From: Bacteroidales bacterium
GTDB taxonomy: Bacteria > Bacteroidota > Bacteroidia > Bacteroidales > UBA932
Assembly: GCA_017428035.1 (NCBI GenBank)
Contig: JAFRRR010000058.1
Span: 1-64,000 of the forward strand
Length of the DNA stretch: 64,000 nucleotides
Reading direction: 5' to 3'
Shown here: piece after piece, positions 1-64,000 of the stretch
Layout of the letters: each line of letters starts with the position of its first letter
Numbering within the stretch: position 1 is the first letter of the stretch
Notes under the pieces: generated by a model
The model's database searches: none
What the model saw: only the letters and a program-made list of their open reading frames with translations
What the model was told of the DNA's origin: nothing
Position numbers and translations under genes: made by a program

Positions 1-661
1 ATCCCAGATACTGAAGCAATTCGCTTGGTTTATCTATAAGATGCTTCGCACCCGCCTGCTCCAAATTGGTGCGGCGGCGGAAGCCCCAGGTGCAGAGGAC
101 GTAGTCCAGGTGGGCATTGGTGGCCGACTCGATATCCACCTCACAATCACCGATATAGAGGATTTCATCCAGAGACAGGTCGGCGCAGCCGCTATTGCGG
201 ATGGCGTCGTCTATGATGCCGGGGGCTGGCTTCAGGGGACCGCCAGGTTTCTGGCCTTCTACGGCCGCCCAGCGGATCTGGGGATAGAAATGCGGTACTA
301 GAAACTTGGCGCCGTCGTCAAACTTGTTGGAGGCCACCGCCAGGGTCAGGCCGCGGCGCTGCAACTCTTCAAGCAGTTCAGGCATCCCCTCGTAGGGACG
401 GGTTTCGCGGGCCAGATTGGCGCGGTAATACTTAAGATAGACATCACGGGCCGAATCTACAAAGGCCTCGTCGGCGGCCTTTTCGGCTGGGAGGGCGCGC
501 TTGATAAGCATCCTGCTGCCGTCGCCCACCTTCTTCTCGTAGTCTTCCAGATTCCAGGTAGGGAGGCCCAGCTGGGCCAACATCTCGTTGCAGGCGCTGC
601 CTATGCCGCCAATGGTATTCAGCACGGTGCCGTCAAGGTCAAAAATGATGAGTTTCTTCAT
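1..661 (-). CDS. HAD-family phosphatase (phosphoglycolate phosphatase-like), partial
   Basis: Read on the minus strand from ATG at 661 and open to the left edge, so the C-terminus is missing. The N-terminus reads MKKLIIFDLDGTVLNTIGG, with the HAD motif I nucleophile (DLDGT). Later come a motif II-like AVASNKFDD and a motif III/IV region with KPAPGIIDDA and YIGDCEVDIESA. A helical cap lies between motifs I and II, as in subfamily IA. Family knowledge suggests hydrolysis of small phosphomonoesters such as 2-phosphoglycolate; the substrate cannot be told from sequence. It is divergent from the ABC ATPase gene, whose ATG lies 42 bp away. Cytosolic: no signal peptide. Confidence 0.85.
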   Translation of the reverse strand, partial: MKKLIIFDLDGTVLNTIGGIGSACNEMLAQLGLPTWNLEDYEKKVGDGSRMLIKRALPAEKAADEAFVDSARDVYLKYYRANLARETRPYEGMPELLEELQRRGLTLAVASNKFDDGAKFLVPHFYPQIRWAAVEGQKPGGPLKPAPGIIDDAIRNSGCADLSLDEILYIGDCEVDIESATNAHLDYVLCTWGFRRRTNLEQAGAKHLIDKPSELLQYLG

Positions 662-703
662 AGAGTTCCGTCTGTGTGCCGCAAAAATAGTAATTTTACG
701 GCG

Positions 704-2761
704 ATGAATCACAAAACTCTCATTTCGCCAGAAGAGATTTCCGAAGGAAGTAGCGCCCGACGGACCCTCATTTCAACTGAGGAGACTTCCGACAGAAGTG
801 GCGCCCGACGGACCCTCATTTCGCTTGACTGCGGAGTGATCTCCAATCCGCTGAGGAGGCTCCCCGACCCGGTTTCGTTCCAGCTGCGGCAGGGCGAATG
901 CATCGCCGTGGTCGGCCCGGTGGGCAGCGGCAAAAGCACTCTGCTTAAGATGATTACCGGAGGGTTCTACCTGCGCGAGGGGACACTGCGGCTGGATCTG
1001 GACGACGAGAGCTACCGCGCCATCCGCTTTGTGGAGTTCGACAACGCCTACTCCACCACCGAGACCCAGTATTACCACCAGCAGCGCTGGCAGGCCTTCG
1101 AGCGCGAGGCATCACCGCTGGCGGGAGAGTTGCTGGGAGCAGCAGGACAAGAGGCCGGTGAAGGCTGGCAGCAGCGGCTGTTCGAGATCCTGAACATAGG
1201 GCCGCTGCTGGGCAAAGAAATCATCACCCTCTCCAGCGGCGAGCTGAGGCGGTTCTCCATAGCGCGCGCCTTGCTTCAGCGGCCTCAGGTGCTGGTGCTG
1301 GAAAGCCCTTTCATTGGGCTGGACCCTCCCACCCGCCAGGTGCTTTGCTACCTGCTGGAGCAAGTTCTGAACTCGCTGGGCATCAGCATAATAATGACCC
1401 TGACCGACCCCGACAGAATCCCGCCGGTGGCCACCCACGTATATTATATGAATCACGGCCGGCTCTCCGCCAAGATGTCCGCATCATTGTTCCTCAACAC
1501 CGGGCAGAAACCATCTCCTTCCCCGGCTGTCGGCCAGTCCCAGCCTCAGCGTGAGACAATTGACTACTCGACTCGTAGCCAGTCCCAGTCCGAGATAAAG
1601 CCGGTCGGCATCCATCTTCAAACTGAGGCCATTTCTGCCCAACCCGAAAATCGCAGCGGCCATCAAAGCGCCACAGAAGTGTCTATAGGGCACATCGACG
1701 GACTGTGCGCGCCGATTTTGCCCCGCAGCGGCCTTGCACCCGCCTCAGAAGACCCTGACAGCCATACTGCCGGCCGCTGCGATTTTCGGGTTGGCGACGA
1801 TGCCTGTGGATTATCATCTGATACTATCGCGGAGAGGACTTCCCGTGAGGCGAAGCAGTTCTTCCACGAGGCGGAGGCGTTTGACAAGGTGGTGGAGATG
1901 CGCAATATCAACATCAGCTACGGCGAGCGGCAAATCTTCCGCGACCTCAACTGGACGGTGCGCAGCGGAGAGCGGTGGAATGTGACTGGACCCAACGGCA
2001 GCGGCAAGAGCACCTTGCTGAGCCTGGTGAATGCCGACAATCCGCGCGCTTACTCGCTGGACATCACCCTGTTTGACCGGCGTCGCGGCACCGGCGAAAG
2101 CATCTGGGACATCAAGCGGCACATCGGCTACCTCTCCAGCGAGATGCACAGCAGCTTCCGCGAGAACCTCCCCGTGCTGGACATTGTCCGCGGCGGGCTC
2201 GGTGACAGGTTTGGCGACAGAGTGCCTGCAAGCGGGCTCGGTGACAGATTTGGCGACAGAGTGCCTGCAAGCGGGCTTGGTGACAGGTTTGGCGACAGAG
2301 TGCCTGCAAGCGGGCTTGGCAGCGGGGACCCCATCAGCGTAAAGCCTGGAGGCAAACTCACTGAAGCACAGACAGATACCGATTATCGCTCCACTATAAA
2401 CTATGGTAGCGATTTGCAGCAAAACCCTAACAATCAAACAGATAGCCTCCAGCCGCACAATACCGAAGACGACTACTTGCTACAATGGCTGCGGCTGTTC
2501 GGGGCAGAGCATCTGGCGCAGCGCAGCTACCTGACCCTGTCCAGCGGCGAGCAGCGTTACATCCTGCTGATCAGGGCTTTCGTGAAAGACCCCGACCTGC
2601 TGATACTGGACGAACCGTTCCAGGGGCTGGACCCGGCCCTGCGCCATCGCGCCGCAGCAGTAATCAACGCTTTCTGCTCTGCCAAGAGCAAAACGTTGAT
2701 TTTCGTGACCCACTACCTGGACGAAGTCCCCGGCGTAGTAACCCACACCCTGCAGCTGTAG
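704..2761 (+). CDS. Duplicated ABC ATPase (ModF/PhrA-like) with in-frame repeat inserts
   Basis: About 685 residues with two ABC ATPase domains and no membrane segments. NBD1 has Walker A GPVGSGKST (near residue 72) and signature LSSGELRRF (near 176). NBD2 has Walker A GPNGSGKST (near 428), signature LSSGEQRYI (near 611) and Walker B LLILDEPF. This resembles ModF/PhrA-type tandem ATPases; the partner and substrate are unknown. In NBD1 the Walker B region reads VLVLESPF, so the usual Asp-Glu pair is altered. The protein is swollen by three blocks absent from typical relatives: N-terminal 48-bp repeats, an inter-domain linker holding a 23-bp inverted repeat, and a 39-bp tandem repeat plus palindromic element inside NBD2. 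ATG 704 is preferred to GTG 674. Family normal starts would align near residue 38 (TLISLDCG), so the N-terminal repeats look like an added extension. Confidence 0.85.
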   Translation: MNHKTLISPEEISEGSSARRTLISTEETSDRSGARRTLISLDCGVISNPLRRLPDPVSFQLRQGECIAVVGPVGSGKSTLLKMITGGFYLREGTLRLDLDDESYRAIRFVEFDNAYSTTETQYYHQQRWQAFEREASPLAGELLGAAGQEAGEGWQQRLFEILNIGPLLGKEIITLSSGELRRFSIARALLQRPQVLVLESPFIGLDPPTRQVLCYLLEQVLNSLGISIIMTLTDPDRIPPVATHVYYMNHGRLSAKMSASLFLNTGQKPSPSPAVGQSQPQRETIDYSTRSQSQSEIKPVGIHLQTEAISAQPENRSGHQSATEVSIGHIDGLCAPILPRSGLAPASEDPDSHTAGRCDFRVGDDACGLSSDTIAERTSREAKQFFHEAEAFDKVVEMRNINISYGERQIFRDLNWTVRSGERWNVTGPNGSGKSTLLSLVNADNPRAYSLDITLFDRRRGTGESIWDIKRHIGYLSSEMHSSFRENLPVLDIVRGGLGDRFGDRVPASGLGDRFGDRVPASGLGDRFGDRVPASGLGSGDPISVKPGGKLTEAQTDTDYRSTINYGSDLQQNPNNQTDSLQPHNTEDDYLLQWLRLFGAEHLAQRSYLTLSSGEQRYILLIRAFVKDPDLLILDEPFQGLDPALRHRAAAVINAFCSAKSKTLIFVTHYLDEVPGVVTHTLQL
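716..827 (+). repeat. 48-bp in-frame tandem repeat (2.3 copies) at the ABC gene 5' end
   Basis: Units run 716-763 and 764-811, with a partial third at 812-827. Each codes for 16 residues beginning TLIS and ending GARR or SARR. The period is a multiple of three, so the reading frame is kept. They precede the point where the ABC domain normally starts. Confidence 0.8.
1639..1794 (+). repeat. 156-bp segment bounded by a perfect 23-bp inverted repeat, inside the ABC linker
   Basis: The arms 1639-1661 and 1772-1794 are exact reverse complements over 23 bp (beginning CCAACCCGAAAATCGCAG). The 156-bp length equals 52 codons, and the segment is translated in frame in the linker between NBD1 and NBD2. 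The inner part again contains CGCAGCGGCC. The shape is that of a MITE-like or long-hairpin element; no coding capacity of its own was recognised. Confidence 0.75.
2195..2318 (+). repeat. 39-bp in-frame tandem repeat in the second ABC domain
   Basis: Three near-identical units (2195-2233, 2234-2272, 2273-2311) plus the start of a fourth encode GLGDRFGDRVPAS three times. They sit after VLDIVRG, in the helical region of NBD2 before the signature motif, where related proteins have a short loop. Confidence 0.9.
2381..2454 (+). repeat. Palindromic element family II, copy a (inside the ABC gene)
   Basis: An ATCGCT (2385-2390) and AGCGAT (2408-2413) pair, 23 bp start to start, is followed by a 41-bp tail ending GATAGCCTCCAGCC. 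The tail matches a copy in metH (28825-28865) at 33 of 41 positions by hand alignment. It is translated as GSDLQQNPNNQTDSLQP, the same frame as in metH. Confidence 0.75.
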
Positions 2762-2903
2762 CGTCTGTCCTGCCGGGATTCTACAAGAAAGCTGGTTCAA
2801 GTCTTGGAAAAGCAGGTCAAGAGTCCTTAGCGGCCAGTTAAAAGTTGGCCCGCTTCTATTTCCAGCAAGGCCTCGGCCCATTCATCGGCTTGAATAAAAA
2901 GCG

Positions 2904-3050
2904 TTGCGACGACCTTTCTACAGAGACAACTGGCAATCAAGCATTTATGAAACACCGACATCTCAATCTCCATTTTATTTGAAGATTGAGACGATGCCAT
3001 CTCGTAACGATTTGTCTTTCAGAAATGTGCGAAATGACATCGTCGCAACA
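2904..3050. repeat. Inverted-repeat block with 10-bp perfect ends
   Basis: The ends are GTTGCGACGA (2904-2913) and TCGTCGCAAC (3041-3050). Inside lies a second hairpin with arms TCTCAATCT and AGATTGAGA around 2961-2991. The 147-bp size and nested hairpins suggest a non-autonomous, MITE-like element or a decayed remnant. No second copy was seen in this window. Confidence 0.4.
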
Positions 3051-3113
3051 GTTTGCACAGATGCCCGAAAAACTGGTTTCAAACCACACCGCAACACTTC
3101 GTGATGGAATTCG

Positions 3114-3144
3114 TTGACCAATTCGAAAGGTCTTCTTACATTTG
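3114..3144 (+). promoter_or_regulatory. galE promoter, Bacteroidota type
   Basis: TTG at 3114-3116, a 20-bp spacer, then TACATTTG at 3137-3144 match the TTG-N19/21-TAnnTTTG consensus. The galE ATG lies 22 bp past the -7 box, giving a leader of roughly 15 nt. Confidence 0.7.
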
Positions 3145-3166
3145 TTGCAAATAAACCATCACAACA

Positions 3167-4195
3167 ATGAATAAAAAAGTACTCGTGACAGGCGGCTGCG
3201 GCTACATCGGATCGCACACCTGTGTAGAGCTGGCCGAGGCCGGCTTTGAACCGATTATCGTGGACAATTTGTCAAATTCCGAGAAGATAGCCCTTGATGG
3301 TGTGGAGAAGATCCTCGGCCGCAAGATCGAATTCATAAAGGCCGACTGCTGCGACCCCGTGGCGATGGAAGAAGTTTTCGCAAACCACGATTTCAGCTCG
3401 GTAATACACTTTGCTGCATTCAAGGCTGTGGGAGAGAGCGTCAGCAAGCCTCTGGACTACTATCGCAACAATCTGGGCTCACTGATCAATATGCTCTCGC
3501 TGATGCGCAAGCACAACGTGCCCAACATCGTGTTCAGCTCTTCTGCCACCGTATATGGCCAGGCCGACGTTCTGCCAGTCACCGAGCGCACTCCCCGCAA
3601 GGAAGCCACTTCTCCCTACGGCAGCACCAAGCAGATGTGCGAGGATATCCTTCACAGCTGCGCGGTAGCCTATCCAAAGATCAATGTGATAGCGCTGCGC
3701 TACTTCAACCCGATAGGTGCGCACCCCTCTGCCCTGATTGGCGAGCTGCCGCGCGGCGTACCCAACAACCTGATTCCTTTCGTGACCCAGACTGCCGCCG
3801 GCATCCGCGAGTGCCTGAGCATCTTCGGCAATGACTACAACACCCCCGACGGCACCTGCATCCGCGACTATATCGATGTCACCGATCTGGCCAAGGCGCA
3901 CGTGAGCGCCGTGACCCGTATGATAGAGGGCACCGGCCACTCCAACTACGAGGTGTTCAACGTGGGCACCGGCCGTGGCGTTTCTACCCTCGAGGTCGTG
4001 CAGACTTTCGAGAAGGTCAACAATCTCAAGCTCAACTGGAAGTTTGCCGACAGGCGCGACGGCGATATAGAGGCTGTGTGGGCCGACACCACTTATGCCA
4101 ACGAAGAGCTTGGCTGGAAGGCGATTATGCCGCTGGACGAGACTTTGCGCAATGCCTGGAAGTGGCAGCAGTATATCGACTCTAAACGCAAATAG
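3167..4195 (+). CDS. galE: UDP-glucose 4-epimerase
   Basis: 342 residues, the usual GalE length. It interconverts UDP-glucose and UDP-galactose, feeding galactose use and surface-glycan synthesis in the cytosol. The N-terminal Rossmann fold has the NAD motif GGCGYIGSHT (residues 9-18). The SDR catalytic residues are visible as the SSSATVYG serine region (near 126) and YGSTK (Tyr near 151, Lys near 155). RYFNPIGAH and GTCIRDYIDV are typical GalE sugar-binding stretches. It is a single gene with its own promoter. The terminator-like palindrome at 4226-4286 follows. Confidence 0.97.
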   Translation: MNKKVLVTGGCGYIGSHTCVELAEAGFEPIIVDNLSNSEKIALDGVEKILGRKIEFIKADCCDPVAMEEVFANHDFSSVIHFAAFKAVGESVSKPLDYYRNNLGSLINMLSLMRKHNVPNIVFSSSATVYGQADVLPVTERTPRKEATSPYGSTKQMCEDILHSCAVAYPKINVIALRYFNPIGAHPSALIGELPRGVPNNLIPFVTQTAAGIRECLSIFGNDYNTPDGTCIRDYIDVTDLAKAHVSAVTRMIEGTGHSNYEVFNVGTGRGVSTLEVVQTFEKVNNLKLNWKFADRRDGDIEAVWADTTYANEELGWKAIMPLDETLRNAWKWQQYIDSKRK

Positions 4196-4225
4196 CGGCT
4201 GCATTTAAAACCCTTCGCAGGCTAC

Positions 4226-4286
4226 AAAAAACTTCGCTCCGGGCCAGGGAGAACATAGAACCCCTGTTCCCTACGCGAAGTTTTTT
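4226..4286. repeat. Palindromic element family I, copy a; terminator-like between galE and namZ
   Basis: The arms AAAAAACTTCGC (4226-4237) and GCGAAGTTTTTT (4275-4286) are perfect, with T8 following on the plus strand and A6 before, so it can serve as a bidirectional terminator for the convergent galE and namZ genes. The interior has the core TCCGGGCC and an inner hairpin AGGGAGAACA/TGTTCCCT. A further outer inverted repeat TAAAACCCTTC (from 4206) and GAAGGGTTTTA (from 4302) surrounds it. The same element is found inside two coding genes at 9992-10051 and 28499-28559. Confidence 0.85.
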
Positions 4287-4409
4287 TTCGCTTATTTGTG
4301 AAGGGTTTTAACTCCTCTTTTTTGAGAAGGGTTTTAGTACGTACATTCTCTGTACCTGCGCGAGTTATATTTCTACGCTGATTGCGGAGGTCTTTTTTTG
4401 GTATCTGGA

Positions 4410-5711
4410 TTAGTACCTATAGTACTCCCGGGCTAACTCCAGATAGGCCTCGCGGGCTTTGTTCCAGTAGTCCAGGATATCGTCCACGCGATAGCGCTTG
4501 CTGAAAAGCTCGCGCACGCGGCTGCCGCCCATAATCTTGTCCAACCCTACATATTTGGAGCTGTCGGTGCTGCCAGCCATAGGGTTTCGCTTGGGATACA
4601 TAGCGTGAACCTCCTGAATCACATAGAATTGCAGCAGCGCCGTGGGGGCGATGTGATAGTTGGTGAAGTAGAACTGCACCCCCTTGAGCAGTTTGCCGGC
4701 TGCACCGCCGTAGAATGGCTTATAATATATCGGGCGGAAGCGGACGCCGGGCAGTTCAAGGCCGTTGAGGCGCTCTGCCAGCTTTTCGGGATTGTCAATC
4801 CACTCGGCGGCAAATGTTTCGAACGGAAGCGTGTAGCCTACGCCGATATTCAGGTAGCTGCCCATATCGCCGGCGATGCCGGAGCAGGGATAGGCTTGAG
4901 CCGACGATGCCTGCGGGATGTGCGGCGAAGGCATCACCCACGGCAGTCCGGTCTCCTGGAACAGCATATCGCGGCGCCATCCTTCCATCTCCACCACCGT
5001 CAGGTGGCACTTGCGGAACTTGTCGGTCCCCTTCTGGCCGCGGTTCATCCCCTCTTCGTTTATCATTGTGGCCAATTCGCCCACCGTGAGGCCGTAGACG
5101 TACGGAATCCTGTACATTCCCACGAAAGAAAAGTAGCCGTCCTCTACCAGAGGTCCGTCCACTTGAAGGCCGCCCAGCGGGTTTGGACGGTCCAGCACCA
5201 CGACCTCAATGCCGGCCTCGGCGCAGGCGCTCATCACCAGACCCAGCGTGCTGATAAAGGTGTAGGAGCGGCAGCCGTTGTCCTGTATGTCATAGACCAT
5301 TACATCGATGCCCTTCAGCATCTCGGGAGTAGGCTTGCGGGTGGCGCCGTAGAGCGAATACACCGGCAGGCCGGTGGCGGGGTCGCGCGGCTCGCTGGTC
5401 ACGTGGTCGCCTGCGTGCTCACTGCCGCGGACGCCGTGCTCCGGGCCGTAAAGCGCCACCAGATTCACGCCGGGGGCATTGGCCAGAATGTCAACCGTGC
5501 TCACCAGATTGCGGTCCACGCCGCTGGGGTTGGTCACAAGGCCTACGCGTTTGCCCTGAAGCGGGGCAAAATCGCTTTCCACCAGCACTTCGAGGCCGGT
5601 TTTGACGGTGGTTGAGGCCGGTTCGTCCTGGCCCATTGCAGGCTGATTCCCGCCGCGGGCACCGCAGCTGGCCATAAGCATCAGCGCAAATATTATGTAC
5701 AGTCGTTTCAT
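4410..5711 (-). CDS. namZ: Exo-beta-N-acetylmuramidase NamZ-like lipoprotein (DUF1343, GH171)
   Basis: 433 residues from ATG 5711; a longer reading to 5858 would run into the permease gene and lacks a signal peptide. The start MKRLYIIFALMLMASCGA is a lipoprotein signal with its lipobox Cys near residue 16. DUF1343 hallmarks follow: GKRVGLVTNPSGVDRN, LYGPEHGVRGSEHAG, VYDIQDNGCRSYTF and LDRPNPLGG. In Tannerella and Bacillus this family releases terminal MurNAc from peptidoglycan fragments. It is the last gene of a minus-strand group with an AmpG-like permease 56 bp upstream, so a role in muropeptide salvage at the periplasmic face is likely. Confidence 0.88.
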   Translation of the reverse strand: MKRLYIIFALMLMASCGARGGNQPAMGQDEPASTTVKTGLEVLVESDFAPLQGKRVGLVTNPSGVDRNLVSTVDILANAPGVNLVALYGPEHGVRGSEHAGDHVTSEPRDPATGLPVYSLYGATRKPTPEMLKGIDVMVYDIQDNGCRSYTFISTLGLVMSACAEAGIEVVVLDRPNPLGGLQVDGPLVEDGYFSFVGMYRIPYVYGLTVGELATMINEEGMNRGQKGTDKFRKCHLTVVEMEGWRRDMLFQETGLPWVMPSPHIPQASSAQAYPCSGIAGDMGSYLNIGVGYTLPFETFAAEWIDNPEKLAERLNGLELPGVRFRPIYYKPFYGGAAGKLLKGVQFYFTNYHIAPTALLQFYVIQEVHAMYPKRNPMAGSTDSSKYVGLDKIMGGSRVRELFSKRYRVDDILDYWNKAREAYLELAREYYRY

Positions 5712-5767
5712 CTCAATCTTAAAAGTAAAACGATTATAAACGTTTTTAAGCGTTTTAAAACGGATAT

Positions 5768-7090
5768 CTATTCCGTTTTCGTGCCAAAATCGGCGGGAAT
5801 CTGCTTGCGCACCAGCAGCGCCGCAATTATGCCGGGGATAGTGCACACGCAGGCCCACACAAAGAACATTGTGTAGCCGATATGGTCAGAGATCCAGCCG
5901 GCCGCCATTCCGGGAAGCATCATTCCCAGCGCCATAAATGCGGTGCCGATGGCATAATGCGCCGTTTTGTGCTCGCCCTGGGCCACATAAATCAGGTACA
6001 TCGTATAGGCCGTAAAGCCAAAACCGTAGCCGAACTGCTCCAGCGCCACGCAGGCCGAAACCAGCGGCACGCTGCTAATCTTGAGCGACGCCATCAGCAC
6101 GTATAGCAGGTCGGGGACGTTGATAGCCAGCGCCATAGGCAGAATCCATTTTTTGAAACCGCCGCGGGAAATGACCATTCCGGCCAGGATACCGCCCAGC
6201 AACAGCGCTATCACGCCCAGGGTGCCGTAGATGGCGCCCACATCGGCAGTTGTGAGGGCCAGGCCGCCCGCAGCCTTGTCGTCCAGCATAAAGGGCTGCG
6301 CAATCTTCACCAACTGGCTCTCGCCCAGGCGGTAAGTCAGCAAGAAGAAGAGCATCAGGCCCATGTGCGGCTTCTGGAAAAAGCTGACGAAAGTGGTGGC
6401 AAAGTTGCGCCAGATGGTGCGGGCGTTAATATCGCTGCGGGGTGCGTCGCTGGCAGGCTTGGGGAGGACGAAGCGGTGCCAGATGGTCAGCGCCAGGAAG
6501 ATGCCAGCCAGCAGATAGAAGGCCAGGCTCCAGGCCAGCGCAATGCGGTTGCCACCCGCTGCTGAAGCACCCAGGTTCGGGAAAATCTTCCCCTGCTCTA
6601 CCCAGCCGGCAAACATCACCAGCAGACCCTGGCCGAATATCATAGCCACGCGGTAGAAGGTGTTGCGGATGCCCACAAAGAAGCTTTGCTCTTTCTCTTG
6701 CAGGCCGTGCAGATAGAATCCGTCGGCGGCAATGTCGTGGGTAGCGGAGGCAAAGGCCAGCAGCCAGAAGAAGGCCATAGTGACTTGCACCCAGTGGGTT
6801 GTGGGGATAAAGAACGCCACTCCGGCAAAGGCCGCTGCGATGAGTGTCTGCATAGCGTTGACCCACCAGCGCTTGGTCTTGATAAGGTCGATGAATGGAC
6901 TCCAGAGCGGCTTAATGACCCACGGCAGGTAGAGCCAGGAGGTGTAAAGGGCCACTTGGGTGTTGCTCAGACCCATCTTTTTGTACATAATCACGGCGAC
7001 GGTCATCACCGCCACGTAAGGCAGACCTTCTGCGAAGTAGAGCGTCGGGATCCAGCTCCAGGCGCTGCGTTTTTTCTCAATTTGATTCAT
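5768..7090 (-). CDS. MFS permease, AmpG-like muropeptide transporter
   Basis: 440 residues with about 12 hydrophobic segments. The N-terminus (SWIPTLYFAEGLPYVAVM) and the stretch ASATHDIAADGFYLHGL are characteristic of the AmpG/SLC33 branch of the major facilitator superfamily. AmpG carries GlcNAc-anhydroMurNAc-peptides into the cytosol. The flanking namZ and spoIID genes support uptake of cell-wall fragments, but the exact substrate is inferred. The start ATG 7090 is preceded by a 160-bp gap carrying two hairpin repeats within the presumed operon. Confidence 0.85.
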   Translation of the reverse strand: MNQIEKKRSAWSWIPTLYFAEGLPYVAVMTVAVIMYKKMGLSNTQVALYTSWLYLPWVIKPLWSPFIDLIKTKRWWVNAMQTLIAAAFAGVAFFIPTTHWVQVTMAFFWLLAFASATHDIAADGFYLHGLQEKEQSFFVGIRNTFYRVAMIFGQGLLVMFAGWVEQGKIFPNLGASAAGGNRIALAWSLAFYLLAGIFLALTIWHRFVLPKPASDAPRSDINARTIWRNFATTFVSFFQKPHMGLMLFFLLTYRLGESQLVKIAQPFMLDDKAAGGLALTTADVGAIYGTLGVIALLLGGILAGMVISRGGFKKWILPMALAINVPDLLYVLMASLKISSVPLVSACVALEQFGYGFGFTAYTMYLIYVAQGEHKTAHYAIGTAFMALGMMLPGMAAGWISDHIGYTMFFVWACVCTIPGIIAALLVRKQIPADFGTKTE

Positions 7091-7109
7091 CTGTCGGTGT
7101 ATTATTTGG

Positions 7110-7219
7110 CACGAAGTACAAGTTTTGGCTCATTTTTGTTCTTCGTGACAACTATCTTTCTATAATCTCTATCTTCAGTGCCGCGAAGTACATATTTTGG
7201 CTCTATTTTGTTCTTCGCG
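7110..7219. repeat. Two 38-bp hairpin repeats, 72 bp apart, between spoIID-like and ampG-like genes
   Basis: Hairpin 1 has arms CACGAAG (7110-7116) and CTTCGTG (7141-7147). Hairpin 2 has CGCGAAG (7182-7188) and CTTCGCG (7213-7219). The 24-nt loops agree at 20 positions (both contain TTTTGGCTC). They sit in the 160-bp gap inside a same-strand gene group, where they could tune mRNA stability or read-through. Confidence 0.8.
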
Positions 7220-7250
7220 ACATCCACCCGGGTTTTACTCACCGCTCGTG

Positions 7251-9014
7251 TCATTCTTCTCCATAATGTGTCGATATAGTTGCTCCGGGATAGTAATGCT
7301 GCAGGATGGTACGGTAGTCGTAGCCGCGGGCGCCCATTGCGGCGGCGCCAATCTGGCACAGCCCCACGCCGTGGCCCCAGCCGGCGCCGTGGAGTATGAA
7401 CTTTGCGGGGGCCCGGCCTTCCGCTCCGAGAATACTTTGCCCGGCAACACTTTTTTTATTTAGACGATGCTCCGCCTCGCAAACTTTCTCTGCGCCGGAA
7501 GCCGGGCAATACCCCTTCTCCACCACAAATGCAGAGCTGTACAAATGGCTGCGGGAGAGGGTCTTGCGGATTTCCAGCTCCTTACCGATGATTTTGGTCT
7601 TTTTGCTGCCGACGATTCTCAGGCGGCAGATGCGACCTGAGACGCCGCGCTCCAGCGGAATCAGGTCGCGGATCTCGCCGTAGTCCTCTCCGGTGCGCTC
7701 CAGTATAATCTGGCGCAATTCTTCTGCGGTATATTCCACCCTCCAGCGGTAGAAATCTTTGGTCTCGCTGTCGTAGTCTTTGAGGACCTGGCCCAGCAGG
7801 CGTGCACTGCGGGTATTGCAGAATGCGCGCGGGCTGGAAAGTATCCACTTACGGGCGGCTGATTCCTGACGCAGGTCCGTTTGCGCTCCGGCGGCCGCAT
7901 TGCTTTGGGCAACCAGCAGACCATCGGGCTTGCGGCCGCCTCCGGCAAGTGTCGTTTCCCTGTCACGGGCATATTTCAGATACGGCACCTCCTTATTCTC
8001 CCAGCAGTACTTGAACTCCTCGAGCGCGCCGCCGCAGCATTTGGAAAAGCGGGCGTCGCACACGCGGCCGTCGTACCAGAGCACCTGGCCCCAGGTGGCC
8101 TCGATGACACGCTTTGTCTTCCGGAGCATAGCTGGGTCGACCCTTGCCCCGCCCTGGAGGGCATCGTCTTGAGTATCAGCACATTGCAAACTATCGCTAT
8201 GCCCTGTTTGGGGGGAGTGATTATTCGTAAGCTCCTTTGTATCAGCAAATTTAGCTCCAGGAGCCATAGCTGTAGCAGCCATAGACATAGGGATTCCCTG
8301 GTAGCGCTGACAGTGGTCGTCGGCACAGAAATCGAACCACTCGTGGTCTTCGCGGTCCTGCCAGCGGATCAGCTCGTCCGGGGTGTCACACTCCACAGAA
8401 GAATATGTCCCCGCCCGTTTGCCGGCAGCGGACATCCTTTGTACCTCGTCGCGCTTGTCCAGCTGGGCCAGCAGCCACGAGCGGGATATCACGGCGTGGG
8501 CCTTCAGGAACTCGAAACCGGCGCTGGGCGACATTTCGGATGCAATTACGCACTGCAGATAATCTTCTATACCTACGACGTTTATGGCTATGACGCGGCC
8601 GTGGCGGGCGATGAGTTTCAAATCACCCGGAAAGGACTGGTCCTGATAGCGCTGCCAATGGAAGCCTTTGCCTATTTCGACGTTCTTGAGGGTGAAGTAT
8701 TGTTTAGACTGGAGTGTAACAGTTTCATTCTTAGCTATTTCCCCAAAGTGCCCCCCTACAGAATCAGGGGAGGCATTATTTATATTTCTCTGATTATCAA
8801 CATTATCCGCTTCAGCAGCACGGTCAGCGCGTCCGGCACAGCCTTCAGCAAAATACCACTCGGGACGCGCCTCGCCGTCAATCACCACCTGGCCGTCGCA
8901 TTCGGTAGCCACAAAAACTGTCTCCCCGCCGAGCGAGAATTCCACCCTGTCGGCCTCGAGAATGCCGACGCTTATCGTGCGCTGTTTTCCGATATGCGTG
9001 CCTGAAGTTCCCAC
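7251..9014 (-). CDS. SpoIID/LytB domain protein with several in-frame inserts
   Basis: 587 residues from GTG 9014, overlapping the upstream glycosyltransferase by about 43 bp; no closer start precedes the conserved ISVGILEADRVEF. SpoIID hallmarks are ASEMSPSAGFEFLKAHAV (helix with the catalytic-type Glu), CADDHCQRYQG, DARFSKCCGG and the C-terminal GWGHGVGLCQIGA. SpoIID proteins are lytic transglycosylases acting on denuded glycan; related Bacteroidota proteins sit with NamZ and AmpG-like genes. No signal peptide is evident, which is odd for a wall enzyme. At least four segments (around residues 62-110, 240-285, 350-390 and 490-530) are low-complexity inserts, three of them enclosing inverted repeats at DNA level; the core motifs stay intact. 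Confidence 0.8.
   Translation of the reverse strand: MGTSGTHIGKQRTISVGILEADRVEFSLGGETVFVATECDGQVVIDGEARPEWYFAEGCAGRADRAAEADNVDNQRNINNASPDSVGGHFGEIAKNETVTLQSKQYFTLKNVEIGKGFHWQRYQDQSFPGDLKLIARHGRVIAINVVGIEDYLQCVIASEMSPSAGFEFLKAHAVISRSWLLAQLDKRDEVQRMSAAGKRAGTYSSVECDTPDELIRWQDREDHEWFDFCADDHCQRYQGIPMSMAATAMAPGAKFADTKELTNNHSPQTGHSDSLQCADTQDDALQGGARVDPAMLRKTKRVIEATWGQVLWYDGRVCDARFSKCCGGALEEFKYCWENKEVPYLKYARDRETTLAGGGRKPDGLLVAQSNAAAGAQTDLRQESAARKWILSSPRAFCNTRSARLLGQVLKDYDSETKDFYRWRVEYTAEELRQIILERTGEDYGEIRDLIPLERGVSGRICRLRIVGSKKTKIIGKELEIRKTLSRSHLYSSAFVVEKGYCPASGAEKVCEAEHRLNKKSVAGQSILGAEGRAPAKFILHGAGWGHGVGLCQIGAAAMGARGYDYRTILQHYYPGATISTHYGEE
7411..7507. repeat. Inverted-repeat-bounded insert in the spoIID-like gene (3' part)
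   Basis: GCCCGGCCTTCCG (7411-7423) faces CGGAAGCCGGGC (7496-7507), matching except for one extra C. The enclosed DNA encodes the low-complexity stretch just before the conserved FILHGAGWGHG motif. Confidence 0.6.
7890..7940. repeat. Inverted-repeat-bounded insert in the spoIID-like gene (middle)
   Basis: GGCGGCCGCA (7890-7899) and TGCGGCCGCC (7931-7940) are perfect 10-bp arms around 31 nt. The translated region (AGGGRKPDGLLVAQSNAAAGA) interrupts the conserved domain after the KCCGG motif. Confidence 0.6.
8185..8258 (+). repeat. Palindromic element family II, degenerate copy c (antisense in the spoIID-like gene)
   Basis: ATCGCT (8193-8198) and AGTGAT (8216-8221) are again 23 bp start to start, as in copies a and b, with a similar CCC...GGGGG interior and a following CAGCAA/CTCC tail. 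It lies in the opposite orientation to the gene. Confidence 0.5.
8750..8815. repeat. Hairpin insert in the spoIID-like gene (5' part)
   Basis: CCCCT (8753-8757) pairs with AGGGG (8766-8770), with outer GCC/GGC. The tail to about 8815 (CTCTGATTATCAAC) resembles the tails of the repeats inside metH. The translated product is the asparagine-rich insert near residues 65-90. Confidence 0.45.
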
Positions 9015-10471
9015 GTGCGAATCCTGTCTTTATAAGTGTTGTAACGGTTGGCGGTCGCTACGTCCAGCGACGCATCGCTATTGCCCTCCCAGCGGCGGCA
9101 GAAATACATCACGTCGTATATACGGCCGATGCGATAATGCCGGCTGATGCGCAGCGCCACGGCGTAGTCTTCGCCGTATTTGGTGGTCGGGAAGGTCATT
9201 TCGCGCACCAGCGGGGTGTAAAAGCCGCGCGGCGCGCCCAGTCCGTTGATGCGCAGGGCGTTGTTGCGGCCGTTGTCGGGCGTCCACTCGCGATGCTCTA
9301 TCGGGGCCATATCGGCCGGTTTCAGGGCGATGTCGGTGATTTGGTATGATCCTATCACCATAGCGCAATTCTGAGCGTAGAAGGCCTCTACAAACTTCTG
9401 GACGGTATCTGGGCCGCTGTATACATCGTCGGAGTCGAGCTGCAGGGCAAAGCGGCCGCATTTGGGGTGATGCAGCGCCGCGTTCCAGTTGCCGCCTATG
9501 GCGTGATAGGTCTTGTCCTGGGCAATATAGACCAGTTTGTCGGGATTCTCCGCCGCCAGCTGTGCTATGATTTCTGCGGCGCCGTCGGTGGAATTGTCGT
9601 CCACCACTATCACGTTATATTTGAAAGAGGTCTTCTGGTGCAGCGCGCTTTTTACCGCATCGGCTATGGTGCGGGCGCGGTTGCGGCACGGAATCACCAC
9701 GCTGGCCTCGAATTCGAACTGCTCTGAGTTCAGGTCAATCTCCTTGAAGTCCTTTGGCGCCAGGTAACCGCCGATGGCCTTCAGGTGAGCAGTGCAGGCC
9801 TGCTCCATCTCTATCTGGACCTCGCGGTTGCGCGGGTTCACATAGTCGAACAGCTTCTCGCCAAACTCGCGCGTGTCCATCTCTATGTCGTAGTAGAGGA
9901 ATTCGTTTATGTGGACAATCTTGCCCAGCCGGCTGAGCCGCAGCCGCAGGTCGTAGAAGCCCGCGTATTTGTAGCCGCCCTCTGCTGCTCCGAATATGCT
10001 TCGCTCCGGGCCAGTCGGCTCGTCGCGCCTGTTCCCTACGCGAACATATTCTTCGCAAGGATACGGGCGGCTCATATCGTCGACAGCCTGCTTCAATGCG
10101 GCGGTGCGGATCAGTATCACACTGCCAAAGTCAAAGTCGTCGCGAAGGGAACCCGGCTGGTAGTCAATCACCGGCGCTTCCTGAACCTGGCCGTCGGCGC
10201 CCTGGTTAAAGCGGTCGGCATAGGCCAGCACCGCATCGGTGTCGGCGGCAATCTGCACCATCCGGTGCAGGCCGTGGTGCACCCAGACCAGCCGCGTGGG
10301 CTTATTGTAGATCAGCGTGTATTCACCTTTGGCATTGGCGGCAATCCATTTCACCGCGTCGGTGGAGCGCAGCTCCTCGCGGCAGAACACCTCCCCCACC
10401 AGCGGATTCGCCTTAAGCTCCTGCACCGTGGATTTGTCTGCCGTTGCAATAAAACAAGAAATTCTGGTCAT
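8972..10471 (-). CDS. Glycosyltransferase family 2 protein with N-terminal extension
   Basis: 499 residues from ATG 10471. The C-terminal half is a GT-A fold: ASVVIPCRNRARTIADAV (near 258), the nucleotide-binding VVDDNSTD, and the metal-binding LDSDDVYSG. The N-terminal 200 residues resemble a second, DUF-type glycosyltransferase-like part without clear catalytic residues. No signal or membrane segment, so it acts in the cytosol or at the inner membrane; the acceptor is unknown. It heads the group with SpoIID, AmpG-like and NamZ genes. A family I palindrome is translated inside it (EYVRVGNRRDEPTGPERSIF). A perfect 8-bp inverted repeat sits just upstream of the start. Confidence 0.85.
   Translation of the reverse strand: MTRISCFIATADKSTVQELKANPLVGEVFCREELRSTDAVKWIAANAKGEYTLIYNKPTRLVWVHHGLHRMVQIAADTDAVLAYADRFNQGADGQVQEAPVIDYQPGSLRDDFDFGSVILIRTAALKQAVDDMSRPYPCEEYVRVGNRRDEPTGPERSIFGAAEGGYKYAGFYDLRLRLSRLGKIVHINEFLYYDIEMDTREFGEKLFDYVNPRNREVQIEMEQACTAHLKAIGGYLAPKDFKEIDLNSEQFEFEASVVIPCRNRARTIADAVKSALHQKTSFKYNVIVVDDNSTDGAAEIIAQLAAENPDKLVYIAQDKTYHAIGGNWNAALHHPKCGRFALQLDSDDVYSGPDTVQKFVEAFYAQNCAMVIGSYQITDIALKPADMAPIEHREWTPDNGRNNALRINGLGAPRGFYTPLVREMTFPTTKYGEDYAVALRISRHYRIGRIYDVMYFCRRWEGNSDASLDVATANRYNTYKDRIRTWELQARISENSAR
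9992..10051. repeat. Palindromic element family I, copy c (inside the glycosyltransferase gene)
   Basis: GAATATGCTTCGC (9992-10004) faces GCGAACATATTC (10040-10051), with the family core TTCGCTCCGGGCC and CTGTTCCCTACGCGAA. It is translated on the minus strand in frame, between AVDDMSRPYPCE and GGYKYAGFYDL. Confidence 0.8.
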
Positions 10472-10475
10472 TCTT

Positions 10476-10497
10476 CTTCACGTTTGTCCACGTGAAG
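10476..10497. promoter_or_regulatory. Inverted repeat in the glycosyltransferase leader
   Basis: CTTCACGT (10476-10483) and ACGTGAAG (10490-10497) form a perfect 8-bp inverted repeat with a 6-bp spacer, five bases upstream of the ATG on the minus strand. It could be an operator or a leader hairpin; no regulator can be assigned. Confidence 0.45.
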
Positions 10498-10538
10498 ATA
10501 CAAAAAGTTTTTGAGTGCATTTGCGGGAAAGAAAAACA

Positions 10539-10568
10539 AAAAGGGGCTGCCCGAACGGGCAACCCCTT
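10539..10568 (-). terminator. Intrinsic terminator of the BACON operon
   Basis: On the minus strand AAGGGGTTGCCCG pairs with CGGGCAGCCCCTT, followed by TTTTGTTTTTC. It lies 23 bp past the stop of the giant BACON gene. Confidence 0.8.
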
Positions 10569-10590
10569 GAAGATTATTAAAAAACATCTG

Positions 10591-13500
10591 CTAAGCGCGA
10601 GGTTGTACTACAGTAACAACATAAGTAGAGGTATGTGTTGAATCTTCAGGATCAGTCCACTTAATTGTAATAGTACCTGTGCGAGTGTTAGATGTACTAT
10701 AATTCTGTCGCGTGATCTTGAAAACCAACGAATGGCTTGTTATTAACGGGCTACCTGTCTCAAGCCATACGTTATCCGAATAGCCAGTAGGAGCATTAAT
10801 TGTTATTTGAAGATCTGAAGCCCTCAGGTTAGGTTTAGCAATGTACGGAACATATAACGTACCAGTCCCATTGAAATCCAAATCGTAATGTTCCGTCAAA
10901 ACGACAAGGTAACGTGCTGCTGCATGCTGAATAACGGGGAGATAGTACTTCTTTACGGAACTGTCTGAAAATGTTGCTGTAACAGTTACAACGCCAATGC
11001 GGGACTTCTCAGAGTCATTCTGTTCTAAGGAAACATCAAAGCTGGCACTATTGCCTACTACGTCCGTGGTGTTGGAAATGGAGATCCAATCCACATTATT
11101 GTCCACCGTGTATGAAACCGCATCTGTACTAAACGGCACATTGACGGTCACGGCCGGAGAGTCTTCCTCTACAACACCAAGGTTGCACTCGATGAAGCCG
11201 GGAGTCGGAGTAGGTTCGGGCATAGCCAGCTGACGGACATCAATTTCCTTGGTAATAGCGGCGCTGCCATCATTGTAAGTAGCTGTTACCCTGACTCTTG
11301 CGTTACGCTCTACACCAGTATTGTTCTGTGCTTTGTACAGCAGAGACCAGCCAGTGTTTTCGCTATAAAGAGTTTCAACTTCCAACCAATCTGAATCAGA
11401 GCTAACAAACTCATAGGTCAGTTTATTTTTAGGACAATCTGTGGCAACGGCCATTCTGTAGCCTCCAGAAGGCATATCTGCTTTAAGAACTACCTCCCTG
11501 GTCGGACTGAGATAGTGAACCGGATCGGGAATTCTTATTACCTGAGCTTTTTCGACAATTGTTGAACCGTCAGCAAAGTGTCCAGTCAGAGTAAGATTAT
11601 TAGTTAACAGCAAGCTAGTAGAGTAGTAAGGTTCCTTCAGGGAAACTTCAAGCTTGAGACCGTCAGCACTCATCCTGGCATACAACCAATCCTGAGCTTC
11701 AGCAGGTACTTCTACGTCAACGCTGGCTGCGTTGGTGTACAGGTACTGCTTGTAGAGCTTAGTTTCATCTGCAGATGCAGAAAGGATGATAGGACCCTGC
11801 TCTAGGAAGTTGGGAACTTCTGTTTCAACGCCCTGCTTAACACTGATAGTTCTAGTGAGCGTACCGTTGGAAAGCGTAATAGTGGCTTCACGATCTGCAC
11901 CTGAATTATTCTCATCACATTTAACAGAGAGAGTTGCATCGTCAGCCTTGTCCACTGTAAGCCAGTCAGCGCCGTCAGTGTATGTGACAGAAGGGGTCCA
12001 GTTGGAAACATTGGTGAAGACAGGAACGCTTTCAGCGACTCCGTCAGTACCAAGTTTATTGTAATACAGGGATTCCTGAGCATACAGATACTTCTCGGGA
12101 GCGGGTGTCTGGAATACTTTGATATCAGCAGAAAGTGTCTGGCCATCAGTATAGGTTGCGGTAACCGTTACTATTGCCTCTCTAGACTGTATTGCGGTAT
12201 TCTCAGTAGGATCAACCAGCAATACAGCATCGTTGTAAGGAGATACTTGCAGCCATGACGATGCCTCAGTAGGAACAACTACCGACAACTCATCCTTGAG
12301 AGCATCAGTATTGAGGGTAACGAGCAGGCCGCCAACGTGATCATTGTCAATAACGACATCCTTGGGAGCATTGAGGTAATGTGTAACAGGCACAGCTCCG
12401 GGAGCCAGCTGTTTGACATTCAATGTCTCTGTCTTGACTTCGCCATCGGCAAAGGTAGCGGTAACAGTAACCACAGCGGTACGCTCGGCACCGGTGTTAG
12501 CCTCTGCTGCCAGTTTCACACTACCCTTGGTAGCGGTCAACCAAGTTGCAGCAGCATCGGCCTCAACTGTGTAGTTTGTTGCATTGGTGAATACATTGAC
12601 TGTCTCTTCAGATGCCTCTGCGGGGAGAGTTACATCGTCAACAGCAAGGAAGAGGTAATTCTCAGCTGCGGGAGCAGGAGTACCCTCATCACCCTTAGCT
12701 GCCTGGAATACGGTGATAACCTTCTCGGCCTGAGTGCCGTCTTCGAACTTGGCAGTAACTGTTACGACACCAGTACGAGGTTCGCCTGTTTCGTTCTCTG
12801 CAATCTTGATCTTAACGTCTCTTGTACCATTCTCGTTGGTGATAATGGAGGCGTACAGCCAACTTGCGTTGGAAGAACGAGCAATTACGCTGGTAGCGTT
12901 GTCATAGATAGGCAGTCTGTCTTCAATCTCCAGATAAGGAACAACCATTGTGCTTACGTAAACATCAAGGATGTTGTCGCTGGGGGACTGGAGTACAGTG
13001 GCTTCGCCCTGGTGGGTCTTGCCTGCCTTGTCAATCAGAGTGACGGTTACTACTGCAGTGCGGGCATCGCCGGTAGTGTTGGCTGCTGCCTCGGCGGGAA
13101 CTCTTACTACGCGGGTGTCTGAGCCAAATTCCTTGGTGCCAAGGGTAAGCCACTCAGCATCGGAAGAAACCTTGACATCTGCAAGTTCGAATTCCTCAGA
13201 GCAGTAAGCACGAAGAACTACGTTCTGCTTTGCGCTGGAGATAGCCTTGCTGGGAGTCAGAATGGTGAATTCTGTTGCACCTGCAGGCTGATCTACAGTG
13301 ATGAGAGCGGTCTTCTTGCTGTTCTTTACAGTTACGTAAGCCTTGCGGTCACGACCTGTGGTATTGGGCTCAGCAACGAGCTTGACGAATGACTTGTCAG
13401 CATTGATAGTTGCTTTCAGCCATGCGGAAGAAGACAATGCGGAACTGAGCTCGTCCTTTGCTATGAAGCCGATCTTGAGGGTCTCACCTGCAGGGTCCAT

Positions 13501-16500
13501 AATGACTTCGTCAACCAGAGCCTCGAGGATGCTATCATCCTTGGCGCCAGCCTGAACAATCTGTACGGTCGCAGTGTGAGTCTTGCCTGCCTCGTCTACA
13601 AAGGTGACCAGAATAGAAGCAGCACGTGCCTCTTCTGCAGTGTTTTCAGCTGCGGTGAAAGGCCTGCTTACATTCTGACCGTTGATAGTCTTGGGCTTGC
13701 CGGTCAGCCAACTTGCATCTGAGCGGAAGGTCATATCATCCTTGTCGTCTACGGTGCTACCATAAGCTGTGATGTTGACATCCTGCTCATTTGAATCGAT
13801 GTAAATAATGTCGGGGGAAAGCAGAGCGAAGTGAGTATCCTTGGCCGGCTGGAATACGGTGATGATCTTGCTCTCGCTGCCGTTGGAAACGGAGATGTAA
13901 GCGGTACGGTCCAGACCGGTGGTATTCTCGGCTGCAGTAATGGTCAGAGTCTGAGGATCAGTAGTATTGTCAATATCAGCCGCAGTAATCCAGGTTGCAG
14001 AAGGAGTAGCGGTCAGAGCATCCTCGGTCTCGAAGGTCAGAACCACGGTCTCGCCTGCAGCGGCTACGGTGATGAAGTCAACAAGTGCCTCAAGCTCGCC
14101 ACCGTCGGTAGCTGCCTGATTTACTACGATTGTCTTCTGAACGGTGTCACCCTTCTCATCGAAGAAGGTAACGATGATTTCACCCTGACGGCGTACACCG
14201 GTGGTGTTTTCAGCAACGGTAAACTCAGCCTCTACGATTTGATCAGTAGCTGCGGGAGCCGTCTTGACGGTGATCCAAGCAGCATTGGGGATCATAGTGA
14301 CCTTATCAGCATTAACGCTTGCGTAAGCGGTAACGGTGATGTCGTTTTCAACCTTGTTCACGAGAACGTTCTCGCCACTGAGGATTGCGAAGTAAGTGCC
14401 AGCTGCAGGCTGGTAAACCATAATCTTCTTCGCGAGGGTCTCGCCCTTGTTGGAAGTGGTGATTACGGTGATGCTTGCGTGACGATCCTTACCGGTTGCG
14501 TTGGCAGCAACTTCGAAGTCAACTACGCCATAGCCGTCTTCAACTGTGACAGGCTGAACGGTAATCCAACCCTCTTCAGAAACCACTGCGCTGAGAGTCT
14601 CGACATTGGTGATGACAGGGAGAGTGAACTTCTCGCCTGCTGCATCGGCAACTACTCTGTCAGAAAGACCGTCAAGTACATTGTATGTACCAGCCTGGGT
14701 TACAGTGAAGCTCTCGGTGCAAGGCACGCCGCCTGCCCTCTCGATGGTAACGGTAACGATAGCGGTACGAGGTTCTGCGGTGGTGTTCTCTTGAACCTTC
14801 ACACCAAGCAGGTTGCTTTCGATATCAAACTCGTAGACAGTCAGCCAGTCTGCATTGTAGTCGTAGTCGGCATTGGTGATGTCGCCGGCTGCGAACATTG
14901 CTACGTGGAATGTCTGCTGATCTTTGCTGAGGACGAAGTTATCCATCGGTATCTCGAGGTACGTGTCGGTTGCCAGCTGAATAACCTGAACGCGTTTCTC
15001 TACGCGGGTCTCGTTCTCTTCACCAGTCCATACAACAAGGGTGGTTTCACGCTGCAGACCAGTTTCGTTGTCATCAGCGGTCCACTTGATGCTGTAGTCG
15101 CCCTCGCCGTAAGCTTCGTCAGGACTGATCCAAGTCGCTGACCAGTCTGCCGTCCAAGTACCAGTGGTGATAACCTGTGTCCAGAAGCTAGCATCGTGTG
15201 CAGGAATGACAACCTTCTCAGGAGATACAGAAAGCATTGCATTCAGAGGATTCTGGTGGATGGTGATGATGTGGGTGAGCTTCTCGCCCTTGTCGGTAAC
15301 GGTGGTGAGAGTTACGTATGCGGTACGTGCCTCTGCGCTCTCGTTCTTCTTCACATCAATTGCAATTTCCTGAGGGTCAACATCCTGGTTAGGAGTGCCG
15401 GGGATTACAGAGCACCAGCCGCCAACCATAGAGCTTACAGAAGTGGATACTTCGGTATTGCCATAGAACGGGAATACTACGACCTCACCCTTAGGAGAAG
15501 CCTCATAGTAGTCTACGTATACATCAAGGATGTTGATGGTAGGAGCCTGGGTAACGATGAAGGTATCGCTGATAGGCTCGCCGGCCTTGAGCTGCAGGGT
15601 TACAGTAACGATTGCGGTACGAGGCTCGGCAGTGGTATTCTCTTCGATGTCGAACTCGAGGGTCGTTGCATCACCGCCGGTGTACTTGATCCAGTCTTCG
15701 CTGCAGTTAACCTGCATGTCGGTGAAGTCACCTGCTGCAAAGTAGCCGACTTCCAGAGTCTGCTCCTCTTTGGTAACAGCGTAGGCTGCGATAGGTATCT
15801 CTATATAGGTGTCGCGAGCGAGCTGGATTACATTAACAACCTGCTCTTCACGTTCGTTGTTCTCGGGACCGGTAGCAACGGTGATTTGTGCGCGACGGTC
15901 GTAGCCGGTGGTATTCTCAGCAGCAGTCCAGTTGATAACTGCGTCGCCAAAGCCTGCAGCTTCGGTGGAGACTCCACCATCTACAGGGTTAGTGAGCCAG
16001 TCGCTGGAGTTGGTTGCCCACCAAGTACCGGTGGTATTGATGGTCATTGCAAACTCTGTTTCGGTTGCAGGGATTACAACTTCCTTGGGAGTTACGCTCA
16101 GTGCTGCATAGAGAGCTGCCTGACGGATGGTGATCACCTTGGTGATCTTCTCACCTGCCTCATTAACGGTAGCGATGGTAACGAATGCAACGCGTGCTTC
16201 GCCGGTGCGGTTGGGGTCAACCTCGATCTTGATGATCTTCTGAGGATCGCTGTAGCTGCAGCATTCTGCCTGATAGCTGTCTTCGTCTACGGCAACTTCT
16301 GCATGTACCCAATCTTCGCTGGAAGATACGCTTACAGGAGTGTTAGCGTAGTAAGGGAGAGCAACTTCGTCGCCACGGGCCATTACATCGATAACGTCTA
16401 CGAATACGTCAAGGATGTTAACGGTAGGAGACTGAGTGAAGGTTACGGGGATTGCGATAGGATCACCGAATACAGGAGTGCAGGTGATGGTAACGATACC

Positions 16501-18411
16501 GGTGCGGACCTCTGCAGTCTTGTTTTCAGAAACTGCAACGTTCACAATGCCGTCGGCGATGTCGCCCACTCTGAGCCAATCTACATTGGAAGAAGCCACA
16601 ACGCTCTCTTCGTTGCCGGAAGTCACGAAGGTAACCTTTGCAAGGCCTCCCCACTTGTCGAACAGGAATGAGCGGACGGGAACTTCAAAGTAGAACTGCT
16701 CGGGACGCTGGGTAACAGTGATGGTAGCGCTCTCGCGCTGGCTGTTTTCAGCACCTGTCTGGATAGTGATGACTGCTACGCGTACCTGGCCGGTCTTGTT
16801 CTCGGCAACATTTACGTTAAGCATATAGTCACCGGTGCCCTCGGTCTTGTCGATGGTCAACCAGTCGCTGTCGCTGCTTGCAGTCCAGCTGTTGTTGGTA
16901 AGAATGCTTGCTACAAAGTTCTGAGCAATAGCATAGAGATTCTTCTCTGCGGGAGATACAACCAGAGTTGAGTAAGCAGCACCCTGACGGATGATGGTGG
17001 TCTTGGAGATAATCTCACCCTTCTCAGAGTCGGTGGTAACTGTTACGACAGCTACGCGAGGAACAGCGGTTTCGTTCTTTTCAACGGTGATGACGAGGTT
17101 CTGGCCGTCAGCCACTACGTTGCACCAAGACTCACTGCTGCGAACTGAAACAGGAGTATTACTATAAATAGGTATACGGAAGGTTTCACCTACCCACTCT
17201 ACTGCATACTCGTCTGCGAGTACATCCAGAATATTGATGGTGGGAGCCTGAGCCACGCGTACCTGACGGATGATAGGATCACCGGCCTGGCCGTGGGTGA
17301 TGAAGGAGATGACGCCTTCGCGTGCGATTGCAGTGGTATTCTCTGCTACGTTAATGGTAGCAACACCGTCTGCAACACTTGCAACTGTCATCCACTTGGA
17401 ACTTGAAGAAGCGGTAACGGTTACGTTGCTGCCCTCGAGAACGTAAGGGATCTCGATGGTCTGCTCTTCAAGGCTCAGAGGATAGTCAGTTACGGGAACA
17501 TCCAGATAGAAATCAACAGCTGCCTGACGTACAACAACCTGGCGGGTAACGCGGTTCTCGTTTTCAGGGCCGGTGGTGAAGGTGATGACTGCAATACGCT
17601 CGCGACCGGTGTCGTTTGCAGTTGCAGTAACGGTGATGAGATTGTCGTTGGAGCCCTCTGTCTCGCTGAGAGTGAGCCAATCGCTGTCTACAGAAGCTGT
17701 CCAGGTACCCTTTGTTGTAACATTCAGGGTGAACTGACCTGCTTCTGCGGTGAGTGTCTGGCTCTCGGGAGATACAACCAGAGCAGCGTTGCTAGCAGAC
17801 TGGGATACCTCAATCTGGTGAACTTCAGTCTTGCCGTCAGCCTCGGTGAGGACAGTGATGGTAGCCACGCGGTCAGCGCCGGTGTTATTCTCTTCTACAG
17901 TAATCTTGAATGCGCCGTTGCCGTCGCCGCTGTCAGGGTCAACTGTGCACCAGTCAGCAGAAGAAGCAACCTCCCAAGGACCGTTGCAAGCAATGCTCAT
18001 AAGATATTCGCCTGCATACTTGGTGAAGGAAACTTTGTCTTTGCCAAGTACAAGTTGTGTACCCTCAGAAGTCTGGCGAACCAGGACTGTGGTGGATACA
18101 ATACCATCGTTGGAGGTGATGGTGATCTTACCCGAACGTTCGTTGGGTGTAGTGTTGGCTGCTACAAAGAACTCGAAAGTACCCTTGTGATTGCCAAAGC
18201 CGTTGTCAACGGTGATCCACTCTACATCACTGGACGCGGTCCACTGCAGATTGGACTCAATAACAACGGTGCCTTTTCCCGTCTCGGGGCCGACAAGCAC
18301 GACTTCGTGGTCGGCTTTCAGGAACGGAATCTCCTCCTCGTAGCAACCTGTGGTGAGGAATGCTGCGAGAACGAAGCAAAGAACCGAAAGGTTTCTCAAA
18401 AGTTTTTTCAT
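10591..18411 (-). CDS. Giant lipoprotein of about 27 tandem BACON domains
   Basis: 2606 residues. The signal peptide ends in the lipobox TTGC (Cys23), so it is lipid-anchored and probably surface-exposed. The rest is about 27 Ig-like BACON domains of about 95 residues, each with a central W-[IL] strand, an EN.T...R...ITV strand and a closing VxQ. BACON domains are often linked to carbohydrate or mucin binding, but no catalytic or other module is present. Domains 3-14 form four copies of a three-domain unit and domains 15-20 three copies of a two-domain unit. Domains 21-27 are more divergent and more AT-rich. It is the last gene of a three-gene operon, 12 bp after the OmpA/TPR gene. A long filament-like adhesin or stalk is a plausible role, not shown. 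Confidence 0.9.
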   Translation of the reverse strand: MKKLLRNLSVLCFVLAAFLTTGCYEEEIPFLKADHEVVLVGPETGKGTVVIESNLQWTASSDVEWITVDNGFGNHKGTFEFFVAANTTPNERSGKITITSNDGIVSTTVLVRQTSEGTQLVLGKDKVSFTKYAGEYLMSIACNGPWEVASSADWCTVDPDSGDGNGAFKITVEENNTGADRVATITVLTEADGKTEVHQIEVSQSASNAALVVSPESQTLTAEAGQFTLNVTTKGTWTASVDSDWLTLSETEGSNDNLITVTATANDTGRERIAVITFTTGPENENRVTRQVVVRQAAVDFYLDVPVTDYPLSLEEQTIEIPYVLEGSNVTVTASSSSKWMTVASVADGVATINVAENTTAIAREGVISFITHGQAGDPIIRQVRVAQAPTINILDVLADEYAVEWVGETFRIPIYSNTPVSVRSSESWCNVVADGQNLVITVEKNETAVPRVAVVTVTTDSEKGEIISKTTIIRQGAAYSTLVVSPAEKNLYAIAQNFVASILTNNSWTASSDSDWLTIDKTEGTGDYMLNVNVAENKTGQVRVAVITIQTGAENSQRESATITVTQRPEQFYFEVPVRSFLFDKWGGLAKVTFVTSGNEESVVASSNVDWLRVGDIADGIVNVAVSENKTAEVRTGIVTITCTPVFGDPIAIPVTFTQSPTVNILDVFVDVIDVMARGDEVALPYYANTPVSVSSSEDWVHAEVAVDEDSYQAECCSYSDPQKIIKIEVDPNRTGEARVAFVTIATVNEAGEKITKVITIRQAALYAALSVTPKEVVIPATETEFAMTINTTGTWWATNSSDWLTNPVDGGVSTEAAGFGDAVINWTAAENTTGYDRRAQITVATGPENNEREEQVVNVIQLARDTYIEIPIAAYAVTKEEQTLEVGYFAAGDFTDMQVNCSEDWIKYTGGDATTLEFDIEENTTAEPRTAIVTVTLQLKAGEPISDTFIVTQAPTINILDVYVDYYEASPKGEVVVFPFYGNTEVSTSVSSMVGGWCSVIPGTPNQDVDPQEIAIDVKKNESAEARTAYVTLTTVTDKGEKLTHIITIHQNPLNAMLSVSPEKVVIPAHDASFWTQVITTGTWTADWSATWISPDEAYGEGDYSIKWTADDNETGLQRETTLVVWTGEENETRVEKRVQVIQLATDTYLEIPMDNFVLSKDQQTFHVAMFAAGDITNADYDYNADWLTVYEFDIESNLLGVKVQENTTAEPRTAIVTVTIERAGGVPCTESFTVTQAGTYNVLDGLSDRVVADAAGEKFTLPVITNVETLSAVVSEEGWITVQPVTVEDGYGVVDFEVAANATGKDRHASITVITTSNKGETLAKKIMVYQPAAGTYFAILSGENVLVNKVENDITVTAYASVNADKVTMIPNAAWITVKTAPAATDQIVEAEFTVAENTTGVRRQGEIIVTFFDEKGDTVQKTIVVNQAATDGGELEALVDFITVAAAGETVVLTFETEDALTATPSATWITAADIDNTTDPQTLTITAAENTTGLDRTAYISVSNGSESKIITVFQPAKDTHFALLSPDIIYIDSNEQDVNITAYGSTVDDKDDMTFRSDASWLTGKPKTINGQNVSRPFTAAENTAEEARAASILVTFVDEAGKTHTATVQIVQAGAKDDSILEALVDEVIMDPAGETLKIGFIAKDELSSALSSSAWLKATINADKSFVKLVAEPNTTGRDRKAYVTVKNSKKTALITVDQPAGATEFTILTPSKAISSAKQNVVLRAYCSEEFELADVKVSSDAEWLTLGTKEFGSDTRVVRVPAEAAANTTGDARTAVVTVTLIDKAGKTHQGEATVLQSPSDNILDVYVSTMVVPYLEIEDRLPIYDNATSVIARSSNASWLYASIITNENGTRDVKIKIAENETGEPRTGVVTVTAKFEDGTQAEKVITVFQAAKGDEGTPAPAAENYLFLAVDDVTLPAEASEETVNVFTNATNYTVEADAAATWLTATKGSVKLAAEANTGAERTAVVTVTATFADGEVKTETLNVKQLAPGAVPVTHYLNAPKDVVIDNDHVGGLLVTLNTDALKDELSVVVPTEASSWLQVSPYNDAVLLVDPTENTAIQSREAIVTVTATYTDGQTLSADIKVFQTPAPEKYLYAQESLYYNKLGTDGVAESVPVFTNVSNWTPSVTYTDGADWLTVDKADDATLSVKCDENNSGADREATITLSNGTLTRTISVKQGVETEVPNFLEQGPIILSASADETKLYKQYLYTNAASVDVEVPAEAQDWLYARMSADGLKLEVSLKEPYYSTSLLLTNNLTLTGHFADGSTIVEKAQVIRIPDPVHYLSPTREVVLKADMPSGGYRMAVATDCPKNKLTYEFVSSDSDWLEVETLYSENTGWSLLYKAQNNTGVERNARVRVTATYNDGSAAITKEIDVRQLAMPEPTPTPGFIECNLGVVEEDSPAVTVNVPFSTDAVSYTVDNNVDWISISNTTDVVGNSASFDVSLEQNDSEKSRIGVVTVTATFSDSSVKKYYLPVIQHAAARYLVVLTEHYDLDFNGTGTLYVPYIAKPNLRASDLQITINAPTGYSDNVWLETGSPLITSHSLVFKITRQNYSTSNTRTGTITIKWTDPEDSTHTSTYVVTVVQPRA
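12695..14400 (-). repeat. Three copies of a two-domain BACON super-repeat (D-E)x3
   Basis: D domains begin with TYFAIL, THFALL or TEFTIL. E domains begin with LEALVD (twice) or NILDVYV. The D-E pair recurs three times with a period near 189 residues. Confidence 0.7.
14400..17787 (-). repeat. Four copies of a three-domain BACON super-repeat (A-B-C)x4
   Basis: Domain types can be told by their starts: A begins LxVSP (with GxENxxR near its end), B begins YLDVP/YIEIP, C begins NILDV. The order A-B-C occurs four times with a period near 282 residues (about 850 bp), indicating block duplication after the three types had diverged. Confidence 0.8.
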
Positions 18412-18423
18412 AGATATTATTGA

Positions 18424-19977
18424 TTAGTTGTTGTTTTGGCTTTTTCTGGCAATGGCAAGAGCCCTGTTGCGATACTCGCTCTCCGGAAGGAGAATGAGGA
18501 TGGACTCGGCTTCTGCATATTTACCTGCACCGATCTTGGTAAGAGCGGTGTTGTAGTCTGCGTAGCCGCTGAGCAGGCGGTCTGCCTTTGCATATTCTTC
18601 ATTCATCAGGCACAGGATACCAAGGTTGTAGTCAGCCTCGGGGATCTTGCCTTCGATGTTCTCGTAAATAGCCTTGGCCATTTCGTAGTTGCCGTTCATA
18701 AAGTATACGAGAGCGCGGTTTGCGTTCACATACTGATTTGCATCCTTGAAAGGAATCTTGTCGGCAACCTCGGCAGCTTCTGCCCACTCCTCTGCGTCAG
18801 CGTGAGCGAGCATCTCTGCGTTGAGGTCAAACACCTCTTCGTTGGGCTTCTCTACCAGAGTGTGCACGGTGGTGCACTCGTCCAGGTCGCATACGTAGTT
18901 GTACACCAGACCGCGGCCGTCGGTAAGAACGGGGCAGAGGTCGATGTGGGCGCTGCGGCACTTAGGGAAGTAGTTGGCGAAGATGGTCTTGTACTCAGAA
19001 GGATACTTGCTCTTGATCTGGCGCTCGAGAGCGTCGGAATCTTCGCGGCCATTTTCAATCATATTGATGATTTCGGCAGCGTGAGGAAGGCCGCTGGAAG
19101 CCAGGCACTCGCTCACTACATCCCAGTTCTCTACGTTGCTTACGAAGTTGCAGTTGTCGTAGGGGATGCCGATGCTGTCGAAGTAATCTTTCACAGCCTG
19201 CTGACGTTTCTCGGCAAGTTTAGTATTGTAGTCATAAGGAGCCTCGGGAGAGTCGCTGATGATCACGTCCATTGTGTAGGAAGGAACGTTGCTATTGAAC
19301 ACGATGTTCTTGTAGTTCTGAACGAAGTCGTTCTCGTAGAACTCGGGCTCGATGACTGCGCTGTTAACCTTGAAGGGGATGTGGGTGGTCAGGCAGAGGT
19401 TCTCGTCCTCGCAGCGCTTGGTCATATAGAAGAAGTGCATAATGGGAGAGCGCTCTACCATACCGGGGATGCTGTAGATGCCGCAATATACGGGAACGGT
19501 CTCCAGAAGGAGGTCGTTGGTATATGCATTGCCGATTACATCGACAACCAGGCAACCGCCGTCCATCCAGTCTTCGAAGTTGCTGTGAAGGGTATAAGTG
19601 TATTCAGTTGCGCCGCCTTTATTGTAGCGGATGCGCTTGCAGATACCGTCGGATTTGTGCGGCTCGTACTTGGTCATACGCTGGTTGAAGACGTCGTGGT
19701 TGCGGCTCTCCATTACAACGGGAGTGAGGGCGATGTTGGTGTCACCCTTTGCGCTGCGGATGTAGGGGCGGAACTGAACGCCTGTGTGGCGGCTGAGATA
19801 CTCCGCAGGGAGAGTGTAGGTGATGTCCATATCCACGGTGCCGTGGTCGTTGGAAACGCCTACCTGATTGAGAGTAACCTCTGCGGGACGGTATTCAGTA
19901 AGTTTCTGAAGATTAATACAAGCATCGCAAAAGATTATTGCGAAGATCAGTGTCAATACAATTTGGAACTTTTTCAT
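18424..19977 (-). CDS. Outer-membrane-type lipoprotein with OmpA-like and TPR-like regions
   Basis: 517 residues. The signal peptide ends in a lipobox-like CDAC near residue 20. The N-terminal half (to about 190) is a beta-rich domain of unknown family. Residues 230-370 look like an OmpA-type domain: DYNTKLAEKRQQAVKDYFDS, then CNFVSNVENWD. The C-terminal 130 residues are TPR-like helices (MLAHADAEEWAEAAEVADKI, YVNANRALVYFMNGNYEMAK). Comparable DUF3868/OmpA-plus-TPR proteins occur beside DUF3575 barrels in fimbria-like loci. It lies 15 bp after the DUF3575 gene and 12 bp before the giant BACON gene, so the three are probably cotranscribed and may build one envelope structure. Confidence 0.75.
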   Translation of the reverse strand: MKKFQIVLTLIFAIIFCDACINLQKLTEYRPAEVTLNQVGVSNDHGTVDMDITYTLPAEYLSRHTGVQFRPYIRSAKGDTNIALTPVVMESRNHDVFNQRMTKYEPHKSDGICKRIRYNKGGATEYTYTLHSNFEDWMDGGCLVVDVIGNAYTNDLLLETVPVYCGIYSIPGMVERSPIMHFFYMTKRCEDENLCLTTHIPFKVNSAVIEPEFYENDFVQNYKNIVFNSNVPSYTMDVIISDSPEAPYDYNTKLAEKRQQAVKDYFDSIGIPYDNCNFVSNVENWDVVSECLASSGLPHAAEIINMIENGREDSDALERQIKSKYPSEYKTIFANYFPKCRSAHIDLCPVLTDGRGLVYNYVCDLDECTTVHTLVEKPNEEVFDLNAEMLAHADAEEWAEAAEVADKIPFKDANQYVNANRALVYFMNGNYEMAKAIYENIEGKIPEADYNLGILCLMNEEYAKADRLLSGYADYNTALTKIGAGKYAEAESILILLPESEYRNRALAIARKSQNNN

Positions 19978-19992
19978 AATCTTGCGCTTGTT

Positions 19993-20622
19993 TTAGAAGA
20001 GGAAGTAAGTGAATTTCAGACCAATACGGGTCAAGCCGATGTTCTGGCGGTTGAGGCCGTCACCAATCATAATGCCGTTGCGGACAAGCTTGGTGCCTTC
20101 GTTCATCCAAACGCGGAACTCGTCGCTGACCTGGGAGTCGCCGTAAGACTCATCCTTAGGGTCGTAGCAAATGACCTTGGAGTCATTGAGGTAAGTGTAA
20201 CCGAAACCTACGAAACCTTCCAGATTCCAGCTCTTGCTGAGCATCCAGGAGTATCCGTAAGAGAGGCCTGCACCGTAAAGATTACCCCTGTAGGCATACT
20301 GCCTGAGACCAAAATCGTGGTATTCGCCATAGTGGCCTTCAATACCGATGTAATGGCCTGCAAACCTATACCGGGGATAAATTCTCAGCTCGGGCTGAAC
20401 AGCCCAGAAGTTGGTCTTCTTTTCTCCGAAGTTGAAGGGATTGATAGCCCCGTCAACAGTCAGAGCCAGATGCCTGCTGAGACCGATGTCCAGGCCGAGG
20501 TTCGGCGTAGCCGCAGCCCAACCAAGAACGTTGGTGCCTACACCCAACCACTGAGCGTTGGATGTCAGCGGAGCCAGCATCAGGAGAGCGGAGAGAAAAA
20601 CGGTAAGTTTGAGCTTTTTCAT
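19993..20622 (-). CDS. DUF3575-type outer-membrane beta-barrel protein
   Basis: 209 residues with a Sec signal peptide (MKKLKLTVFLSALLMLAPL ... NAQW). The mature part alternates aromatic and polar residues (VQPELRIYPRYRF, YGAGLSYGYSWMLS, GFVGFGYTYL) and ends in FTYFLF, as outer-membrane barrels do. DUF3575 proteins accompany OmpA/TPR and fimbrillin-type genes in Bacteroidota. It is the first gene of the operon, with a clear promoter about 115 bp upstream. Confidence 0.8.
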   Translation of the reverse strand: MKKLKLTVFLSALLMLAPLTSNAQWLGVGTNVLGWAAATPNLGLDIGLSRHLALTVDGAINPFNFGEKKTNFWAVQPELRIYPRYRFAGHYIGIEGHYGEYHDFGLRQYAYRGNLYGAGLSYGYSWMLSKSWNLEGFVGFGYTYLNDSKVICYDPKDESYGDSQVSDEFRVWMNEGTKLVRNGIMIGDGLNRQNIGLTRIGLKFTYFLF

Positions 20623-20736
20623 TTTTCTAATACTCGTTTAGTTGTTAATAATTAAGTACTTGATTATATGATATTTACAAATTCCTTTAAATATTATCTA
20701 CGCGCGCACAAACGCATAATGCGCATATAAAGTGTT

Positions 20737-20767
20737 CAAAGATAATAATTTTTTGACAATTAACAAA
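20737..20767 (-). promoter_or_regulatory. Promoter of the DUF3575-OmpA/TPR-BACON operon
   Basis: On the minus strand TTTG (20767-20764), a 19-bp spacer and TATCTTTG (20744-20737) fit the Bacteroidota consensus. The resulting leader is about 110 nt long and AT-rich, with a palindromic GCGCATTATGCG stretch around 20712-20724. Confidence 0.7.
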
Positions 20768-20835
20768 TAATTAACACTTCCGAAACGCAATTTTGCTTTT
20801 CGAAATGTTTCGTTGTTTGTTTAAAAAGGAAACCT

Positions 20836-23800
20836 TTACTCGAAATAGAGAGGTGCGAACCAGGTGCTCCACTGCCCCCATTGGCCAGTGGCCACATATG
20901 CGTAGGACACATATTGCTGCTGGCTGAGCCTGATGTGGCCCTCACCGTCTCCGCTGACGCCCATATTGTGCATTCCGGGCTGGGTAAAACCTCTCATATC
21001 GCCTATGTAGCTGAAGCGAAGGCCGTCTTCAGAAACCCAGACGGCGATTTTTGAAGAAGAAGTCATACGGTTGTATGTGTGGAAGGCATAGAACAGTCCG
21101 TAATCTTCCAAATACTTGACATCGGCGCTGTCACAGCCGTAAAGGCTGCGCTTGTCCAAAGCCACTCCCCTGTCGGTCAGGTGGGCGGGCCAGTTTTCGG
21201 AAAGCGGAGCCGTCATAACCTTGGTCACTGTTACAGAATTTTCTGTCAGGGTATAGTAGAGATAAACCGTATTGTCCTTGACCACTATGCTGGGTTCGCC
21301 TATGCCCCAGTCGCCGGTGGCGCCGGTGAATTCGATCACTTTGGCGGGTTCGCCGCCCCAGCCGCTGCCGTTCCACTTGTACCAGGGGCCCACCGGCGTG
21401 CGGCTGCGCGCCAGATAGCAGTGATTGAAAGTGCCGTCGTACTTGCCCGGGGCGCTGGTGTAGCCAAGATAATACCAGCCTCCGAAATGGGCTGCGCCGG
21501 GGTCGCAAACGCTCCACTCATCTTCAAAACCTTCTGTGCCGAAAAGCACGTCGCGCTCGGCCGTCCAGCTGGCGCCGCCGTTTTCGCTGTGGAAATAAGC
21601 AAAGCGGTCTACGTTGGCATAATTGCCCGTAGCACGCCCGCGGGGGCGCATTTCAAAGTTGTATGCATTGGTGGAAGTGCCGTCCAGATAAGACACCGCG
21701 TCGGTGATGCTGGAAGATCCGGCGCCGGTGTAGTAATAGATTCCCACACCCTGCGTGGCATCGGTAGCCGTCCACAAATATTCGCCCGTTGGCATCATTG
21801 CCTGGCTGCTCTGATACACGCGATAGCGGTTGCCGGAAGCTGTGATATTGGTGAAGGATCTTGTGGCTATGGGCTGCGACGCCACGGTGGCGCTGTAGGA
21901 GCCCTTCCACTGGTAGAGCTTTATGGTGATGGCGTCGGAGTCAGAAGAAGTGCCGTACATCCTCATCTGGATGGAGGCAAACTTGTGCTGGATGTTGAAA
22001 TACTGGGCCAGAGTATGTCCGGCGGCGGACATCTGCCGTCTGGAACCTGTCTCCTGATATGCATACAGGCCGTAATACAGGTAATTACCGCCTTCTTTCG
22101 AAGTCCAGACATCCAGCGAGCCGTCGTCGTTGATGATTATCGACGGGCCGTAGCGGTAATGGTAGCCGGAACCGGGATAGTTATAGAGGTTTGCGCCGCC
22201 GTCGGTGCGGGGAATCGGGTATGACCTGCCCCTCTGGGTCACCGTGAGCATCTTGCTGCCGGCCTCCGCCGAATTGAAGAGCACGGTGCCGATGCGCACA
22301 TCGTAACTGTTGTTTTCCGTGACGGTAATCTCAAAGTCCCGGCGGCCAGGGCCGGGGGTACCGCTCACCGAAATCCACTCAGAAGATGAAGTGCAGGTGT
22401 AGTTTGTGTTTGCCAGGACCTTGACCACGTCGGTGCCGTATGAGTTGGTAAAGATCATATTCTCCTTTGAGATAGAGAGATAGTAACTCATCGCCTCCTG
22501 CTCTACCGTGAGCACCTGAGGTTCAACTCCCGCTCCGGAGAATGTCACGGTGGCCGTGCGCGGCTCTGCCACGGTATTCTCTTCTACAGCCACAACGTAC
22601 ATATCCTCTGTAGAAGACGGCAGCTTGGTGATGCTGACCCAGCTGTCAGAAATTTCGTAGGAATAATCTACGTTTGAATACACAACAATGGCTTGGTCGT
22701 TGGCCTCAAAGTCAAAAATCAGTTTATTTTCCGAGAGGCTCAGATACCGGTTGATTCCCGCCTGCAAAAAGGCGATTTGAGTGGAGTAATTGCCGGAGGT
22801 GATTGTGGCAGTGGCAGACCTGGGGTCACCGCTGTTTGCTTCCACATTGAAAGCAAGATTGTCTGTTCGCACCGCTTTGGTGCCAATATATTGAATCCAG
22901 GTTTCGCTGGTGGAAACTTCATAATCCACGTTGGTAATGAGGCCGGCGACCACCTCGCCGCCCGCTCTTGAGACGTTGTACGAGGTCTTCACAGGCACCA
23001 GTATGGGCTGCTCCGGCGGAACCGGCGGCTCGGGCGGATCGTCGGGATTGCTTGACTCATCTATCTCCAGAAGCATTTCCACCGCCACCATACGGCCTTT
23101 GCCGTCGCTGGCAAAGACTATCACCTTGTCCTGGGCGATAGGGGTCGGGGCAGTGACCACTATGGTGCCGGCAGTGGCCGACTGCGCCTTGACCTCAACG
23201 CTCCATCCTTCGCCGCAAAGGGCGGTAATCTGTGCGTTTCCGGCACCTTCTATTTCGTAAGTAACTGTAACGCTCCCACCTGCCCCGATGACTGTATCGT
23301 CGCCATTCAGGGATAGTGTAAGAGCTTGATACTTAGGAATTATAATCTGAGCGCCGCCGCTTATGGTAAAAACGACCTTAGCAGCATCTTCTGAAACGCT
23401 GGTGATAAGGCATTTATCTATTTGTCCAACAGGTTTAAAACTTTTACCTCCGTCTACAGAAACCTCCAAAGAGCCGCCGTTTGTCCTGAATTGCGGAACG
23501 GGGTTTTCGGGGATGATTTCCACCCGGTTTCCGTCTTCGCCGGTGAGCCATTCGCCACCCGACATCCAGTAATATTTGCCGCCGTCTTCGCCCACCTGGA
23601 CGGCCGAGTTCCGGTTGTATACGGTGACCTCTCCCGCCTCTTTAAACACCGCCTTGAAGCCAACAATCCTGCCGCTTTCTGCCAGCGGTTCAAAGCTCAC
23701 CAAGGCGTCCTGCCGCTGCACTGCTTCTATCAGTTTGCCAAGCGACTCGGCATCCCGGCCAAGATCCCTGCCCTGCTCTGCGAGGCTGTCAATCTGCTGT

Positions 23801-23898
23801 TTAAGCTGCTCCAGTGAGGCACTTGGGTCAGAGCAGGAGGCAACAACCATAGTTGCCGCGGCTAGCCCGATTGCCAGATATGAGAGCAGTTTTTTCAT
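20836..23898 (-). CDS. BACON lipoprotein with DUF4988-like N-terminus and beta-propeller glycosidase-like C-terminus
   Basis: 1020 residues from ATG 23898 (MKKLLSYLAIG; lipobox VASC). After the lipid anchor come a coiled-coil segment (LEQLKQQIDSLAEQGRDL), a DUF4988-like beta region (to about 170), an Ig-like domain, a Pro-rich linker (PDDPPEPPVPPEQP) and three BACON domains (about 310-570). The C-terminal 440 residues look like a five-bladed propeller of the GH43/GH32/sialidase kind: GPSIIINDDGSLDVW, FHSENGGASWTAERDV, GEPSIVVKDNTVYLYYTL. Catalytic acids were not assigned. It probably binds or cleaves a host or diet glycan at the cell surface. It lies 24 bp after its paralogue. Confidence 0.8.
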   Translation of the reverse strand: MKKLLSYLAIGLAAATMVVASCSDPSASLEQLKQQIDSLAEQGRDLGRDAESLGKLIEAVQRQDALVSFEPLAESGRIVGFKAVFKEAGEVTVYNRNSAVQVGEDGGKYYWMSGGEWLTGEDGNRVEIIPENPVPQFRTNGGSLEVSVDGGKSFKPVGQIDKCLITSVSEDAAKVVFTISGGAQIIIPKYQALTLSLNGDDTVIGAGGSVTVTYEIEGAGNAQITALCGEGWSVEVKAQSATAGTIVVTAPTPIAQDKVIVFASDGKGRMVAVEMLLEIDESSNPDDPPEPPVPPEQPILVPVKTSYNVSRAGGEVVAGLITNVDYEVSTSETWIQYIGTKAVRTDNLAFNVEANSGDPRSATATITSGNYSTQIAFLQAGINRYLSLSENKLIFDFEANDQAIVVYSNVDYSYEISDSWVSITKLPSSTEDMYVVAVEENTVAEPRTATVTFSGAGVEPQVLTVEQEAMSYYLSISKENMIFTNSYGTDVVKVLANTNYTCTSSSEWISVSGTPGPGRRDFEITVTENNSYDVRIGTVLFNSAEAGSKMLTVTQRGRSYPIPRTDGGANLYNYPGSGYHYRYGPSIIINDDGSLDVWTSKEGGNYLYYGLYAYQETGSRRQMSAAGHTLAQYFNIQHKFASIQMRMYGTSSDSDAITIKLYQWKGSYSATVASQPIATRSFTNITASGNRYRVYQSSQAMMPTGEYLWTATDATQGVGIYYYTGAGSSSITDAVSYLDGTSTNAYNFEMRPRGRATGNYANVDRFAYFHSENGGASWTAERDVLFGTEGFEDEWSVCDPGAAHFGGWYYLGYTSAPGKYDGTFNHCYLARSRTPVGPWYKWNGSGWGGEPAKVIEFTGATGDWGIGEPSIVVKDNTVYLYYTLTENSVTVTKVMTAPLSENWPAHLTDRGVALDKRSLYGCDSADVKYLEDYGLFYAFHTYNRMTSSSKIAVWVSEDGLRFSYIGDMRGFTQPGMHNMGVSGDGEGHIRLSQQQYVSYAYVATGQWGQWSTWFAPLYFE

Positions 23899-23922
23899 TA
23901 TTGAGCAGTGCAAAGAAAACAA

Positions 23923-26013
23923 TTATTTCAAAGAATCGTGCACTATGTTGTAGTATATGTAGGGATCTTCTTCGGTGTCCGAATTGCGGTGATAGCCGGT
24001 TGTGCTCCGGCTCACATCTGCGATTCCCCAGAAAATGGCGTCGCAAGTATCGTCGTAAGAGCCCAGTACGGCATATTCGCCGGCGGCCAGCGCCCAGGTG
24101 ACGCGCCGCTTCCATTCCCCGGCATCTACACGGTACCAGTCCTGGGGCGGAACACCGCCGTTGGGGCAGGCGAAACGGACCTTCCCGTCGCTGCTGGCGG
24201 AATAGTTCCTGTATCCCCAACCATCTGTGGCAGTGGGCGTTATGGCGCTGTTTACCTGGCAGGTCCCGATATGGAACTGCAGCAGGTTGTTCTTCTGGGA
24301 GGCGGGGGCGCTGCGCAGCTGGCTGGCCAGGCGGCTGCCGGGAAGGAACATCACCAGCATAGGCCTGTCGTCGCCAAATCCATAGCGGAGATAATGCGGG
24401 TCGGAGGCCCATCTTTCCAGCACCACGCCGGCAATAAAGTTCCAATAGTCCAGTGTGGTGGTAGGCGCCAGCGAGTTGCCAAGGAACAGGAAATATTTCA
24501 TATCCTTCTCTGCACAAACCTTGACTATATTGTCCAGCATCGGGCCGAATTTATACCAGAATTCACCGCCGTCGCCGTTGTGCAGGGCGCTCTGGCCAAT
24601 ATCGTCCCACTGGCTGGCGTTGGTAAAGTCTATGCTTATTACATTGATTCCAGCATCCTTTATCTGCTGCAGCACATTTCTGGTATCGTCTAAGTTCTGG
24701 TAATCGTGGGCCGGGTTCCACTTGCCGCCCAATAAAAATCTTGTGCCGGTGTTGTTTGTGCGGCAGCAGGGCATAATGTGGCACACGGGGATGCAGGTGT
24801 GGGGTACCGGAAGGGTCACTCGCCCTCTCTGGGTCACTGTAACTTCGCGGTCATAAATGCCCTGGCCGGAGAAGACTATGGTGGCCGTGCGGGCGGCGTA
24901 AGTCTTGTTTTCGGAGGCGGTTATGATATAGCCGTCCTCACCGTCTTCAGTTCCTGCCGGTTCTATGCTGACCCAGTCGGAAACGCAGCTATATGTATAG
25001 GCAGTGTTAGATGAAACCCACAGCGTTGCTGTGCCGCCGTCTATCTTTATGTCAAAACTGTCGTCGGAAAGATGGAGATAGTAGGATATTCCTTCCTGGT
25101 GGAAGGTGATTTGCGTGGAGTAATTGCCGGCGGAGATGGTTGCTGTGGCACTGCGCGCCGGGCCGACATTGGCATCTACGTTGAACAGCAGGTTGTCTGT
25201 CCGGACCGCCTTGGTGCCCAGGTAATGCAGCCAGCCGGCGTCGGTGGTCACTGAATAATCTACATTTGCTATCAGGCCAGCTTCTACCTGGCCGCCCGCC
25301 TTGAACACGCTGTAGGCCGTTTTTACCGGGACAAGGATGGGATCTACCGGAGGATCCGGCGGGTCGGGGGGCGTCGGAGGGTCTGGATCGCCGGAAGTAT
25401 CTATCGTCAGCCGCATCTCCACAGCCACCAGGCGGCCGGTGCCGTCACCCGCAAAAACTATCACCTTGTCCTGCTCAACCGGTGTCGGGGCAGTGACTAT
25501 TATGGTGCCGGTCTGCTTGCCCGACGCTTTCACGGCCGCGCTCCAGCCATCGCCGCAAAGCACTGTGACTGTGGCATCTTCGGCACCTTCTATCGTATAA
25601 CCAACTGTGACCGTCTCCCCCGCCTTGATGGTGGCCTGGTCGCCCTGAAGGGCTATGGTGAGCGCCTGCAGTTTAGGGATTATGATTTGTGAGCCGTCGG
25701 ACAGTGTAAAGACCACTCGGGCAGCGTCTTCGGTGACGCTCGCAATGTGGCTGCCGTTATATACCGTGACATCCCCGGCACTTTTGAAGGTGACTTTGTA
25801 GGCGGTGATTGCCCCGTTTTCTGCCACGGGAGTGAAGCCTGTCAGAGGGTCATTGTGCCCCACTGCGGCAGCCAGGGCCGCCAGGGACGGGTCTTCTATC
25901 TGCCTGTGTATCCGGTCCAGCTGCGAGCGGGTGTCGGTGCAGGAGAGCACTGTGGACGCCACGGATGCCATAAGCACCGCAGCACACAGCAGATATTTCA
26001 GCGTAGCCTTCAT
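23923..26013 (-). CDS. BACON lipoprotein with TIM-barrel-like C-terminal domain
   Basis: 696 residues; signal peptide with lipobox VLSC (near residue 25). The N-terminal half parallels the downstream gene: DUF4988-like part, Ig-like domain with DKVIVFAGDGTGR, a Pro-rich linker (PDPPTPPDPPDPPVDP) and two BACON domains. The C-terminal 270 residues differ. DTRNVLQQIKDAGINVISID, WYKFGPMLDNIVKVCAEKDM and KYFLFLGNS resemble alternating beta/alpha units of a glycoside-hydrolase barrel (GH71/GH99-like arrangement is a guess). It is the first gene of a pair, divergent from metH, with only 63 bp between the two starts. Confidence 0.72.
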   Translation of the reverse strand: MKATLKYLLCAAVLMASVASTVLSCTDTRSQLDRIHRQIEDPSLAALAAAVGHNDPLTGFTPVAENGAITAYKVTFKSAGDVTVYNGSHIASVTEDAARVVFTLSDGSQIIIPKLQALTIALQGDQATIKAGETVTVGYTIEGAEDATVTVLCGDGWSAAVKASGKQTGTIIVTAPTPVEQDKVIVFAGDGTGRLVAVEMRLTIDTSGDPDPPTPPDPPDPPVDPILVPVKTAYSVFKAGGQVEAGLIANVDYSVTTDAGWLHYLGTKAVRTDNLLFNVDANVGPARSATATISAGNYSTQITFHQEGISYYLHLSDDSFDIKIDGGTATLWVSSNTAYTYSCVSDWVSIEPAGTEDGEDGYIITASENKTYAARTATIVFSGQGIYDREVTVTQRGRVTLPVPHTCIPVCHIMPCCRTNNTGTRFLLGGKWNPAHDYQNLDDTRNVLQQIKDAGINVISIDFTNASQWDDIGQSALHNGDGGEFWYKFGPMLDNIVKVCAEKDMKYFLFLGNSLAPTTTLDYWNFIAGVVLERWASDPHYLRYGFGDDRPMLVMFLPGSRLASQLRSAPASQKNNLLQFHIGTCQVNSAITPTATDGWGYRNYSASSDGKVRFACPNGGVPPQDWYRVDAGEWKRRVTWALAAGEYAVLGSYDDTCDAIFWGIADVSRSTTGYHRNSDTEEDPYIYYNIVHDSLK

Positions 26014-26062
26014 TTAGGGGTATATACATTGCGAAGTTAGCACATATTTCTTTAAATCTTCA

Positions 26063-26070
26063 TACCTTTG
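26063..26070 (+). promoter_or_regulatory. metH -7 box; transcript probably leaderless or nearly so
   Basis: TACCTTTG matches TAnnTTTG and ends 6 bp before ATG 26077. No well-spaced TTG was found at -33. If used, the mRNA would start at or next to the start codon. Confidence 0.5.
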
Positions 26071-26076
26071 GCCGTG

Positions 26077-29000
26077 ATGAAGGCAGATCTGAACACTTTG
26101 CTGCAAAGCAGAATCCTGCGGCTGGACGGCGGCCTGGGCACTATGATACAGGCGCTGCAGCTGGAGGAATGGGATTTTCGCGGCCGCGAATTCCTCAAGT
26201 GGAAATGCCCCCTGAAAGGGTGTATGGACCTGCTTTGCCTCACCGCTCCCCGCTCTGTCGGAGCCATTCACCGCGCCTATCTGCAGGCCGGTGCCGACAT
26301 TGTCACCACCAATTCTTTCAGCGCAAACGCCATCTCCCTAAGGGAGTACGGACTTGAAAAATATGCCCGCAGGATTGCCCGCGAGGCGGCCCGGATAGCC
26401 CGGGAAGAGGCCGACAAGTTTGACAATAGGTTTGTGGCGGGCAGTATGGGGCCGACCTCCAAAACGGCTTCAATTGCCGCCAGCGTAGAGGACAGCGCCG
26501 CGCGCGATGTCACCTTTGCAGAGCTTGCAGAAGCCTACTACGAGCAGGCGGCGGGGCTGGCAGAGGGCGGCGTGGACGCCTTTCTGCTGGAGACGGTGTT
26601 CGACACCCTCAACGCCAAGGCGGCCATTTTCGCGCTGGAGCGGCTGCGCCGGGATACGGGCTGCGATATTCCGCTAATGATATCGGTCACCGTGTCGCAG
26701 AAGGCGGGCCGGACCCTCTCCGGGCAGACCATAGAGGCCTTCTGGACCTCGGTCAAGCACGGCCGTCCGCTTAGCGTGGGCATCAACTGCTCTTTCGGAG
26801 CACGGGAGATGCTGCCTCATCTGGAAAGGCTGGCGGCGGTGGCCGACTGCTATATAAGCGTGCATCCCAACGCCGGCCTGCCCAACATCTCTGGCGGCTA
26901 CGACGAAACTCCAGAGAGTTTTGCCGCCGCTATGAAGCCCTATGCAGAGCGCGGTCTGGTGAATATTATGGGCGGCTGCTGCGGCACCACCCCAGATTTT
27001 ATCAAGGCGCTGGGGCCCCTGGTGGATTCTTTCGCGCCGCGCCGCCTGCCGGATTCTCCCCGGGAAACGGTGGTCTGCGGCCTGGAGGCCCTCAGGATAG
27101 TGCCGGAGGCCAACTTTATCAATATAGGCGAGCGGTGCAACGTGGCCGGAAGCGCCAAGTTTGCCCGTATGATACGCGAGGGCGACTATGCCGGAGCCAT
27201 TGCCGTGGCCCGCACTCAGGTGGCCGCCGGCGGGCAGATTATTGACGTATGTATGGACGACGGGCTGATAGACGGTCCGGCGGCTATGCGCACTTTTTTG
27301 AATATGGCGGCTGGCGAGGTAGACATCGCCCGGGTGCCGTTTATGATAGATTCTTCTTCGCTGGACACCATAGTGGCGGGGCTGGAGTGCTGCCAGGGCA
27401 AGGCCATTGTGAACTCCATCTCGCTCAAGGAGGGTCCCGAAGAGTTCCTGCGGCGGGCCGCTCTGATACGTTCTTACGGCATTGCGGCAGTTGTGATGCT
27501 GTTTGACGAAGAGGGGCAGGCCACAAGTTTCGAACGTAAGATTGCAGTTGCGCGGCGCGCCTACGACCTTTTGATTGAAAGCGGTTTCCCCGCAGAAGAT
27601 ATCATTTTCGATCCAAATATTCTGGCAGTTGCCACGGGAATCAAAGAGCACGACCGCTATGCGCTTGATTTCATAGAGGCTACCCGCTGGATCAAAGAGA
27701 ATCTCCCTTACGCAAAGGTTTCGGGCGGGGTTTCTAACCTTTCCTTTGCCTTTCGCGGCAACAATGCGGTGCGCGAGGCTATGCATTCGGCATTTCTTTA
27801 TCACGCACGGCTGGCCGGGATGGATATGGGCATAGTCAATCCCCAGATGCTCAGGGTTTATGACGATATTCCCGGGGAGTTGCTGGAGCGTGTAGAAGAT
27901 GTGATTCTGTGCCGTCGCGCCGACGCTTGCGAGAGGCTCTCGGCATATGCAGCTCAGGTGCGCGAAAGTGCTGCCGCTCAGGTATCTGCCGCAGAGGACT
28001 GGCGGGCAGGTTCGCCTCAGGAGCGCATAAGCTACGCTATGTTGCACGGCATTGCCGACCATATAGAAGAGGACTGCCTGGAGGCCCTTAAGGCCGCCGG
28101 AACGCCGCTGGAGGTCATTAACAATATGATGATGCCGGCAATGGAGCGCGTTGGGGTGCTGTTTGGCGAGGGCAAGATGTTCCTGCCGCAGGTGGTCAAG
28201 GCCGCCGGCGTTATGAAGCGCGGCGTGAGTGCGCTTATGGGGGATGTGGATTCCGACGGGAACCGTCTCTCTGGGGCGGTAGAATCCGGCGAGAAGGGCG
28301 ATGCGGGAGATGCCGCTCCCGGCGAGAAGGGCGCTGCGAGAGATGCCGCTCCCGGCGAGAAGGGCGATGCGGGGGTTGCTGCTCCCGGCGAGAAGGGCGA
28401 TGCGGGAGATGCCGCTCCCGGCGAGAAGGGCGATGCGGGGGTTGCTGCTCCCGGCGAGAATCATCTTGCGGGGGATGCCTCTCCCGGCTCTGGCTCCGAA
28501 AAAGCTTCGCTCCGGGCCGCGGAGAACATAGAACCCGCGTTCCCTACGCGAAGTTTTTCTACGCCGGGCGAGCCGGGAACACACTCAGGGCAGCAAGCTC
28601 CCACTCCGCCAGACGCAGCAGCGCCGGGAACACACTCAGGGCAGCAAGCTCCCACTCCGCCAGACGCAGCAGCGTCGGGAACTCACGCAGGGCAGCTATC
28701 ATCCGCGTCTCCCGCAGCTGCCACGGCATCGGTAGCAGCCGCAAATCTCGGAGCGACTGGAGGGCAACGCTCTGACCACCAACAAGTTACAGACAATCGC
28801 TACCCCTATTCTGGTGGGAGCGATATTCAGCAATATTCTAACAATCAACACGATAGCCTCCAGCCTAAAACGCGGGTTGTGATTGCAACCGTGAAGGGTG
28901 ACATCCACGACATCGGCAAGAATATCGTTTCGGTGGTGCTGTCGGTGGGCGGTTGCAGCATCGTGGACCTGGGCGTGATGGTAGAGCCAGGCGCCATTGT

Positions 29001-30456
29001 AGAGGCGGTGAAGGCCAACAATGCCGACTATGTGTGCCTCAGCGGGCTCATCACCCCGTCGCTGGAGCAGATGATTGTGGTGCTGCGCCATCTCAAGCAG
29101 GCCGGTATCACCATTCCGGTGATTGTGGGCGGAGCCACAACGAGCCCGATGCACACAGCCGTAAAGATGGCTCCCGAATATGACGGACTGGTGGTCCACT
29201 CCACCGACGCCAGCCGCAACATGCAGATTATAAACCAGTTGCAGAGCCCCATCGCACGTGTGCACATTGCCGGCATCCTGGCAGAGCAGCAGCGGCTGCG
29301 CGATCTTTACACCTCCGCCCAGGACCGTCGCCCCTTGGAGGACTATCACCAGCGTCTGGATATGGCCGAGGCTGCACGGCGAGCACAAAACGGACAGGGC
29401 GCTCAGGAAGGACAAGATGGGCGAACAGGACAGGACGCTCAGGAAGGACAAGATGGGCGAACAGGACAGGACGCTCAGGAAAGACAAGATGGGCGAACAG
29501 GACAGGGCGCTCACGAGAGACTAGACAGACGGGGCGTTGAGGCCGGGGGTTTAGCTGGCAGACAAACGCCTAACAGTCAATCAGATACACAAACCAACCC
29601 CCTGCCGGCGAGGGGGAGTTGTTTTTCACATCTCGCTGATAATCAGGCAGATAGCTGCCAGCGCATATTCAGTTTCCACCATTACGACATCAATGCGGTG
29701 GAAAAACACCTCGACTGGGATATGTTCTTCGCCGAGTGGGGCGTTAGAGACGATGCTTCCCGTCGGGAGCTCAAGGCCGAAGCCCTGCAGATGCTCGCCC
29801 GCATCAAGCGTGAGGATGCTCTTGACCTTCAGGGCGTTATAGGCACCTTCCCCGTCCGGGTACAGGGCGACGACATCTTTGTTATAGCCCGCCCGACAGA
29901 CACTCTTAACGAAGCGCAACCCCAACCCGGAGACGCCGGATGCCCGCAAGCAGTCTTCCCCACCCTCCGCAATCAGACCGCCGGGGAAGAGAATCTCTCC
30001 GTGGCCGATTTTGCGGCGGCGGCAGCAGAAGTCACCCTGTTTGCAATCAGCGCGGGCATTGGCCTGAAACAATTTGCAGAACGCCTCAAAGCGGAGGGCG
30101 ATGAATACGGCTCCTTTATGGCAAAGACCCTGGCTGATGCTCTCACAGAGGCGCTGGCAGACGAGGTCGTCCCGGCAAAGGAGGGCGAGCGCCACGCCTT
30201 TGGCTATCCTTCGTGCCCCGACCACAGCCTCAAAGCCGAGGCGTTCAGGCTGCTGAATGTAGAGCAGGCCTGCGACCTGCGCCTCACCGACAGTTATATG
30301 ATTGACCCAGCCGAGTCCATCTGCGGAATGGTGATCCGCGGCGCCAGATACTTTGCAGTGGGCCATATCGGGGCGGACCAGCTTAGCGACTACGCCCGCC
30401 GCCGCAACATAAGCGAAGACACTCTCAAGACCTTAATTCCCAGAAACATACTATGA
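26077..30456 (+). CDS. metH: Cobalamin-dependent methionine synthase, enlarged by repeat-rich inserts
   Basis: 1459 residues, against about 1230 for E. coli MetH. It transfers the methyl group of methyl-tetrahydrofolate to homocysteine through cobalamin. Domains in order: homocysteine/zinc (GINCSFG near 237, GGCCGTT near 298), pterin-binding (INIGERCNV near 347, to about 600), helical cap (about 640-735), cobalamin-binding (DIHDIG with the axial His near 944) and AdoMet activation (about 1198-1459). Two inserts fall in linkers: about 200 residues between cap and Rossmann part of the B12 module, and about 90 residues between B12 and AdoMet domains. They consist of tandem repeats and palindromic elements. 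ATG 26077 is preferred to TTG 26068. The stop overlaps the metF start by 4 bp. Confidence 0.96.
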   Translation: MKADLNTLLQSRILRLDGGLGTMIQALQLEEWDFRGREFLKWKCPLKGCMDLLCLTAPRSVGAIHRAYLQAGADIVTTNSFSANAISLREYGLEKYARRIAREAARIAREEADKFDNRFVAGSMGPTSKTASIAASVEDSAARDVTFAELAEAYYEQAAGLAEGGVDAFLLETVFDTLNAKAAIFALERLRRDTGCDIPLMISVTVSQKAGRTLSGQTIEAFWTSVKHGRPLSVGINCSFGAREMLPHLERLAAVADCYISVHPNAGLPNISGGYDETPESFAAAMKPYAERGLVNIMGGCCGTTPDFIKALGPLVDSFAPRRLPDSPRETVVCGLEALRIVPEANFINIGERCNVAGSAKFARMIREGDYAGAIAVARTQVAAGGQIIDVCMDDGLIDGPAAMRTFLNMAAGEVDIARVPFMIDSSSLDTIVAGLECCQGKAIVNSISLKEGPEEFLRRAALIRSYGIAAVVMLFDEEGQATSFERKIAVARRAYDLLIESGFPAEDIIFDPNILAVATGIKEHDRYALDFIEATRWIKENLPYAKVSGGVSNLSFAFRGNNAVREAMHSAFLYHARLAGMDMGIVNPQMLRVYDDIPGELLERVEDVILCRRADACERLSAYAAQVRESAAAQVSAAEDWRAGSPQERISYAMLHGIADHIEEDCLEALKAAGTPLEVINNMMMPAMERVGVLFGEGKMFLPQVVKAAGVMKRGVSALMGDVDSDGNRLSGAVESGEKGDAGDAAPGEKGAARDAAPGEKGDAGVAAPGEKGDAGDAAPGEKGDAGVAAPGENHLAGDASPGSGSEKASLRAAENIEPAFPTRSFSTPGEPGTHSGQQAPTPPDAAAPGTHSGQQAPTPPDAAASGTHAGQLSSASPAAATASVAAANLGATGGQRSDHQQVTDNRYPYSGGSDIQQYSNNQHDSLQPKTRVVIATVKGDIHDIGKNIVSVVLSVGGCSIVDLGVMVEPGAIVEAVKANNADYVCLSGLITPSLEQMIVVLRHLKQAGITIPVIVGGATTSPMHTAVKMAPEYDGLVVHSTDASRNMQIINQLQSPIARVHIAGILAEQQRLRDLYTSAQDRRPLEDYHQRLDMAEAARRAQNGQGAQEGQDGRTGQDAQEGQDGRTGQDAQERQDGRTGQGAHERLDRRGVEAGGLAGRQTPNSQSDTQTNPLPARGSCFSHLADNQADSCQRIFSFHHYDINAVEKHLDWDMFFAEWGVRDDASRRELKAEALQMLARIKREDALDLQGVIGTFPVRVQGDDIFVIARPTDTLNEAQPQPGDAGCPQAVFPTLRNQTAGEENLSVADFAAAAAEVTLFAISAGIGLKQFAERLKAEGDEYGSFMAKTLADALTEALADEVVPAKEGERHAFGYPSCPDHSLKAEAFRLLNVEQACDLRLTDSYMIDPAESICGMVIRGARYFAVGHIGADQLSDYARRRNISEDTLKTLIPRNIL
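28288..28485 (+). repeat. 33-bp in-frame tandem repeat, six copies, in metH
   Basis: Units start at 28288, 28321, 28354, 28387, 28420 and 28453. Each encodes an 11-residue unit like GEKGDAGDAAP. The last unit is degenerate. It forms the first part of the cap/B12 linker insert. Confidence 0.9.
28499..28559 (+). repeat. Palindromic element family I, copy b (inside metH)
   Basis: GAAAAAGCTTCGC at the left faces GCGAAGTTTTTC at the right, with the family core GCTCCGGGCC, GGAGAACATAGAACCC and GTTCCCTACGCGAAG. By eye it is nearly identical to the intergenic copy at 4226-4286. It is translated in frame as KASLRAAENIEPAFPTRSF. Confidence 0.88.
28573..28700 (+). repeat. 51-bp in-frame tandem repeat in metH
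   Basis: Units at 28573-28623 and 28624-28674 encode PGTHSGQQAPTPPDAAA twice. A partial third copy follows to about 28700. Confidence 0.88.
28795..28865 (+). repeat. Palindromic element family II, copy b (inside metH)
   Basis: ATCGCT (28796-28801) and AGCGAT (28819-28824), then a 41-bp tail ending GATAGCCTCCAGCC. It is translated as GSDIQQYSNNQHDSLQP, in the same frame as copy a in the ABC gene. It abuts the first strand of the cobalamin domain (TRVVIATVKGDIHD). Confidence 0.78.
29392..29520 (+). repeat. 36-bp in-frame tandem repeat in metH
   Basis: Units at 29392-29427, 29428-29463 and 29464-29499 and a partial fourth encode repeats of GQDAQEGQDGRT. They lie in the linker between the cobalamin and AdoMet domains. 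Confidence 0.88.
29590..29667 (+). repeat. REP-like hairpin plus tail in metH
   Basis: CCCCCT (29598-29603) pairs with AGGGGG (29611-29616), extended by AACCAA/TTGTT. The following tail CTGATAATCAGGCAGATAGC resembles the family II tail. It is translated as NPLPARGSCFSHLADNQADS. Confidence 0.6.
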
Positions 30457-31424
30457 AGGTTCCCCAGCTGATAAAAGAGGCCCTGGCGGCCGGCAAAACG
30501 CGCTTTGCGTTTGAGATACTCCCGCCCCTGAAGGGGGACGGCATCCAGCCCATATTCGACAGCATAGATGAGTTGCTGCCGTTTGACCCGGCCTATATAA
30601 ACATCACCTGCCACCGCCACACCCTTAAGCAGAGCGTGCGCAGCGACGGCACCGCCGACATCCATCTGGAGAGGCGCCGCCCCGGCACCGTGGGCATCGC
30701 CGCCGCCATTGAGCGCAAATACGGGATAGCCGCAGTGCCCCATCTGATTTGCGCCGGCGAGTCAAAGTATTCCTCTGAAGATCAGCTGATTGATATGGAT
30801 TTTCTGGGCTTGGAAAATGTGCTGGTGCTGCGCGGCGACAAGCTGCCCGGCGAGGTGGCCTTCCGCCCCAGCCGCGACGGCTACAGCCACGCCGTGGACC
30901 TGGTGCGCCAGGTTATGGCTATGAACCGCGGCCTGCTTGCCGGCCGTGACAGCGAGAATCCCGCCGCCCGCAAAACCGACTTTGCGGTGGGTGTCGCCGG
31001 CTATCCCGAGACCCACGCCGAAGCCGTTTCGCCCGAAGACGACATCATCCGCCTGAAAGAGAAAGTCGACGCCGGCGCCGAATATATCGTGACCCAGCTG
31101 TTCTACGACAACCGCCGGTTTTTCGATTTTGTGGATAAATGCCGCGCCGCGGGCATCTCAGTGCCCATTATCCCCGGCATAAAACCGCTCACCACCATCC
31201 GCCAGCTGAGCCTGCTGCCTGCCACTTTTGCCTGCAGCATCCCCGCCGAGCTGGAGCAGAAGGCCCGCGCCCACGCCGACGACCCCGCAGCAGTGAGGGC
31301 TATCGGCCTGGAGTGGTGCACCGCACAGTGCCGCGAACTCATAGCCGCCGGCGTGCCGGTGCTGCACTTCTTCCCCAACGGCCGCCCGGCCGACATTCTG
31401 CCGGTGCTTAAGGCTATCTTCTAG
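30453..31424 (+). CDS. metF: 5,10-methylenetetrahydrofolate reductase
   Basis: 323 residues. It reduces 5,10-methylene-THF to 5-methyl-THF using FAD, supplying the methyl donor for MetH. Family stretches visible: FAFEILPPLKGDG, YINITCHRH, LVLRGDKL, YIVTQLFYDN and IPIIPGIKPL, an eight-stranded barrel. Its ATG overlaps the metH stop (ATGA), so translation is probably coupled. There are only 3 bp between its stop and that of the convergent beta-helix gene, and no terminator was seen. Confidence 0.95.
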   Translation: MKVPQLIKEALAAGKTRFAFEILPPLKGDGIQPIFDSIDELLPFDPAYINITCHRHTLKQSVRSDGTADIHLERRRPGTVGIAAAIERKYGIAAVPHLICAGESKYSSEDQLIDMDFLGLENVLVLRGDKLPGEVAFRPSRDGYSHAVDLVRQVMAMNRGLLAGRDSENPAARKTDFAVGVAGYPETHAEAVSPEDDIIRLKEKVDAGAEYIVTQLFYDNRRFFDFVDKCRAAGISVPIIPGIKPLTTIRQLSLLPATFACSIPAELEQKARAHADDPAAVRAIGLEWCTAQCRELIAAGVPVLHFFPNGRPADILPVLKAIF

Positions 31425-31427
31425 AGG

Positions 31428-33287
31428 TTACTCCTGGTAGAACTTAATGTCGTCCAGCTTGATGGTGAGATCTTTGGTCACGCCAAGGTGATAGATGCGT
31501 ATATAGTTCATCCGGCTCAAATCGGGATTTGCGCCGCTTACGCCGGCATCTGACAGCCTGAGATCCAGGTCGTTCCATCCTTGCTTAAGATTCAGCCGTC
31601 CTATGTACCAGGCGTATTCCTGCTCGTCGCAGGTGCCGCTGCTGGTCACCTCAATGGACCCTTCTTTGCTCAAATCTATGGCGCTGATGTCGGAAATGTA
31701 GAGTTTCAGGCAGAAATGGCCGCGCCTTGAACTGACTCTGGCATCTACGGGTGTCTCAAACTTTTTGGTGAACAGATTCACCTCGTGGCCGGTGGCGGTG
31801 ATGCAGCCGGCACCTTCGCGCTGGTTGGATGTATCCAGCCCGGCTCCGCTGCCAAAGCCGGAAATCCACCCTTGTGCACTGTCACAATTGTCCATAACGG
31901 TCACGACACCAGAGGGATAATCATCTTTAGGCTCTATTGCACGGTCAAAGAAAATGTCATTCTTGTCTATGCAGTTTACGGCCCTCAGCGCCGCAAAGAC
32001 ATTCTTTACAGTTATGGGATCGTCTGCCTCATAGCCGCTCATCCGGCAGCTTGTCAGGCTCACGGTATAATAGCCGGACCCGTCAAGGGTAATGAAGTCG
32101 TAGCTGGCGCCGGAATTGGTCAGCGCCCCGTTGCCGCCGGAGAAACTCTCTACATTGGTTAAAGATGTGTGGCCGCCGGTGCCAGTGACATATATAGGAT
32201 GGATGGCACTCAGATCGGTCCCTGCATTTGCAATGATGGAACCCTGCGCTATCTCCCAAGTGCGGTTTTTGTTGGCGTTGCCCGAGCGGTAAATGCCCAC
32301 CTTCACGCAGTCGAAATTGAAGTTGGTCAGCTGGCCGTAGGTGTTCTCGCCCAGATATATGCCGCCGTAGCTGCCAAAGGTGAAGATATCCATCACTACG
32401 GCATTGTCGGTGTGGTCAATCCAATATGTGAAAGTACCCTGGTTGATGGCGTAATCTATTATGGACGGCGGCAGCCCGCGGCCAAACTCGCGCATATTGG
32501 CGGGGTTTACGTGGCAATGCAATATGCGGGGGATATCCCAGCAGCGGTCTATTGCTATGAACTGCCCGCTGTAGGGATAGCCGTAGCAGTTCTCAAAGAG
32601 TATCTGCTCGCAGCCGCTCCTGGCGCGGAAATCCATTGCGAACCACTCGCCGTAGAATGTCAAATCCCGCAGCGTCACTCCCTGAGCCCCTTCGTCGGAA
32701 GGGAGTGTGATGGTCGGCGGATATTTGATGATGCCTTCAGGACTTTTCCAGGCCTGCTCGGGATAGTAAAACTGTATCCCCTCTATGCGGGTCGCCGAGC
32801 GGGTTGCTATAAAGGGGTGCTCCCTGTCGGTGATCAGGAACACCGATCCGGTGGGCCCGTCGTGCGTGGCATTCACGGTGCCGCGACCGGTGGGCCCGTG
32901 GGCGCCTATGAGAGAGACATTTCGCTTGAGGTCGATGCCGCCCGCCATAGGGTAGCCGTTTTCCACAGGGGTCACATATAGCGCCAGCCCCTCTTTTGTG
33001 GCAACATCAATGGCCTTCTGCAGCGCTTTTTTGTTGGCTTCGGGCGTGTTAGAGGGAAGCACGCCGAACTCCTGGATGGAGACCAGATGCCCCGCCACCT
33101 CGGGATGGCCGCTGCACTGGCACACCGGGAAAATGCTGCCGTCAGAAATGGTTATGGTGAGCTGCTCCACCTCGTTTTCCAACTCGTGGATGCGCGATTC
33201 GTATTCCTGAAGCGTCTGTTCTATATCGCCGGCGGTACAAGCCACGGCAAAGGCGGCTGCCAGCACAATTACTATCAATCGTTTCAT
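31428..33287 (-). CDS. Right-handed beta-helix (pectate-lyase-like) lipoprotein
   Basis: 619 residues with a lipoprotein signal (MKRLIVIVLAAAFAVAC) and a short coiled coil (YESRIHELENEVEQL). LVSIQEFGVLPSNTPEANKKALQKAI is the start of the pectate-lyase superfamily fold seen in GH28/PL and phage tailspike proteins. Successive beta-helix rungs follow to about residue 440 (GVTLRDLTFYG, QILFENCYG, GIYLGENTYGQLTNFNF). The last 150 residues are a beta-sandwich like a carbohydrate-binding module (CLKLYISDISAIDLSK, GWNDLDLRLSDAG). Catalytic residues and substrate cannot be assigned. It is 2 bp downstream of the SpoU-type gene on the same strand. Confidence 0.78.
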   Translation of the reverse strand: MKRLIVIVLAAAFAVACTAGDIEQTLQEYESRIHELENEVEQLTITISDGSIFPVCQCSGHPEVAGHLVSIQEFGVLPSNTPEANKKALQKAIDVATKEGLALYVTPVENGYPMAGGIDLKRNVSLIGAHGPTGRGTVNATHDGPTGSVFLITDREHPFIATRSATRIEGIQFYYPEQAWKSPEGIIKYPPTITLPSDEGAQGVTLRDLTFYGEWFAMDFRARSGCEQILFENCYGYPYSGQFIAIDRCWDIPRILHCHVNPANMREFGRGLPPSIIDYAINQGTFTYWIDHTDNAVVMDIFTFGSYGGIYLGENTYGQLTNFNFDCVKVGIYRSGNANKNRTWEIAQGSIIANAGTDLSAIHPIYVTGTGGHTSLTNVESFSGGNGALTNSGASYDFITLDGSGYYTVSLTSCRMSGYEADDPITVKNVFAALRAVNCIDKNDIFFDRAIEPKDDYPSGVVTVMDNCDSAQGWISGFGSGAGLDTSNQREGAGCITATGHEVNLFTKKFETPVDARVSSRRGHFCLKLYISDISAIDLSKEGSIEVTSSGTCDEQEYAWYIGRLNLKQGWNDLDLRLSDAGVSGANPDLSRMNYIRIYHLGVTKDLTIKLDDIKFYQE

Positions 33288-33289
33288 AA

Positions 33290-33820
33290 TTATATTATCC
33301 TGCGGAATACGTCCCAGAGGACTATTCCCACTGATACTGATACATTAAGCGAGTGTTTGGTCCCCTCCTGCGGGATTTCGAGGGCGATGTCGCACAGGTC
33401 CATAACCTCCTGCGAAACGCCGCTGACCTCGTTGCCGAAAACAAAGGCGTAGCGCTTCCCCGCCTCCGGCTTAAAGTCCTGCAGCATAGTGGATTTCTCT
33501 GCCTGCTCCACCCCAACCACAATCCAGCCCTCTTCGTGCAGACGGGTCACGGCCTCCACGGCATCGGCACAATGTTCCCACGCCACACTGAACTCGGCAC
33601 CCAGCGCCGTCTTATGGATTTCGGGCGACGGCGGAGTGGCGCAAATGCCACACAGCCAAATCTTTGCAATGCGAAAGGCGTCGCTGGTGCGAAAGGCGCT
33701 GCCCACGTTGTGGCCGCTGCGGACATTGTCCAGCACCACCGCCACCGGAGCCTTGGCTGCAGATTTATACTCTTCGGCACTTATTCGACCCAATTCGTCG
33801 TTGGATAATTTGCGAAACAT
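33290..33820 (-). CDS. SpoU/TrmH-family RNA 2'-O-ribose methyltransferase
   Basis: 176 residues with the three SPOUT motifs: LDNVRSGHNVGSAFRTSDAF (motif 1), FVFGNEVSGVSQEVMDLCD (motif 2) and IPQEGTKHSLNVSVSVGI (motif 3), which form the knotted SAM-binding site. It probably methylates a tRNA or rRNA ribose; the target is unknown. It lacks the N-terminal substrate-binding extension of RlmB. It is divergent from glyA; the glyA promoter overlaps its first codons. Confidence 0.9.
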   Translation of the reverse strand: MFRKLSNDELGRISAEEYKSAAKAPVAVVLDNVRSGHNVGSAFRTSDAFRIAKIWLCGICATPPSPEIHKTALGAEFSVAWEHCADAVEAVTRLHEEGWIVVGVEQAEKSTMLQDFKPEAGKRYAFVFGNEVSGVSQEVMDLCDIALEIPQEGTKHSLNVSVSVGIVLWDVFRRII

Positions 33821-33831
33821 TGTTAATTTTG
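33801..33831 (+). promoter_or_regulatory. glyA promoter
   Basis: TTG (33801-33803), a 20-bp spacer and TAATTTTG (33824-33831) fit the consensus, giving a leader of about 34 nt. The -33 element lies within the divergent SpoU gene's 5' end. Confidence 0.6.
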
Positions 33832-33871
33832 ACCGTTTTTGTTGCTTACAAAATTAGTCAAATAATATCAA

Positions 33872-35152
<1,281 letters not shown>

Positions 35153-35159
35153 AAATTAG

Positions 35160-35189
35160 TTGCAAATAAGTAAATTATATTTATCTTTG
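35160..35189 (+). promoter_or_regulatory. rpsO promoter
   Basis: TTG (35160-35162), exactly 19 bp, then TATCTTTG (35182-35189). A textbook Bacteroidota promoter, with an AT-rich leader of about 32 nt before the rpsO ATG. Confidence 0.8.
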
Positions 35190-35226
35190 CGCTCCTTTTA
35201 AAAACTTTAACCAAATTTTTTGCATT

Positions 35227-35502
35227 ATGTCAGAGTATTTATCAGCAGACAAAAAGCAAGAGATTTTCGCAAAATACGGGAAGTCTAATGTTGACACCGG
35301 CTCTGCAGAGAGTCAAGTTGCTTTGTTTTCCTACCGTATCGCTCACCTCACCGAGCATCTGAAACAGAACAAGAAGGACCACAACACTCAGCGCGCCCTT
35401 CTCCGCCTGGTGGGTAAGAGACGTCAGACCCTCGACTATTTGAAAGAGGTCGACATCGAAAGGTACAGACGTATTGTCAAGGAGCTCGGCCTCCGTCGAT
35501 AA
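35227..35502 (+). CDS. rpsO: 30S ribosomal protein S15
   Basis: 91 residues including the start Met. It binds 16S rRNA helices 20-22 and helps assemble the platform of the small subunit. Typical stretches: GSAESQVALFSYRIAHLTEH, HNTQRALLRLVGKRRQTLDY and YRRIVKELGLRR. As in many bacteria pnp follows, here after an apparent terminator. Confidence 0.98.
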   Translation: MSEYLSADKKQEIFAKYGKSNVDTGSAESQVALFSYRIAHLTEHLKQNKKDHNTQRALLRLVGKRRQTLDYLKEVDIERYRRIVKELGLRR

Positions 35503-35526
35503 TACTAGCGATACAGAAGGTTTAAG

Positions 35527-35562
35527 GGCTGCTGCGGGCATAACCAAGGCAGCCTCTTTTTT
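35527..35562 (+). terminator. Terminator or attenuator between rpsO and pnp
   Basis: GGCTGC (35527-35532) pairs with GCAGCC (35549-35554), followed by TCTTTTTT. No separate pnp promoter was recognised, so it may act as a partial terminator or an RNA-processing site. Confidence 0.7.
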
Positions 35563-35583
35563 AGGCAGAACTATTAATAAAAT

Positions 35584-37890
35584 ATGAACGTAATTAACAA
35601 ACAGATCCTGCTGTCGGATGGCAGGACAATCGAGATCGAGACCGGTCGTCTGGCCAAGCAGGCCGACGGCAGCGCCGTTGTGAAGATGGGTGGCACTATG
35701 CTTCTTGCCACCGTTACGGCCGCTAAAGAGGTCAAGGAGGGCACTGACTTTATGCCCCTTACTGTAGACTACAAAGAGAAGTACTATTCAGCCGGCCGCT
35801 TCCCTGGCGGTTTTATGAAAAGGGAAGGCAAATCTTCGGACTATGAGATCCTTATTTCCCGTCTTATCGACCGCCCTATCCGCCCGCTCTGGCCGGATGA
35901 TTTCCACCTTGAGGTGTTTGTAAATGTTTGGCTGATTTCTGCCGAAGCTGACATCCAGCCCGACGCACTTGCCGGCCTGGCAGCATCCTGCGCCCTGGCC
36001 ACCAGCGACCTGCCTTTCGGAGGCCCTATCTCCGAGGTTCGCGTGGGCCGCGTGAACGGCGAGTTCAAGATCAACCCCAGCTTCAGCGATATGGCAAACT
36101 GCGACCTCGACCTGATGGTTGCAGCCACCGAAGAGAATATTATGATGGTAGAGGGCGAAATGAACGAGGTCAGCGAGCACGATATGCTCGAGGCCATCAA
36201 GTTTGCCCACGAAGAGATCAAGCGTCACTGCCAGGTTCAGAAAGAGCTTATGAAAGAGCTCGGCACCTTTGACGTTAAGCGCGACTATCCTCACGACGTA
36301 GAGGACGAGGACCTGCGCGCAGCAGTTCACGAGGCTTGCTACAACAAGTGCCTGGAGCTGGCCAAGGCTGCAAAGCCCAAGCACGAGCGTGAAGACGGCT
36401 TCAACGCCATCCGCGACGAATTCCTGGCCACCATCCCCGAAGAGGAACTCGAAGAGAAGGAGCCCCTGGTCAACCGCTATTTCGGCCACGAGCAGAAAGA
36501 GGCTATGCGCAATATGATTCTGGACGAAGGTCTTCGTCTGGACGGCCGCAAGACCGACGAGGTGCGCCCCATCTGGTGCGCTGTGGACTATCTCCCCTGC
36601 GCTCACGGAAGTGCCATCTTCACCCGCGGCGAGACCCAGTCCCTGGCCACCGTCACCCTGGGTACCAAGCTGGATATGAAAGAGATGGACGAGGTGCTGA
36701 TCCAGGACGACCAGCAGTTTGTTCTCCACTACAACTTCCCGCCGTTCGCTACCGGCGAGGCTAAGAGCCAGCGCGGTGTGGGCCGTCGTGAAATCGGTCA
36801 CGGCAACCTGGCAATGCGCGCCCTCAAGCCCGTGATCCCTATGATGCCCGAGAATCCCTACGCAGTGCGCGTGGTTTCCGATATCCTCGAGTCCAACGGC
36901 TCATCTTCAATGGCTTCTGTTTGCGGCGGCTGCCTGGCACTTATGGATGCCGGCGTCCAGATCAAGAAGCCCGTGGCAGGTGTTGCAATGGGCCTGATCA
37001 CAGACGAGAAGGACCCCAACAACCGCTATGCAATCCTCACCGATATCCTTGGTGACGAAGATCACCTGGGCGATATGGACTTCAAGGTCACCGGTACCGC
37101 AGACGGTATCACCGCAACCCAGATGGACATCAAGGTGGACGGCCTCAGCTACGACGTGCTGGAGAAAGCACTGGAGCAGGCACGCCAGGGCCGTATGCAC
37201 ATTATGGGCGAGATGCTCAAGACCATAGACAAGCCCCGCGAGGACTACAAACCCTTCGTGCCCCGCATCAAGAGCTTTGAGGTGGACAAGGAGTTCATCG
37301 GCGCCATCATTGGCAAGGGCGGCGAGACCATCCAGAAGATCCAGGCCGAGACCGGCGCTGTCATCAATATCGACGAGGTTGACGGCAAGGGCGTTGTGGA
37401 CATCGCAACCAACGATGCAGAGGCTATGCAGAAGGCATATGACTGGATTATGGGCATCTGCGCAGTTCCCGAAGTCGGCCAGGTATACCACGGCAAGGTC
37501 GTTTCCATCCTGGAGTTCGGCGCTTTCGTAGAGATCCTCCCCGGCAAGGAAGGCCTGCTGCACATCAGCGAGCTGGACTGGGGCAAGACAGAGAAGGTAG
37601 AGGACATCCTCAAAGTAGGTGACGAAGTTGACGTCAAGCTGCTCGAGGTCGACACCAAGACCAACAAGCTCCGCCTTAGCCGCCGCGCCCTCCTGGAGAA
37701 GCCCGAAGGCTATGTAGAGCCCGTCCGCCGTCCCCGTCCCACCGGTGACCGCAACGGCCGCAGCAACGACCGTCGCGACAGCCGTGGCGGCGACCGCCGT
37801 GACAGCCGTCCCCGTGGCAACGACCGTGGCGAGCGCACCGAGCGCCGTCCCCGCCCCGAACACCGCGAGAACAAACCCGCAGAGGAATAA
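35584..37890 (+). CDS. pnp: Polyribonucleotide nucleotidyltransferase (PNPase)
   Basis: 768 residues. It degrades RNA 3' to 5' by phosphorolysis as a trimer. Order: two RNase PH domains (start MLLATVTA, then [10 protein letters not shown]; second with [20 protein letters not shown]-type motifs and [15 protein letters not shown]), a KH domain ([17 protein letters not shown] near 570) and an S1 domain ([20 protein letters not shown] near 640). The last 55 residues are an Arg/Asp/Gly-rich disordered tail ([16 protein letters not shown]), which could bind RNA or partner proteins. Confidence 0.98.
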
Positions 37891-37907
37891 TCAACACATC
37901 ACACGAT

Positions 37908-37940
37908 AAAAAACGCAGCCCTTCTACGGCTGCGTTTTTT
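37908..37940. terminator. pnp terminator
   Basis: AAAAAACGCAGCC (37908-37920) faces GGCTGCGTTTTTT (37928-37940), a strong GC stem with T-run on both strands. Confidence 0.92.
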
Positions 37941-37983
37941 TATTATCCTTGTTTATATGAAAACGAGAATTGCCTTATTTGAT

Positions 37984-38023
37984 AAAAAATAATTTATATC
38001 GCTTGCGACATAAATTATTTTTT
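37984..38023. promoter_or_regulatory. Perfect palindrome overlapping the gpx promoter; candidate OhrR operator
   Basis: AAAAAATAATTTAT (37984-37997) and ATAAATTATTTTTT (38010-38023) are exact reverse complements, with TCGCTTGCGA (itself near-palindromic) in the centre. It overlaps the TTG element and the spacer of the promoter, so a bound dimer would block RNA polymerase. The OhrR-like gene two genes on is the natural candidate regulator. It could instead add to termination. Confidence 0.55.
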
Positions 38024-38032
38024 CTACATTTG
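38003..38032 (+). promoter_or_regulatory. gpx-ohrR promoter
   Basis: TTG (38003-38005), 19 bp, then TACATTTG (38025-38032), embedded in the right half of the palindrome. Leader of about 20 nt. Confidence 0.75.
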
Positions 38033-38058
38033 CATCGTGAACGATATAAATAACGAAA

Positions 38059-38673
38059 ATGAAAAGAATATTAACCATCGCGCTGACACTTATGCTTGCA
38101 CTGTCGGCGTCTGCTCAAAAAAAGACTGATATGGCAAAGATTTACGATTTCAAGGCACTCAGCAACAAGGGTGCAGAGGTAGATTTCTCTCAATTTGAAG
38201 GCAAGGTCCTTCTGATAGTAAACACCGCTTCTAAGTGCGGCTTCACCCCTCAGTACGACGGCTTGGAGGCCCTCTACGAGAAATATAAAGACCAGGGTCT
38301 GGTGATCATCGGCTTCCCTTGCGACCAGTTTGCACACCAGGAGCCCGGCAGCGACGACGAAATCGCCGAATTCTGCCGCCTGAACCACGGCGTCACCTTC
38401 CCGCTGATGAGCAAGATCGAGGTCAACGGAGAGAACACCCACCCTATCTACACCTGGCTAAAGGAGAGTGCTCCCACCGAGGAGTACAAAGGCCTCAAGG
38501 CAAAATCCGCTGCCAAGCTTTTCAAGAAGATCAGCAGCAGTATGGAGAAAGACAATGACATCAAGTGGAACTTCACCAAATTCCTGGTTGGCCGCGACGG
38601 CAGCACTGTGAAGCGCTACGCCCCCACCACCACTCCCGCGAAGATGGAGAAGGATATCGCTTCAATGCTCTAA
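38059..38673 (+). CDS. Glutathione peroxidase-family thiol peroxidase, exported
   Basis: 204 residues with a Sec signal (MKRILTIALTLMLALSASA). Peroxidatic site NTASKCGFTPQY carries Cys rather than selenocysteine. The other GPx motifs are GFPCDQF and KWNFTKFLV, giving the Cys-Gln-Trp-Asn tetrad. Cys-GPx enzymes usually reduce lipid or organic hydroperoxides using thioredoxin-type donors. The signal implies a periplasmic or lipoprotein-free exported enzyme. The OhrR-like gene follows by 18 bp; together they look like a small hydroperoxide-defence operon under the palindrome-covered promoter. Confidence 0.92.
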   Translation: MKRILTIALTLMLALSASAQKKTDMAKIYDFKALSNKGAEVDFSQFEGKVLLIVNTASKCGFTPQYDGLEALYEKYKDQGLVIIGFPCDQFAHQEPGSDDEIAEFCRLNHGVTFPLMSKIEVNGENTHPIYTWLKESAPTEEYKGLKAKSAAKLFKKISSSMEKDNDIKWNFTKFLVGRDGSTVKRYAPTTTPAKMEKDIASML

Positions 38674-38691
38674 ATCCCCGGCACACAGGCA

Positions 38692-39132
38692 ATGAAAGAA
38701 GAGTTCAAACTGGACAATCAGCTCTGCTTCAGGCTCTACACCGCCTCCAGGCTGCTGACTCAGGCGTACACCCCGCTGCTCAAGGGCCACAACCTGACCT
38801 ATCCGCAGTATCTGGTGCTTCTGGTGCTCTGGGAGCAGGACTGCCAGCCGGTAAACGACATAGCCCACAGGCTGTTCCTGGAGACCAACACGGTGACCCC
38901 GCTGCTCCAGAGAATGGAAAAGGAGGGCATCGTGACCCGCACCAGAGGCGAGTCCGACGCCAGGCAAACCATAGTGTCGCTTACCAAAAAGGGTATCGCC
39001 CTGCAGGACAAACTCACCGACGTCCCCCAGAAAGTTGGCCGCGCGGTGCTGTGCGACAGCCTGACACCCGAGAGCGTCCCCACCCTCTTCTCCCAGTTAG
39101 ACGAAATCATTGCCACCTTAAGCGGAAAATAG
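38692..39132 (+). CDS. ohrR: MarR-family regulator, OhrR-like organic hydroperoxide sensor
   Basis: 146 residues. The N-terminal LDNQLCFRLYTASRLL followed by LTYPQYLVLLVLWE matches OhrR, where the NQLCF cysteine (Cys12 here) is the redox sensor and the Tyr contacts it. The winged helix is LFLETNTVTPLLQRMEKEG and the wing TRTRGESDARQ. OhrR represses peroxidase genes and leaves DNA when the cysteine is oxidised. Only one Cys besides Cys12 near the centre (EQDC) and one near the C-terminus (VLCD) are present, so a two-Cys mechanism is possible. It is cotranscribed with gpx and probably autoregulated. Confidence 0.85.
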   Translation: MKEEFKLDNQLCFRLYTASRLLTQAYTPLLKGHNLTYPQYLVLLVLWEQDCQPVNDIAHRLFLETNTVTPLLQRMEKEGIVTRTRGESDARQTIVSLTKKGIALQDKLTDVPQKVGRAVLCDSLTPESVPTLFSQLDEIIATLSGK

Positions 39133-39150
39133 GCCCGTAAACAGCAAAAC

Positions 39151-39183
39151 AAAGCCGGCAGGGAGCAATTCCCTGCCGGCTTT
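39151..39183. terminator. Bidirectional terminator between ohrR and rnfA
   Basis: AAAGCCGGCAGGGA (39151-39164) and TCCCTGCCGGCTTT (39170-39183) form a perfect 14-bp stem with a 5-nt loop, between convergent genes. Confidence 0.9.
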
Positions 39184-39205
39184 GCTTATACCCAAAACGG
39201 GCTTT

Positions 39206-39805
39206 CTATACCATTCCGCTGAAGCCCATAAACGCCAGGGCCATAATGCCAGCGGTGATCAGGGCAATGGGAATACCCTTGAAGGGCTTGGGCACGTTGC
39301 TGGTCTCAAGCTGCTCGCGGATGGCGGCAAACAGAGTGATTGCCAGGCCAAAACCTATGGCAGATGCGATGGCGAACACCACCGACTCTCCCAGATTGAG
39401 CATCTTGGCCTCGCCGCCAAAGGTAAACTGCTTCTGAACCACCATCAAAGCCACGCCAAGCACGGCACAGTTGGTGGTGATGAGCGGCAGGAAGATACCC
39501 AGCGACTGGTACAGTGCGGGGCTGATTTTCTTGAGAATGATCTCTACCATCTGCACCAGGCCGGCGATGACCAGGATAAAGGTCACCGTTTGCATATAGA
39601 CCATATTCAGCGGCATCAGCACATAGTACTGAAGCAGCCAGGTGACGCAGGTGGACAATGCCATTACAAAGGTCACCGCCAGGGACATACCCACCGCGGT
39701 ATTGACCTGCTTGCTGACGCCCAGGAAGGGGCAGATGCCCAGGAACTGGGACAGGACGATATTATTGACGAATATCGCAGAAACGAGTATCAACAGTATT
39801 GTCAT
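39206..39805 (-). CDS. rnfA: Rnf electron-transport complex subunit A
   Basis: 199 residues, six hydrophobic segments. With RnfD and RnfE it forms the membrane part of the ferredoxin:NAD+ oxidoreductase that pumps Na+ or H+. Family stretches: [18 protein letters not shown] near the start and [14 protein letters not shown], each with a conserved Cys (the membrane Fe-S site with RnfE). It has a Shine-Dalgarno AAGGAGG 9 nt before the ATG. It is the last gene of the rnf group, 3 bp after rnfE. Confidence 0.95.
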
Positions 39806-39808
39806 AAC

Positions 39809-40393
39809 TTATGCCCTCCTTGTCAGTTTGTTGAACAAAGCCATCAGCAGACCCAGCACCAGGAATGCACCGGGAGCGAGCACGAACACCAGAATGCCGT
39901 CGCCGTGCCACAGAGGCAGGCCAAACAGGGTGCCGGAACCCAGCAGCTCGCGAATCAGGCCTATCACCATAAGCGACAGGGTAAAGCCCAGGCCGATGCC
40001 CAAACCGTCGCAGGCCGAATCCAGCACGGTGTTCTTGTTGGCAAACGCCTCGGCGCGGCCCAGCACTATGCAGTTGACCACAATCAGCGGGATGAACAGA
40101 CCCAGCGTCTCATAGAGAGACGGGAGATAGGCCTGCATAAGCAGCTGAATAATGGTCACGAATGCCGAGATGATGACGATATAGCTGGGGATGCGGACCT
40201 TGTCGGGAATGAACCGCGCCACAGCCGAAATCACTATGTTGGAGAGGGTCAGCACCACCAGCGTGGCCAGACCCATACCCATACCGTTCAGCGCCGATGT
40301 GGTGGTACCCAGCGTGGGGCACATACCCAGCACCAGCACAAAGGTGGGGTTGTCCTTTATTATACCCTTTTTAATGAGATCAATTGGCTTCAT
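39809..40393 (-). CDS. rnfE: Rnf electron-transport complex subunit E
   Basis: 194 residues from ATG 40393; the longer frame to 40474 runs inside rnfG. Six hydrophobic segments. NPTFVLVLGMCPTLGTTT and LIVVNCIVLGRAEAFA are the RnfE/NqrD motifs with the conserved Cys residues that share a [2Fe-2S] site with RnfA. An AAGGAGG lies 5 nt upstream, within the rnfG coding end (14-bp overlap). Confidence 0.95.
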   Translation of the reverse strand: MKPIDLIKKGIIKDNPTFVLVLGMCPTLGTTTSALNGMGMGLATLVVLTLSNIVISAVARFIPDKVRIPSYIVIISAFVTIIQLLMQAYLPSLYETLGLFIPLIVVNCIVLGRAEAFANKNTVLDSACDGLGIGLGFTLSLMVIGLIRELLGSGTLFGLPLWHGDGILVFVLAPGAFLVLGLLMALFNKLTRRA

Positions 40394-41015
40394 CCGATCC
40401 TCCTTCGCCGTCCTGCGGCGCAGTTGCTGAGCTCGCTGCATCGGTATTGCTGCCCGAAGCGGCGAGATATACATTGTATGCCTTTTCTACCGCGGCCGTG
40501 AATGCACGCGATGTGATGGTAGATGCGGTGATGGCATCGACATCGCCGCCGTCCTTGGTCACTTTAAGCCTGTATTCGGCGGGATTACGGCCGTCGAACT
40601 GTGTGCGGAAGTGACTCTCGCCTTCGGTGATCTTGGCGCCCAGGCCAGGGGTCTCGCTGTGCGAAATCACCGCCGTAGAGCAGATGTCACCTGCGGCGTT
40701 GAAGCCCACCATAAGGTTGATGGGGCCGCCGAATCCGGCGGTTACGGACTCTACCGCATAACCCACTGTGCTGCCGCCAGCCATAGCCTTGTGGACATTG
40801 TATTCAGTGCCGTCCAGCAGCACCACGGTGTCAATAGGCGCCCCTTCGAATGCGGGGAGCACCTGCGCAATGGCACGGGCGGTTTTTTCGCTCTGCACGC
40901 GGGCTATCTTCTTTTCTGTGAGGGCATTCACCACCGCCAGCAGCAATGCGCACACCAGCGCGATGCCGCCCAGCGATATCAGCATATTCTTGAGTGTTGA
41001 TTCCATTTTTGCCAT
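40380..41015 (-). CDS. rnfG: Rnf electron-transport complex subunit G (FMN-binding)
   Basis: 211 residues from ATG 41015, chosen over TTG 41039 because AAGGAGG sits 8 nt before it. One N-terminal membrane anchor (MLISLGGIALVCALLLAVV). GFGGPINLMVGF and the DAITASTITSRAFT stretch form the FMN domain, whose flavin is covalently bound to a Thr of the (S/A)xTxT(S/T) motif. It carries electrons in the periplasmic part of the complex. The C-terminus has an extra acidic, Ser/Ala-rich tail of about 25 residues. Confidence 0.95.
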   Translation of the reverse strand: MAKMESTLKNMLISLGGIALVCALLLAVVNALTEKKIARVQSEKTARAIAQVLPAFEGAPIDTVVLLDGTEYNVHKAMAGGSTVGYAVESVTAGFGGPINLMVGFNAAGDICSTAVISHSETPGLGAKITEGESHFRTQFDGRNPAEYRLKVTKDGGDVDAITASTITSRAFTAAVEKAYNVYLAASGSNTDAASSATAPQDGEGGSDEAN

Positions 41016-41028
41016 ACTCCAGCCCTCC

Positions 41029-42006
41029 TTATGCGGCAAACCTGCGCGGTTTGCAATATTTGTTAATCAGAGGAGTGGCCATATTGCCAAGCAGGATGGC
41101 AAACGAAACACCCTCGGGATAAGAACCGAAGTAACGGATAAGCACCGTGAGAAGGCCTATCAACACGCCGTAGATAATCATACCTAGCGGCGCCATAGGA
41201 CTTGTGACATAGTCGGTGGCCATAAAAATGGCACCCAGCAGCAGACCGCCGGTGAACAGGTTGAATAGCGGACCGGTGAACTGGTCGGGATTGATCAGAG
41301 AGAAAATGGAGGTCAACACCACCACTGTACCCAGGATTGCCAGGGGAATGTGCGGCCGGATGACCTTCTTGACCAGCAGGTACACAAAGCCCAGAATCAG
41401 CGCAAGGGCTGATATTTCACCTGCGGAACCGCCGGCGCGGGCAAACAGCATATGCCAGCCGCTCAGGTTATTGTCGGCAATGATCTGGCTTGCGGGAATG
41501 CCCTGACGAAGGCCCTCGTTGATGGCTGCCAGGGGCGTTGCGCCGCTGAAGGCATCCACGCCCAGCCAGCCTGCCGGAGCGGCCCAGGTGGTCATAACGG
41601 CCGGGAAAGATACCAGCAGGAACACGCGGCCGAATATGGCGGGGTTGAAGATATTCTGGCCAAGGCCTCCGAAGCACATCTTGGCAATGCCTATGGCTGC
41701 TATCGAGCCCAGGAACGCCACCCACCAGGGGGCAGCGGGCGGCAGGTTAAGCGCCAGCAGCACACCCGTGAGACAGGTGGCCGAGATGGAGGGGATATCC
41801 TTGCCCAGCAGATAATTCTCTATGACGAATTCGCAGGCGATGCAGGTTGCCACGCTCACCATAAGCAGCATAAAGAAGTTCCAGCCGTAGAACAGCAGGG
41901 ACACCAGCACCGCCGGGGCAAGCGCGATAAGCACATCGTTCATCAGAACCCGTGTGGTCACGGGGCTCTGGAAGTGCGGAGAAAGTGAAACTGTAAGTTT
42001 TGCCAT
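41029..42006 (-). CDS. rnfD: Rnf electron-transport complex subunit D
   Basis: 325 residues from ATG 42006 (MAKLTVSLSPHFQSP), preceded by TAGGAG at 8 nt; the longer frame to 42306 overlaps rnfC without reason. About nine hydrophobic segments. FSGATPL is the covalent FMN site (Thr) and GGLGQNIFNPAIFGR a family signature, along with FMATDYVTSP. It is part of the ion-pumping membrane core. Confidence 0.95.
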   Translation of the reverse strand: MAKLTVSLSPHFQSPVTTRVLMNDVLIALAPAVLVSLLFYGWNFFMLLMVSVATCIACEFVIENYLLGKDIPSISATCLTGVLLALNLPPAAPWWVAFLGSIAAIGIAKMCFGGLGQNIFNPAIFGRVFLLVSFPAVMTTWAAPAGWLGVDAFSGATPLAAINEGLRQGIPASQIIADNNLSGWHMLFARAGGSAGEISALALILGFVYLLVKKVIRPHIPLAILGTVVVLTSIFSLINPDQFTGPLFNLFTGGLLLGAIFMATDYVTSPMAPLGMIIYGVLIGLLTVLIRYFGSYPEGVSFAILLGNMATPLINKYCKPRRFAA

Positions 42007-42020
42007 AATCTTGTCTCCTA

Positions 42021-43358
42021 CTATTTTTTGGCTCTCGCACGGATTATTTTCATAACGTCGGCCTTGCCGGTGCGCACAACGTCCAGCAGCGGGATATGTG
42101 CCGGGCAGGTGCTCTGGCAGCAGCCGCACTCTATGCAGTCGTAAATCTTGTTGGCCTCCAGGCCGTCGTTGTCGCCGGCGCGGCCCAGACGGTTCAGCAG
42201 CCAAGGCTCCAGACCCATAGGGCAGGCCTGGGAGCAGCGGGCGCAGCGGATGCAGGCGGTCTCGGGAGCGCGGGATGTCTGCTCTGCGGTGAGCAGCAGC
42301 AGGCACGAAGAGCCCTTCTGGGTGGTCGCCTCCAGATTGACCACCGCCTTACCCATCATAGGGCCGCCGGAAACCACCTTGACGGCATTTTCGGGCAGAC
42401 CGCCCACAGCGTCAAGGATATAAGAGAGCGGGGTGCCCAGGCGCACCATAAAGTTGCGCGGCTGGGGCAGGCACTCGCCGGTGACGGTCATCACCCTCTC
42501 GAACAGGGGACGGTTTTTCTGGACAGCCTGATATACGGCATAGGAAGTGGCGACGTTCTGCACCACGCAGCCGGTGTCGATGGGCAGCGCACCGCTGGGA
42601 ACACGGCGGCCGGTGATGGCATCGATAAGCTGTTTTTCACCGCCCTGCGGATATTTCTTCTTCATCTTTACCACCTCTATGCCCACATAGCGCAGGGTGG
42701 CGTCGGTGAGGGCGTCAAACGCCTCGGGTTTATTCTCTTCTACGGCGATGACAATCATCTCCACACCCAGCACGCGGGCCATTATGCGGGCTCCCAGCAC
42801 TACCTCGTGCGGATGCTCGCGCATCAGGCGGTCGTCTGCTGTGACATACGGCTCGCATTCGGCGCCGTTGATAATCAGATATTCGGCCTTCTTGTCCTTG
42901 GGCGGAGCCAGTTTGATGTGGGTGGGGAAAGTTGCGCCGCCCATACCCACGATGCCGGCATTCTTGATTTTCTCCAGCAGCTCTTCTGCAGAGCCCTTGA
43001 TCTCGCGCTCCACGCGGTCGCTGGTGAAGATGCCGTCTACAAACTCATCGCCCTCTACGTCAATGCACACGTGCATCACCATATTGCCTACGATGTCGGC
43101 GCGGGGCTCTACCGCAGATACGGTGCCGCTTACAGAAGAGTGGACAAAGCCGGACACGAATCCGGCGGGAGTGCCAATCACCTGGCCGACCTTTACCTTG
43201 TCGCCCTTCTCTACGCAGGGTACTGCGGGGGCCCCAAGGTGCTGGGCCATTGAAATGGCCACTTTGGAGGGGATTGGCAGCTGCTCTATGGCTGCATCCC
43301 TGGCTATTTTGTGGTCGTCCCAGTGGACGCCACCGATTTTGAAAGTCTTAAGTGCCAT
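42021..43358 (-). CDS. rnfC: Rnf electron-transport complex subunit C
   Basis: 445 residues. It carries the NADH/FMN module: GMGGATFPTHIKLAPP and INGAECEPYVTADDRLM. Two 4Fe-4S clusters follow near the C-terminus (CIRCARCSQACP and CIECGCCQSTCP). It ends soon after these, without the long Ala-rich tail of enteric RsxC. Its ATG overlaps the rnfB stop by one base (TAATG), and GGAGGAG lies 7 nt upstream. Confidence 0.96.
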   Translation of the reverse strand: MALKTFKIGGVHWDDHKIARDAAIEQLPIPSKVAISMAQHLGAPAVPCVEKGDKVKVGQVIGTPAGFVSGFVHSSVSGTVSAVEPRADIVGNMVMHVCIDVEGDEFVDGIFTSDRVEREIKGSAEELLEKIKNAGIVGMGGATFPTHIKLAPPKDKKAEYLIINGAECEPYVTADDRLMREHPHEVVLGARIMARVLGVEMIVIAVEENKPEAFDALTDATLRYVGIEVVKMKKKYPQGGEKQLIDAITGRRVPSGALPIDTGCVVQNVATSYAVYQAVQKNRPLFERVMTVTGECLPQPRNFMVRLGTPLSYILDAVGGLPENAVKVVSGGPMMGKAVVNLEATTQKGSSCLLLLTAEQTSRAPETACIRCARCSQACPMGLEPWLLNRLGRAGDNDGLEANKIYDCIECGCCQSTCPAHIPLLDVVRTGKADVMKIIRARAKK

Positions 43359-44887
43359 TACGATACTCCTCCACTAAACAAATCCAGATCTATAACTTCG
43401 TCGCGGTCGTCAACTGCGGGCTTGGGGGCCTTGGGCTTGGCCGTGCGGGTACGTTTGGGCTTGGGTGCAGCCTCTGCGGGCTTCTCGCCGGGGAAGTCTA
43501 TCTCAAGGGCAGCGGCCTGGGCCTCTTCTGCCTTGGGGGTCTTCTTGCGGGGAGCGCGCTTTTTGGGTGCGGGCTTGGGAGCCTCTTCTGCGACTGCTTC
43601 CTTTGCGGGCTCGGCTGCCACAGCGGGCTCTGCCGCTGCCACGGGCTTGGGTTCGGGGGCGGGAGCCGGAGCGGGTTCGCTTTTAACCTCCACCTTCACA
43701 GGTTCTTCCAGGGGCTTGGGGAGAGGCCTTGCCTGAACCATAGGTTCGGGTTTCTTTACCTCAACGGGCTCGGCAACCTTCACAGGTTCCTCTACCTTGG
43801 CGGGCTCAGCTACTTTCACAGGCTCCGCCGGCTTCACGGGCTCAACCGGCTTTGCAGGTTCTGCAGGCTTCACAGCCTCAGCGGGCTTCGCGGGCTCTTC
43901 AGCAGGCTTGGGAGCGGCCGGCTTGGGCTCGTATTTGAAGCGGGCCGCAGACCTCATTGCGGGCTTGGGTTCTTCTGCAGCGGGTGCCGCAGCGGGCTTG
44001 GGGGCCGGTTTGGCAGCAGCGGCAGCCGGGGCGGCTGTAGCAGCGGCCGGAGCAGCGGGAGCGGCTTTCTTCACGGGGAAGTTGAGCTTGTGGATAGCGC
44101 CGGTGGGGCACTCCTCTACGCACTTGGTGCAGAGCTTGCACTTGGAGGCATCTATGTAGGCCAGGTTGTTCTCTACCACGATGGCATCGTGAGGACAAAC
44201 CTTCTGGCACTTGGCACAGCCGATGCAGGCAGCCTTGCAGGCCTTGCGCGCCACGCCGCCCTTGTCGGTATTGCTGCAAAGAACCACCACCTTGAGGCCT
44301 CTGGGGCCCTTGGGGCGCAGCTCAATGATGCCCTTGGGACAAGCCTTGCCGCAGGCGCCGCAGCCGGTGCACTTGCTCTCGTCCACCACCGGAAGGCCGG
44401 TTTCGGGATTCATAGAGATAGCGCCGAACTTGCACACGCGGGTGCAGTCTCCGCAGCCCAGGCAGCCGAAACGGCAGGCGGTGTCACCGCTGTAGAGCGC
44501 CGCCTTGACCTTGCACGACTGGTAGCCTTCGTAGTTGCTGGTCTTGGGGCGGTTCTCACAAGAGCCGTTGCACCTCACCACAGCCACCTTGGGTGCCTGA
44601 GGCGCAGCCGTCTTGCCCAGAAGATCTGCGATTTTGATCATTGTTTCACTGCCTCCCACGGGACACATAGCGTCGCCAAGCTCGTCCATACCGACCAGTT
44701 TGGTGGCAAAATCACGACAGCCTGCGCATCCGCAGCCGCCGCAGTTTGCCCCGGGAAGCAACGCCTCTACATCGTCTATGCGGGCGTCCTCTTCTACCTT
44801 GAACCTCTTAGCAACGAGAAAAAGGATTGCCGCTACCAGCAACCCTATCGCAGTAAGAGTGATTACAGTAATTAATATCGGATTCAC
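43358..44887 (-). CDS. rnfB: Rnf complex subunit B with a long Pro/Ala/Lys-rich C-terminal tail
   Basis: 509 residues from GTG 44887; typical RnfB is 190-330. One N-terminal membrane helix, then the ALLPGANCGGCGCAGC cluster-binding motif and a series of ferredoxin motifs (CRFGCLGCGDCTRVC, CTGCGACGKACP, CIGCAKCQKVCP, CKLCTKCVEECP). It accepts electrons from reduced ferredoxin. After residue about 265 comes a tail of about 240 residues made of PA/PK/VKPAEP-type repeats, ending in a basic stretch (KKRAPRKKTPKAEEAQ) and an acidic tip (DDRDEVIDLDLFSGG). The tail's role is unknown; it could tether soluble partners. Confidence 0.95.
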   Translation of the reverse strand: MNPILITVITLTAIGLLVAAILFLVAKRFKVEEDARIDDVEALLPGANCGGCGCAGCRDFATKLVGMDELGDAMCPVGGSETMIKIADLLGKTAAPQAPKVAVVRCNGSCENRPKTSNYEGYQSCKVKAALYSGDTACRFGCLGCGDCTRVCKFGAISMNPETGLPVVDESKCTGCGACGKACPKGIIELRPKGPRGLKVVVLCSNTDKGGVARKACKAACIGCAKCQKVCPHDAIVVENNLAYIDASKCKLCTKCVEECPTGAIHKLNFPVKKAAPAAPAAATAAPAAAAAKPAPKPAAAPAAEEPKPAMRSAARFKYEPKPAAPKPAEEPAKPAEAVKPAEPAKPVEPVKPAEPVKVAEPAKVEEPVKVAEPVEVKKPEPMVQARPLPKPLEEPVKVEVKSEPAPAPAPEPKPVAAAEPAVAAEPAKEAVAEEAPKPAPKKRAPRKKTPKAEEAQAAALEIDFPGEKPAEAAPKPKRTRTAKPKAPKPAVDDRDEVIDLDLFSGGVS

Positions 44888-44897
44888 ACTGTTTAGG

Positions 44898-45329
44898 TTA
44901 TTGTTCTATTGAAAAAACAAACTCTCTATCCAATTTATCCCTAAAGATAGCAAAAATTATGTAATAAACGGCAACTGCAGCCAAAGAAAACAGTCCGACA
45001 TATAATTGTTCTATCCCAAGGGCCGAAAAAATGAGTATCGCAGCCAGCAAAACTGCCAGCGGAAGGCCATATGCAAGAATCACCGCCTTCATACCCAGAG
45101 TGGCCGATAGCACCAGTCGCACGGTGTCGCCCACCTGATAGCCGGCGGTGGCAGTGGCAATGGTCTGCGGGATGACTATGGTGCGGACCTGCTCTTCGCT
45201 GGCTCCGCAGACTCCACGGGCGTGACAAGTGGCGCAGGCCGCCTTATTTACGATTTCTACGCTGATGGACTCGCGGTCTATCTCCACTATCTTGCCTTCG
45301 TGAACTATCTTGCGGGGCTGCTTGCTCAT
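44898..45329 (-). CDS. rseC: RseC/SoxR-reducing-system family protein
   Basis: 143 residues. N-terminal soluble part with the Cys motif CATCHARGVC, then two membrane helices (MKAVILAYGLPLAVLLAAIL and the following one). RseC family proteins are commonly the first or last gene of Rnf/Rsx operons and may bind or tune the complex. It lies 10 bp before rnfB and 1 bp after the DUF3108 gene. Confidence 0.9.
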   Translation of the reverse strand: MSKQPRKIVHEGKIVEIDRESISVEIVNKAACATCHARGVCGASEEQVRTIVIPQTIATATAGYQVGDTVRLVLSATLGMKAVILAYGLPLAVLLAAILIFSALGIEQLYVGLFSLAAVAVYYIIFAIFRDKLDREFVFSIEQ

Positions 45330-45330
45330 A

Positions 45331-46188
45331 TCATTTAACGGTTTTTACAGGAGTCCTGGTCCCTGTTGCCTTTACCAGGCGCCCCTCTACCTTACCCACA
45401 GCTATGGCGGCAGAAAAACTTACCACAGTGCGGCTTTCGTCGGGAGTAATCCACATATATATGGGCTCCAGATTGCCGTCGCCCTTGTTGGAGATGGCCA
45501 CCGACGACTCTTTGTCGCGCCGCTCGCCACCCTTGCGGGTCTTGAAGTAGAGGGCATATTTATCGGCCTGGACCACGCCCAGGTCGGGAACTTTTTTATT
45601 CTCGGTAGCGACATAGGACACGCGCAGGTCGTTTACGTTGCAGTCAAGCGCGGCAACCATATTCAGCGCCTTGCCTGCTTTTACTGCTTCCAGATCTGCC
45701 GCACGCACAGCGTAGAGCACAGAAATCACATCGTATATGATGTTCTTGTCGGTGAATATGGTGTCCCTGTGGGGGCGGGTGCTTTTGTCCACAACAGCGC
45801 GGAGCCGCTTGCCCGACTTGTCCCAGGTATAATTGTTCTTTGCCCAGTAACTGCCCTCGGTCTGCTCGCGATAGAACGACAGGGGGACCAGGCCGTCGCG
45901 GGAAAACCGGCTGTCGTAGTGATATTTAACTTTGACTATGCTGGCGGCCAGATTGCTGGTGGCGCCGTCGGTCACAAGCCTGTAGCAGGGAGTGCCCTGA
46001 TAATTATCTTCCTGAATATTGAATTCCAGATTGGCGATGTCGGCGTTGATCACGCCCAGCTTATAGCGGAGCTTATAGGTGAGCTTCTCCCCTGTCTGGA
46101 AAGGATGATCCTGCGCAACTGCCTGGAATACAGGCGCAAAAGCTGCTATCAGCAGCGCTGCGATGAATGTCAAATTAGAGTGTTTCAT
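45331..46188 (-). CDS. DUF3108 domain exported protein
   Basis: 285 residues from ATG 46188 (MKHSNLTFIAALL), with a Sec signal ending near VAQ. The mature protein is a DUF3108 beta-rich domain: GEKLTYKLRYKLGVINADIA at its start and PDLGVVQADKYALYF later. DUF3108 proteins are periplasmic and of unknown function. Its start overlaps the dnaB end by 14 bp. Confidence 0.88.
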   Translation of the reverse strand: MKHSNLTFIAALLIAAFAPVFQAVAQDHPFQTGEKLTYKLRYKLGVINADIANLEFNIQEDNYQGTPCYRLVTDGATSNLAASIVKVKYHYDSRFSRDGLVPLSFYREQTEGSYWAKNNYTWDKSGKRLRAVVDKSTRPHRDTIFTDKNIIYDVISVLYAVRAADLEAVKAGKALNMVAALDCNVNDLRVSYVATENKKVPDLGVVQADKYALYFKTRKGGERRDKESSVAISNKGDGNLEPIYMWITPDESRTVVSFSAAIAVGKVEGRLVKATGTRTPVKTVK

Positions 46189-47653
46189 TGTCAAAATCCA
46201 AGTTTGCAGATGATATATTCAAATTTGACTCCACATTTTCATATTTGACAGCAGAATCGTCTTCGTACATAACATTTGCATCCACAAACCGGGCTTCCTC
46301 TTTTATGAAACGCATCTCCACATCTTTCGTTTCGCCGTTGCGGTGCTTGGCTATAATCATCTCTGTCTTACCGGGATAGTCCTCCGGCCCCTCCACTCCC
46401 AGAAACTCCGGACGGTGGATGAACATCACAATGTCGGCATCCTGCTCAATGGCACCTGACTCTCGCAGGTCGCTGAGCTGGGGACGCTTGTTGCCGCCGC
46501 GGTTCTCTACCGCACGGCTGAGCTGCGACAGCGCAATAATGGGGATGTTCAGCTCTTTGGCAATGGCCTTCAGCGACCGGGAGATTGCAGAAACCTCCTG
46601 CTCGCGCATACCCTTGAGCTCGGGCGGGCCAGTCATAAGCTGCAGATAGTCAATGATTATGAGTTTCACGCCGTGGGTATAAACCAGGCGGCGGGCCTTG
46701 GCCCTGAACTCGTAGATAGATATGGACCCGGTGTCGTCTATCCACAGCGGAGCACGGGACAGCCGGGTGATGCGTTCGTTAAGGATGGCCCAGTCTTCGG
46801 GGTCGCGGAAACGCTTCGCGCCCCATATTTTCTTGCTTTCAAGGCCGGTCTCTCCCACCAGCACGCGCTTGATCAGCTGTGTCTCGCTCATTTCCAGGGA
46901 GAACATCGCCACAGGGATGTTGTGGTCCACCGCCATATTGCGGGCCATTGTGAGCACGAATGCCGTCTTACCCACGGAGGGGCGGGCCGCAATGATTATC
47001 AGGTCGGACTTTTGCCAGCCGTAGGTCACGGCGTCAATGCCGCGGTAGCCGCTGGGCACGCCGCTTAGGCCGTCGGTGCGGTTCTGGCTCTCTTCTATCT
47101 CCTCTATGGCGCGCTTGAGCACGGCGTCCACCGGAGATGTGTCCTTGCGCATATTGCGGTCGGTGAGCTCAAAAATGTCCTGAGCCGCCGTCTGCAGCAG
47201 GTCGTCCACCGGAAGAGTGTCCTCAAAGGCGTTCTTCTGGATGTTGTGGGATATGGAAATCAGCTCGCGCTGAATGAATTTCTGAAGCAGGACCTTGCAG
47301 TGATAGTCGGTGTTGGCCGCAGCGCTGTAGCGCATACTTATCTCGCTCAGATAGGCCGCGCCGCCCACCTCTTCCAGCTGGCCTTTCTTGGAAAGCTGGT
47401 CGGCCACCGTGAGGATATCCACCGAATAATTTCGGGAACTGAGCCACTGGATGGCCTCAAAAATCTTGCGGTTGCTATCCTTGTAAAAGCACTTGTCGTT
47501 CAGCTGGTCCAGGACGTCAGAAACGACATCGGCATCGGTCATCATAGCGGCTAAAACCGCCTCTTCGATTTCTATCGCTTGGGGCGGTTTGTAACCTGTT
47601 TCGGCAGATATCTGGGCGACGTCTGCCCGCTTCTGTTTTTTTGGGGCCGGCAC
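46175..47653 (-). CDS. dnaB: Replicative DNA helicase
   Basis: 492 residues from GTG 47653. N-terminal DnaB domain (PPQAIEIEEAVLAAMM) and RecA-type C-terminal domain with Walker A ARPSVGKTAF, Walker B LIIIDYLQLM and the arginine-finger region NRGGNKRPQLSDLRESG. The hexamer unwinds DNA at the fork. No intein interrupts it. It is 2 bp after the zinc-ribbon gene in a long same-strand run. Confidence 0.97.
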   Translation of the reverse strand: MPAPKKQKRADVAQISAETGYKPPQAIEIEEAVLAAMMTDADVVSDVLDQLNDKCFYKDSNRKIFEAIQWLSSRNYSVDILTVADQLSKKGQLEEVGGAAYLSEISMRYSAAANTDYHCKVLLQKFIQRELISISHNIQKNAFEDTLPVDDLLQTAAQDIFELTDRNMRKDTSPVDAVLKRAIEEIEESQNRTDGLSGVPSGYRGIDAVTYGWQKSDLIIIAARPSVGKTAFVLTMARNMAVDHNIPVAMFSLEMSETQLIKRVLVGETGLESKKIWGAKRFRDPEDWAILNERITRLSRAPLWIDDTGSISIYEFRAKARRLVYTHGVKLIIIDYLQLMTGPPELKGMREQEVSAISRSLKAIAKELNIPIIALSQLSRAVENRGGNKRPQLSDLRESGAIEQDADIVMFIHRPEFLGVEGPEDYPGKTEMIIAKHRNGETKDVEMRFIKEEARFVDANVMYEDDSAVKYENVESNLNISSANLDFDNETL

Positions 47654-47655
47654 TG

Positions 47656-48495
47656 TTATGCTTCTTCGGTCTTGTAGTCGTTCTTATACTCGGGGTTGAC
47701 AAGGATGCGTCCGCAGTATTCGCAAACGATGATCTTCTTGCCCTGAATGATGTCCAGCTTGCGCTGGGGAGGGATCTGGTTGAAGCAGCCGCCGCAAGCC
47801 TCGCGCTCTATGGTAACCACGGCCAGGTGGTTCTTGGCAGCGCCGCGCACGCGGTTGTAGGCCACCAGCATACGCTCGTCAATCTTCTTTTCCAGCTCTG
47901 CCTTTTCTGCCTGGAATTTCTCTTCTGCGGCAGCGGTCTCTTCAATGATGACCTCAAGCTCTTTCTTTTTCTCTTCGAGGTTGGCCTCAAAGATGGCCAG
48001 GCGGGCCTTGGTGTCGTCTATCAGGGCTCGCTTCTCTGCAAGTGCACGCTCGCACTCGCCGATGCGCTTCTCGCAAACCTGCTGCTCCAGGCTCTGGTAT
48101 TCGATCTCCTTGCCCAGGGACTCGTATTCGCGGTTGTTCTTGACGTTGTCCTGCTGCTTGCTGTATTTCTCAATCAGCAGACCAGCCTCCTGAATGGCGT
48201 GGCGAAGTTCCGCCTGCTTTTTCTCAATATCGGCGATATCGGCCTCGGCATTTGCAATGCGGGTCTTGAGACCTTCCACCTCGTCTTCCATATCCTGAAC
48301 TTCCAGGGGAAGCTCACCGCGCTGGAGGTGAATCTTGTCTATAGCGGTATCCTTGAGCTGAATCTGATAGAGTGTGCGGAGCTTTTCGTCCATAGTGATG
48401 CCGTCGGCATCATTCACGCTCTTGGCCACGGATACGAATGTTTCCTTTTCGTCGATGGGGGTTACTATTGTCTGTTTTACCTTTTTTGTTGCCAT
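47656..48495 (-). CDS. Coiled-coil protein with C-terminal zinc ribbon (C4-type, CT398-like)
   Basis: 279 residues from ATG 48495 (MATKKVKQTIV); the longer frame runs into the nif3 gene. Residues 30-210 are a long antiparallel coiled coil (DEVEGLKTRIANAEADIADI, AEEKFQAEKAELEKKIDERM). The C-terminus has a ribbon CGGCFNQIPP...CEYCGRILV, the zf-RING_7/C4 family. Chlamydial CT398 binds sigma-54 and secretion parts, but function here is unknown. It usually pairs with nif3, as here (7 bp apart). Confidence 0.88.
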   Translation of the reverse strand: MATKKVKQTIVTPIDEKETFVSVAKSVNDADGITMDEKLRTLYQIQLKDTAIDKIHLQRGELPLEVQDMEDEVEGLKTRIANAEADIADIEKKQAELRHAIQEAGLLIEKYSKQQDNVKNNREYESLGKEIEYQSLEQQVCEKRIGECERALAEKRALIDDTKARLAIFEANLEEKKKELEVIIEETAAAEEKFQAEKAELEKKIDERMLVAYNRVRGAAKNHLAVVTIEREACGGCFNQIPPQRKLDIIQGKKIIVCEYCGRILVNPEYKNDYKTEEA

Positions 48496-48502
48496 ACCGG
48501 TA

Positions 48503-49264
48503 TCAAAAGTAATGTATTGGATTAAAGTCTTTTTCTGTACGGAGGACCGCAAAGGTACTGTTTTTTTCTTCAAGTACCGAAATTAGTTTTCCAACAATGT
48601 CAATTTCGCTCTCAAAATGGCCTATATCAAGCAGTAAGAAGTCCTTTTCGGTGAAAAACTGATGATATGACACGTCGCCGCAGAGATAGGCGTCGGCACC
48701 GCTTGCAAGGGCGTCGCCGATAAGCGAACCGCCGCTGCCGCTGCACAGCGCCACCTTCTCTATGGGCTTATCTATCAGGCGCGAGGCGCGCAGCGTCTGC
48801 AGCGAAAACTGTTTCTTGACAAAGGCGATGAACTCTTCGCAGGGCATCGGCTGCGGCAGGCGCCCCACAAGGCCGAAGCCGTCCTCGCTCAAAACCGCGC
48901 AGTCCTGCAGGCCAAGCCGCTCTGCCATAAGGGTATTCACGCCGCCGGCCGCCTTGTCGGCATTGGTGTGGGCGCTGTAGACCACGATGTCGTTTTTCAC
49001 CGCCAGGGTGATGATCTCTCCCAGGAAATTGTCGGGAGAAATCTTCTTGATGCCGCGGAAAATCAGGGGATGATGGGTCACTATCATATCGGCGCCGCGG
49101 CGGACCGCCTCCCTCACCAGGTCGGGGGTGCAGTCAAAGCCCACCAGCACGGCCTTTACCTCTGCCTGAGGGCTGCCTATGCAAAAGCCGGAATTGTCCC
49201 ACTCGGCAGCTGTGTCCAGCGGGGCGAAATCCTCTATTATCCGCGCTATTTCAAAGGCCTTCAT
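48503..49264 (-). CDS. Nif3-like dinuclear metal-center protein
   Basis: 253 residues. AAEWDNSGFCIG at the start, THHPLIFRGIKKI and YSAHTNADKAAGGVN carry the conserved metal His residues of the NIF3/YbgI family, and GDVSYHQF and LLDIGHFESE complete the site. Often annotated GTP cyclohydrolase I type 2, but the true reaction is not settled. The short 253-residue form lacks the inserted PII-like domain. Confidence 0.93.
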   Translation of the reverse strand: MKAFEIARIIEDFAPLDTAAEWDNSGFCIGSPQAEVKAVLVGFDCTPDLVREAVRRGADMIVTHHPLIFRGIKKISPDNFLGEIITLAVKNDIVVYSAHTNADKAAGGVNTLMAERLGLQDCAVLSEDGFGLVGRLPQPMPCEEFIAFVKKQFSLQTLRASRLIDKPIEKVALCSGSGGSLIGDALASGADAYLCGDVSYHQFFTEKDFLLLDIGHFESEIDIVGKLISVLEEKNSTFAVLRTEKDFNPIHYF

Positions 49265-49268
49265 AGCA

Positions 49269-49619
49269 CTAGATGTTGTCGTGTATCTGCTGCAGCATGT
49301 CCCGGATGCCCTTCAGGCGAAGCGCCACGTCGGCGCGGTTGTCGCCCTGCGAGTTGTTTTTCATAACCTTGGCTGCGCCCTCGAGCGTCATTCCGCGCTC
49401 TTTGATGTACATATGCAGCTTTTTGAAGGTCTCCACATCGTCCGGAGAGAATAGTCGGTTGCCCTTCTTGTTGCGCATAGGGTTGATGAGTTCCGGGAAG
49501 GTATTGGCCCAGAAACGCACCAGAGAGGTGCTCTCGCCCAGGATCTCGGCCACTTCGCCGATAGTGTAGCACATTTTTGCCATCGCTATATCTTTTTTCG
49601 TTATCAGTTCATCACTCAT
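49269..49619 (-). CDS. MerR-family transcriptional regulator
   Basis: 116 residues from ATG 49619. YTIGEVAEILGESTSLVRFW is the helix-turn-helix, followed by the wing (NPMRNKKGNRLFSPDDVET) and a short dimer helix. There is no effector domain, as in the small MerR protein found next to M23 peptidase genes across Bacteroidota. Its target is unknown. It is 4 bp upstream of nif3. Confidence 0.88.
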   Translation of the reverse strand: MSDELITKKDIAMAKMCYTIGEVAEILGESTSLVRFWANTFPELINPMRNKKGNRLFSPDDVETFKKLHMYIKERGMTLEGAAKVMKNNSQGDNRADVALRLKGIRDMLQQIHDNI

Positions 49620-49625
49620 CCTAAA

Positions 49626-49661
49626 TCCCTCCCCCTGGGGAGGGACTTGTTCTTCACAAGT
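49626..49661. repeat. Double hairpin between the M23 and merR genes
   Basis: TCCCTCCCC (49626-49634) and GGGGAGGGA (49637-49645) form a perfect 9-bp arm pair, directly followed by CTTGTTCTTCACAAG (arms ACTTG/CAAGT). The order GC hairpin then TTGTTCTTCAC resembles the hairpin and tail inside metH at 29590. It may separate expression of genes in the run. Confidence 0.6.
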
Positions 49662-49662
49662 T

Positions 49663-50556
49663 CTAATCCAACGACTGACCGGCAGTGCCGGCAATCAGCA
49701 GCATCTCGCTGTAGGTGGCGGGGCTCAGGGAACCGAAAAAGTAGTTCACCGGATCCACCGCCCGGCCACTCTTGCGCACTTCGTAGTGCAGCGTGGTGGT
49801 AAAGGCGGCGCCGCTGGCCCCGACTTTGCCCACAACCTTGCCGCGGGCCACTTTCTGGTTTATCGCCACGTAAATTTCGCTCAGGTGGGCATACACGCTC
49901 CTCAAGCCATTCCCGTGATCGATAATCACCATATTGCCCATTCCGCCTCCCTGCCTGAGCACCTCAACCACAGTGCCCGCTCCGGTGGCAATGACCTCTG
50001 TGCCATAGGCCGCCATAAGGTCTATGCCCGTGTGCACCGCCATCGACTTGAAAAACGGGTTGATTTTCCTACCCACCGTGGCGCCGGTCTGCGCGATTGT
50101 AAAGTTACGCAAAGGAATGACAGACGGAAAATTATTTTTATTGAAATTTTCGCTTTCCAGCTGTTCGTTTATGGCCCGAATCTGGCGGTCTACCTGCGCC
50201 GCTGTGCTGCAAAGGCCCTCCAGGACAGCGCCCGATTCGTCTATCAGCTGCTGCTCGCTTTCTGCATAGAACTGCTCCAGCCGCTGCTCCGGGTCGGAAC
50301 CGTACAGCATCTCGGCCGTGGGCGGGTCAATGTCAAAGATATTGTTGTAGATCTGCCTGTCGCGGAGCTCCAGACCCTCCAGCACGTCGTCCACCAGGTC
50401 GCTGCGCTCCAGAAGATTGTCGTAGTGCTCGCTAAGATAGCCGTTCTCTGCCATAAGCGCACGCTCCCTGCCGCTGGTGAAAATCAGCGAATAGGCGACG
50501 TAGCAGATCAGCGCCGCCAGCAGGCTCAGTGCAATATATTTCAAGACAGAACGCAT
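49663..50556 (-). CDS. M23-family (LytM) protein with incomplete metal site
   Basis: 297 residues from ATG 50556, preceded by the stop of the next M23 gene in TGATG. One N-terminal membrane helix (LKYIALSLLAALICYVAYS), a coiled-coil/helical middle and a C-terminal LytM domain (HTGIDLMAAYGTEV, SVYAHLSE). The usual HxH motif reads TLH in TTTLHYEV, so one zinc ligand is lost. It may be an inactive LytM activator of amidases or a structural partner of the neighbouring intact enzyme. Confidence 0.88.
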   Translation of the reverse strand: MRSVLKYIALSLLAALICYVAYSLIFTSGRERALMAENGYLSEHYDNLLERSDLVDDVLEGLELRDRQIYNNIFDIDPPTAEMLYGSDPEQRLEQFYAESEQQLIDESGAVLEGLCSTAAQVDRQIRAINEQLESENFNKNNFPSVIPLRNFTIAQTGATVGRKINPFFKSMAVHTGIDLMAAYGTEVIATGAGTVVEVLRQGGGMGNMVIIDHGNGLRSVYAHLSEIYVAINQKVARGKVVGKVGASGAAFTTTLHYEVRKSGRAVDPVNYFFGSLSPATYSEMLLIAGTAGQSLD

Positions 50557-51509
50557 CAATTTCTCAATTTGTCTGCAGAGCGGACCTGCGTCATATAAAG
50601 TTTGGGATCTATCTTGCTGTCAAAAAAGTTCCTGGGGTTGACCTGCTGCGACTTGTACAGCACTTCGTAATGCAGGTGCACCCCGGTGGCACGGCCGCTG
50701 CTGCCCATAGTGGCAATCTGGTCGCCGCGGGAGACCTTCTGTCCCTTGACCACATTGGCGGCGTGCAGGTGCGCATAGCGGGTAGAATAGCCAAAGCCGT
50801 GGTTGATGTCCACCTCGTTGCCATAGCCGTTGTCGCTGTATTTTACATCGGTGACAACACCGTCTGCGGCGGCGTATATCGGAGTCCCTTTCTGGCCGGC
50901 GATGTCGGTGCCGCTATGGAAGAATACCGACTGGAAAATGGGGTGCAGGCGATAGCCGAACGGCGATGTGATGCTCACACCGGCGGGGCACACCGGGAAC
51001 AGCGTGGGAATGCTGTGGGCCATATCTTCCAGATGGGTGGAGATTTTTTCGATGTCGTCAAAAGATTTGGACTGCAGGGTGGCCTTCTTCTCTATGATGT
51101 CCTGTCGGCGGACCGTCTCTGTAAGGAAGCCGGCATTGTCAAAATCCTGCAGCAAGGAATATCTGGCAGCAGAAGTATAGCCGGCGTTGCGCACCGCGGT
51201 GGGGATTTCGTCCATACCGAAGATGGGGCGGTAGACTTTGTTGTCGCGCATCTCCAGCTCTCCCAGCCGCTCTGCCTGTAAAAGGGTCTTCTGGTTCAGG
51301 TATTCAATCTTTTCCATAAGCACCGCATTGCGCCTCTTCAGATACATCTGCTTGAGGCTGGGCAGCGGGAAAAGCAGATTGGCAAGCACAAACAGCACAA
51401 TGCCAGCGCCAACCGCGGCACACACGGCAACCAGCCGCCTGCGCTTGGGATCTTTCCCCTGGCCTGCAGCCTCCGCTGCGGGGTTGTATGTGCTGTCTTG
51501 TTTTGCCAT
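50556..51509 (-). CDS. M23-family peptidoglycan endopeptidase
   Basis: 317 residues. One membrane helix after a basic start (KDPKRRRLVAVCAAVGAGIV), a coiled-coil segment (YLKRRNAVLMEKIEYLNQ), then an intact LytM domain: HSGTDIAGQKGTPIYAAADG, RYAHLHAANV and GVHLHYEV, so the zinc ligands HxxxD and HxH are present. It probably cuts peptide cross-links during growth or division. First gene of the 14-gene minus-strand run and divergent from alaS. Confidence 0.92.
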   Translation of the reverse strand: MAKQDSTYNPAAEAAGQGKDPKRRRLVAVCAAVGAGIVLFVLANLLFPLPSLKQMYLKRRNAVLMEKIEYLNQKTLLQAERLGELEMRDNKVYRPIFGMDEIPTAVRNAGYTSAARYSLLQDFDNAGFLTETVRRQDIIEKKATLQSKSFDDIEKISTHLEDMAHSIPTLFPVCPAGVSITSPFGYRLHPIFQSVFFHSGTDIAGQKGTPIYAAADGVVTDVKYSDNGYGNEVDINHGFGYSTRYAHLHAANVVKGQKVSRGDQIATMGSSGRATGVHLHYEVLYKSQQVNPRNFFDSKIDPKLYMTQVRSADKLRN

Positions 51510-51576
51510 CTTTAAAAAAATGCAAGCATTTTTACTGCAATAAGTGTGCTAAGTTAAATATTTTGATTAAATAAAC

Positions 51577-51584
51577 TATCTTTG
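51577..51584 (+). promoter_or_regulatory. alaS -7 box
   Basis: TATCTTTG matches the consensus. A TTA (51554-51556) 20 bp upstream replaces the usual TTG. The leader would be about 25 nt. Confidence 0.6.
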
Positions 51585-51614
51585 CGGGTTAATTGAAACT
51601 ATGTTTAAAAATAT

Positions 51615-54233
51615 ATGATGACTTCTAAAGAGATCAGGCAGACTTTCCTGGATTTTTTCGCCTCCAAAGGCCACACAATTGTGCCGTCGGCGCCTATGGT
51701 TGTCAAGAACGACCCCACGCTGATGTTTACCAACGCCGGTATGAACCAGTTCAAAGAGTGGTTCCTGGGCAACGCGGCGCCCAAATATCCCCGGGCAGCC
51801 GACACCCAGAAGTGCCTTCGCGTGAGCGGCAAGCACAATGACCTGGAGGAGGTGGGCCACGACACCTATCACCACACAATGTTCGAGATGCTGGGCAACT
51901 GGAGTTTCGGCGACTATTTCAAGAAAGAGGCGATAGGCTGGGCCTGGGAGCTCCTGACCGAGGTTTACAAGCTGGACAAGAGCCGTCTCTACGCCACCGT
52001 TTTCGAGGGATACGCCCCCGACGGACTGGAGATGGACTCCGAGGCCAAGGGCTACTGGCAGCAGTATCTGCCCGACGACCACATCCTGCTTGGCAACAAG
52101 CACGACAATTTCTGGGAAATGGGCGACACCGGCCCCTGCGGCCCTTGCAGCGAGATCCATATTGACCTTCGCGACGAGGCCGAGATAGCCGCCAAGCCCG
52201 GCGCAGAGCTGGTGAACGAAGGCCACCCGCTGGTCATAGAGATATGGAACCTGGTGTTTATGCAGTACAACCGCAAGGCCAACGGCAGCCTGGAGAACCT
52301 GCCCGCCCGCCACATCGACACCGGTATGGGCTTCGAGCGCCTCTGTATGGCGCTCCAGGGCAAGAAGAGCAACTACGACACCGACGTATTCACAGGTATG
52401 ATTGCCGCCATCGCCGGCCTTTGCGGCAAGGAATATAACCAGAGCGAGCAGACGGCCGTGGCTATGCGCGTAATCGCCGACCACATCCGTGCCATCAGCT
52501 TCTCAATTGCCGACGGCCAGCTGCCCAGCAACAACAAGGCGGGTTATGTGATACGCCGCATCCTGCGCCGTGCAGTGCGCTACGGCTACACTTTCCTGGG
52601 GCTGAAAGAGCCGTTCCTGTGCCTGCTGGTTCCCACGCTGGTGGCCGAGATGGGCGACGCCTTCCCCGAGCTGAAAGCTCAGCAGACCCTGATCACCCGC
52701 GTCATCAAAGAAGAGGAAGAGGCCTTCCTGCGCACGCTGGACAAGGGTATCCGCCTTATGGACTCCATTATGGAGAAATCCAAGGCCACCAAGGTCATCA
52801 GCGGCGTGGACGCTTTCACCCTCTATGACACTTTCGGATTCCCCATTGACCTCAGCGAGCTGATTGCCCGCGAAAACGGCTACACTATAGACCTTGGCGA
52901 GTTCAACGTAGAGCTCGAGAAGCAGAAAAACCGCGCCCGCAACGCCACTGCCGTAGAGGCCGGTGACTGGGTGGAGCTGCTCCCCGGAACCGAGAGCGAG
53001 TTTGTGGGTTACGATATGCTTGAGGCAGATGCCCGCATAGTCAAATACCGCACTGTAAAGGCCAAGGGCAAAGAGCAGATACAGATTGTGCTGGACCGCA
53101 CCCCGTTCTATGCCGAGATGGGCGGCGAGGTCGGTGACACCGGCGAACTGGTCTCTGCAGAAGGCGAAAAGCTTGAGGTGCTCAACACCATCAAAGAGAA
53201 CGGCCTGGCCATCCACCTGGTGGACCGCCTGCCCGGCGACCCAGCAGCCGATTTCACCGCAAAGGTAGATGCAGAGCGCCGCACCAACATCGCCAACAAC
53301 CACACCGCGACCCACCTGCTGCACTTTGCACTGCGCAAGATACTGGGTACTCACGTAGAGCAGAAGGGCTCTTACGTGGGCGCCGCATCGTTCCGCTTCG
53401 ACTTCTCTCACTACGAGAAGGTCTCCAAAGAGACTCTGGACAAGGTAGAGCGTATGGTCAACCAGCTCATCCGCGCCAACGCCCCTCTGGAGGAGTTCCG
53501 CGACATCAGCATAGACGAGGCCCGCAGCCGCGGCGCAATGGCGCTGTTCGGCGAGAAATACGGCGACAGGGTCCGTATGATCAAGTTTGGTGATTCCACC
53601 GAACTTTGCGGCGGCTGCCACGCCTGCGCAACCGGCAACATCGGTTACTTCAGAATCCTTTCGGAGAGCGCAGTTGCAGCCGGTATCCGCCGCATCGAGG
53701 CCACCACCGGCATCAACGCAGAGCTTTCTGTGGATGTTATGGAAGATATCCTGGAGAGAGTCAAGGCTATGTTTGGCAACGCCGGCGATCCAGCCGCAGC
53801 CGTGGGCCGCATCATAGAAGAGAACGAGCAGTACAAGAAGGCCATGGAGGCCATTGCCAAAGAGAAGATGGCCGACATCAAGGCTTCTGTTGTTGCCAAT
53901 GCCAAGCAGGTGAACGGCATCAAACTGATGACCCTCACCGAGTGCCCTTCGATGGACTTTGCCAAGGGCATCGCCCACGACCTGCACGGAGAATGCAACT
54001 CTGCGGCATTTGTGGCAGCCTTTGAATCCGGCGACAAAAAGCCTTGCCTGGTGGTTATGTACACCGATGACCTGGTGGCTGCCGGCCGCGACGCCAGCGC
54101 CGATATACGCCAGGCCGCACAGTTCATACAGGGCGGCGGCGGTGGACAGAAGTTCCTCGCCACTGCCGGTGGCAAGAATGTTGCAGGTCTTTCCGAGGCT
54201 TTGAATAAACTCACCGAACTGGCTGCCAGATAA
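51615..54233 (+). CDS. alaS: Alanyl-tRNA synthetase
   Basis: 872 residues. Class II synthetase core ([54 protein letters not shown]), tRNA-binding middle, editing domain with metal ligands [11 protein letters not shown] and [10 protein letters not shown], and a C-terminal C-Ala domain ending in [16 protein letters not shown]. It charges tRNA-Ala and hydrolyses Ser or Gly mischarging. ATG 51615 or 51618 are both possible. No inserts. Confidence 0.97.
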
Positions 54234-54239
54234 TCTTCC

Positions 54240-56675
54240 GTGAAAAGGCTCGACAGGTACATACTCAATTCTTTCCTGGGACCGTTCATTTTGACGTTCT
54301 CCATAGTGCTGTTCATCCTTGTGATGCAGTTCCTGTGGCTTTACGTAGACGAATTGGTGGGAAAGGGTCTGTCCCTGGGAGTCATCTTCGAATTTATGGC
54401 CTGGGGCAGCGCCACCCTGCTGCCGCTGGTTCTGCCGCTGGCAACCCTGCTGGCCTCCATTATGACGCTGGGCGGTATGGGAGAGAACAACGAACTGCTG
54501 GCCATCAAGAGTGCCGGCATTTCGCTGGGCCGCGTGCTGCTGCCGCTGGTTTTCGTGGCGGTGGCCATCTCCATAGGCGCTTTCTTCATCTCCAACGACC
54601 TGATTCCGGTCGCCTACAAGAAGATTTATGCGCTCAGGGACGATATCGGCCGCACCAAAAAAGTCATCAAGATTCCCACCGGCATCTTCTACGACGGCAT
54701 CGACGGCTATGTGCTGCGCGTGGACCGTCACGACGAAGAGAACGAGGGCCTTATGCACGACATTCTGGTGTACGACCATACCCATTCGCAGGGCAACGTA
54801 AGTATGACTGTGGCCGACTCGGGCTGGATACACGTCTCCGACGACGGCTCTACCATTATCTTCAAGCTCTACAACGGCACTTCATATCAAGAAGAGAATA
54901 TTTTCAAGTCGCGCGACACGACCCTGAAGCAGGACATCATCACCTTTGACGACCAGACAATGATGGTGGCCCGCGAAGACTATTCTTTCGAGCGCAGCGA
55001 CGACGAGCGCTTTGGCAACGAGGTTATGGCCAAGGACTTGAAGACTCTTGTGCACGACCGCGACTCGCTGGCCGGCGAATTTGCCCAAGAGCGCCCTGCA
55101 ATTATCCGACGGTTTGCTTACGGCACCAACTTTAAGTATATCAACCAGATAGACACCACACTGGTGATGTACAAGGGGCTGGGCGAGGCGCCTGGCTGGA
55201 AGTTCAAGGCCTATAAAGATTCCGTGATGACGGCCCGCACCGCCCGCGACCTGGAGCTGGTGCAGCACGCCCTGGAGGGGCTGGAAGCCCAAAAGGAGGC
55301 CCTGGCGGACTACGACCGGAATGTATACCGCTATGTGTCCCCCATCCGCAAGATGACCATAGAGCAGTTCCGCAAGTTCACCCTTTCACTTGCCTGCCTG
55401 CTGTTCTTCTTTATCGGTGCGCCTCTGGGCAGCATCTTGCGCAAGGGCGGCCTGGGCACCCCTGTAATTGTGTCTGCGCTGATTTTTATGCTCTACTGGG
55501 TCATCGACATCAGCGGCAAGAAACTGGCCAGGGACGGCGCCATAACGCCGTTCGAAGGGGCCTTTATTTCCAGTGCGGTGCTGTTGCCTGTGGGTATGGC
55601 CCTGCTATGGGCCGCCGTGCGCGAAAAGACCTTCGATTTCAACTCCGTCAAGTTCTGGTTCAAGAGACTGTTCCAGAATATCGATAAGTTACTGCACAAG
55701 GCTCTCCGCTTCTTCAAAAAGAACCACGGCATCATCAAGGTGGTTTATATGGGTACGCCCGAGTTTGCAGTGGGCCCGCTCAAGGCGCTGCTGGAAAGCG
55801 AGTACCAGATTGCCGGAGTGGTCACCGTGCCCGACAAGCCAAGCGGCCGCGGCCTCAAGGTCAGCGAGAGCGCCGTGAAGCAGTTCGCCGTAGAGCACAA
55901 CCTGCCGCTGCTGCAGCCCGTCTCTTTGAAGAGCCCCGATTTCCTGGAGCAGCTGCGCGCCCTGGATGCCGATATGTTTATTGTGGTGGCCTTCCGTATG
56001 CTGCCCAAGGAGGTTTGGCAGATGCCGCGTCTGGGCACCTTCAACCTGCACGCTTCGCTGCTGCCGCGCTACCGCGGCGCCGCCCCCATCAACTGGGCCA
56101 TCATCAACGGCGAGAAGCAGACGGGCGTGACCACTTTCTTGATAGACGAGCAGATAGACACCGGCCGCATCCTGTTCAGCGAGCCTTGTATGATAGAGGA
56201 ATACGACACCTTTGGCAGCCTGTCAGAGAAGTTGTGCAAGATTGGCTCCGCCTTGGTGATCAAGACCGCCGACGCCCTTTCGCGCCGCCGTGCAAAGCCG
56301 CAGGAGCAGGACTCTTTCGCGCGCATTCTTCCCGCACCCAAGCTCACCAAGGAGACCTGTCATATCAACTGGAACAAAGAGGGCTACGAGATAGTCAACC
56401 TGGTGCGTGGCCTTGCCCCCGCCCCCGCCGCTTATGCTACGCTGGTAAATAATGGGGCGGAAACCACTATGAAGGTGTTTGAGGCCTACGTCTATATGGA
56501 CGACGAGCCCGCCGCACCCGGCACGGTGATTACCGACGGCAAGACCTATCTGGGTGTCGCCTGCGGCCACTACACCGTCCGCCTGCTGGATGTGCAGCTG
56601 GCCGGCAAGAAGCGTATGGATATCGCCGCCTTCCTGCGCGGCTGGCATCCCGGCGAAGATTGCAAGTTTGTTTAG
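54240..56675 (+). CDS. LptF/LptG-family permease fused to methionyl-tRNA formyltransferase
   Basis: 811 residues in one ORF from GTG 54240, 6 bp after alaS. Residues 1-470 are a full LptF/G permease of lipopolysaccharide export: three N-terminal helices (MKRLDRYILNSFLGPFILTF...), a periplasmic beta-jellyroll and three C-terminal helices (TLSLACLLFFFIGAPLGSIL). After a basic amphipathic linker (FKRLFQNIDKLLHKALRFF), Fmt begins at about 498 as IIKVVYMGTPEFAVG, the place where Fmt normally has its start Met. Fmt is complete: FNLHASLLPRYRGAAPI (catalytic Asn, His and folate loop) and the DTGRIL Asp, then the C-terminal tRNA domain. No stop separates the two. GTG 55740 or ATG 55749 could restart translation, but neither has a Shine-Dalgarno. 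Confidence 0.9.
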   Translation: MKRLDRYILNSFLGPFILTFSIVLFILVMQFLWLYVDELVGKGLSLGVIFEFMAWGSATLLPLVLPLATLLASIMTLGGMGENNELLAIKSAGISLGRVLLPLVFVAVAISIGAFFISNDLIPVAYKKIYALRDDIGRTKKVIKIPTGIFYDGIDGYVLRVDRHDEENEGLMHDILVYDHTHSQGNVSMTVADSGWIHVSDDGSTIIFKLYNGTSYQEENIFKSRDTTLKQDIITFDDQTMMVAREDYSFERSDDERFGNEVMAKDLKTLVHDRDSLAGEFAQERPAIIRRFAYGTNFKYINQIDTTLVMYKGLGEAPGWKFKAYKDSVMTARTARDLELVQHALEGLEAQKEALADYDRNVYRYVSPIRKMTIEQFRKFTLSLACLLFFFIGAPLGSILRKGGLGTPVIVSALIFMLYWVIDISGKKLARDGAITPFEGAFISSAVLLPVGMALLWAAVREKTFDFNSVKFWFKRLFQNIDKLLHKALRFFKKNHGIIKVVYMGTPEFAVGPLKALLESEYQIAGVVTVPDKPSGRGLKVSESAVKQFAVEHNLPLLQPVSLKSPDFLEQLRALDADMFIVVAFRMLPKEVWQMPRLGTFNLHASLLPRYRGAAPINWAIINGEKQTGVTTFLIDEQIDTGRILFSEPCMIEEYDTFGSLSEKLCKIGSALVIKTADALSRRRAKPQEQDSFARILPAPKLTKETCHINWNKEGYEIVNLVRGLAPAPAAYATLVNNGAETTMKVFEAYVYMDDEPAAPGTVITDGKTYLGVACGHYTVRLLDVQLAGKKRMDIAAFLRGWHPGEDCKFV

Positions 56676-56683
56676 TCCGCACC

Positions 56684-57376
56684 GTGTCAAATCCCAAGAC
56701 CATAGTGATACTGGCTGCCGGAGAGTTTCCCCGGAAGGCCTCTGTGCTGCGCCTGCTGGATGAGGCCGATATGATAGCCTGCTGCGACAGCGCGGCCGTA
56801 AAGCTGCTTGAGCAGGGCCGCCGCAGTTTCTCCAGCGGCGAGCTGGAAGAGGGGCTGCACCTGGGCGAAAGTCGCTGGGAGCCCGGCCTGATAGTGGGCG
56901 ATATGGACTCTCTCCCGCTCGATATCCGGGAGCACTATGCCGACAGGATAGTGGTCTGCTCCGGCCAGGACGACAACGACCTGACCAAGACCTTTCACGA
57001 AGTCATCAAACTCTCGCCGGACGTGATCCACATTCTGGGCGCCACCGGTCTGCGCGAAGACCACGCCCTGGCCAACATCTCCCTGCTGGCCGATTACCAG
57101 AGAGAAGCCCCGCAATGCCAAATAGATTTAGTGAGCGATTATGGCCGCTTCGTGGCCGCCAGCGGGCAGCATACTTTCGATTCAGAGCCCAGACAGGAGG
57201 TCAGCATTTTCGCCTTTGACCATTCACTGCGTATGACCGCCGCGGGCCTGCAATACCCGCTGGACGGCGTCGTATTCGACACCCTCTGGAAGGCCTCTCT
57301 GAACGTCGCCACCGGCACATCATTCACCCTAAGCCCAAACAACGACTCCGTCTATCTGGTTTACCTCCCGCGGTAG
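56684..57376 (+). CDS. Thiamine pyrophosphokinase
   Basis: 230 residues from GTG 56684, 8 bp after the fusion gene. It converts thiamine and ATP to thiamine diphosphate in the cytosol. Signature parts: TIVILAAGEFP, CDSAAVKLL, GDMDSLPLDIRE, DDNDLTKTFHE (Mg/ATP site) and ILGATGLREDHALANI. The C-terminal beta-sandwich (VSIFAFDHSLRMTAAGLQYP) is the thiamine-binding part. Earlier in-frame starts would lie inside the fmt coding end. It fits the thiN/tnr3 type. Confidence 0.9.
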   Translation: MSNPKTIVILAAGEFPRKASVLRLLDEADMIACCDSAAVKLLEQGRRSFSSGELEEGLHLGESRWEPGLIVGDMDSLPLDIREHYADRIVVCSGQDDNDLTKTFHEVIKLSPDVIHILGATGLREDHALANISLLADYQREAPQCQIDLVSDYGRFVAASGQHTFDSEPRQEVSIFAFDHSLRMTAAGLQYPLDGVVFDTLWKASLNVATGTSFTLSPNNDSVYLVYLPR

Positions 57377-57385
57377 GTATAACAA

Positions 57386-57416
57386 CAACGGGACCGGAAA
57401 AAATCCGGCCCCGTTG
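57386..57416. terminator. Hairpin between convergent thiN-like and lipoprotein genes
   Basis: CAACGGGACCGG (57386-57397) faces CCGGCCCCGTTG (57405-57416) with one mismatch. No strong T-run follows on either strand. Confidence 0.55.
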
Positions 57417-57435
57417 ATTGTCAAATATCAGACTG

Positions 57436-58554
57436 TTAAAGCGCAGGCTGAATTATGGGGAATGAGAACAGATATGTTCCCGAATTCTCATTCATATACC
57501 TTACAACGCTGACATAGCAACGCCTCTCCTTGCCGGTTGTATTAGCCTGGTAAGTCGCCGTGACAGTATATTTTACCTCTTTCCTGTTTTCGGTCATTTG
57601 CGGAGCTGAAACAGTATATCTGGTAAACATCGTATTGGCATAGAAGCCGCTGGTGCTGTTGCAATACAGGATATCTTTAAAATTAAATGGCGTGAGCTCT
57701 GGTCCGTCATAATAATCTGAGTTCTTTCCGTAAATGAAATTGTATACATCGAAGGAAAAACTGCCGGCGCCGGCGGAAATAACTATGGGCTCCATCTCTT
57801 CGGTTACATCATTAGTCTCAAAATAGTAGTCATCTGCTCCCTCTGCCAATATTTCAGAGCCCACGATATGCAATTTATAAACTCGTGATGTACCGTCGGG
57901 GAAAAAGGCCATCAAGTCAATGTCGGCCGGCGAATAATCTTTCCACCACTGGCCCCAGTCATACACCACGGGCTCCTCAACCCTTTTGAGAATGACGTTG
58001 CCCGATTTGGCATCTATGGGCTCAAATACAACGACCTCCTGGCTGTGTATCGGATCACCGGAAAAGACATTGACGTTTGCAACCAGTGTGACGTCATCGA
58101 TGCTCTTAAGATCACCGGTGAGGGTATACGGGAGAATTATCTTACCGGTGCGGAAGGATTCCACGCTTTCACAGAAAGAATAATAGTGACGCACGCCGTC
58201 ACCCACTGTAAAGCCGTAGCCCTCTTTCTCGCCGTAGGCAACAGGGATCACCGTGCCGTCGGCCAGGGTTATGGTCAAAGTGCTGCCGTCGGCGGTGATG
58301 GTCTTGATAGGATTCTCGGCTGACGGCTTGTTGTCAATAGTAATGCTGGAGCCGTCGCCAAAGTTGAACGTAACGTCGGTCCCTGACTGCGAATACGATG
58401 TAACCGGCTTGCCGGAGTCAAGTTTCTGAAGAAGAGACTGGTAGGCCTCAAGGGCGCTCACGCGGCGCTGCAGGTCGCTGTCGTCGTACTTGCTGCAGCC
58501 GGCCAGCATCAGTGCCAGCACGGCCACCATCATAAACGAAAGAATCTTTTTCAT
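57436..58554 (-). CDS. Lipoprotein with DUF4988-like N-terminus
   Basis: 372 residues from ATG 58554; the longer frame upstream has no signal peptide and crosses the promoter. Signal and lipobox MKKILSFMMVAVLALMLAGC, then a short coiled coil (DLQRRVSALEAYQSLLQKL) and beta-rich repeats (TFNFGDGSSITI, STLTITLADGTVIPVA) of the kind seen in DUF4988/PL29-type surface proteins. The last 120 residues end with TTGKERRCYVSVVRY, a BACON-like final strand. No catalytic site recognised. It stands alone with its own promoter and is probably surface-exposed. Confidence 0.75.
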   Translation of the reverse strand: MKKILSFMMVAVLALMLAGCSKYDDSDLQRRVSALEAYQSLLQKLDSGKPVTSYSQSGTDVTFNFGDGSSITIDNKPSAENPIKTITADGSTLTITLADGTVIPVAYGEKEGYGFTVGDGVRHYYSFCESVESFRTGKIILPYTLTGDLKSIDDVTLVANVNVFSGDPIHSQEVVVFEPIDAKSGNVILKRVEEPVVYDWGQWWKDYSPADIDLMAFFPDGTSRVYKLHIVGSEILAEGADDYYFETNDVTEEMEPIVISAGAGSFSFDVYNFIYGKNSDYYDGPELTPFNFKDILYCNSTSGFYANTMFTRYTVSAPQMTENRKEVKYTVTATYQANTTGKERRCYVSVVRYMNENSGTYLFSFPIIQPAL

Positions 58555-58593
58555 AGGCGTAGTATTATAGTTAAACGATTGCTCTCTTCTTTT

Positions 58594-58625
58594 CAAAGTT
58601 ATACAATCTTCCTTCTTTCTCCAAA
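58594..58625 (-). promoter_or_regulatory. Promoter of the DUF4988-like lipoprotein
   Basis: On the minus strand TTTG (58625-58622), a 20-bp spacer and TAACTTTG (58601-58594) fit the consensus, with about 33 nt of leader. Confidence 0.7.
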
Positions 58626-59370
58626 TCCGGCAGAGTGGCGCGGAACGATATCGCCCAGAATGGTCTCTGGGACACATCACCCCGCTTCAAGGCCCGAAAT
58701 CGCCCTCAGGAGCGGACCACCCTCCTTCAGAACAGCACGTGAGCCTGATCCGTCCGCGCCAGTTTGGCGGAAAAGACTGGATGCACATTGGCCAACGGCC
58801 AGAAGGGATGAGGGTTGCAGGGGATATTGTGCTTTTTAGCTGCGCGTCAGCTTCACAAGCTCCGGTTAGGGGAGGGAGCGAAGCGAACGCCACTAATTGA
58901 GCCCGTCAACGATGTTCCAGGTGCCGGTTAGGCGACAATCGGCAGCAGCCGATAGCGGAAGCCGGGCAGGGTTGGCTTGCGTGCGAGAAAGGCTGGAGCG
59001 GCGGGTCTGGGCAGCGCCCAGCAACATAGAGGCGTCGCGGCGAAAAGGAGCTTTGAAGCGGTTAAACGCGCAGCGTTAAGAAAAACACCATCCCCAGCAG
59101 CCCTCATCCCTTATTCCTGAAGTGGGAAACGAGTGCGCAAATAGCTTTTCTGTTTTCATTTTCGGCAATTAAGACCTTCTCTCTGTTTTTATACTTTATT
59201 CCGGCCTTATTATCCAACCGTCTGTTACTTCACGCATTAAAAAAATCCTTTGCTATACAATATTTTACATTCAGATTTCTTTTATAAGGTTTTCTGATTA
59301 TTCTGCCAAAGGGATGGATTATTCTCTTACTTCACGTTTGTTTTATGCATTAAAATAATAGATATTTTTC
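58626..59370. other. Non-coding gap: GC-rich structured block (about 58640-59110) then AT-rich DNA
   Basis: No convincing ORF. The first 470 bp are GC-rich with many hairpins: CCCAGAATGGTCTCTGGG, ATCGGCAGCAGCCGAT (58938-58953), CTGGGCAGCGCCCAG (59007-59021) and AACGCGCAGCGTT. GATGAGGGTTGCAGGGGATATTG near 58806 and GCAGCCCTCATCCC near 59096 are partly complementary, closing the block. This could be a structured non-coding RNA or a decayed element. It does not show RNase P, tmRNA or SRP hallmarks that I could see. The rest up to hicA is AT-rich; TTACTTCACG occurs twice (about 59225 and 59327) as a direct repeat. Confidence 0.45.
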
Positions 59371-59378
59371 TATCTTTG
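59371..59378 (+). promoter_or_regulatory. hicAB -7 box next to the start codon
   Basis: TATCTTTG ends 2 bp before ATG 59381 and 8 bp before ATG 59387. Transcription would begin near 59384, so a leaderless message starting at the second ATG is possible. Confidence 0.5.
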
Positions 59379-59380
59379 GG

Positions 59381-59563
59381 ATGAAAATGACAGAGTTACA
59401 CAGAATCATTGTCAAGAATGGGTGGACGCCTATTCCCGACAGGGGCAAAGGAAGTCATATAAGGTACGTTAAAGATGGTAGAATATACACCGTACCCTAC
59501 CATAAAGGCAAGGAAATAGGGAATGATTTCGCAAAGCGATTATTAAAAGCAATGGGAATATGA
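59381..59563 (+). CDS. hicA: HicA-family mRNA interferase toxin
   Basis: 60 residues (58 if the second ATG at 59387 is used). ELHRIIVKNGWTPIPDRGKG then SHIRYVKDG: the dsRBD-like fold with the catalytic His, and VPYHKGKEIGNDFAKRLLKA is the family C-terminus. HicA cleaves mRNA and is neutralised by HicB. Its stop overlaps the hicB ATG by 4 bp, the usual toxin-first order. Confidence 0.92.
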   Translation: MKMTELHRIIVKNGWTPIPDRGKGSHIRYVKDGRIYTVPYHKGKEIGNDFAKRLLKAMGI

Positions 59564-59970
59564 AAAATGTAGACATAACAATAAGTGTTGCCGAAGACGG
59601 GTTCTATTCGGCGTATTGCAATGACTACCCGGCTCTATTCGGAAGCGGAGATACTCCGGAAAGCGCAATTGATGAATTGCGCGAAACCCTGAAGATAACC
59701 AAAGAACTTGGTCGTGACTCCGCACTGTTCTACCCTGAATGGATAGATGACGAATATGTGTTTTTAACTCACTGGAACATTTCTGACCTGATGTCTTATT
59801 ATGCCGGTGTAATAACTCCATCTGCCCTGGGCCGCCTGGCAAATATTCATCCCAAGCAAGTCTGGTCTTATTTGCACGGCCGGTCAAAACCCCGCAAAGC
59901 ACAAATTATGAAAATGCAGTCTGCTCTCCACAAACTTGGACAGGAACTTATCAATACTGTTCTTCTCTAA
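59560..59970 (+). CDS. hicB: HicB-family antitoxin
   Basis: 136 residues. The partial RNase H-like fold is DITISVAEDGFYSAYCNDYP followed by GSGDTPESAIDELRETL. A C-terminal helix-turn-helix (TPSALGRLANIHPKQVWSYL) should bind the hicAB promoter and autorepress. The pair is complete and intact. Confidence 0.92.
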   Translation: MKNVDITISVAEDGFYSAYCNDYPALFGSGDTPESAIDELRETLKITKELGRDSALFYPEWIDDEYVFLTHWNISDLMSYYAGVITPSALGRLANIHPKQVWSYLHGRSKPRKAQIMKMQSALHKLGQELINTVLL

Positions 59971-60019
59971 TGTTATTTTTTAAGGATTGCTGCATTTTAC
60001 TGATAAACGTTTCACTTCT

Positions 60020-61240
60020 ATGAAGAATCTTGTATCTGTATTTGCCGCTGCGGCAATCGCGCTGGTGGCGGCATCCTGCAATCCATCCGTCAATAACCCC
60101 TACAAAGCCCTGGAAATCCCCACCAAGGCGACCGAGTTCGTAGAGAAGGGGCACGATTTCTCTCTCGAATTCGTAGACCGCATCAATGACGTTGAAAAGA
60201 AGGATTTCATCGTCTCCCCGCTCAGCATGCAGTTTCTGCTGGGTATGATACTTAACGGGGCCCAGGGCGCCACTGCAGACGAAATCTGCGATGTGCTGGG
60301 CTATGGTGCCGGCGAGATAGAAGATGTGAACCAGTTCTGCCAGTCTATGCTGGCGCAGCTGCCCAAGCTGGACAAACAAACCACTTTGAGCATAGCCAAC
60401 GCCATCTTTGTGGACGAAGGCTGGCCGCTGCTGGACAGTTATAAATCCACTGTGGGCAAAGCATACAACGCCAAGCTCTCCAATCTGGACTTCTCCAAGG
60501 GTGCAGCAAGCGCCAAGGTCATAAACCGCTGGTGCTCCGACCAGACCCACGGTATGATAGACAAGGTTCTGGAGACAACCGACCCCGCTATGCTCTGCTA
60601 CCTGCTCAACGCGCTGTATTTCAAGAGCCAGTGGAAAGAGAAATTCAACAAGAGCAACACCGCCGACGAGACTTTCACCGACGAGGCAGGCAATAAAAGC
60701 ACCGTGAAGATGATGAAGCAGAACGAGAGTTTCAGCTACCAGCATAACGATGTCTTCAAGATTGTGCGTATGCCCTACGGCAACGGTGCATTCTCTATGA
60801 TTGCCCTGCTGCCCCAGGAAGGCAAAACGATAGCCGACGCTCTGGACGAAATCAAGGAGAGCGGCTGGCGGGAGACCCTGCTCAGTATGGTACACTGCGA
60901 CGTGGACCTTTGGCTGCCCCGCTTCGAGACCAAATATCACATAAACCTCAACGATATCCTCTCGGACATGGGCATGCCCACGTCCTTTACTAATAGCGCA
61001 GATTTCAAAGCTATGAGCGATTATGCGCTTAAACTAAGCTTCGTGCAGCAGGACGCAGTGATCAAGGTAGATGAAGAGGGCACCGAAGCCGCCGCAATAT
61101 CAATGGCCGGCATGATGAAAGATGCGGCTGCCGCACCCGGCGAGAGGGTTGTCTTCCACGCCGACCATCCTTTCCTCTACTTCATCACAGAAGCCAGCAC
61201 CGGCGCCATCCTCTTCGCCGGCCGCTACAGCAACAAGTAG
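60020..61240 (+). CDS. Serpin-family protease inhibitor lipoprotein
   Basis: 406 residues from ATG 60020 with lipobox VAASC. Serpin fold markers: FIVSPLSMQFLLGMILNGAQ, TLSIANAIFVDEGW, INRWCSDQTHGMIDKVL, NALYFKSQWKEKF and the C-terminal HADHPFLYFITEASTGAILF. The hinge KVDEEGTEAAAIS has small residues, as in inhibitory serpins. Counting from the hinge, P1 falls near Lys/Asp of GMMKDAAA, but this is uncertain. Gut bacterial serpins inhibit host elastase-like proteases; target here unknown. It probably faces outwards from the membrane. Confidence 0.93.
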   Translation: MKNLVSVFAAAAIALVAASCNPSVNNPYKALEIPTKATEFVEKGHDFSLEFVDRINDVEKKDFIVSPLSMQFLLGMILNGAQGATADEICDVLGYGAGEIEDVNQFCQSMLAQLPKLDKQTTLSIANAIFVDEGWPLLDSYKSTVGKAYNAKLSNLDFSKGAASAKVINRWCSDQTHGMIDKVLETTDPAMLCYLLNALYFKSQWKEKFNKSNTADETFTDEAGNKSTVKMMKQNESFSYQHNDVFKIVRMPYGNGAFSMIALLPQEGKTIADALDEIKESGWRETLLSMVHCDVDLWLPRFETKYHINLNDILSDMGMPTSFTNSADFKAMSDYALKLSFVQQDAVIKVDEEGTEAAAISMAGMMKDAAAAPGERVVFHADHPFLYFITEASTGAILFAGRYSNK

Positions 61241-61434
61241 GCGGCAGAAGGCCGAGCGATTAGGCGCAGAAAAAGCTTCGCGCAGGTTTGACAGGAATAC
61301 GCGAAACGGAAATATGGGCTTATTTTTCAGTTTCAGAGCCCCTTTTTAGCCTATCGGTGGGATATAACCGTCACGAAACGGAAATAATAAGCAATATTTC
61401 AGGCTTGCGTCAGACAACGAGTCCAAGCGGTCGC
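61241..61434. repeat. Short intergenic region with 13-bp direct repeats 72 bp apart
   Basis: CGAAACGGAAATA occurs at 61302-61314 and 61374-61386. AGCTTCGCG (61274-61282) also faces CGCGAAAC (61300-61307), giving a hairpin of the CTTCGC/GCGAA kind like the other repeats. No gene. It separates the convergent serpin and cysteine-repeat genes and may include their terminator. Confidence 0.5.
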
Positions 61435-63432
61435 TTATAACTCTTCCGATATCGTCCAGCCTTCGGGAATACCGCTGTCTCCTCTTGGCCAGTCGTTCAT
61501 TCCGGCCACTTTTACAAACGTTCCTGAAAGAGCGACGCCTTCAAGCCAACCATAAAGGCCGCTACTTTCGCGGATATCTGTGGCTAGGCATTTAACATAC
61601 TCTAGCTTGCTGCAACCACGAAACATATAAGAATAGCACTGCATCTCTAACCGTTCTGCGGGAAGAACAGGAGCTTTAGTTAGCGATGTACAACCACCGA
61701 ACATTTCAGCATAACAACTGTCAAACAATCTGGTTGCTGGCAATTCCGGTGCAGATTCCAGTGAAGTACAGCCACTGAACATAGCACTATAGCAATAGTT
61801 GGCACTCAACAACGACACAGCAGGCAGTGCTGGTGCTTTTGTAAGGCGGGTACACCCCTTAAACATACTCGCATAGCAGTGCCGTGCAACTATTGTTGCC
61901 GGGAGTTGTGGAGCCTGAGTTAAACCTGTACAATCCGTAAACATATTGCTATAGCAATAATCACACATCGTATGCGCCGGAAGTTCGGGGGCCGTGGTCA
62001 AACTGACACAATGATTGAACATTTCGTTATAGCATCCTTTTGCCAATGTGGTTGCAGGAAGATTTGGCGCATTTGTGAGGATAGTACAGCCATTAAACAT
62101 ACCAGAATAACAATAGTCTGCCAATGTTGCTGCGGGAAGAGAGGGGGCTGTTATCAGACTTGTACAATCCTGGAACATTCTGGCATAGCACGCCGAAGCC
62201 AATGGAATATCAGGAAAATCTGGTATCGTGCGCAAACCGCTACAACCCATAAACATCGAATCATAGCAGCGCGGCGCAAGTGTGGTTGCCGGGAGAGATG
62301 GCACACTGGTCAAACCAACGCAGTAACTGAACATGCCATCATAACATCTGTCAGACAGGGTAGTTGCCGGGAGAGATGGCACACTGGTCAAGCCTCCGCA
62401 ATAGGCAAACATAGAGTTATAACACGATTCTGCCAATGTAACCGCAGGAAGTTCCGGGGTCGTGACCAAGCCGATGCATCCCCTAAACATACCTTCATAA
62501 CACCGTGCCGACAATGTCGTTGCTGGAAGAATTGGGGCACTTGTCAACCTACCACAATCGCTAAACATATCTTTATAACACGCATATGCCAACGTGGTGG
62601 CCGGTAAATTTGGAGCATTAACCAGATTGGAACAACCACAGAACATACAGTCATAACAATAATCGGCCAAATTGGTCGCTGGTAGTTGGGGCGCTTCAAT
62701 TAAGCTGGAACAGCCAAAGAACATACAGTTATAGCACTTCTCCGCCAATGTCGTTGCCGGAAGACAAGGAGCAATGGTCAAGCCACTACAACCCATAAAC
62801 ATCTCACTATAGCAATATTCGGCCAAATTGGTTGCCGGAAGGTCGGGCACTTCAGTCAGCCCTGTACAGTTTTCAAACATCTGCATATAACAACATCTTT
62901 TTAGAGTTGTTGCAGATATAGAAGGCGCACTGGTAATAATACTACAACCTTGAAACAAATAGTAGAAGCAATTATCGTTCGGAATGGTCGTAACCTCATC
63001 CTCATAACTGATAAGAGCCATTACATCCCCGGAAACGGCTAAATGATCTCCTTTCGCAACGAATCTACTGAAACATGATTGGTCCTTGCTGAACCCATCC
63101 GGATTGCTTCCGCACAAGTACAATGGATGCTCGCGATTAAAGGAAAGTGCGGTATAATCCCATTCTACCCATGTCTTCCCATCATTTGAAAAGAAAAGCA
63201 CCGGAGTGTTATTGCCCCAGTTATTAAGTGACAAAGAAGCAGAACCTTCCGTGGTAAATGTAAGACATTTTCTTTCGTCCTTGGCCGGCCCGTCTTGAGG
63301 AGTTGGTTCTTCGGGGGTAGTCTGCGTCTGCTCTTCCTGAGGATCGGGATCATCGGGCAATGGCTTGGACACGCAGGCGGCAGAAACCGCCAGCAGTATG
63401 AGCAATCCGACAATCGACGGTATCGAGCGCAT
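61435..63432 (-). CDS. Lipoprotein with about 18 cysteine-rich 26-residue repeats (LRR/BspA-like)
   Basis: 665 residues; lipoprotein signal (GLLILLAVSAAC), a Pro/Glu/Thr/Gln linker, a beta domain of about 120 residues, then about 18 repeats of the type CYxxMFxGCxxLTxAPxLPATTLA from residue 160 to 610. The pattern resembles the BspA/DUF285 leucine-rich repeats of Bacteroidota surface proteins. Each repeat has two cysteines at fixed places (positions 1 and 9), which would stack as ladders. Function could be adhesion to host proteins; not shown. Only 5 bp separate it from the upstream MFS gene, so they may be cotranscribed. Confidence 0.85.
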   Translation of the reverse strand: MRSIPSIVGLLILLAVSAACVSKPLPDDPDPQEEQTQTTPEEPTPQDGPAKDERKCLTFTTEGSASLSLNNWGNNTPVLFFSNDGKTWVEWDYTALSFNREHPLYLCGSNPDGFSKDQSCFSRFVAKGDHLAVSGDVMALISYEDEVTTIPNDNCFYYLFQGCSIITSAPSISATTLKRCCYMQMFENCTGLTEVPDLPATNLAEYCYSEMFMGCSGLTIAPCLPATTLAEKCYNCMFFGCSSLIEAPQLPATNLADYCYDCMFCGCSNLVNAPNLPATTLAYACYKDMFSDCGRLTSAPILPATTLSARCYEGMFRGCIGLVTTPELPAVTLAESCYNSMFAYCGGLTSVPSLPATTLSDRCYDGMFSYCVGLTSVPSLPATTLAPRCYDSMFMGCSGLRTIPDFPDIPLASACYARMFQDCTSLITAPSLPAATLADYCYSGMFNGCTILTNAPNLPATTLAKGCYNEMFNHCVSLTTAPELPAHTMCDYCYSNMFTDCTGLTQAPQLPATIVARHCYASMFKGCTRLTKAPALPAVSLLSANYCYSAMFSGCTSLESAPELPATRLFDSCYAEMFGGCTSLTKAPVLPAERLEMQCYSYMFRGCSKLEYVKCLATDIRESSGLYGWLEGVALSGTFVKVAGMNDWPRGDSGIPEGWTISEEL

Positions 63433-63437
63433 ACGAA

Positions 63438-64000
63438 TTACTTAGCCGCTTGCTTCTTGGCCTTTTCGGGGTCCTTGAAGAGGATCATAAACAAGATGCC
63501 GACAACCAGCGCGTAGGCTGCGAAAATGTACCAGGCGGTGCTCCAGGAAGGAGTGGCCGCATTGTACACAAAGTGGTTCACCACCTTGCCGGCAGCCCAG
63601 GTGCCTATGCTGGCGCCCAGACCGTTGGTCATAAGCATAAACAGACCCTGCGCAGAGCTGCGGATGTCCTTGTCGGTGTTTTCATTGACAAACAGCGAGC
63701 CGCTGATGTTGAAAAAGTCGAAGGCCACGCCATAGACGATGCAACTCAGAACAAACATCCACACGCCGCTGCCGGGATTGCCCGCACCAAAGAAGCCGAA
63801 GCGGAACACCCAGGCAAACATAGCTATCAGCATCACCTTCTTGATGCCGAACCGTTTCATACAGAACGGAATGAGCAATATGCACAGCGTCTCGGAAATC
63901 TGGCTCAGCGAGATTAGCGCATTGGCATTGTTGGCGCCCCAGGCGTTGGCAAACAGAGGATTCTCCTTGAACGATGTGATGAAGGTGTTGGCATAGCCGT
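63438..64000 (-). CDS. MFS permease, NupG-like nucleoside transporter, 5' part cut off
   Basis: The reading frame is open to the right edge, so the start is missing; 187 codons are visible. Sequence such as LSQISETLCILLIPFCMKRF, GIKKVMLIAMFAWVFRFGFF, YGVAFDFFNISGSLFVNENT and SSAQGLFMLMTNGLGASIG match the nucleoside:H+ symporter (NHS) family. It would import nucleosides across the inner membrane. The C-terminus is basic (KDPEKAKKQAAK). Confidence 0.88.
   Translation of the reverse strand, partial: GYANTFITSFKENPLFANAWGANNANALISLSQISETLCILLIPFCMKRFGIKKVMLIAMFAWVFRFGFFGAGNPGSGVWMFVLSCIVYGVAFDFFNISGSLFVNENTDKDIRSSAQGLFMLMTNGLGASIGTWAAGKVVNHFVYNAATPSWSTAWYIFAAYALVVGILFMILFKDPEKAKKQAAK

Follow-up and report, generated by a model that had tools for sequence, protein, structure and literature searches.

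We describe a palindromic repeat of 106 or 107 bp that, in our judgment, is very probably a REPIN spread by a RAYT transposase, with insertions in genes that survive in loops and linkers, in a single reading phase that encodes a hydrophilic peptide. The window, as we call the whole stretch of DNA analyzed here, comprises 64,000 nt from a Bacteroidales bacterium (GCA_017428035.1, contig JAFRRR010000058.1, positions 1-64,000). The source genome is a 2.26-Mb draft of an uncultured rumen-type Bacteroidales.

Definition and boundaries of the element

A pattern search for the central palindrome ATCRCTN{16,18}AGYGAT returned 10 places in the 2.26-Mb genome, and its reversed control returned none, a result far outside chance. 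At all 10 places CTGGAG and CTCCAG lie exactly 39 nt outside the centre, and these ends were absent from the search pattern. The constant distance of the two flanking hexamers from the palindrome thus delimits a unit of 106 or 107 bp with the architecture CTGGAG-33 nt-ATCRCT-N16/17-AGYGAT-33 nt-CTCCAG. The two arms share a half-site (roughly CTGGAGSnnAnnnnnYTGAnnnnYAGnnnnnTTnynnAnAATCRCT), which is inverted between the arms in each of the 10 seed copies, so that each is one palindromic unit, as in a REPIN. In the own genome, lone half-sites did not exceed chance, and no transposon carrying these half-sites at a wide separation was found.

A covariance model of the element (R1) detected 17 copies dispersed in the host genome, all of 106 or 107 bp. 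Five are in the window, where spoIID and metH each hold two and the ABC gene one (Table 1). Up to about 32 copies occur in another genome (G007). Nearly every copy listed measures 106 or 107 bp, the exceptions noted being four (104, 108, 108 and 135 bp), and identity between copies within one genome is low (about 50-57% of positions, median). The seed copies contain GGAG within CTGGAG (compare the GTAG/GGAG tetranucleotide of REPINs), and copies in other species end in CTGGCA or GTGGCA. At three loci of two genomes (L218, L226 and L230; G007 and G020) the outer stem is GTGGCA/TGCCAC or CTGTCAG/CTGCCAG, not CTGGAG/CTCCAG. These genomes hold several RAYT genes, and the variant subfamilies are probably RAYT-specific REPIN types.

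A preliminary description of the window had reported two copies (2381-2454 and 28795-28865) with ATCGCT/AGCGAT arms at 23-bp spacing and a shared tail. Both are present as described, and the tail forms a family of 51 bp at 82% identity. Only the 3' two thirds of each element had been seen, however. A third site, antisense in spoIID (8193-8221), also exists but had been called degenerate, whereas it marks the middle of a complete and good copy (spoIID copy a). That the repeat is a RAYT-associated REPIN had not been recognized.

Table 1 Copies of the element in the window and the open reading frames that host them (R1, score with the covariance model)
Feature	Positions	Strand	Details
Two-domain ABC ATPase (ModF-like), host ORF	674-2761	+	695 aa
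REPIN in ModF-like ABC ATPase gene	2346-2452	+	107 bp, CTGGAG/CTCCAG bounded, R1 87.1 bits
SpoIID/LytB-domain protein, host ORF	7251-9014	-	587 aa; sister species 426 aa
REPIN copy a in spoIID-like gene	8154-8260	-	107 bp, R1 77.8 bits
REPIN copy b in spoIID-like gene	8709-8815	-	107 bp, diverged, R1 49.4 bits
Methionine synthase MetH, host ORF	26068-30456	+	1462 aa; sister species about 1193 aa
REPIN copy 1 in metH	28757-28863	+	107 bp, CTGGAG/CTCCAG bounded, R1 88.2 bits
REPIN copy 2 in metH	29555-29661	+	107 bp, diverged, CTGGCAG/CTGCCAG ends, R1 48 bits

Pairing within the element

Pairing was assessed by covariation in 130 distinct copies. Strong covariation joins columns 1-7 to 101-107 (outer stem) and columns 40-48 to 60-68 (centre), with z-scores of 12 and 22 relative to shuffles; hairpin formation with pairing kept by covariation, as expected of a REPIN, is borne out for these two parts. 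No support remains for a cloverleaf or tRNA-like fold with one hairpin per arm, which had been drawn by eye and built into R1: the arm pairs do no better than shuffles. The same test gives no support to a long hairpin formed by cross-pairing of the arms. As the arms lack covariation, their conserved letters probably matter through sequence recognition and not through pairing.

Association with a transposase gene

In the own genome (C62), two inverted copies of the element flank a gene with a HUH motif (L107, C62:24394-25534). This gene is split by a frameshift into two overlapping ORFs. Its counterpart in the sister species (G018, L169) is intact, with 326 aa, and overlaps at its 3' end with the downstream REPIN. 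The RAYT proteins are about 310-326 aa long and carry a C-terminal extension of about 160 aa. The RAYT matches Pfam Y1_Tnp (PF01797) above the cut-off (E = 1.7e-7) and NCBIfam NF047646 (REP_Tyr_transpos) with 35.1 bits, below the cut-off of 80, so the name RAYT rests on fold and genomic association. The HUH histidines and the tyrosine of the Y-x-Y/F-NNP motif are invariant columns in 11 homologues; L239 has YVSNNH at this place. An AlphaFold (AF2) model of the RAYT (pTM 0.82) was matched by Foldseek to IS608 TnpA, ISDra2 TnpA and 4ER8, a REP transposase bound to a REP hairpin, and 4ER8 had the highest TM-scores among the matches listed.

Of 12 RAYT loci measured, 11 have a REPIN at a distance of 26-65 bp from the gene, as is expected of a REPtron. 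Across 26 genomes, nine have both RAYT and element, three the element only, one the RAYT only and 13 neither (Fisher p = 8e-4). The three REPIN-positive genomes without a RAYT match (G004, G006 and G023) are incomplete assemblies, and the converse case is G013, which has a RAYT and no REPIN match. Given the proximity to RAYT genes and the co-occurrence, the arrangement is that of a REPtron and the element is best called a RAYT-associated REPIN.

Reading frame and length of the copies within genes

The frame table covers 131 copies of 106 or 107 bp, a sample of the better-scoring copies fetched stretch by stretch. We defined a copy as inside a long ORF when at least 40 codons lay on each side and at least 150 codons in total. 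Coding status was taken from ORF length and Pfam domains, not from expression, and the genomes are draft metagenome-assembled ones; translation of the inserts is inferred. By this definition 37 copies (about 28%), in nine or more species, are coding, and the extragenic habit of REPINs is not met.

Phase 1 (xCT GGA Gnn ... CTC CAG) is used by 35 of these 37 copies, on either strand, and phase 0 by two. Because the element is palindromic, either orientation of insertion yields the same phase. When clear orthologues are collapsed, about 28 roughly independent events in phase 1 remain, against two. In the window, metH copy 1 translates as TGGQRSDHQQVTDNRYPYSGGSDIQQYSNNQHDSLQ and the ABC copy as PGGKLTEAQTDTDYRSTINYGSDLQQNPNNQTDSLQ, and the minus-strand reading of spoIID copy a in the same phase is PGAKFADTKELTNNHSPQTGHSDSLQCADTQDDALQ; spoIID copy b, also on the minus strand, and metH copy 2 keep that phase as well. 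The preliminary description had correctly read GSD(L/I)QQ..NNQ.DSLQP in both the ABC gene and metH and had noted that one frame is kept in these two genes, naming beforehand a search for further copies, with their frames tabulated, as the test. Neither of the outcomes it had named as refuting occurred: the search yielded well over 100 copies, and the coding ones are not spread over the frames.

Length also separates the two settings. Copies of 107 bp make up 29 of the 37 coding copies compared with 21 of the 94 noncoding ones, 73 of which are 106 bp long (odds ratio 12.6, p = 4.4e-9). The phase-1 coding copies comprise 28 of 107 bp and seven of 106 bp. In the own genome all eight coding copies have 107 bp, and eight of the nine noncoding copies have 106 bp. 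Nearest neighbours share the same coding class in 84% of cases, as opposed to 59% for shuffled labels.

The phase bias could be a by-product of stop codons if phase 1 were the only frame open through the element. Phase 2 is indeed closed by the conserved YTGA motif in every coding 107-bp copy (open in 0 of 28). Phase 0, however, is open in 13 of the 28 and is almost never used. In noncoding 107-bp copies phase 1 is open in only 5% and phase 0 in 29%, so that in coding copies stops in phase 1 have been removed or avoided. As phase use also departs from the expectation weighted by openness (p about 2e-4), we regard this explanation as unlikely.

A common frame would likewise follow, without any role for the protein, if the transposase targeted a short sequence of fixed codon phase, such as CTCCAG/CTGGAG. 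The single clean empty site, described below, keeps exactly CTCCAG, and the same HisD residue has been struck in two species, as targeting would have it. Yet CTGGAG is mostly in phase 0 in the ORFs of the window (40 of 49) and CTCCAG has no dominant phase there, so hexamer targets predict about 15% of insertions in phase 1, compared with 28 of 30 roughly independent events observed. We give frame-biased insertion rather little credence, although we cannot fully exclude it.

The preliminary description had left the choice between selection on the protein and frame-biased insertion undecided. Selection is the better supported by the stops, by the hexamer phase and by the peptides themselves, which in phase 1 are strongly hydrophilic (GRAVY -1.02; Q, S, D, G and T leading) and in phase 0 hydrophobic (+0.26). 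Because neither stops alone nor the phase of the terminal hexamers predicts frame use, we favor selection at the protein level. That selection on the peptide causes the bias remains an inference: codon-position entropies, used as a test for purifying selection on the peptide, revealed no relaxed third positions, and direct purifying selection is not demonstrated.

Distribution, host loops and empty sites

Of 25 genomes of the same genus, 12 contain the element. None was found in 16 genomes of other families or, with the stricter filters of Infernal, in 197 other genomes across the order, the window's own genome being the sole positive of 198. The element returns to the same host genes in different species, and in metH, hisB, hisD, spoIID, the ABC gene and the MPase-malQ linker it does so in the same loops. 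These hosts are metH (at two linkers), hisB (in the linker joining the HAD and IGPD domains), hisD (G023 and G010 share the residue), spoIID (at two loops), the ModF-like ABC protein, a protein with an HHH domain and an ORF that joins a metallophosphoesterase to a 4-alpha-glucanotransferase (MPase-malQ). The NamZ, U32 and MacB proteins are hosts in one genome each. At L104 and L168, from two species, a calcineurin-like phosphoesterase and a 4-alpha-glucanotransferase domain share one ORF, and the REPIN forms part of their linker.

Some sites are inherited. In metH, copy 1 of the window occupies the linker between the cap and B12-binding domains and copy 2 the linker before the activation domain; the latter site is occupied in five species, with copies of 106 bp in L019, L020, L026, G009 and G010. 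The hisB insert is present in the own genome, G007 and G020. Others look like repeated arrivals, because such copies are closest to a copy in a different gene of their own genome. Among named MetH proteins the nearest is that of MAG Tb.RUG.408 (94% identical).

The sister species has no element at the metH (L018 for copy 1), ABC, hisB and both spoIID sites. The spoIID copy a is also absent from the G007 and G020 orthologues, as from G018; in the loop of copy b, a REPIN is present in G007 and G020 and missing in G018. The linkers of the sister are shorter by whole codons (246 bp for ABC, 144 bp for spoIID copy a and 135 bp for copy b), and at the ABC insert G018:C97 has a 34-bp stretch compared with 280 bp in the window. 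These coding empty sites are blurred by divergence of the loops themselves, and since the surrounding loops and tandem repeats differ too, they yielded no clean rules for the target site. One intergenic empty site is clean (own C62:2385 compared with G018:C153): CTCCAG is kept at the junction and the net gain is 101 bp for a 106-bp copy. From this single site we infer, by analogy, that a copy of 107 bp would lengthen a gene by 102 bp and so by whole codons.

An immobile structured RNA or regulatory element, kept at its site by conservation, would account for the strict length and the covarying stems despite low identity, as well as for the vertical conservation at metH linker 2 (five species) and hisB (three). 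It would not be expected on either strand of many unrelated genes, absent from sister orthologues and linked to a RAYT; the element has no match in Rfam, and we consider this explanation very improbable. That coding copies are excised from the RNA or bypassed in translation, with the frame irrelevant, might be supposed for so strong a palindrome within essential-looking enzymes, but it is barely credible given the 35:2 phase bias, the phase-specific removal of stops and the phase-specific hydrophilicity, none of which is expected of an untranslated insert.

Proposed mode of spread

In the reading that we prefer, a genus-specific RAYT would disseminate the REPIN in trans. The mobile form would probably be a single-stranded hairpin held by the outer stem CTGGAGG/CCTCCAG and the central stem ATCGCT/AGCGAT. 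Insertions into genes would survive only in exposed loops or interdomain linkers and only when in phase 1, which has been kept stop-free and encodes a 36-residue hydrophilic, probably disordered peptide. The 107-bp variant, one base longer, predominates in genes, where the coding class seems to spread mostly from gene to gene, while the 106-bp class occupies intergenic space. Transposition by the RAYT and the single-stranded route are both inferred, and no transposition event was seen. The low identity of copies within a genome is unusual for an active REPIN population, and the own RAYT is frameshifted, although that of the sister is intact; both points count against this reading.

A bolder version, which we hold only tentatively and with somewhat more doubt than belief, is that the family has split into two niche lineages: an intergenic one of 106 bp, and an intragenic one of 107 bp that moves from loop to loop with its own translatable hydrophilic linker and repeatedly colonizes the same loops of the same enzymes. 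If true, this would mean mobile DNA adapted to coding sequence as its habitat, from which proteins gain new linkers.

Comparison with known repeats

REPINs and REPtrons of RAYT (TnpA_REP) transposases are well described (Bertels and Rainey 2011, PMC3116915; PMC6006769). Like them, the element is a dispersed inverted REP doublet of about 110 bp that forms a hairpin and lies a short distance from a Y1/HUH RAYT gene, and its size is similar to that of the Pseudomonas REPIN unit. Unlike the published REPINs, which are described as extragenic (PMC3116915, PMC6006769), the present family has many copies in genes. Its half-site is CTGGAG...YTGANNNNYAG...ATCRCT in place of a compact GTAG hairpin, and the low identity between copies, the fixed length and the RAYT size also differ.

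Intragenic GTAG/CGTC REPs have been reported in ORFs of unrelated proteins, sometimes twice per gene, and were judged to lie in flexible linkers (PMC3733652). The text of that report consulted here describes residues encoded by the REPs but mentions no common frame, coding-specific length class or genus-wide recurrence of loops, all of which distinguish the present copies. Similar behavior is known from the palindromic elements of Rickettsia (RPE-1 and others; Ogata and Claverie, cited in PMC3733652 and PMC10969869), palindromes of about 100-150 bp inserted in-frame in many protein genes with a conserved peptide. In-frame insertion into unrelated genes with a conserved peptide is met here too, with 35 of 37 copies in one phase. 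We suggest a similarity of behavior only and do not claim membership, since phylum, sequence and length differ and a RAYT is linked here; for the CGTC repeats, including RPE-4 and RPE-6, no dedicated transposase was found in PMC3733652.

The TnpA_Y1 subclass 2.6 of Bacteroidetes (PMC6006769) and the TIRtrons (PMC3733652) likewise pair a Y1 transposase gene with flanking long inverted repeats or atypical secondary structures, further copies of which lie elsewhere in the genome. In place of NH[LIV]H and YIH[QN]NP, the present RAYT carries DH[IL]H and Y[LF][YF]NNP, together with the C-terminal extension. In-gene REPs and in-frame Rickettsia palindromes (PMC3733652, PMC10969869), REPINs with RAYTs (PMC3116915) and flanked Bacteroidetes Y1 transposases (PMC6006769) are already known. 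A limited literature search found no description of a RAYT-linked REPIN with a coding length class, a preferred frame and loop recurrence across a genus, and the coding-specific length class and the recurrent host loops appear to be new. The in-frame palindromes of Rickettsia have no known mobilizing enzyme and no clear account of why the frame is retained. Here a candidate transposase lies next to the element, many species can be compared, empty sites exist and copies in genes differ in length from those outside, so the system allows a direct test of whether protein selection or insertion bias sets the frame. It also bears on how selfish DNA becomes spacer within housekeeping enzymes.

Other repeats in the window

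The REPIN-hosting ORFs also contain in-frame tandem repeats at 719-822 (48 bp), 2193-2316 (39 bp), 28286-28488 (33 bp), 28572-28696 (51 bp) and 29392-29513 (36 bp). The metH linkers that hold 28286-28696 and 29392-29513 correspond to much shorter stretches in the sister species, and the lineage seems generally prone to expand its linkers.

A second hairpin family (AAAAACTTCGCTCCGGG...CCTACGCGAAGTTTTT), unrelated to the REPIN, occurs at 4226-4291 and 28499-28564, with a fragment at 10028-10056. One copy is translated as part of metH and is also conserved in the sister species, whose genome (G018) holds at least 20 copies at about 84-97% identity, and the family therefore looks more recently active than the REPIN family. 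Elsewhere in the window, 10591-18411 encodes a 2606-aa protein with more than 20 BACON domains, and 61435-63432 is an ORF of BspA-type leucine-rich repeats with a repeat period of 78 bp.

Follow-up and report, generated by a model that had tools for sequence, protein, structure and literature searches.

A selected lptF-fmt gene fusion, shared by several genera of one Bacteroidales family, probably yields a membrane-anchored formyltransferase

Can a subunit of the lipopolysaccharide (LPS) exporter and the enzyme that formylates initiator tRNA be made as one protein? The question is raised by a single open reading frame in the 64,000-nucleotide stretch of Bacteroidales DNA analysed here (the window). 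The frame occupies 54240..56675 of the forward strand (stop codon included), begins with GTG, and encodes 811 amino acids. Pfam places LptF_LptG at residues 6–457, Formyl_trans_N at 501–674, and Formyl_trans_C at 701–801. The product thus consists of an LptF/LptG permease domain (residues 6–457; 54255..55610, +; PF03739), a basic amphipathic linker (residues 458–497; 55611..55730, +; amphipathic by its hydrophobic moment), and a complete methionyl-tRNA formyltransferase, Fmt (residues 498–811; 55731..56672, +). The junction between the permease and Fmt, IIKVVYMGTPEFAVG, contains no stop codon between the domains and no Met at the position where Fmt usually starts. The initial annotation had described the frame in these terms, as a complete permease, a basic linker, and a complete Fmt lacking both its Met and an intervening stop, and the Pfam and NCBIfam profiles bear this out, with the coordinates and the junction exact. 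In total, 56 separate genomes, belonging to nine genera of one family, carry the fused frame, which makes the fusion a family-level trait and not one odd gene. From sequence comparison, we consider the locus to be probably a genuine lptF-fmt fusion kept by selection, which would give one membrane-anchored bifunctional polypeptide.

The conserved upstream neighbour, alaS (alanyl-tRNA synthetase, 51615..54233, +), ends 6 nt from the fused gene. On the opposite strand, a 776-aa frame (52503-54833, -) spans most of alaS and enters lptF; it probably arises as a side effect of codon usage.

The permease half matches PF03739 along its full length (profile positions 1–352 of 353), with 223.8 bits against a gathering score of 27.9, and among solved structures, those of LptF and LptG align with the N-terminal part of the fused protein. 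With the equivalog profiles, the scores are 153 bits for TIGR04407 (LptF; cut-off 230) and 101 bits for TIGR04408 (LptG; also below its cut-off), so that by profile score the permease is nearer to LptF than to LptG, though under both cut-offs. A split relative from the same family also scores below the TIGR04407 cut-off (161 bits), therefore this cut-off is ill-suited to the lineage. Hydrophobic segments at either end of the permease domain would fit six membrane helices with a cytoplasmic C-terminus; the structure model is of low confidence. Only one other LptF/G-type gene is found in the genome, an LptG-like gene ~8 kb further on the same contig and on the opposite strand. The full-length Pfam match, the solved relatives, and the nearby LptG-like gene are thus shared with the LptB2FG permease, but the C-terminal tail, which ends in an ordinary LptF or LptG, runs on into an enzyme.

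The enzyme half scores 250.2 bits with the TIGR00460 fmt profile (equivalog cut-off 201.5) over residues 500–804, contains both PF00551 and PF02911, and has Fmt structures as its best solved relatives, aligned along the whole Fmt part. By alignment, the catalytic Asn/His/Asp correspond to N602 and H604 (56043..56051, +) and D640 (56157..56159, +), and the loop Arg (E. coli R42) to R537. These four residues and D532 are invariant in the fused genes wherever the positions are covered. The similarity to E. coli Fmt (1FMT) therefore extends over the whole length, both Pfam domains, the catalytic N/H/D, and the loop Arg. Fmt is usually soluble and unattached, whereas the enzyme in the window has no start codon of its own and is joined to a membrane permease. 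A formyltransferase domain within a larger polypeptide is also present in ArnA and other fusions of Fmt-like domains; ArnA, however, is a sugar-modifying enzyme, while the protein in the window is an Fmt equivalog with a membrane permease as its partner.

No second Fmt was found in the genome of the window (2.26 Mb in 136 contigs, 96.5% complete). A weaker match was rejected as Fmt, being under the cut-off and situated in a PurU-like frame. Peptide deformylase is present, with matches at G000:C87:50742-51221 and G000:C88:22477-22932, the second of which has a stop within the matched stretch. The genome also encodes an initiator-type tRNA-Met. Its anticodon stem contains three G-C pairs, and positions 1 and 72 are mismatched (C1:U72), features typical of an initiator tRNA that can be formylated.

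Frame 0 of the linker is free of stops in all 56 fused genes, while stops occur in the +1 frame of 32 genes and in the +2 frame of 25. It is basic in every fused gene (net charge +3 to +11), and in genera g1 and g16 its length is 41–43 residues, with one exception of 32. The dN/dS values of the linker in four groups of close relatives are 0.30, 0.22, 0.10, and 0.08 (0.05–0.28 for both domains), therefore amino-acid changes in the linker are selected against. Such conservation shows a fusion that is not in decay, but does not demonstrate a new function.

Is the full-length product the form in which Fmt is supplied? Ribosomes might also initiate within the gene and produce free Fmt beside the fusion or instead of it, as the initial annotation had suggested for GTG 55740 and ATG 55749 (55740..55751, +). 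The ATG stands behind an SD-like AAGGTGG, some relatives have an ATG 8–24 codons before the corresponding invariant Met (M504), and a dip in synonymous change at the junction, to 0.24 in a single 7-codon window, is seen in one of three groups; the other two show none. Neither codon, however, gains from comparison with relatives. Even members of the same genus do not all retain GTG 55740, none of the upstream starts is conserved, and in 21 of the 56 fused genes ATG, GTG, and TTG are all absent between reference residue 478 and M504. ATG 55749 encodes a Met of Fmt that never varies in the fused genes (56/56), and in the split relatives this Met lies downstream of the fmt start, internal to that gene too. 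Both candidates fall within Fmt strand beta-1 (the low-confidence model draws a strand at 500–505), and a start at ATG 55749 would presumably, judging from known Fmt structures, delete beta-1 of the N-terminal fold. The selection on the linker also acts at the level of the protein. We thus regard internal initiation as unlikely in general, but free Fmt is possible in some species, e.g. in those with an ATG at a plausible internal position (L073 and L078, g23).

A full-length protein could instead be made and then cut by a protease within the linker, freeing Fmt. A basic and variable linker would be accessible to such an enzyme, but its alignment contains no conserved cleavage motif, and cutting would leave unexplained why its length is nearly fixed in g1 and g16. 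We hold proteolytic release to be distinctly improbable, and both this route and internal initiation are less likely than a single anchored bifunctional polypeptide. Decay of the fusion, with one activity lost, is suggested only by the oddness of the pairing and is very improbable, given that both domains are complete and under the constraint described above, the catalytic residues are invariant, and the genome has no second Fmt.

The weakest alternative is a missed stop or another sequencing or assembly error at the junction, a doubt raised in the initial annotation and nourished by the 136-contig assembly, which can be dismissed with near certainty, as many independently assembled genomes share the fusion, in every member of the genus with the junction covered and in many other genera. 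In the survey of the genus (26 genomes), every contig that covers the junction gives one frame of ~800–820 aa; in G005 two contig ends interrupt the gene, with the pieces overlapping within Fmt, and in G022 the frame is broken only near the far end of Fmt. Beyond the genus, the search of the family gave at least 116 frames of at least 640 aa among the best 150 places listed, a list ranked by similarity to the window and thus leaning towards fused relatives. The gene is fused in genera g1, g16, g23, g17, g7, g6, and g4, and also in a single genome of g3 and a single one of g24, while fmt lies in a separate frame in the remaining genera of the family. For one genome alone, the single fused member of g24 (G082), an error may still be the explanation.

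Outside the family, no fused frame was found among the matches listed for 393 Bacteroidales genomes (387 of other families) or among those listed for a phylum sample of 395 genomes; both listings rank the best matches first, so that a fused frame should come at the top. The nearest outside case (G313, of another family) has the two genes 24 nt apart in the same frame, separated by two stops. A fused public record belongs to Candidatus Cacconaster equi, whose genus was placed by its authors in the GTDB family UBA932 (PMC8957277). The record falls within the fused family on both the AlaRS tree and the LptF + Fmt tree, and thus the family with the fusion is very probably GTDB UBA932.

How the two genes could have been joined is indicated by the split members of the family, in most of which the gene order is alaS, lptF, fmt. 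In three cases (L107, L108, and L110; g26 and g24) alaS is situated ~2 kb upstream of lptF and does not adjoin it. The split UBA932-like pairs have the same genes, order, and alaS neighbour as the fused gene, but in separate frames with a stop and a start of their own. Between the lptF stop and the fmt start there is either an overlap of up to 31 nt or a gap of a few to ~24 nt, and the two genes are nearly always in different frames; in g13, the last lptF codons and the first fmt codons share the same bases, read in two frames. For neighbours that overlap or lie so close, but in different frames, a small indel is enough to fuse them: one at the overlap would bring lptF and fmt into one frame, and both the lptF stop and the fmt start would be bypassed.

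Other irregularities are observed among the relatives. In L114 (G068, g3) lptF is in two frames in an assembly of low completeness, and its split state is less reliable. In the split genera g8, g9, and g21 (L112, L113, L115, and L116), the LptF-type permease carries a C-terminal extension of ~120–160 residues, which in L115, the only one scanned, contains no Pfam domain above the cut-off. Long frames in G044 and G062 (g20) suggest a similar extension of the permease.

The fused and split states require 3 changes on the AlaRS tree (~14 with shuffled labels), AlaRS being an independent marker, and 4 on the LptF + Fmt tree (~26 with shuffled labels). A single origin of all the fused genes is rejected on the AlaRS tree (p-AU 0.0009). 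There was either repeated fusion or a later return to separate genes in g13, g19, and part of g3, and the fused g24 genome, placed beside split relatives, reflects an independent fusion event or else a fault of that single assembly. As the state changed more than once, some lineages may have re-split, which would suit a fusion that is tolerated but not needed.

What would such a protein look like in the cell? For the anchored bifunctional polypeptide, we propose an LptF-type subunit embedded in the inner membrane; its C-terminal tail, on the cytoplasmic side, would continue through the basic linker (~30–45 residues) into the complete Fmt. The solved relatives of LptF and LptG have cytoplasmic termini, and thus Fmt would face the cytosol, where it would be able to meet Met-tRNA and 10-formyltetrahydrofolate. 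The proposal of the initial annotation that Fmt is tethered to the inner membrane is therefore supported, with the cytoplasmic face as its site, as an inference from the known topology of LptF. AlphaFold2, run on the fused protein with six sequences, gave a model of low confidence (mean pLDDT 43.7). The full-length protein is expected to be stable, to join the LptB2FG exporter, and to be active in both roles. As the fused gene is the only Fmt found, the formylation enzyme of the cell is probably membrane-anchored, and initiator tRNA would be formylated from the membrane. That the tethering is itself useful, with all tRNA formylation capacity at the LPS exporter linking translation initiation to envelope building or to synthesis at the membrane, we consider improbable; if true, it would explain why the fusion was kept and perhaps gained more than once.

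In the literature covered, which is partial, no published description of an lptF-fmt fusion was found, and annotation names based on one domain would conceal the other gene. In general, the locus suggests that a housekeeping enzyme of translation initiation may be covalently tied to a subunit of the LPS exporter in much of a gut family that is large and for the most part uncultured. The fusion would illustrate a route from overlapping genes of an operon to a fusion protein, and would offer a natural test of whether Fmt needs free diffusion.
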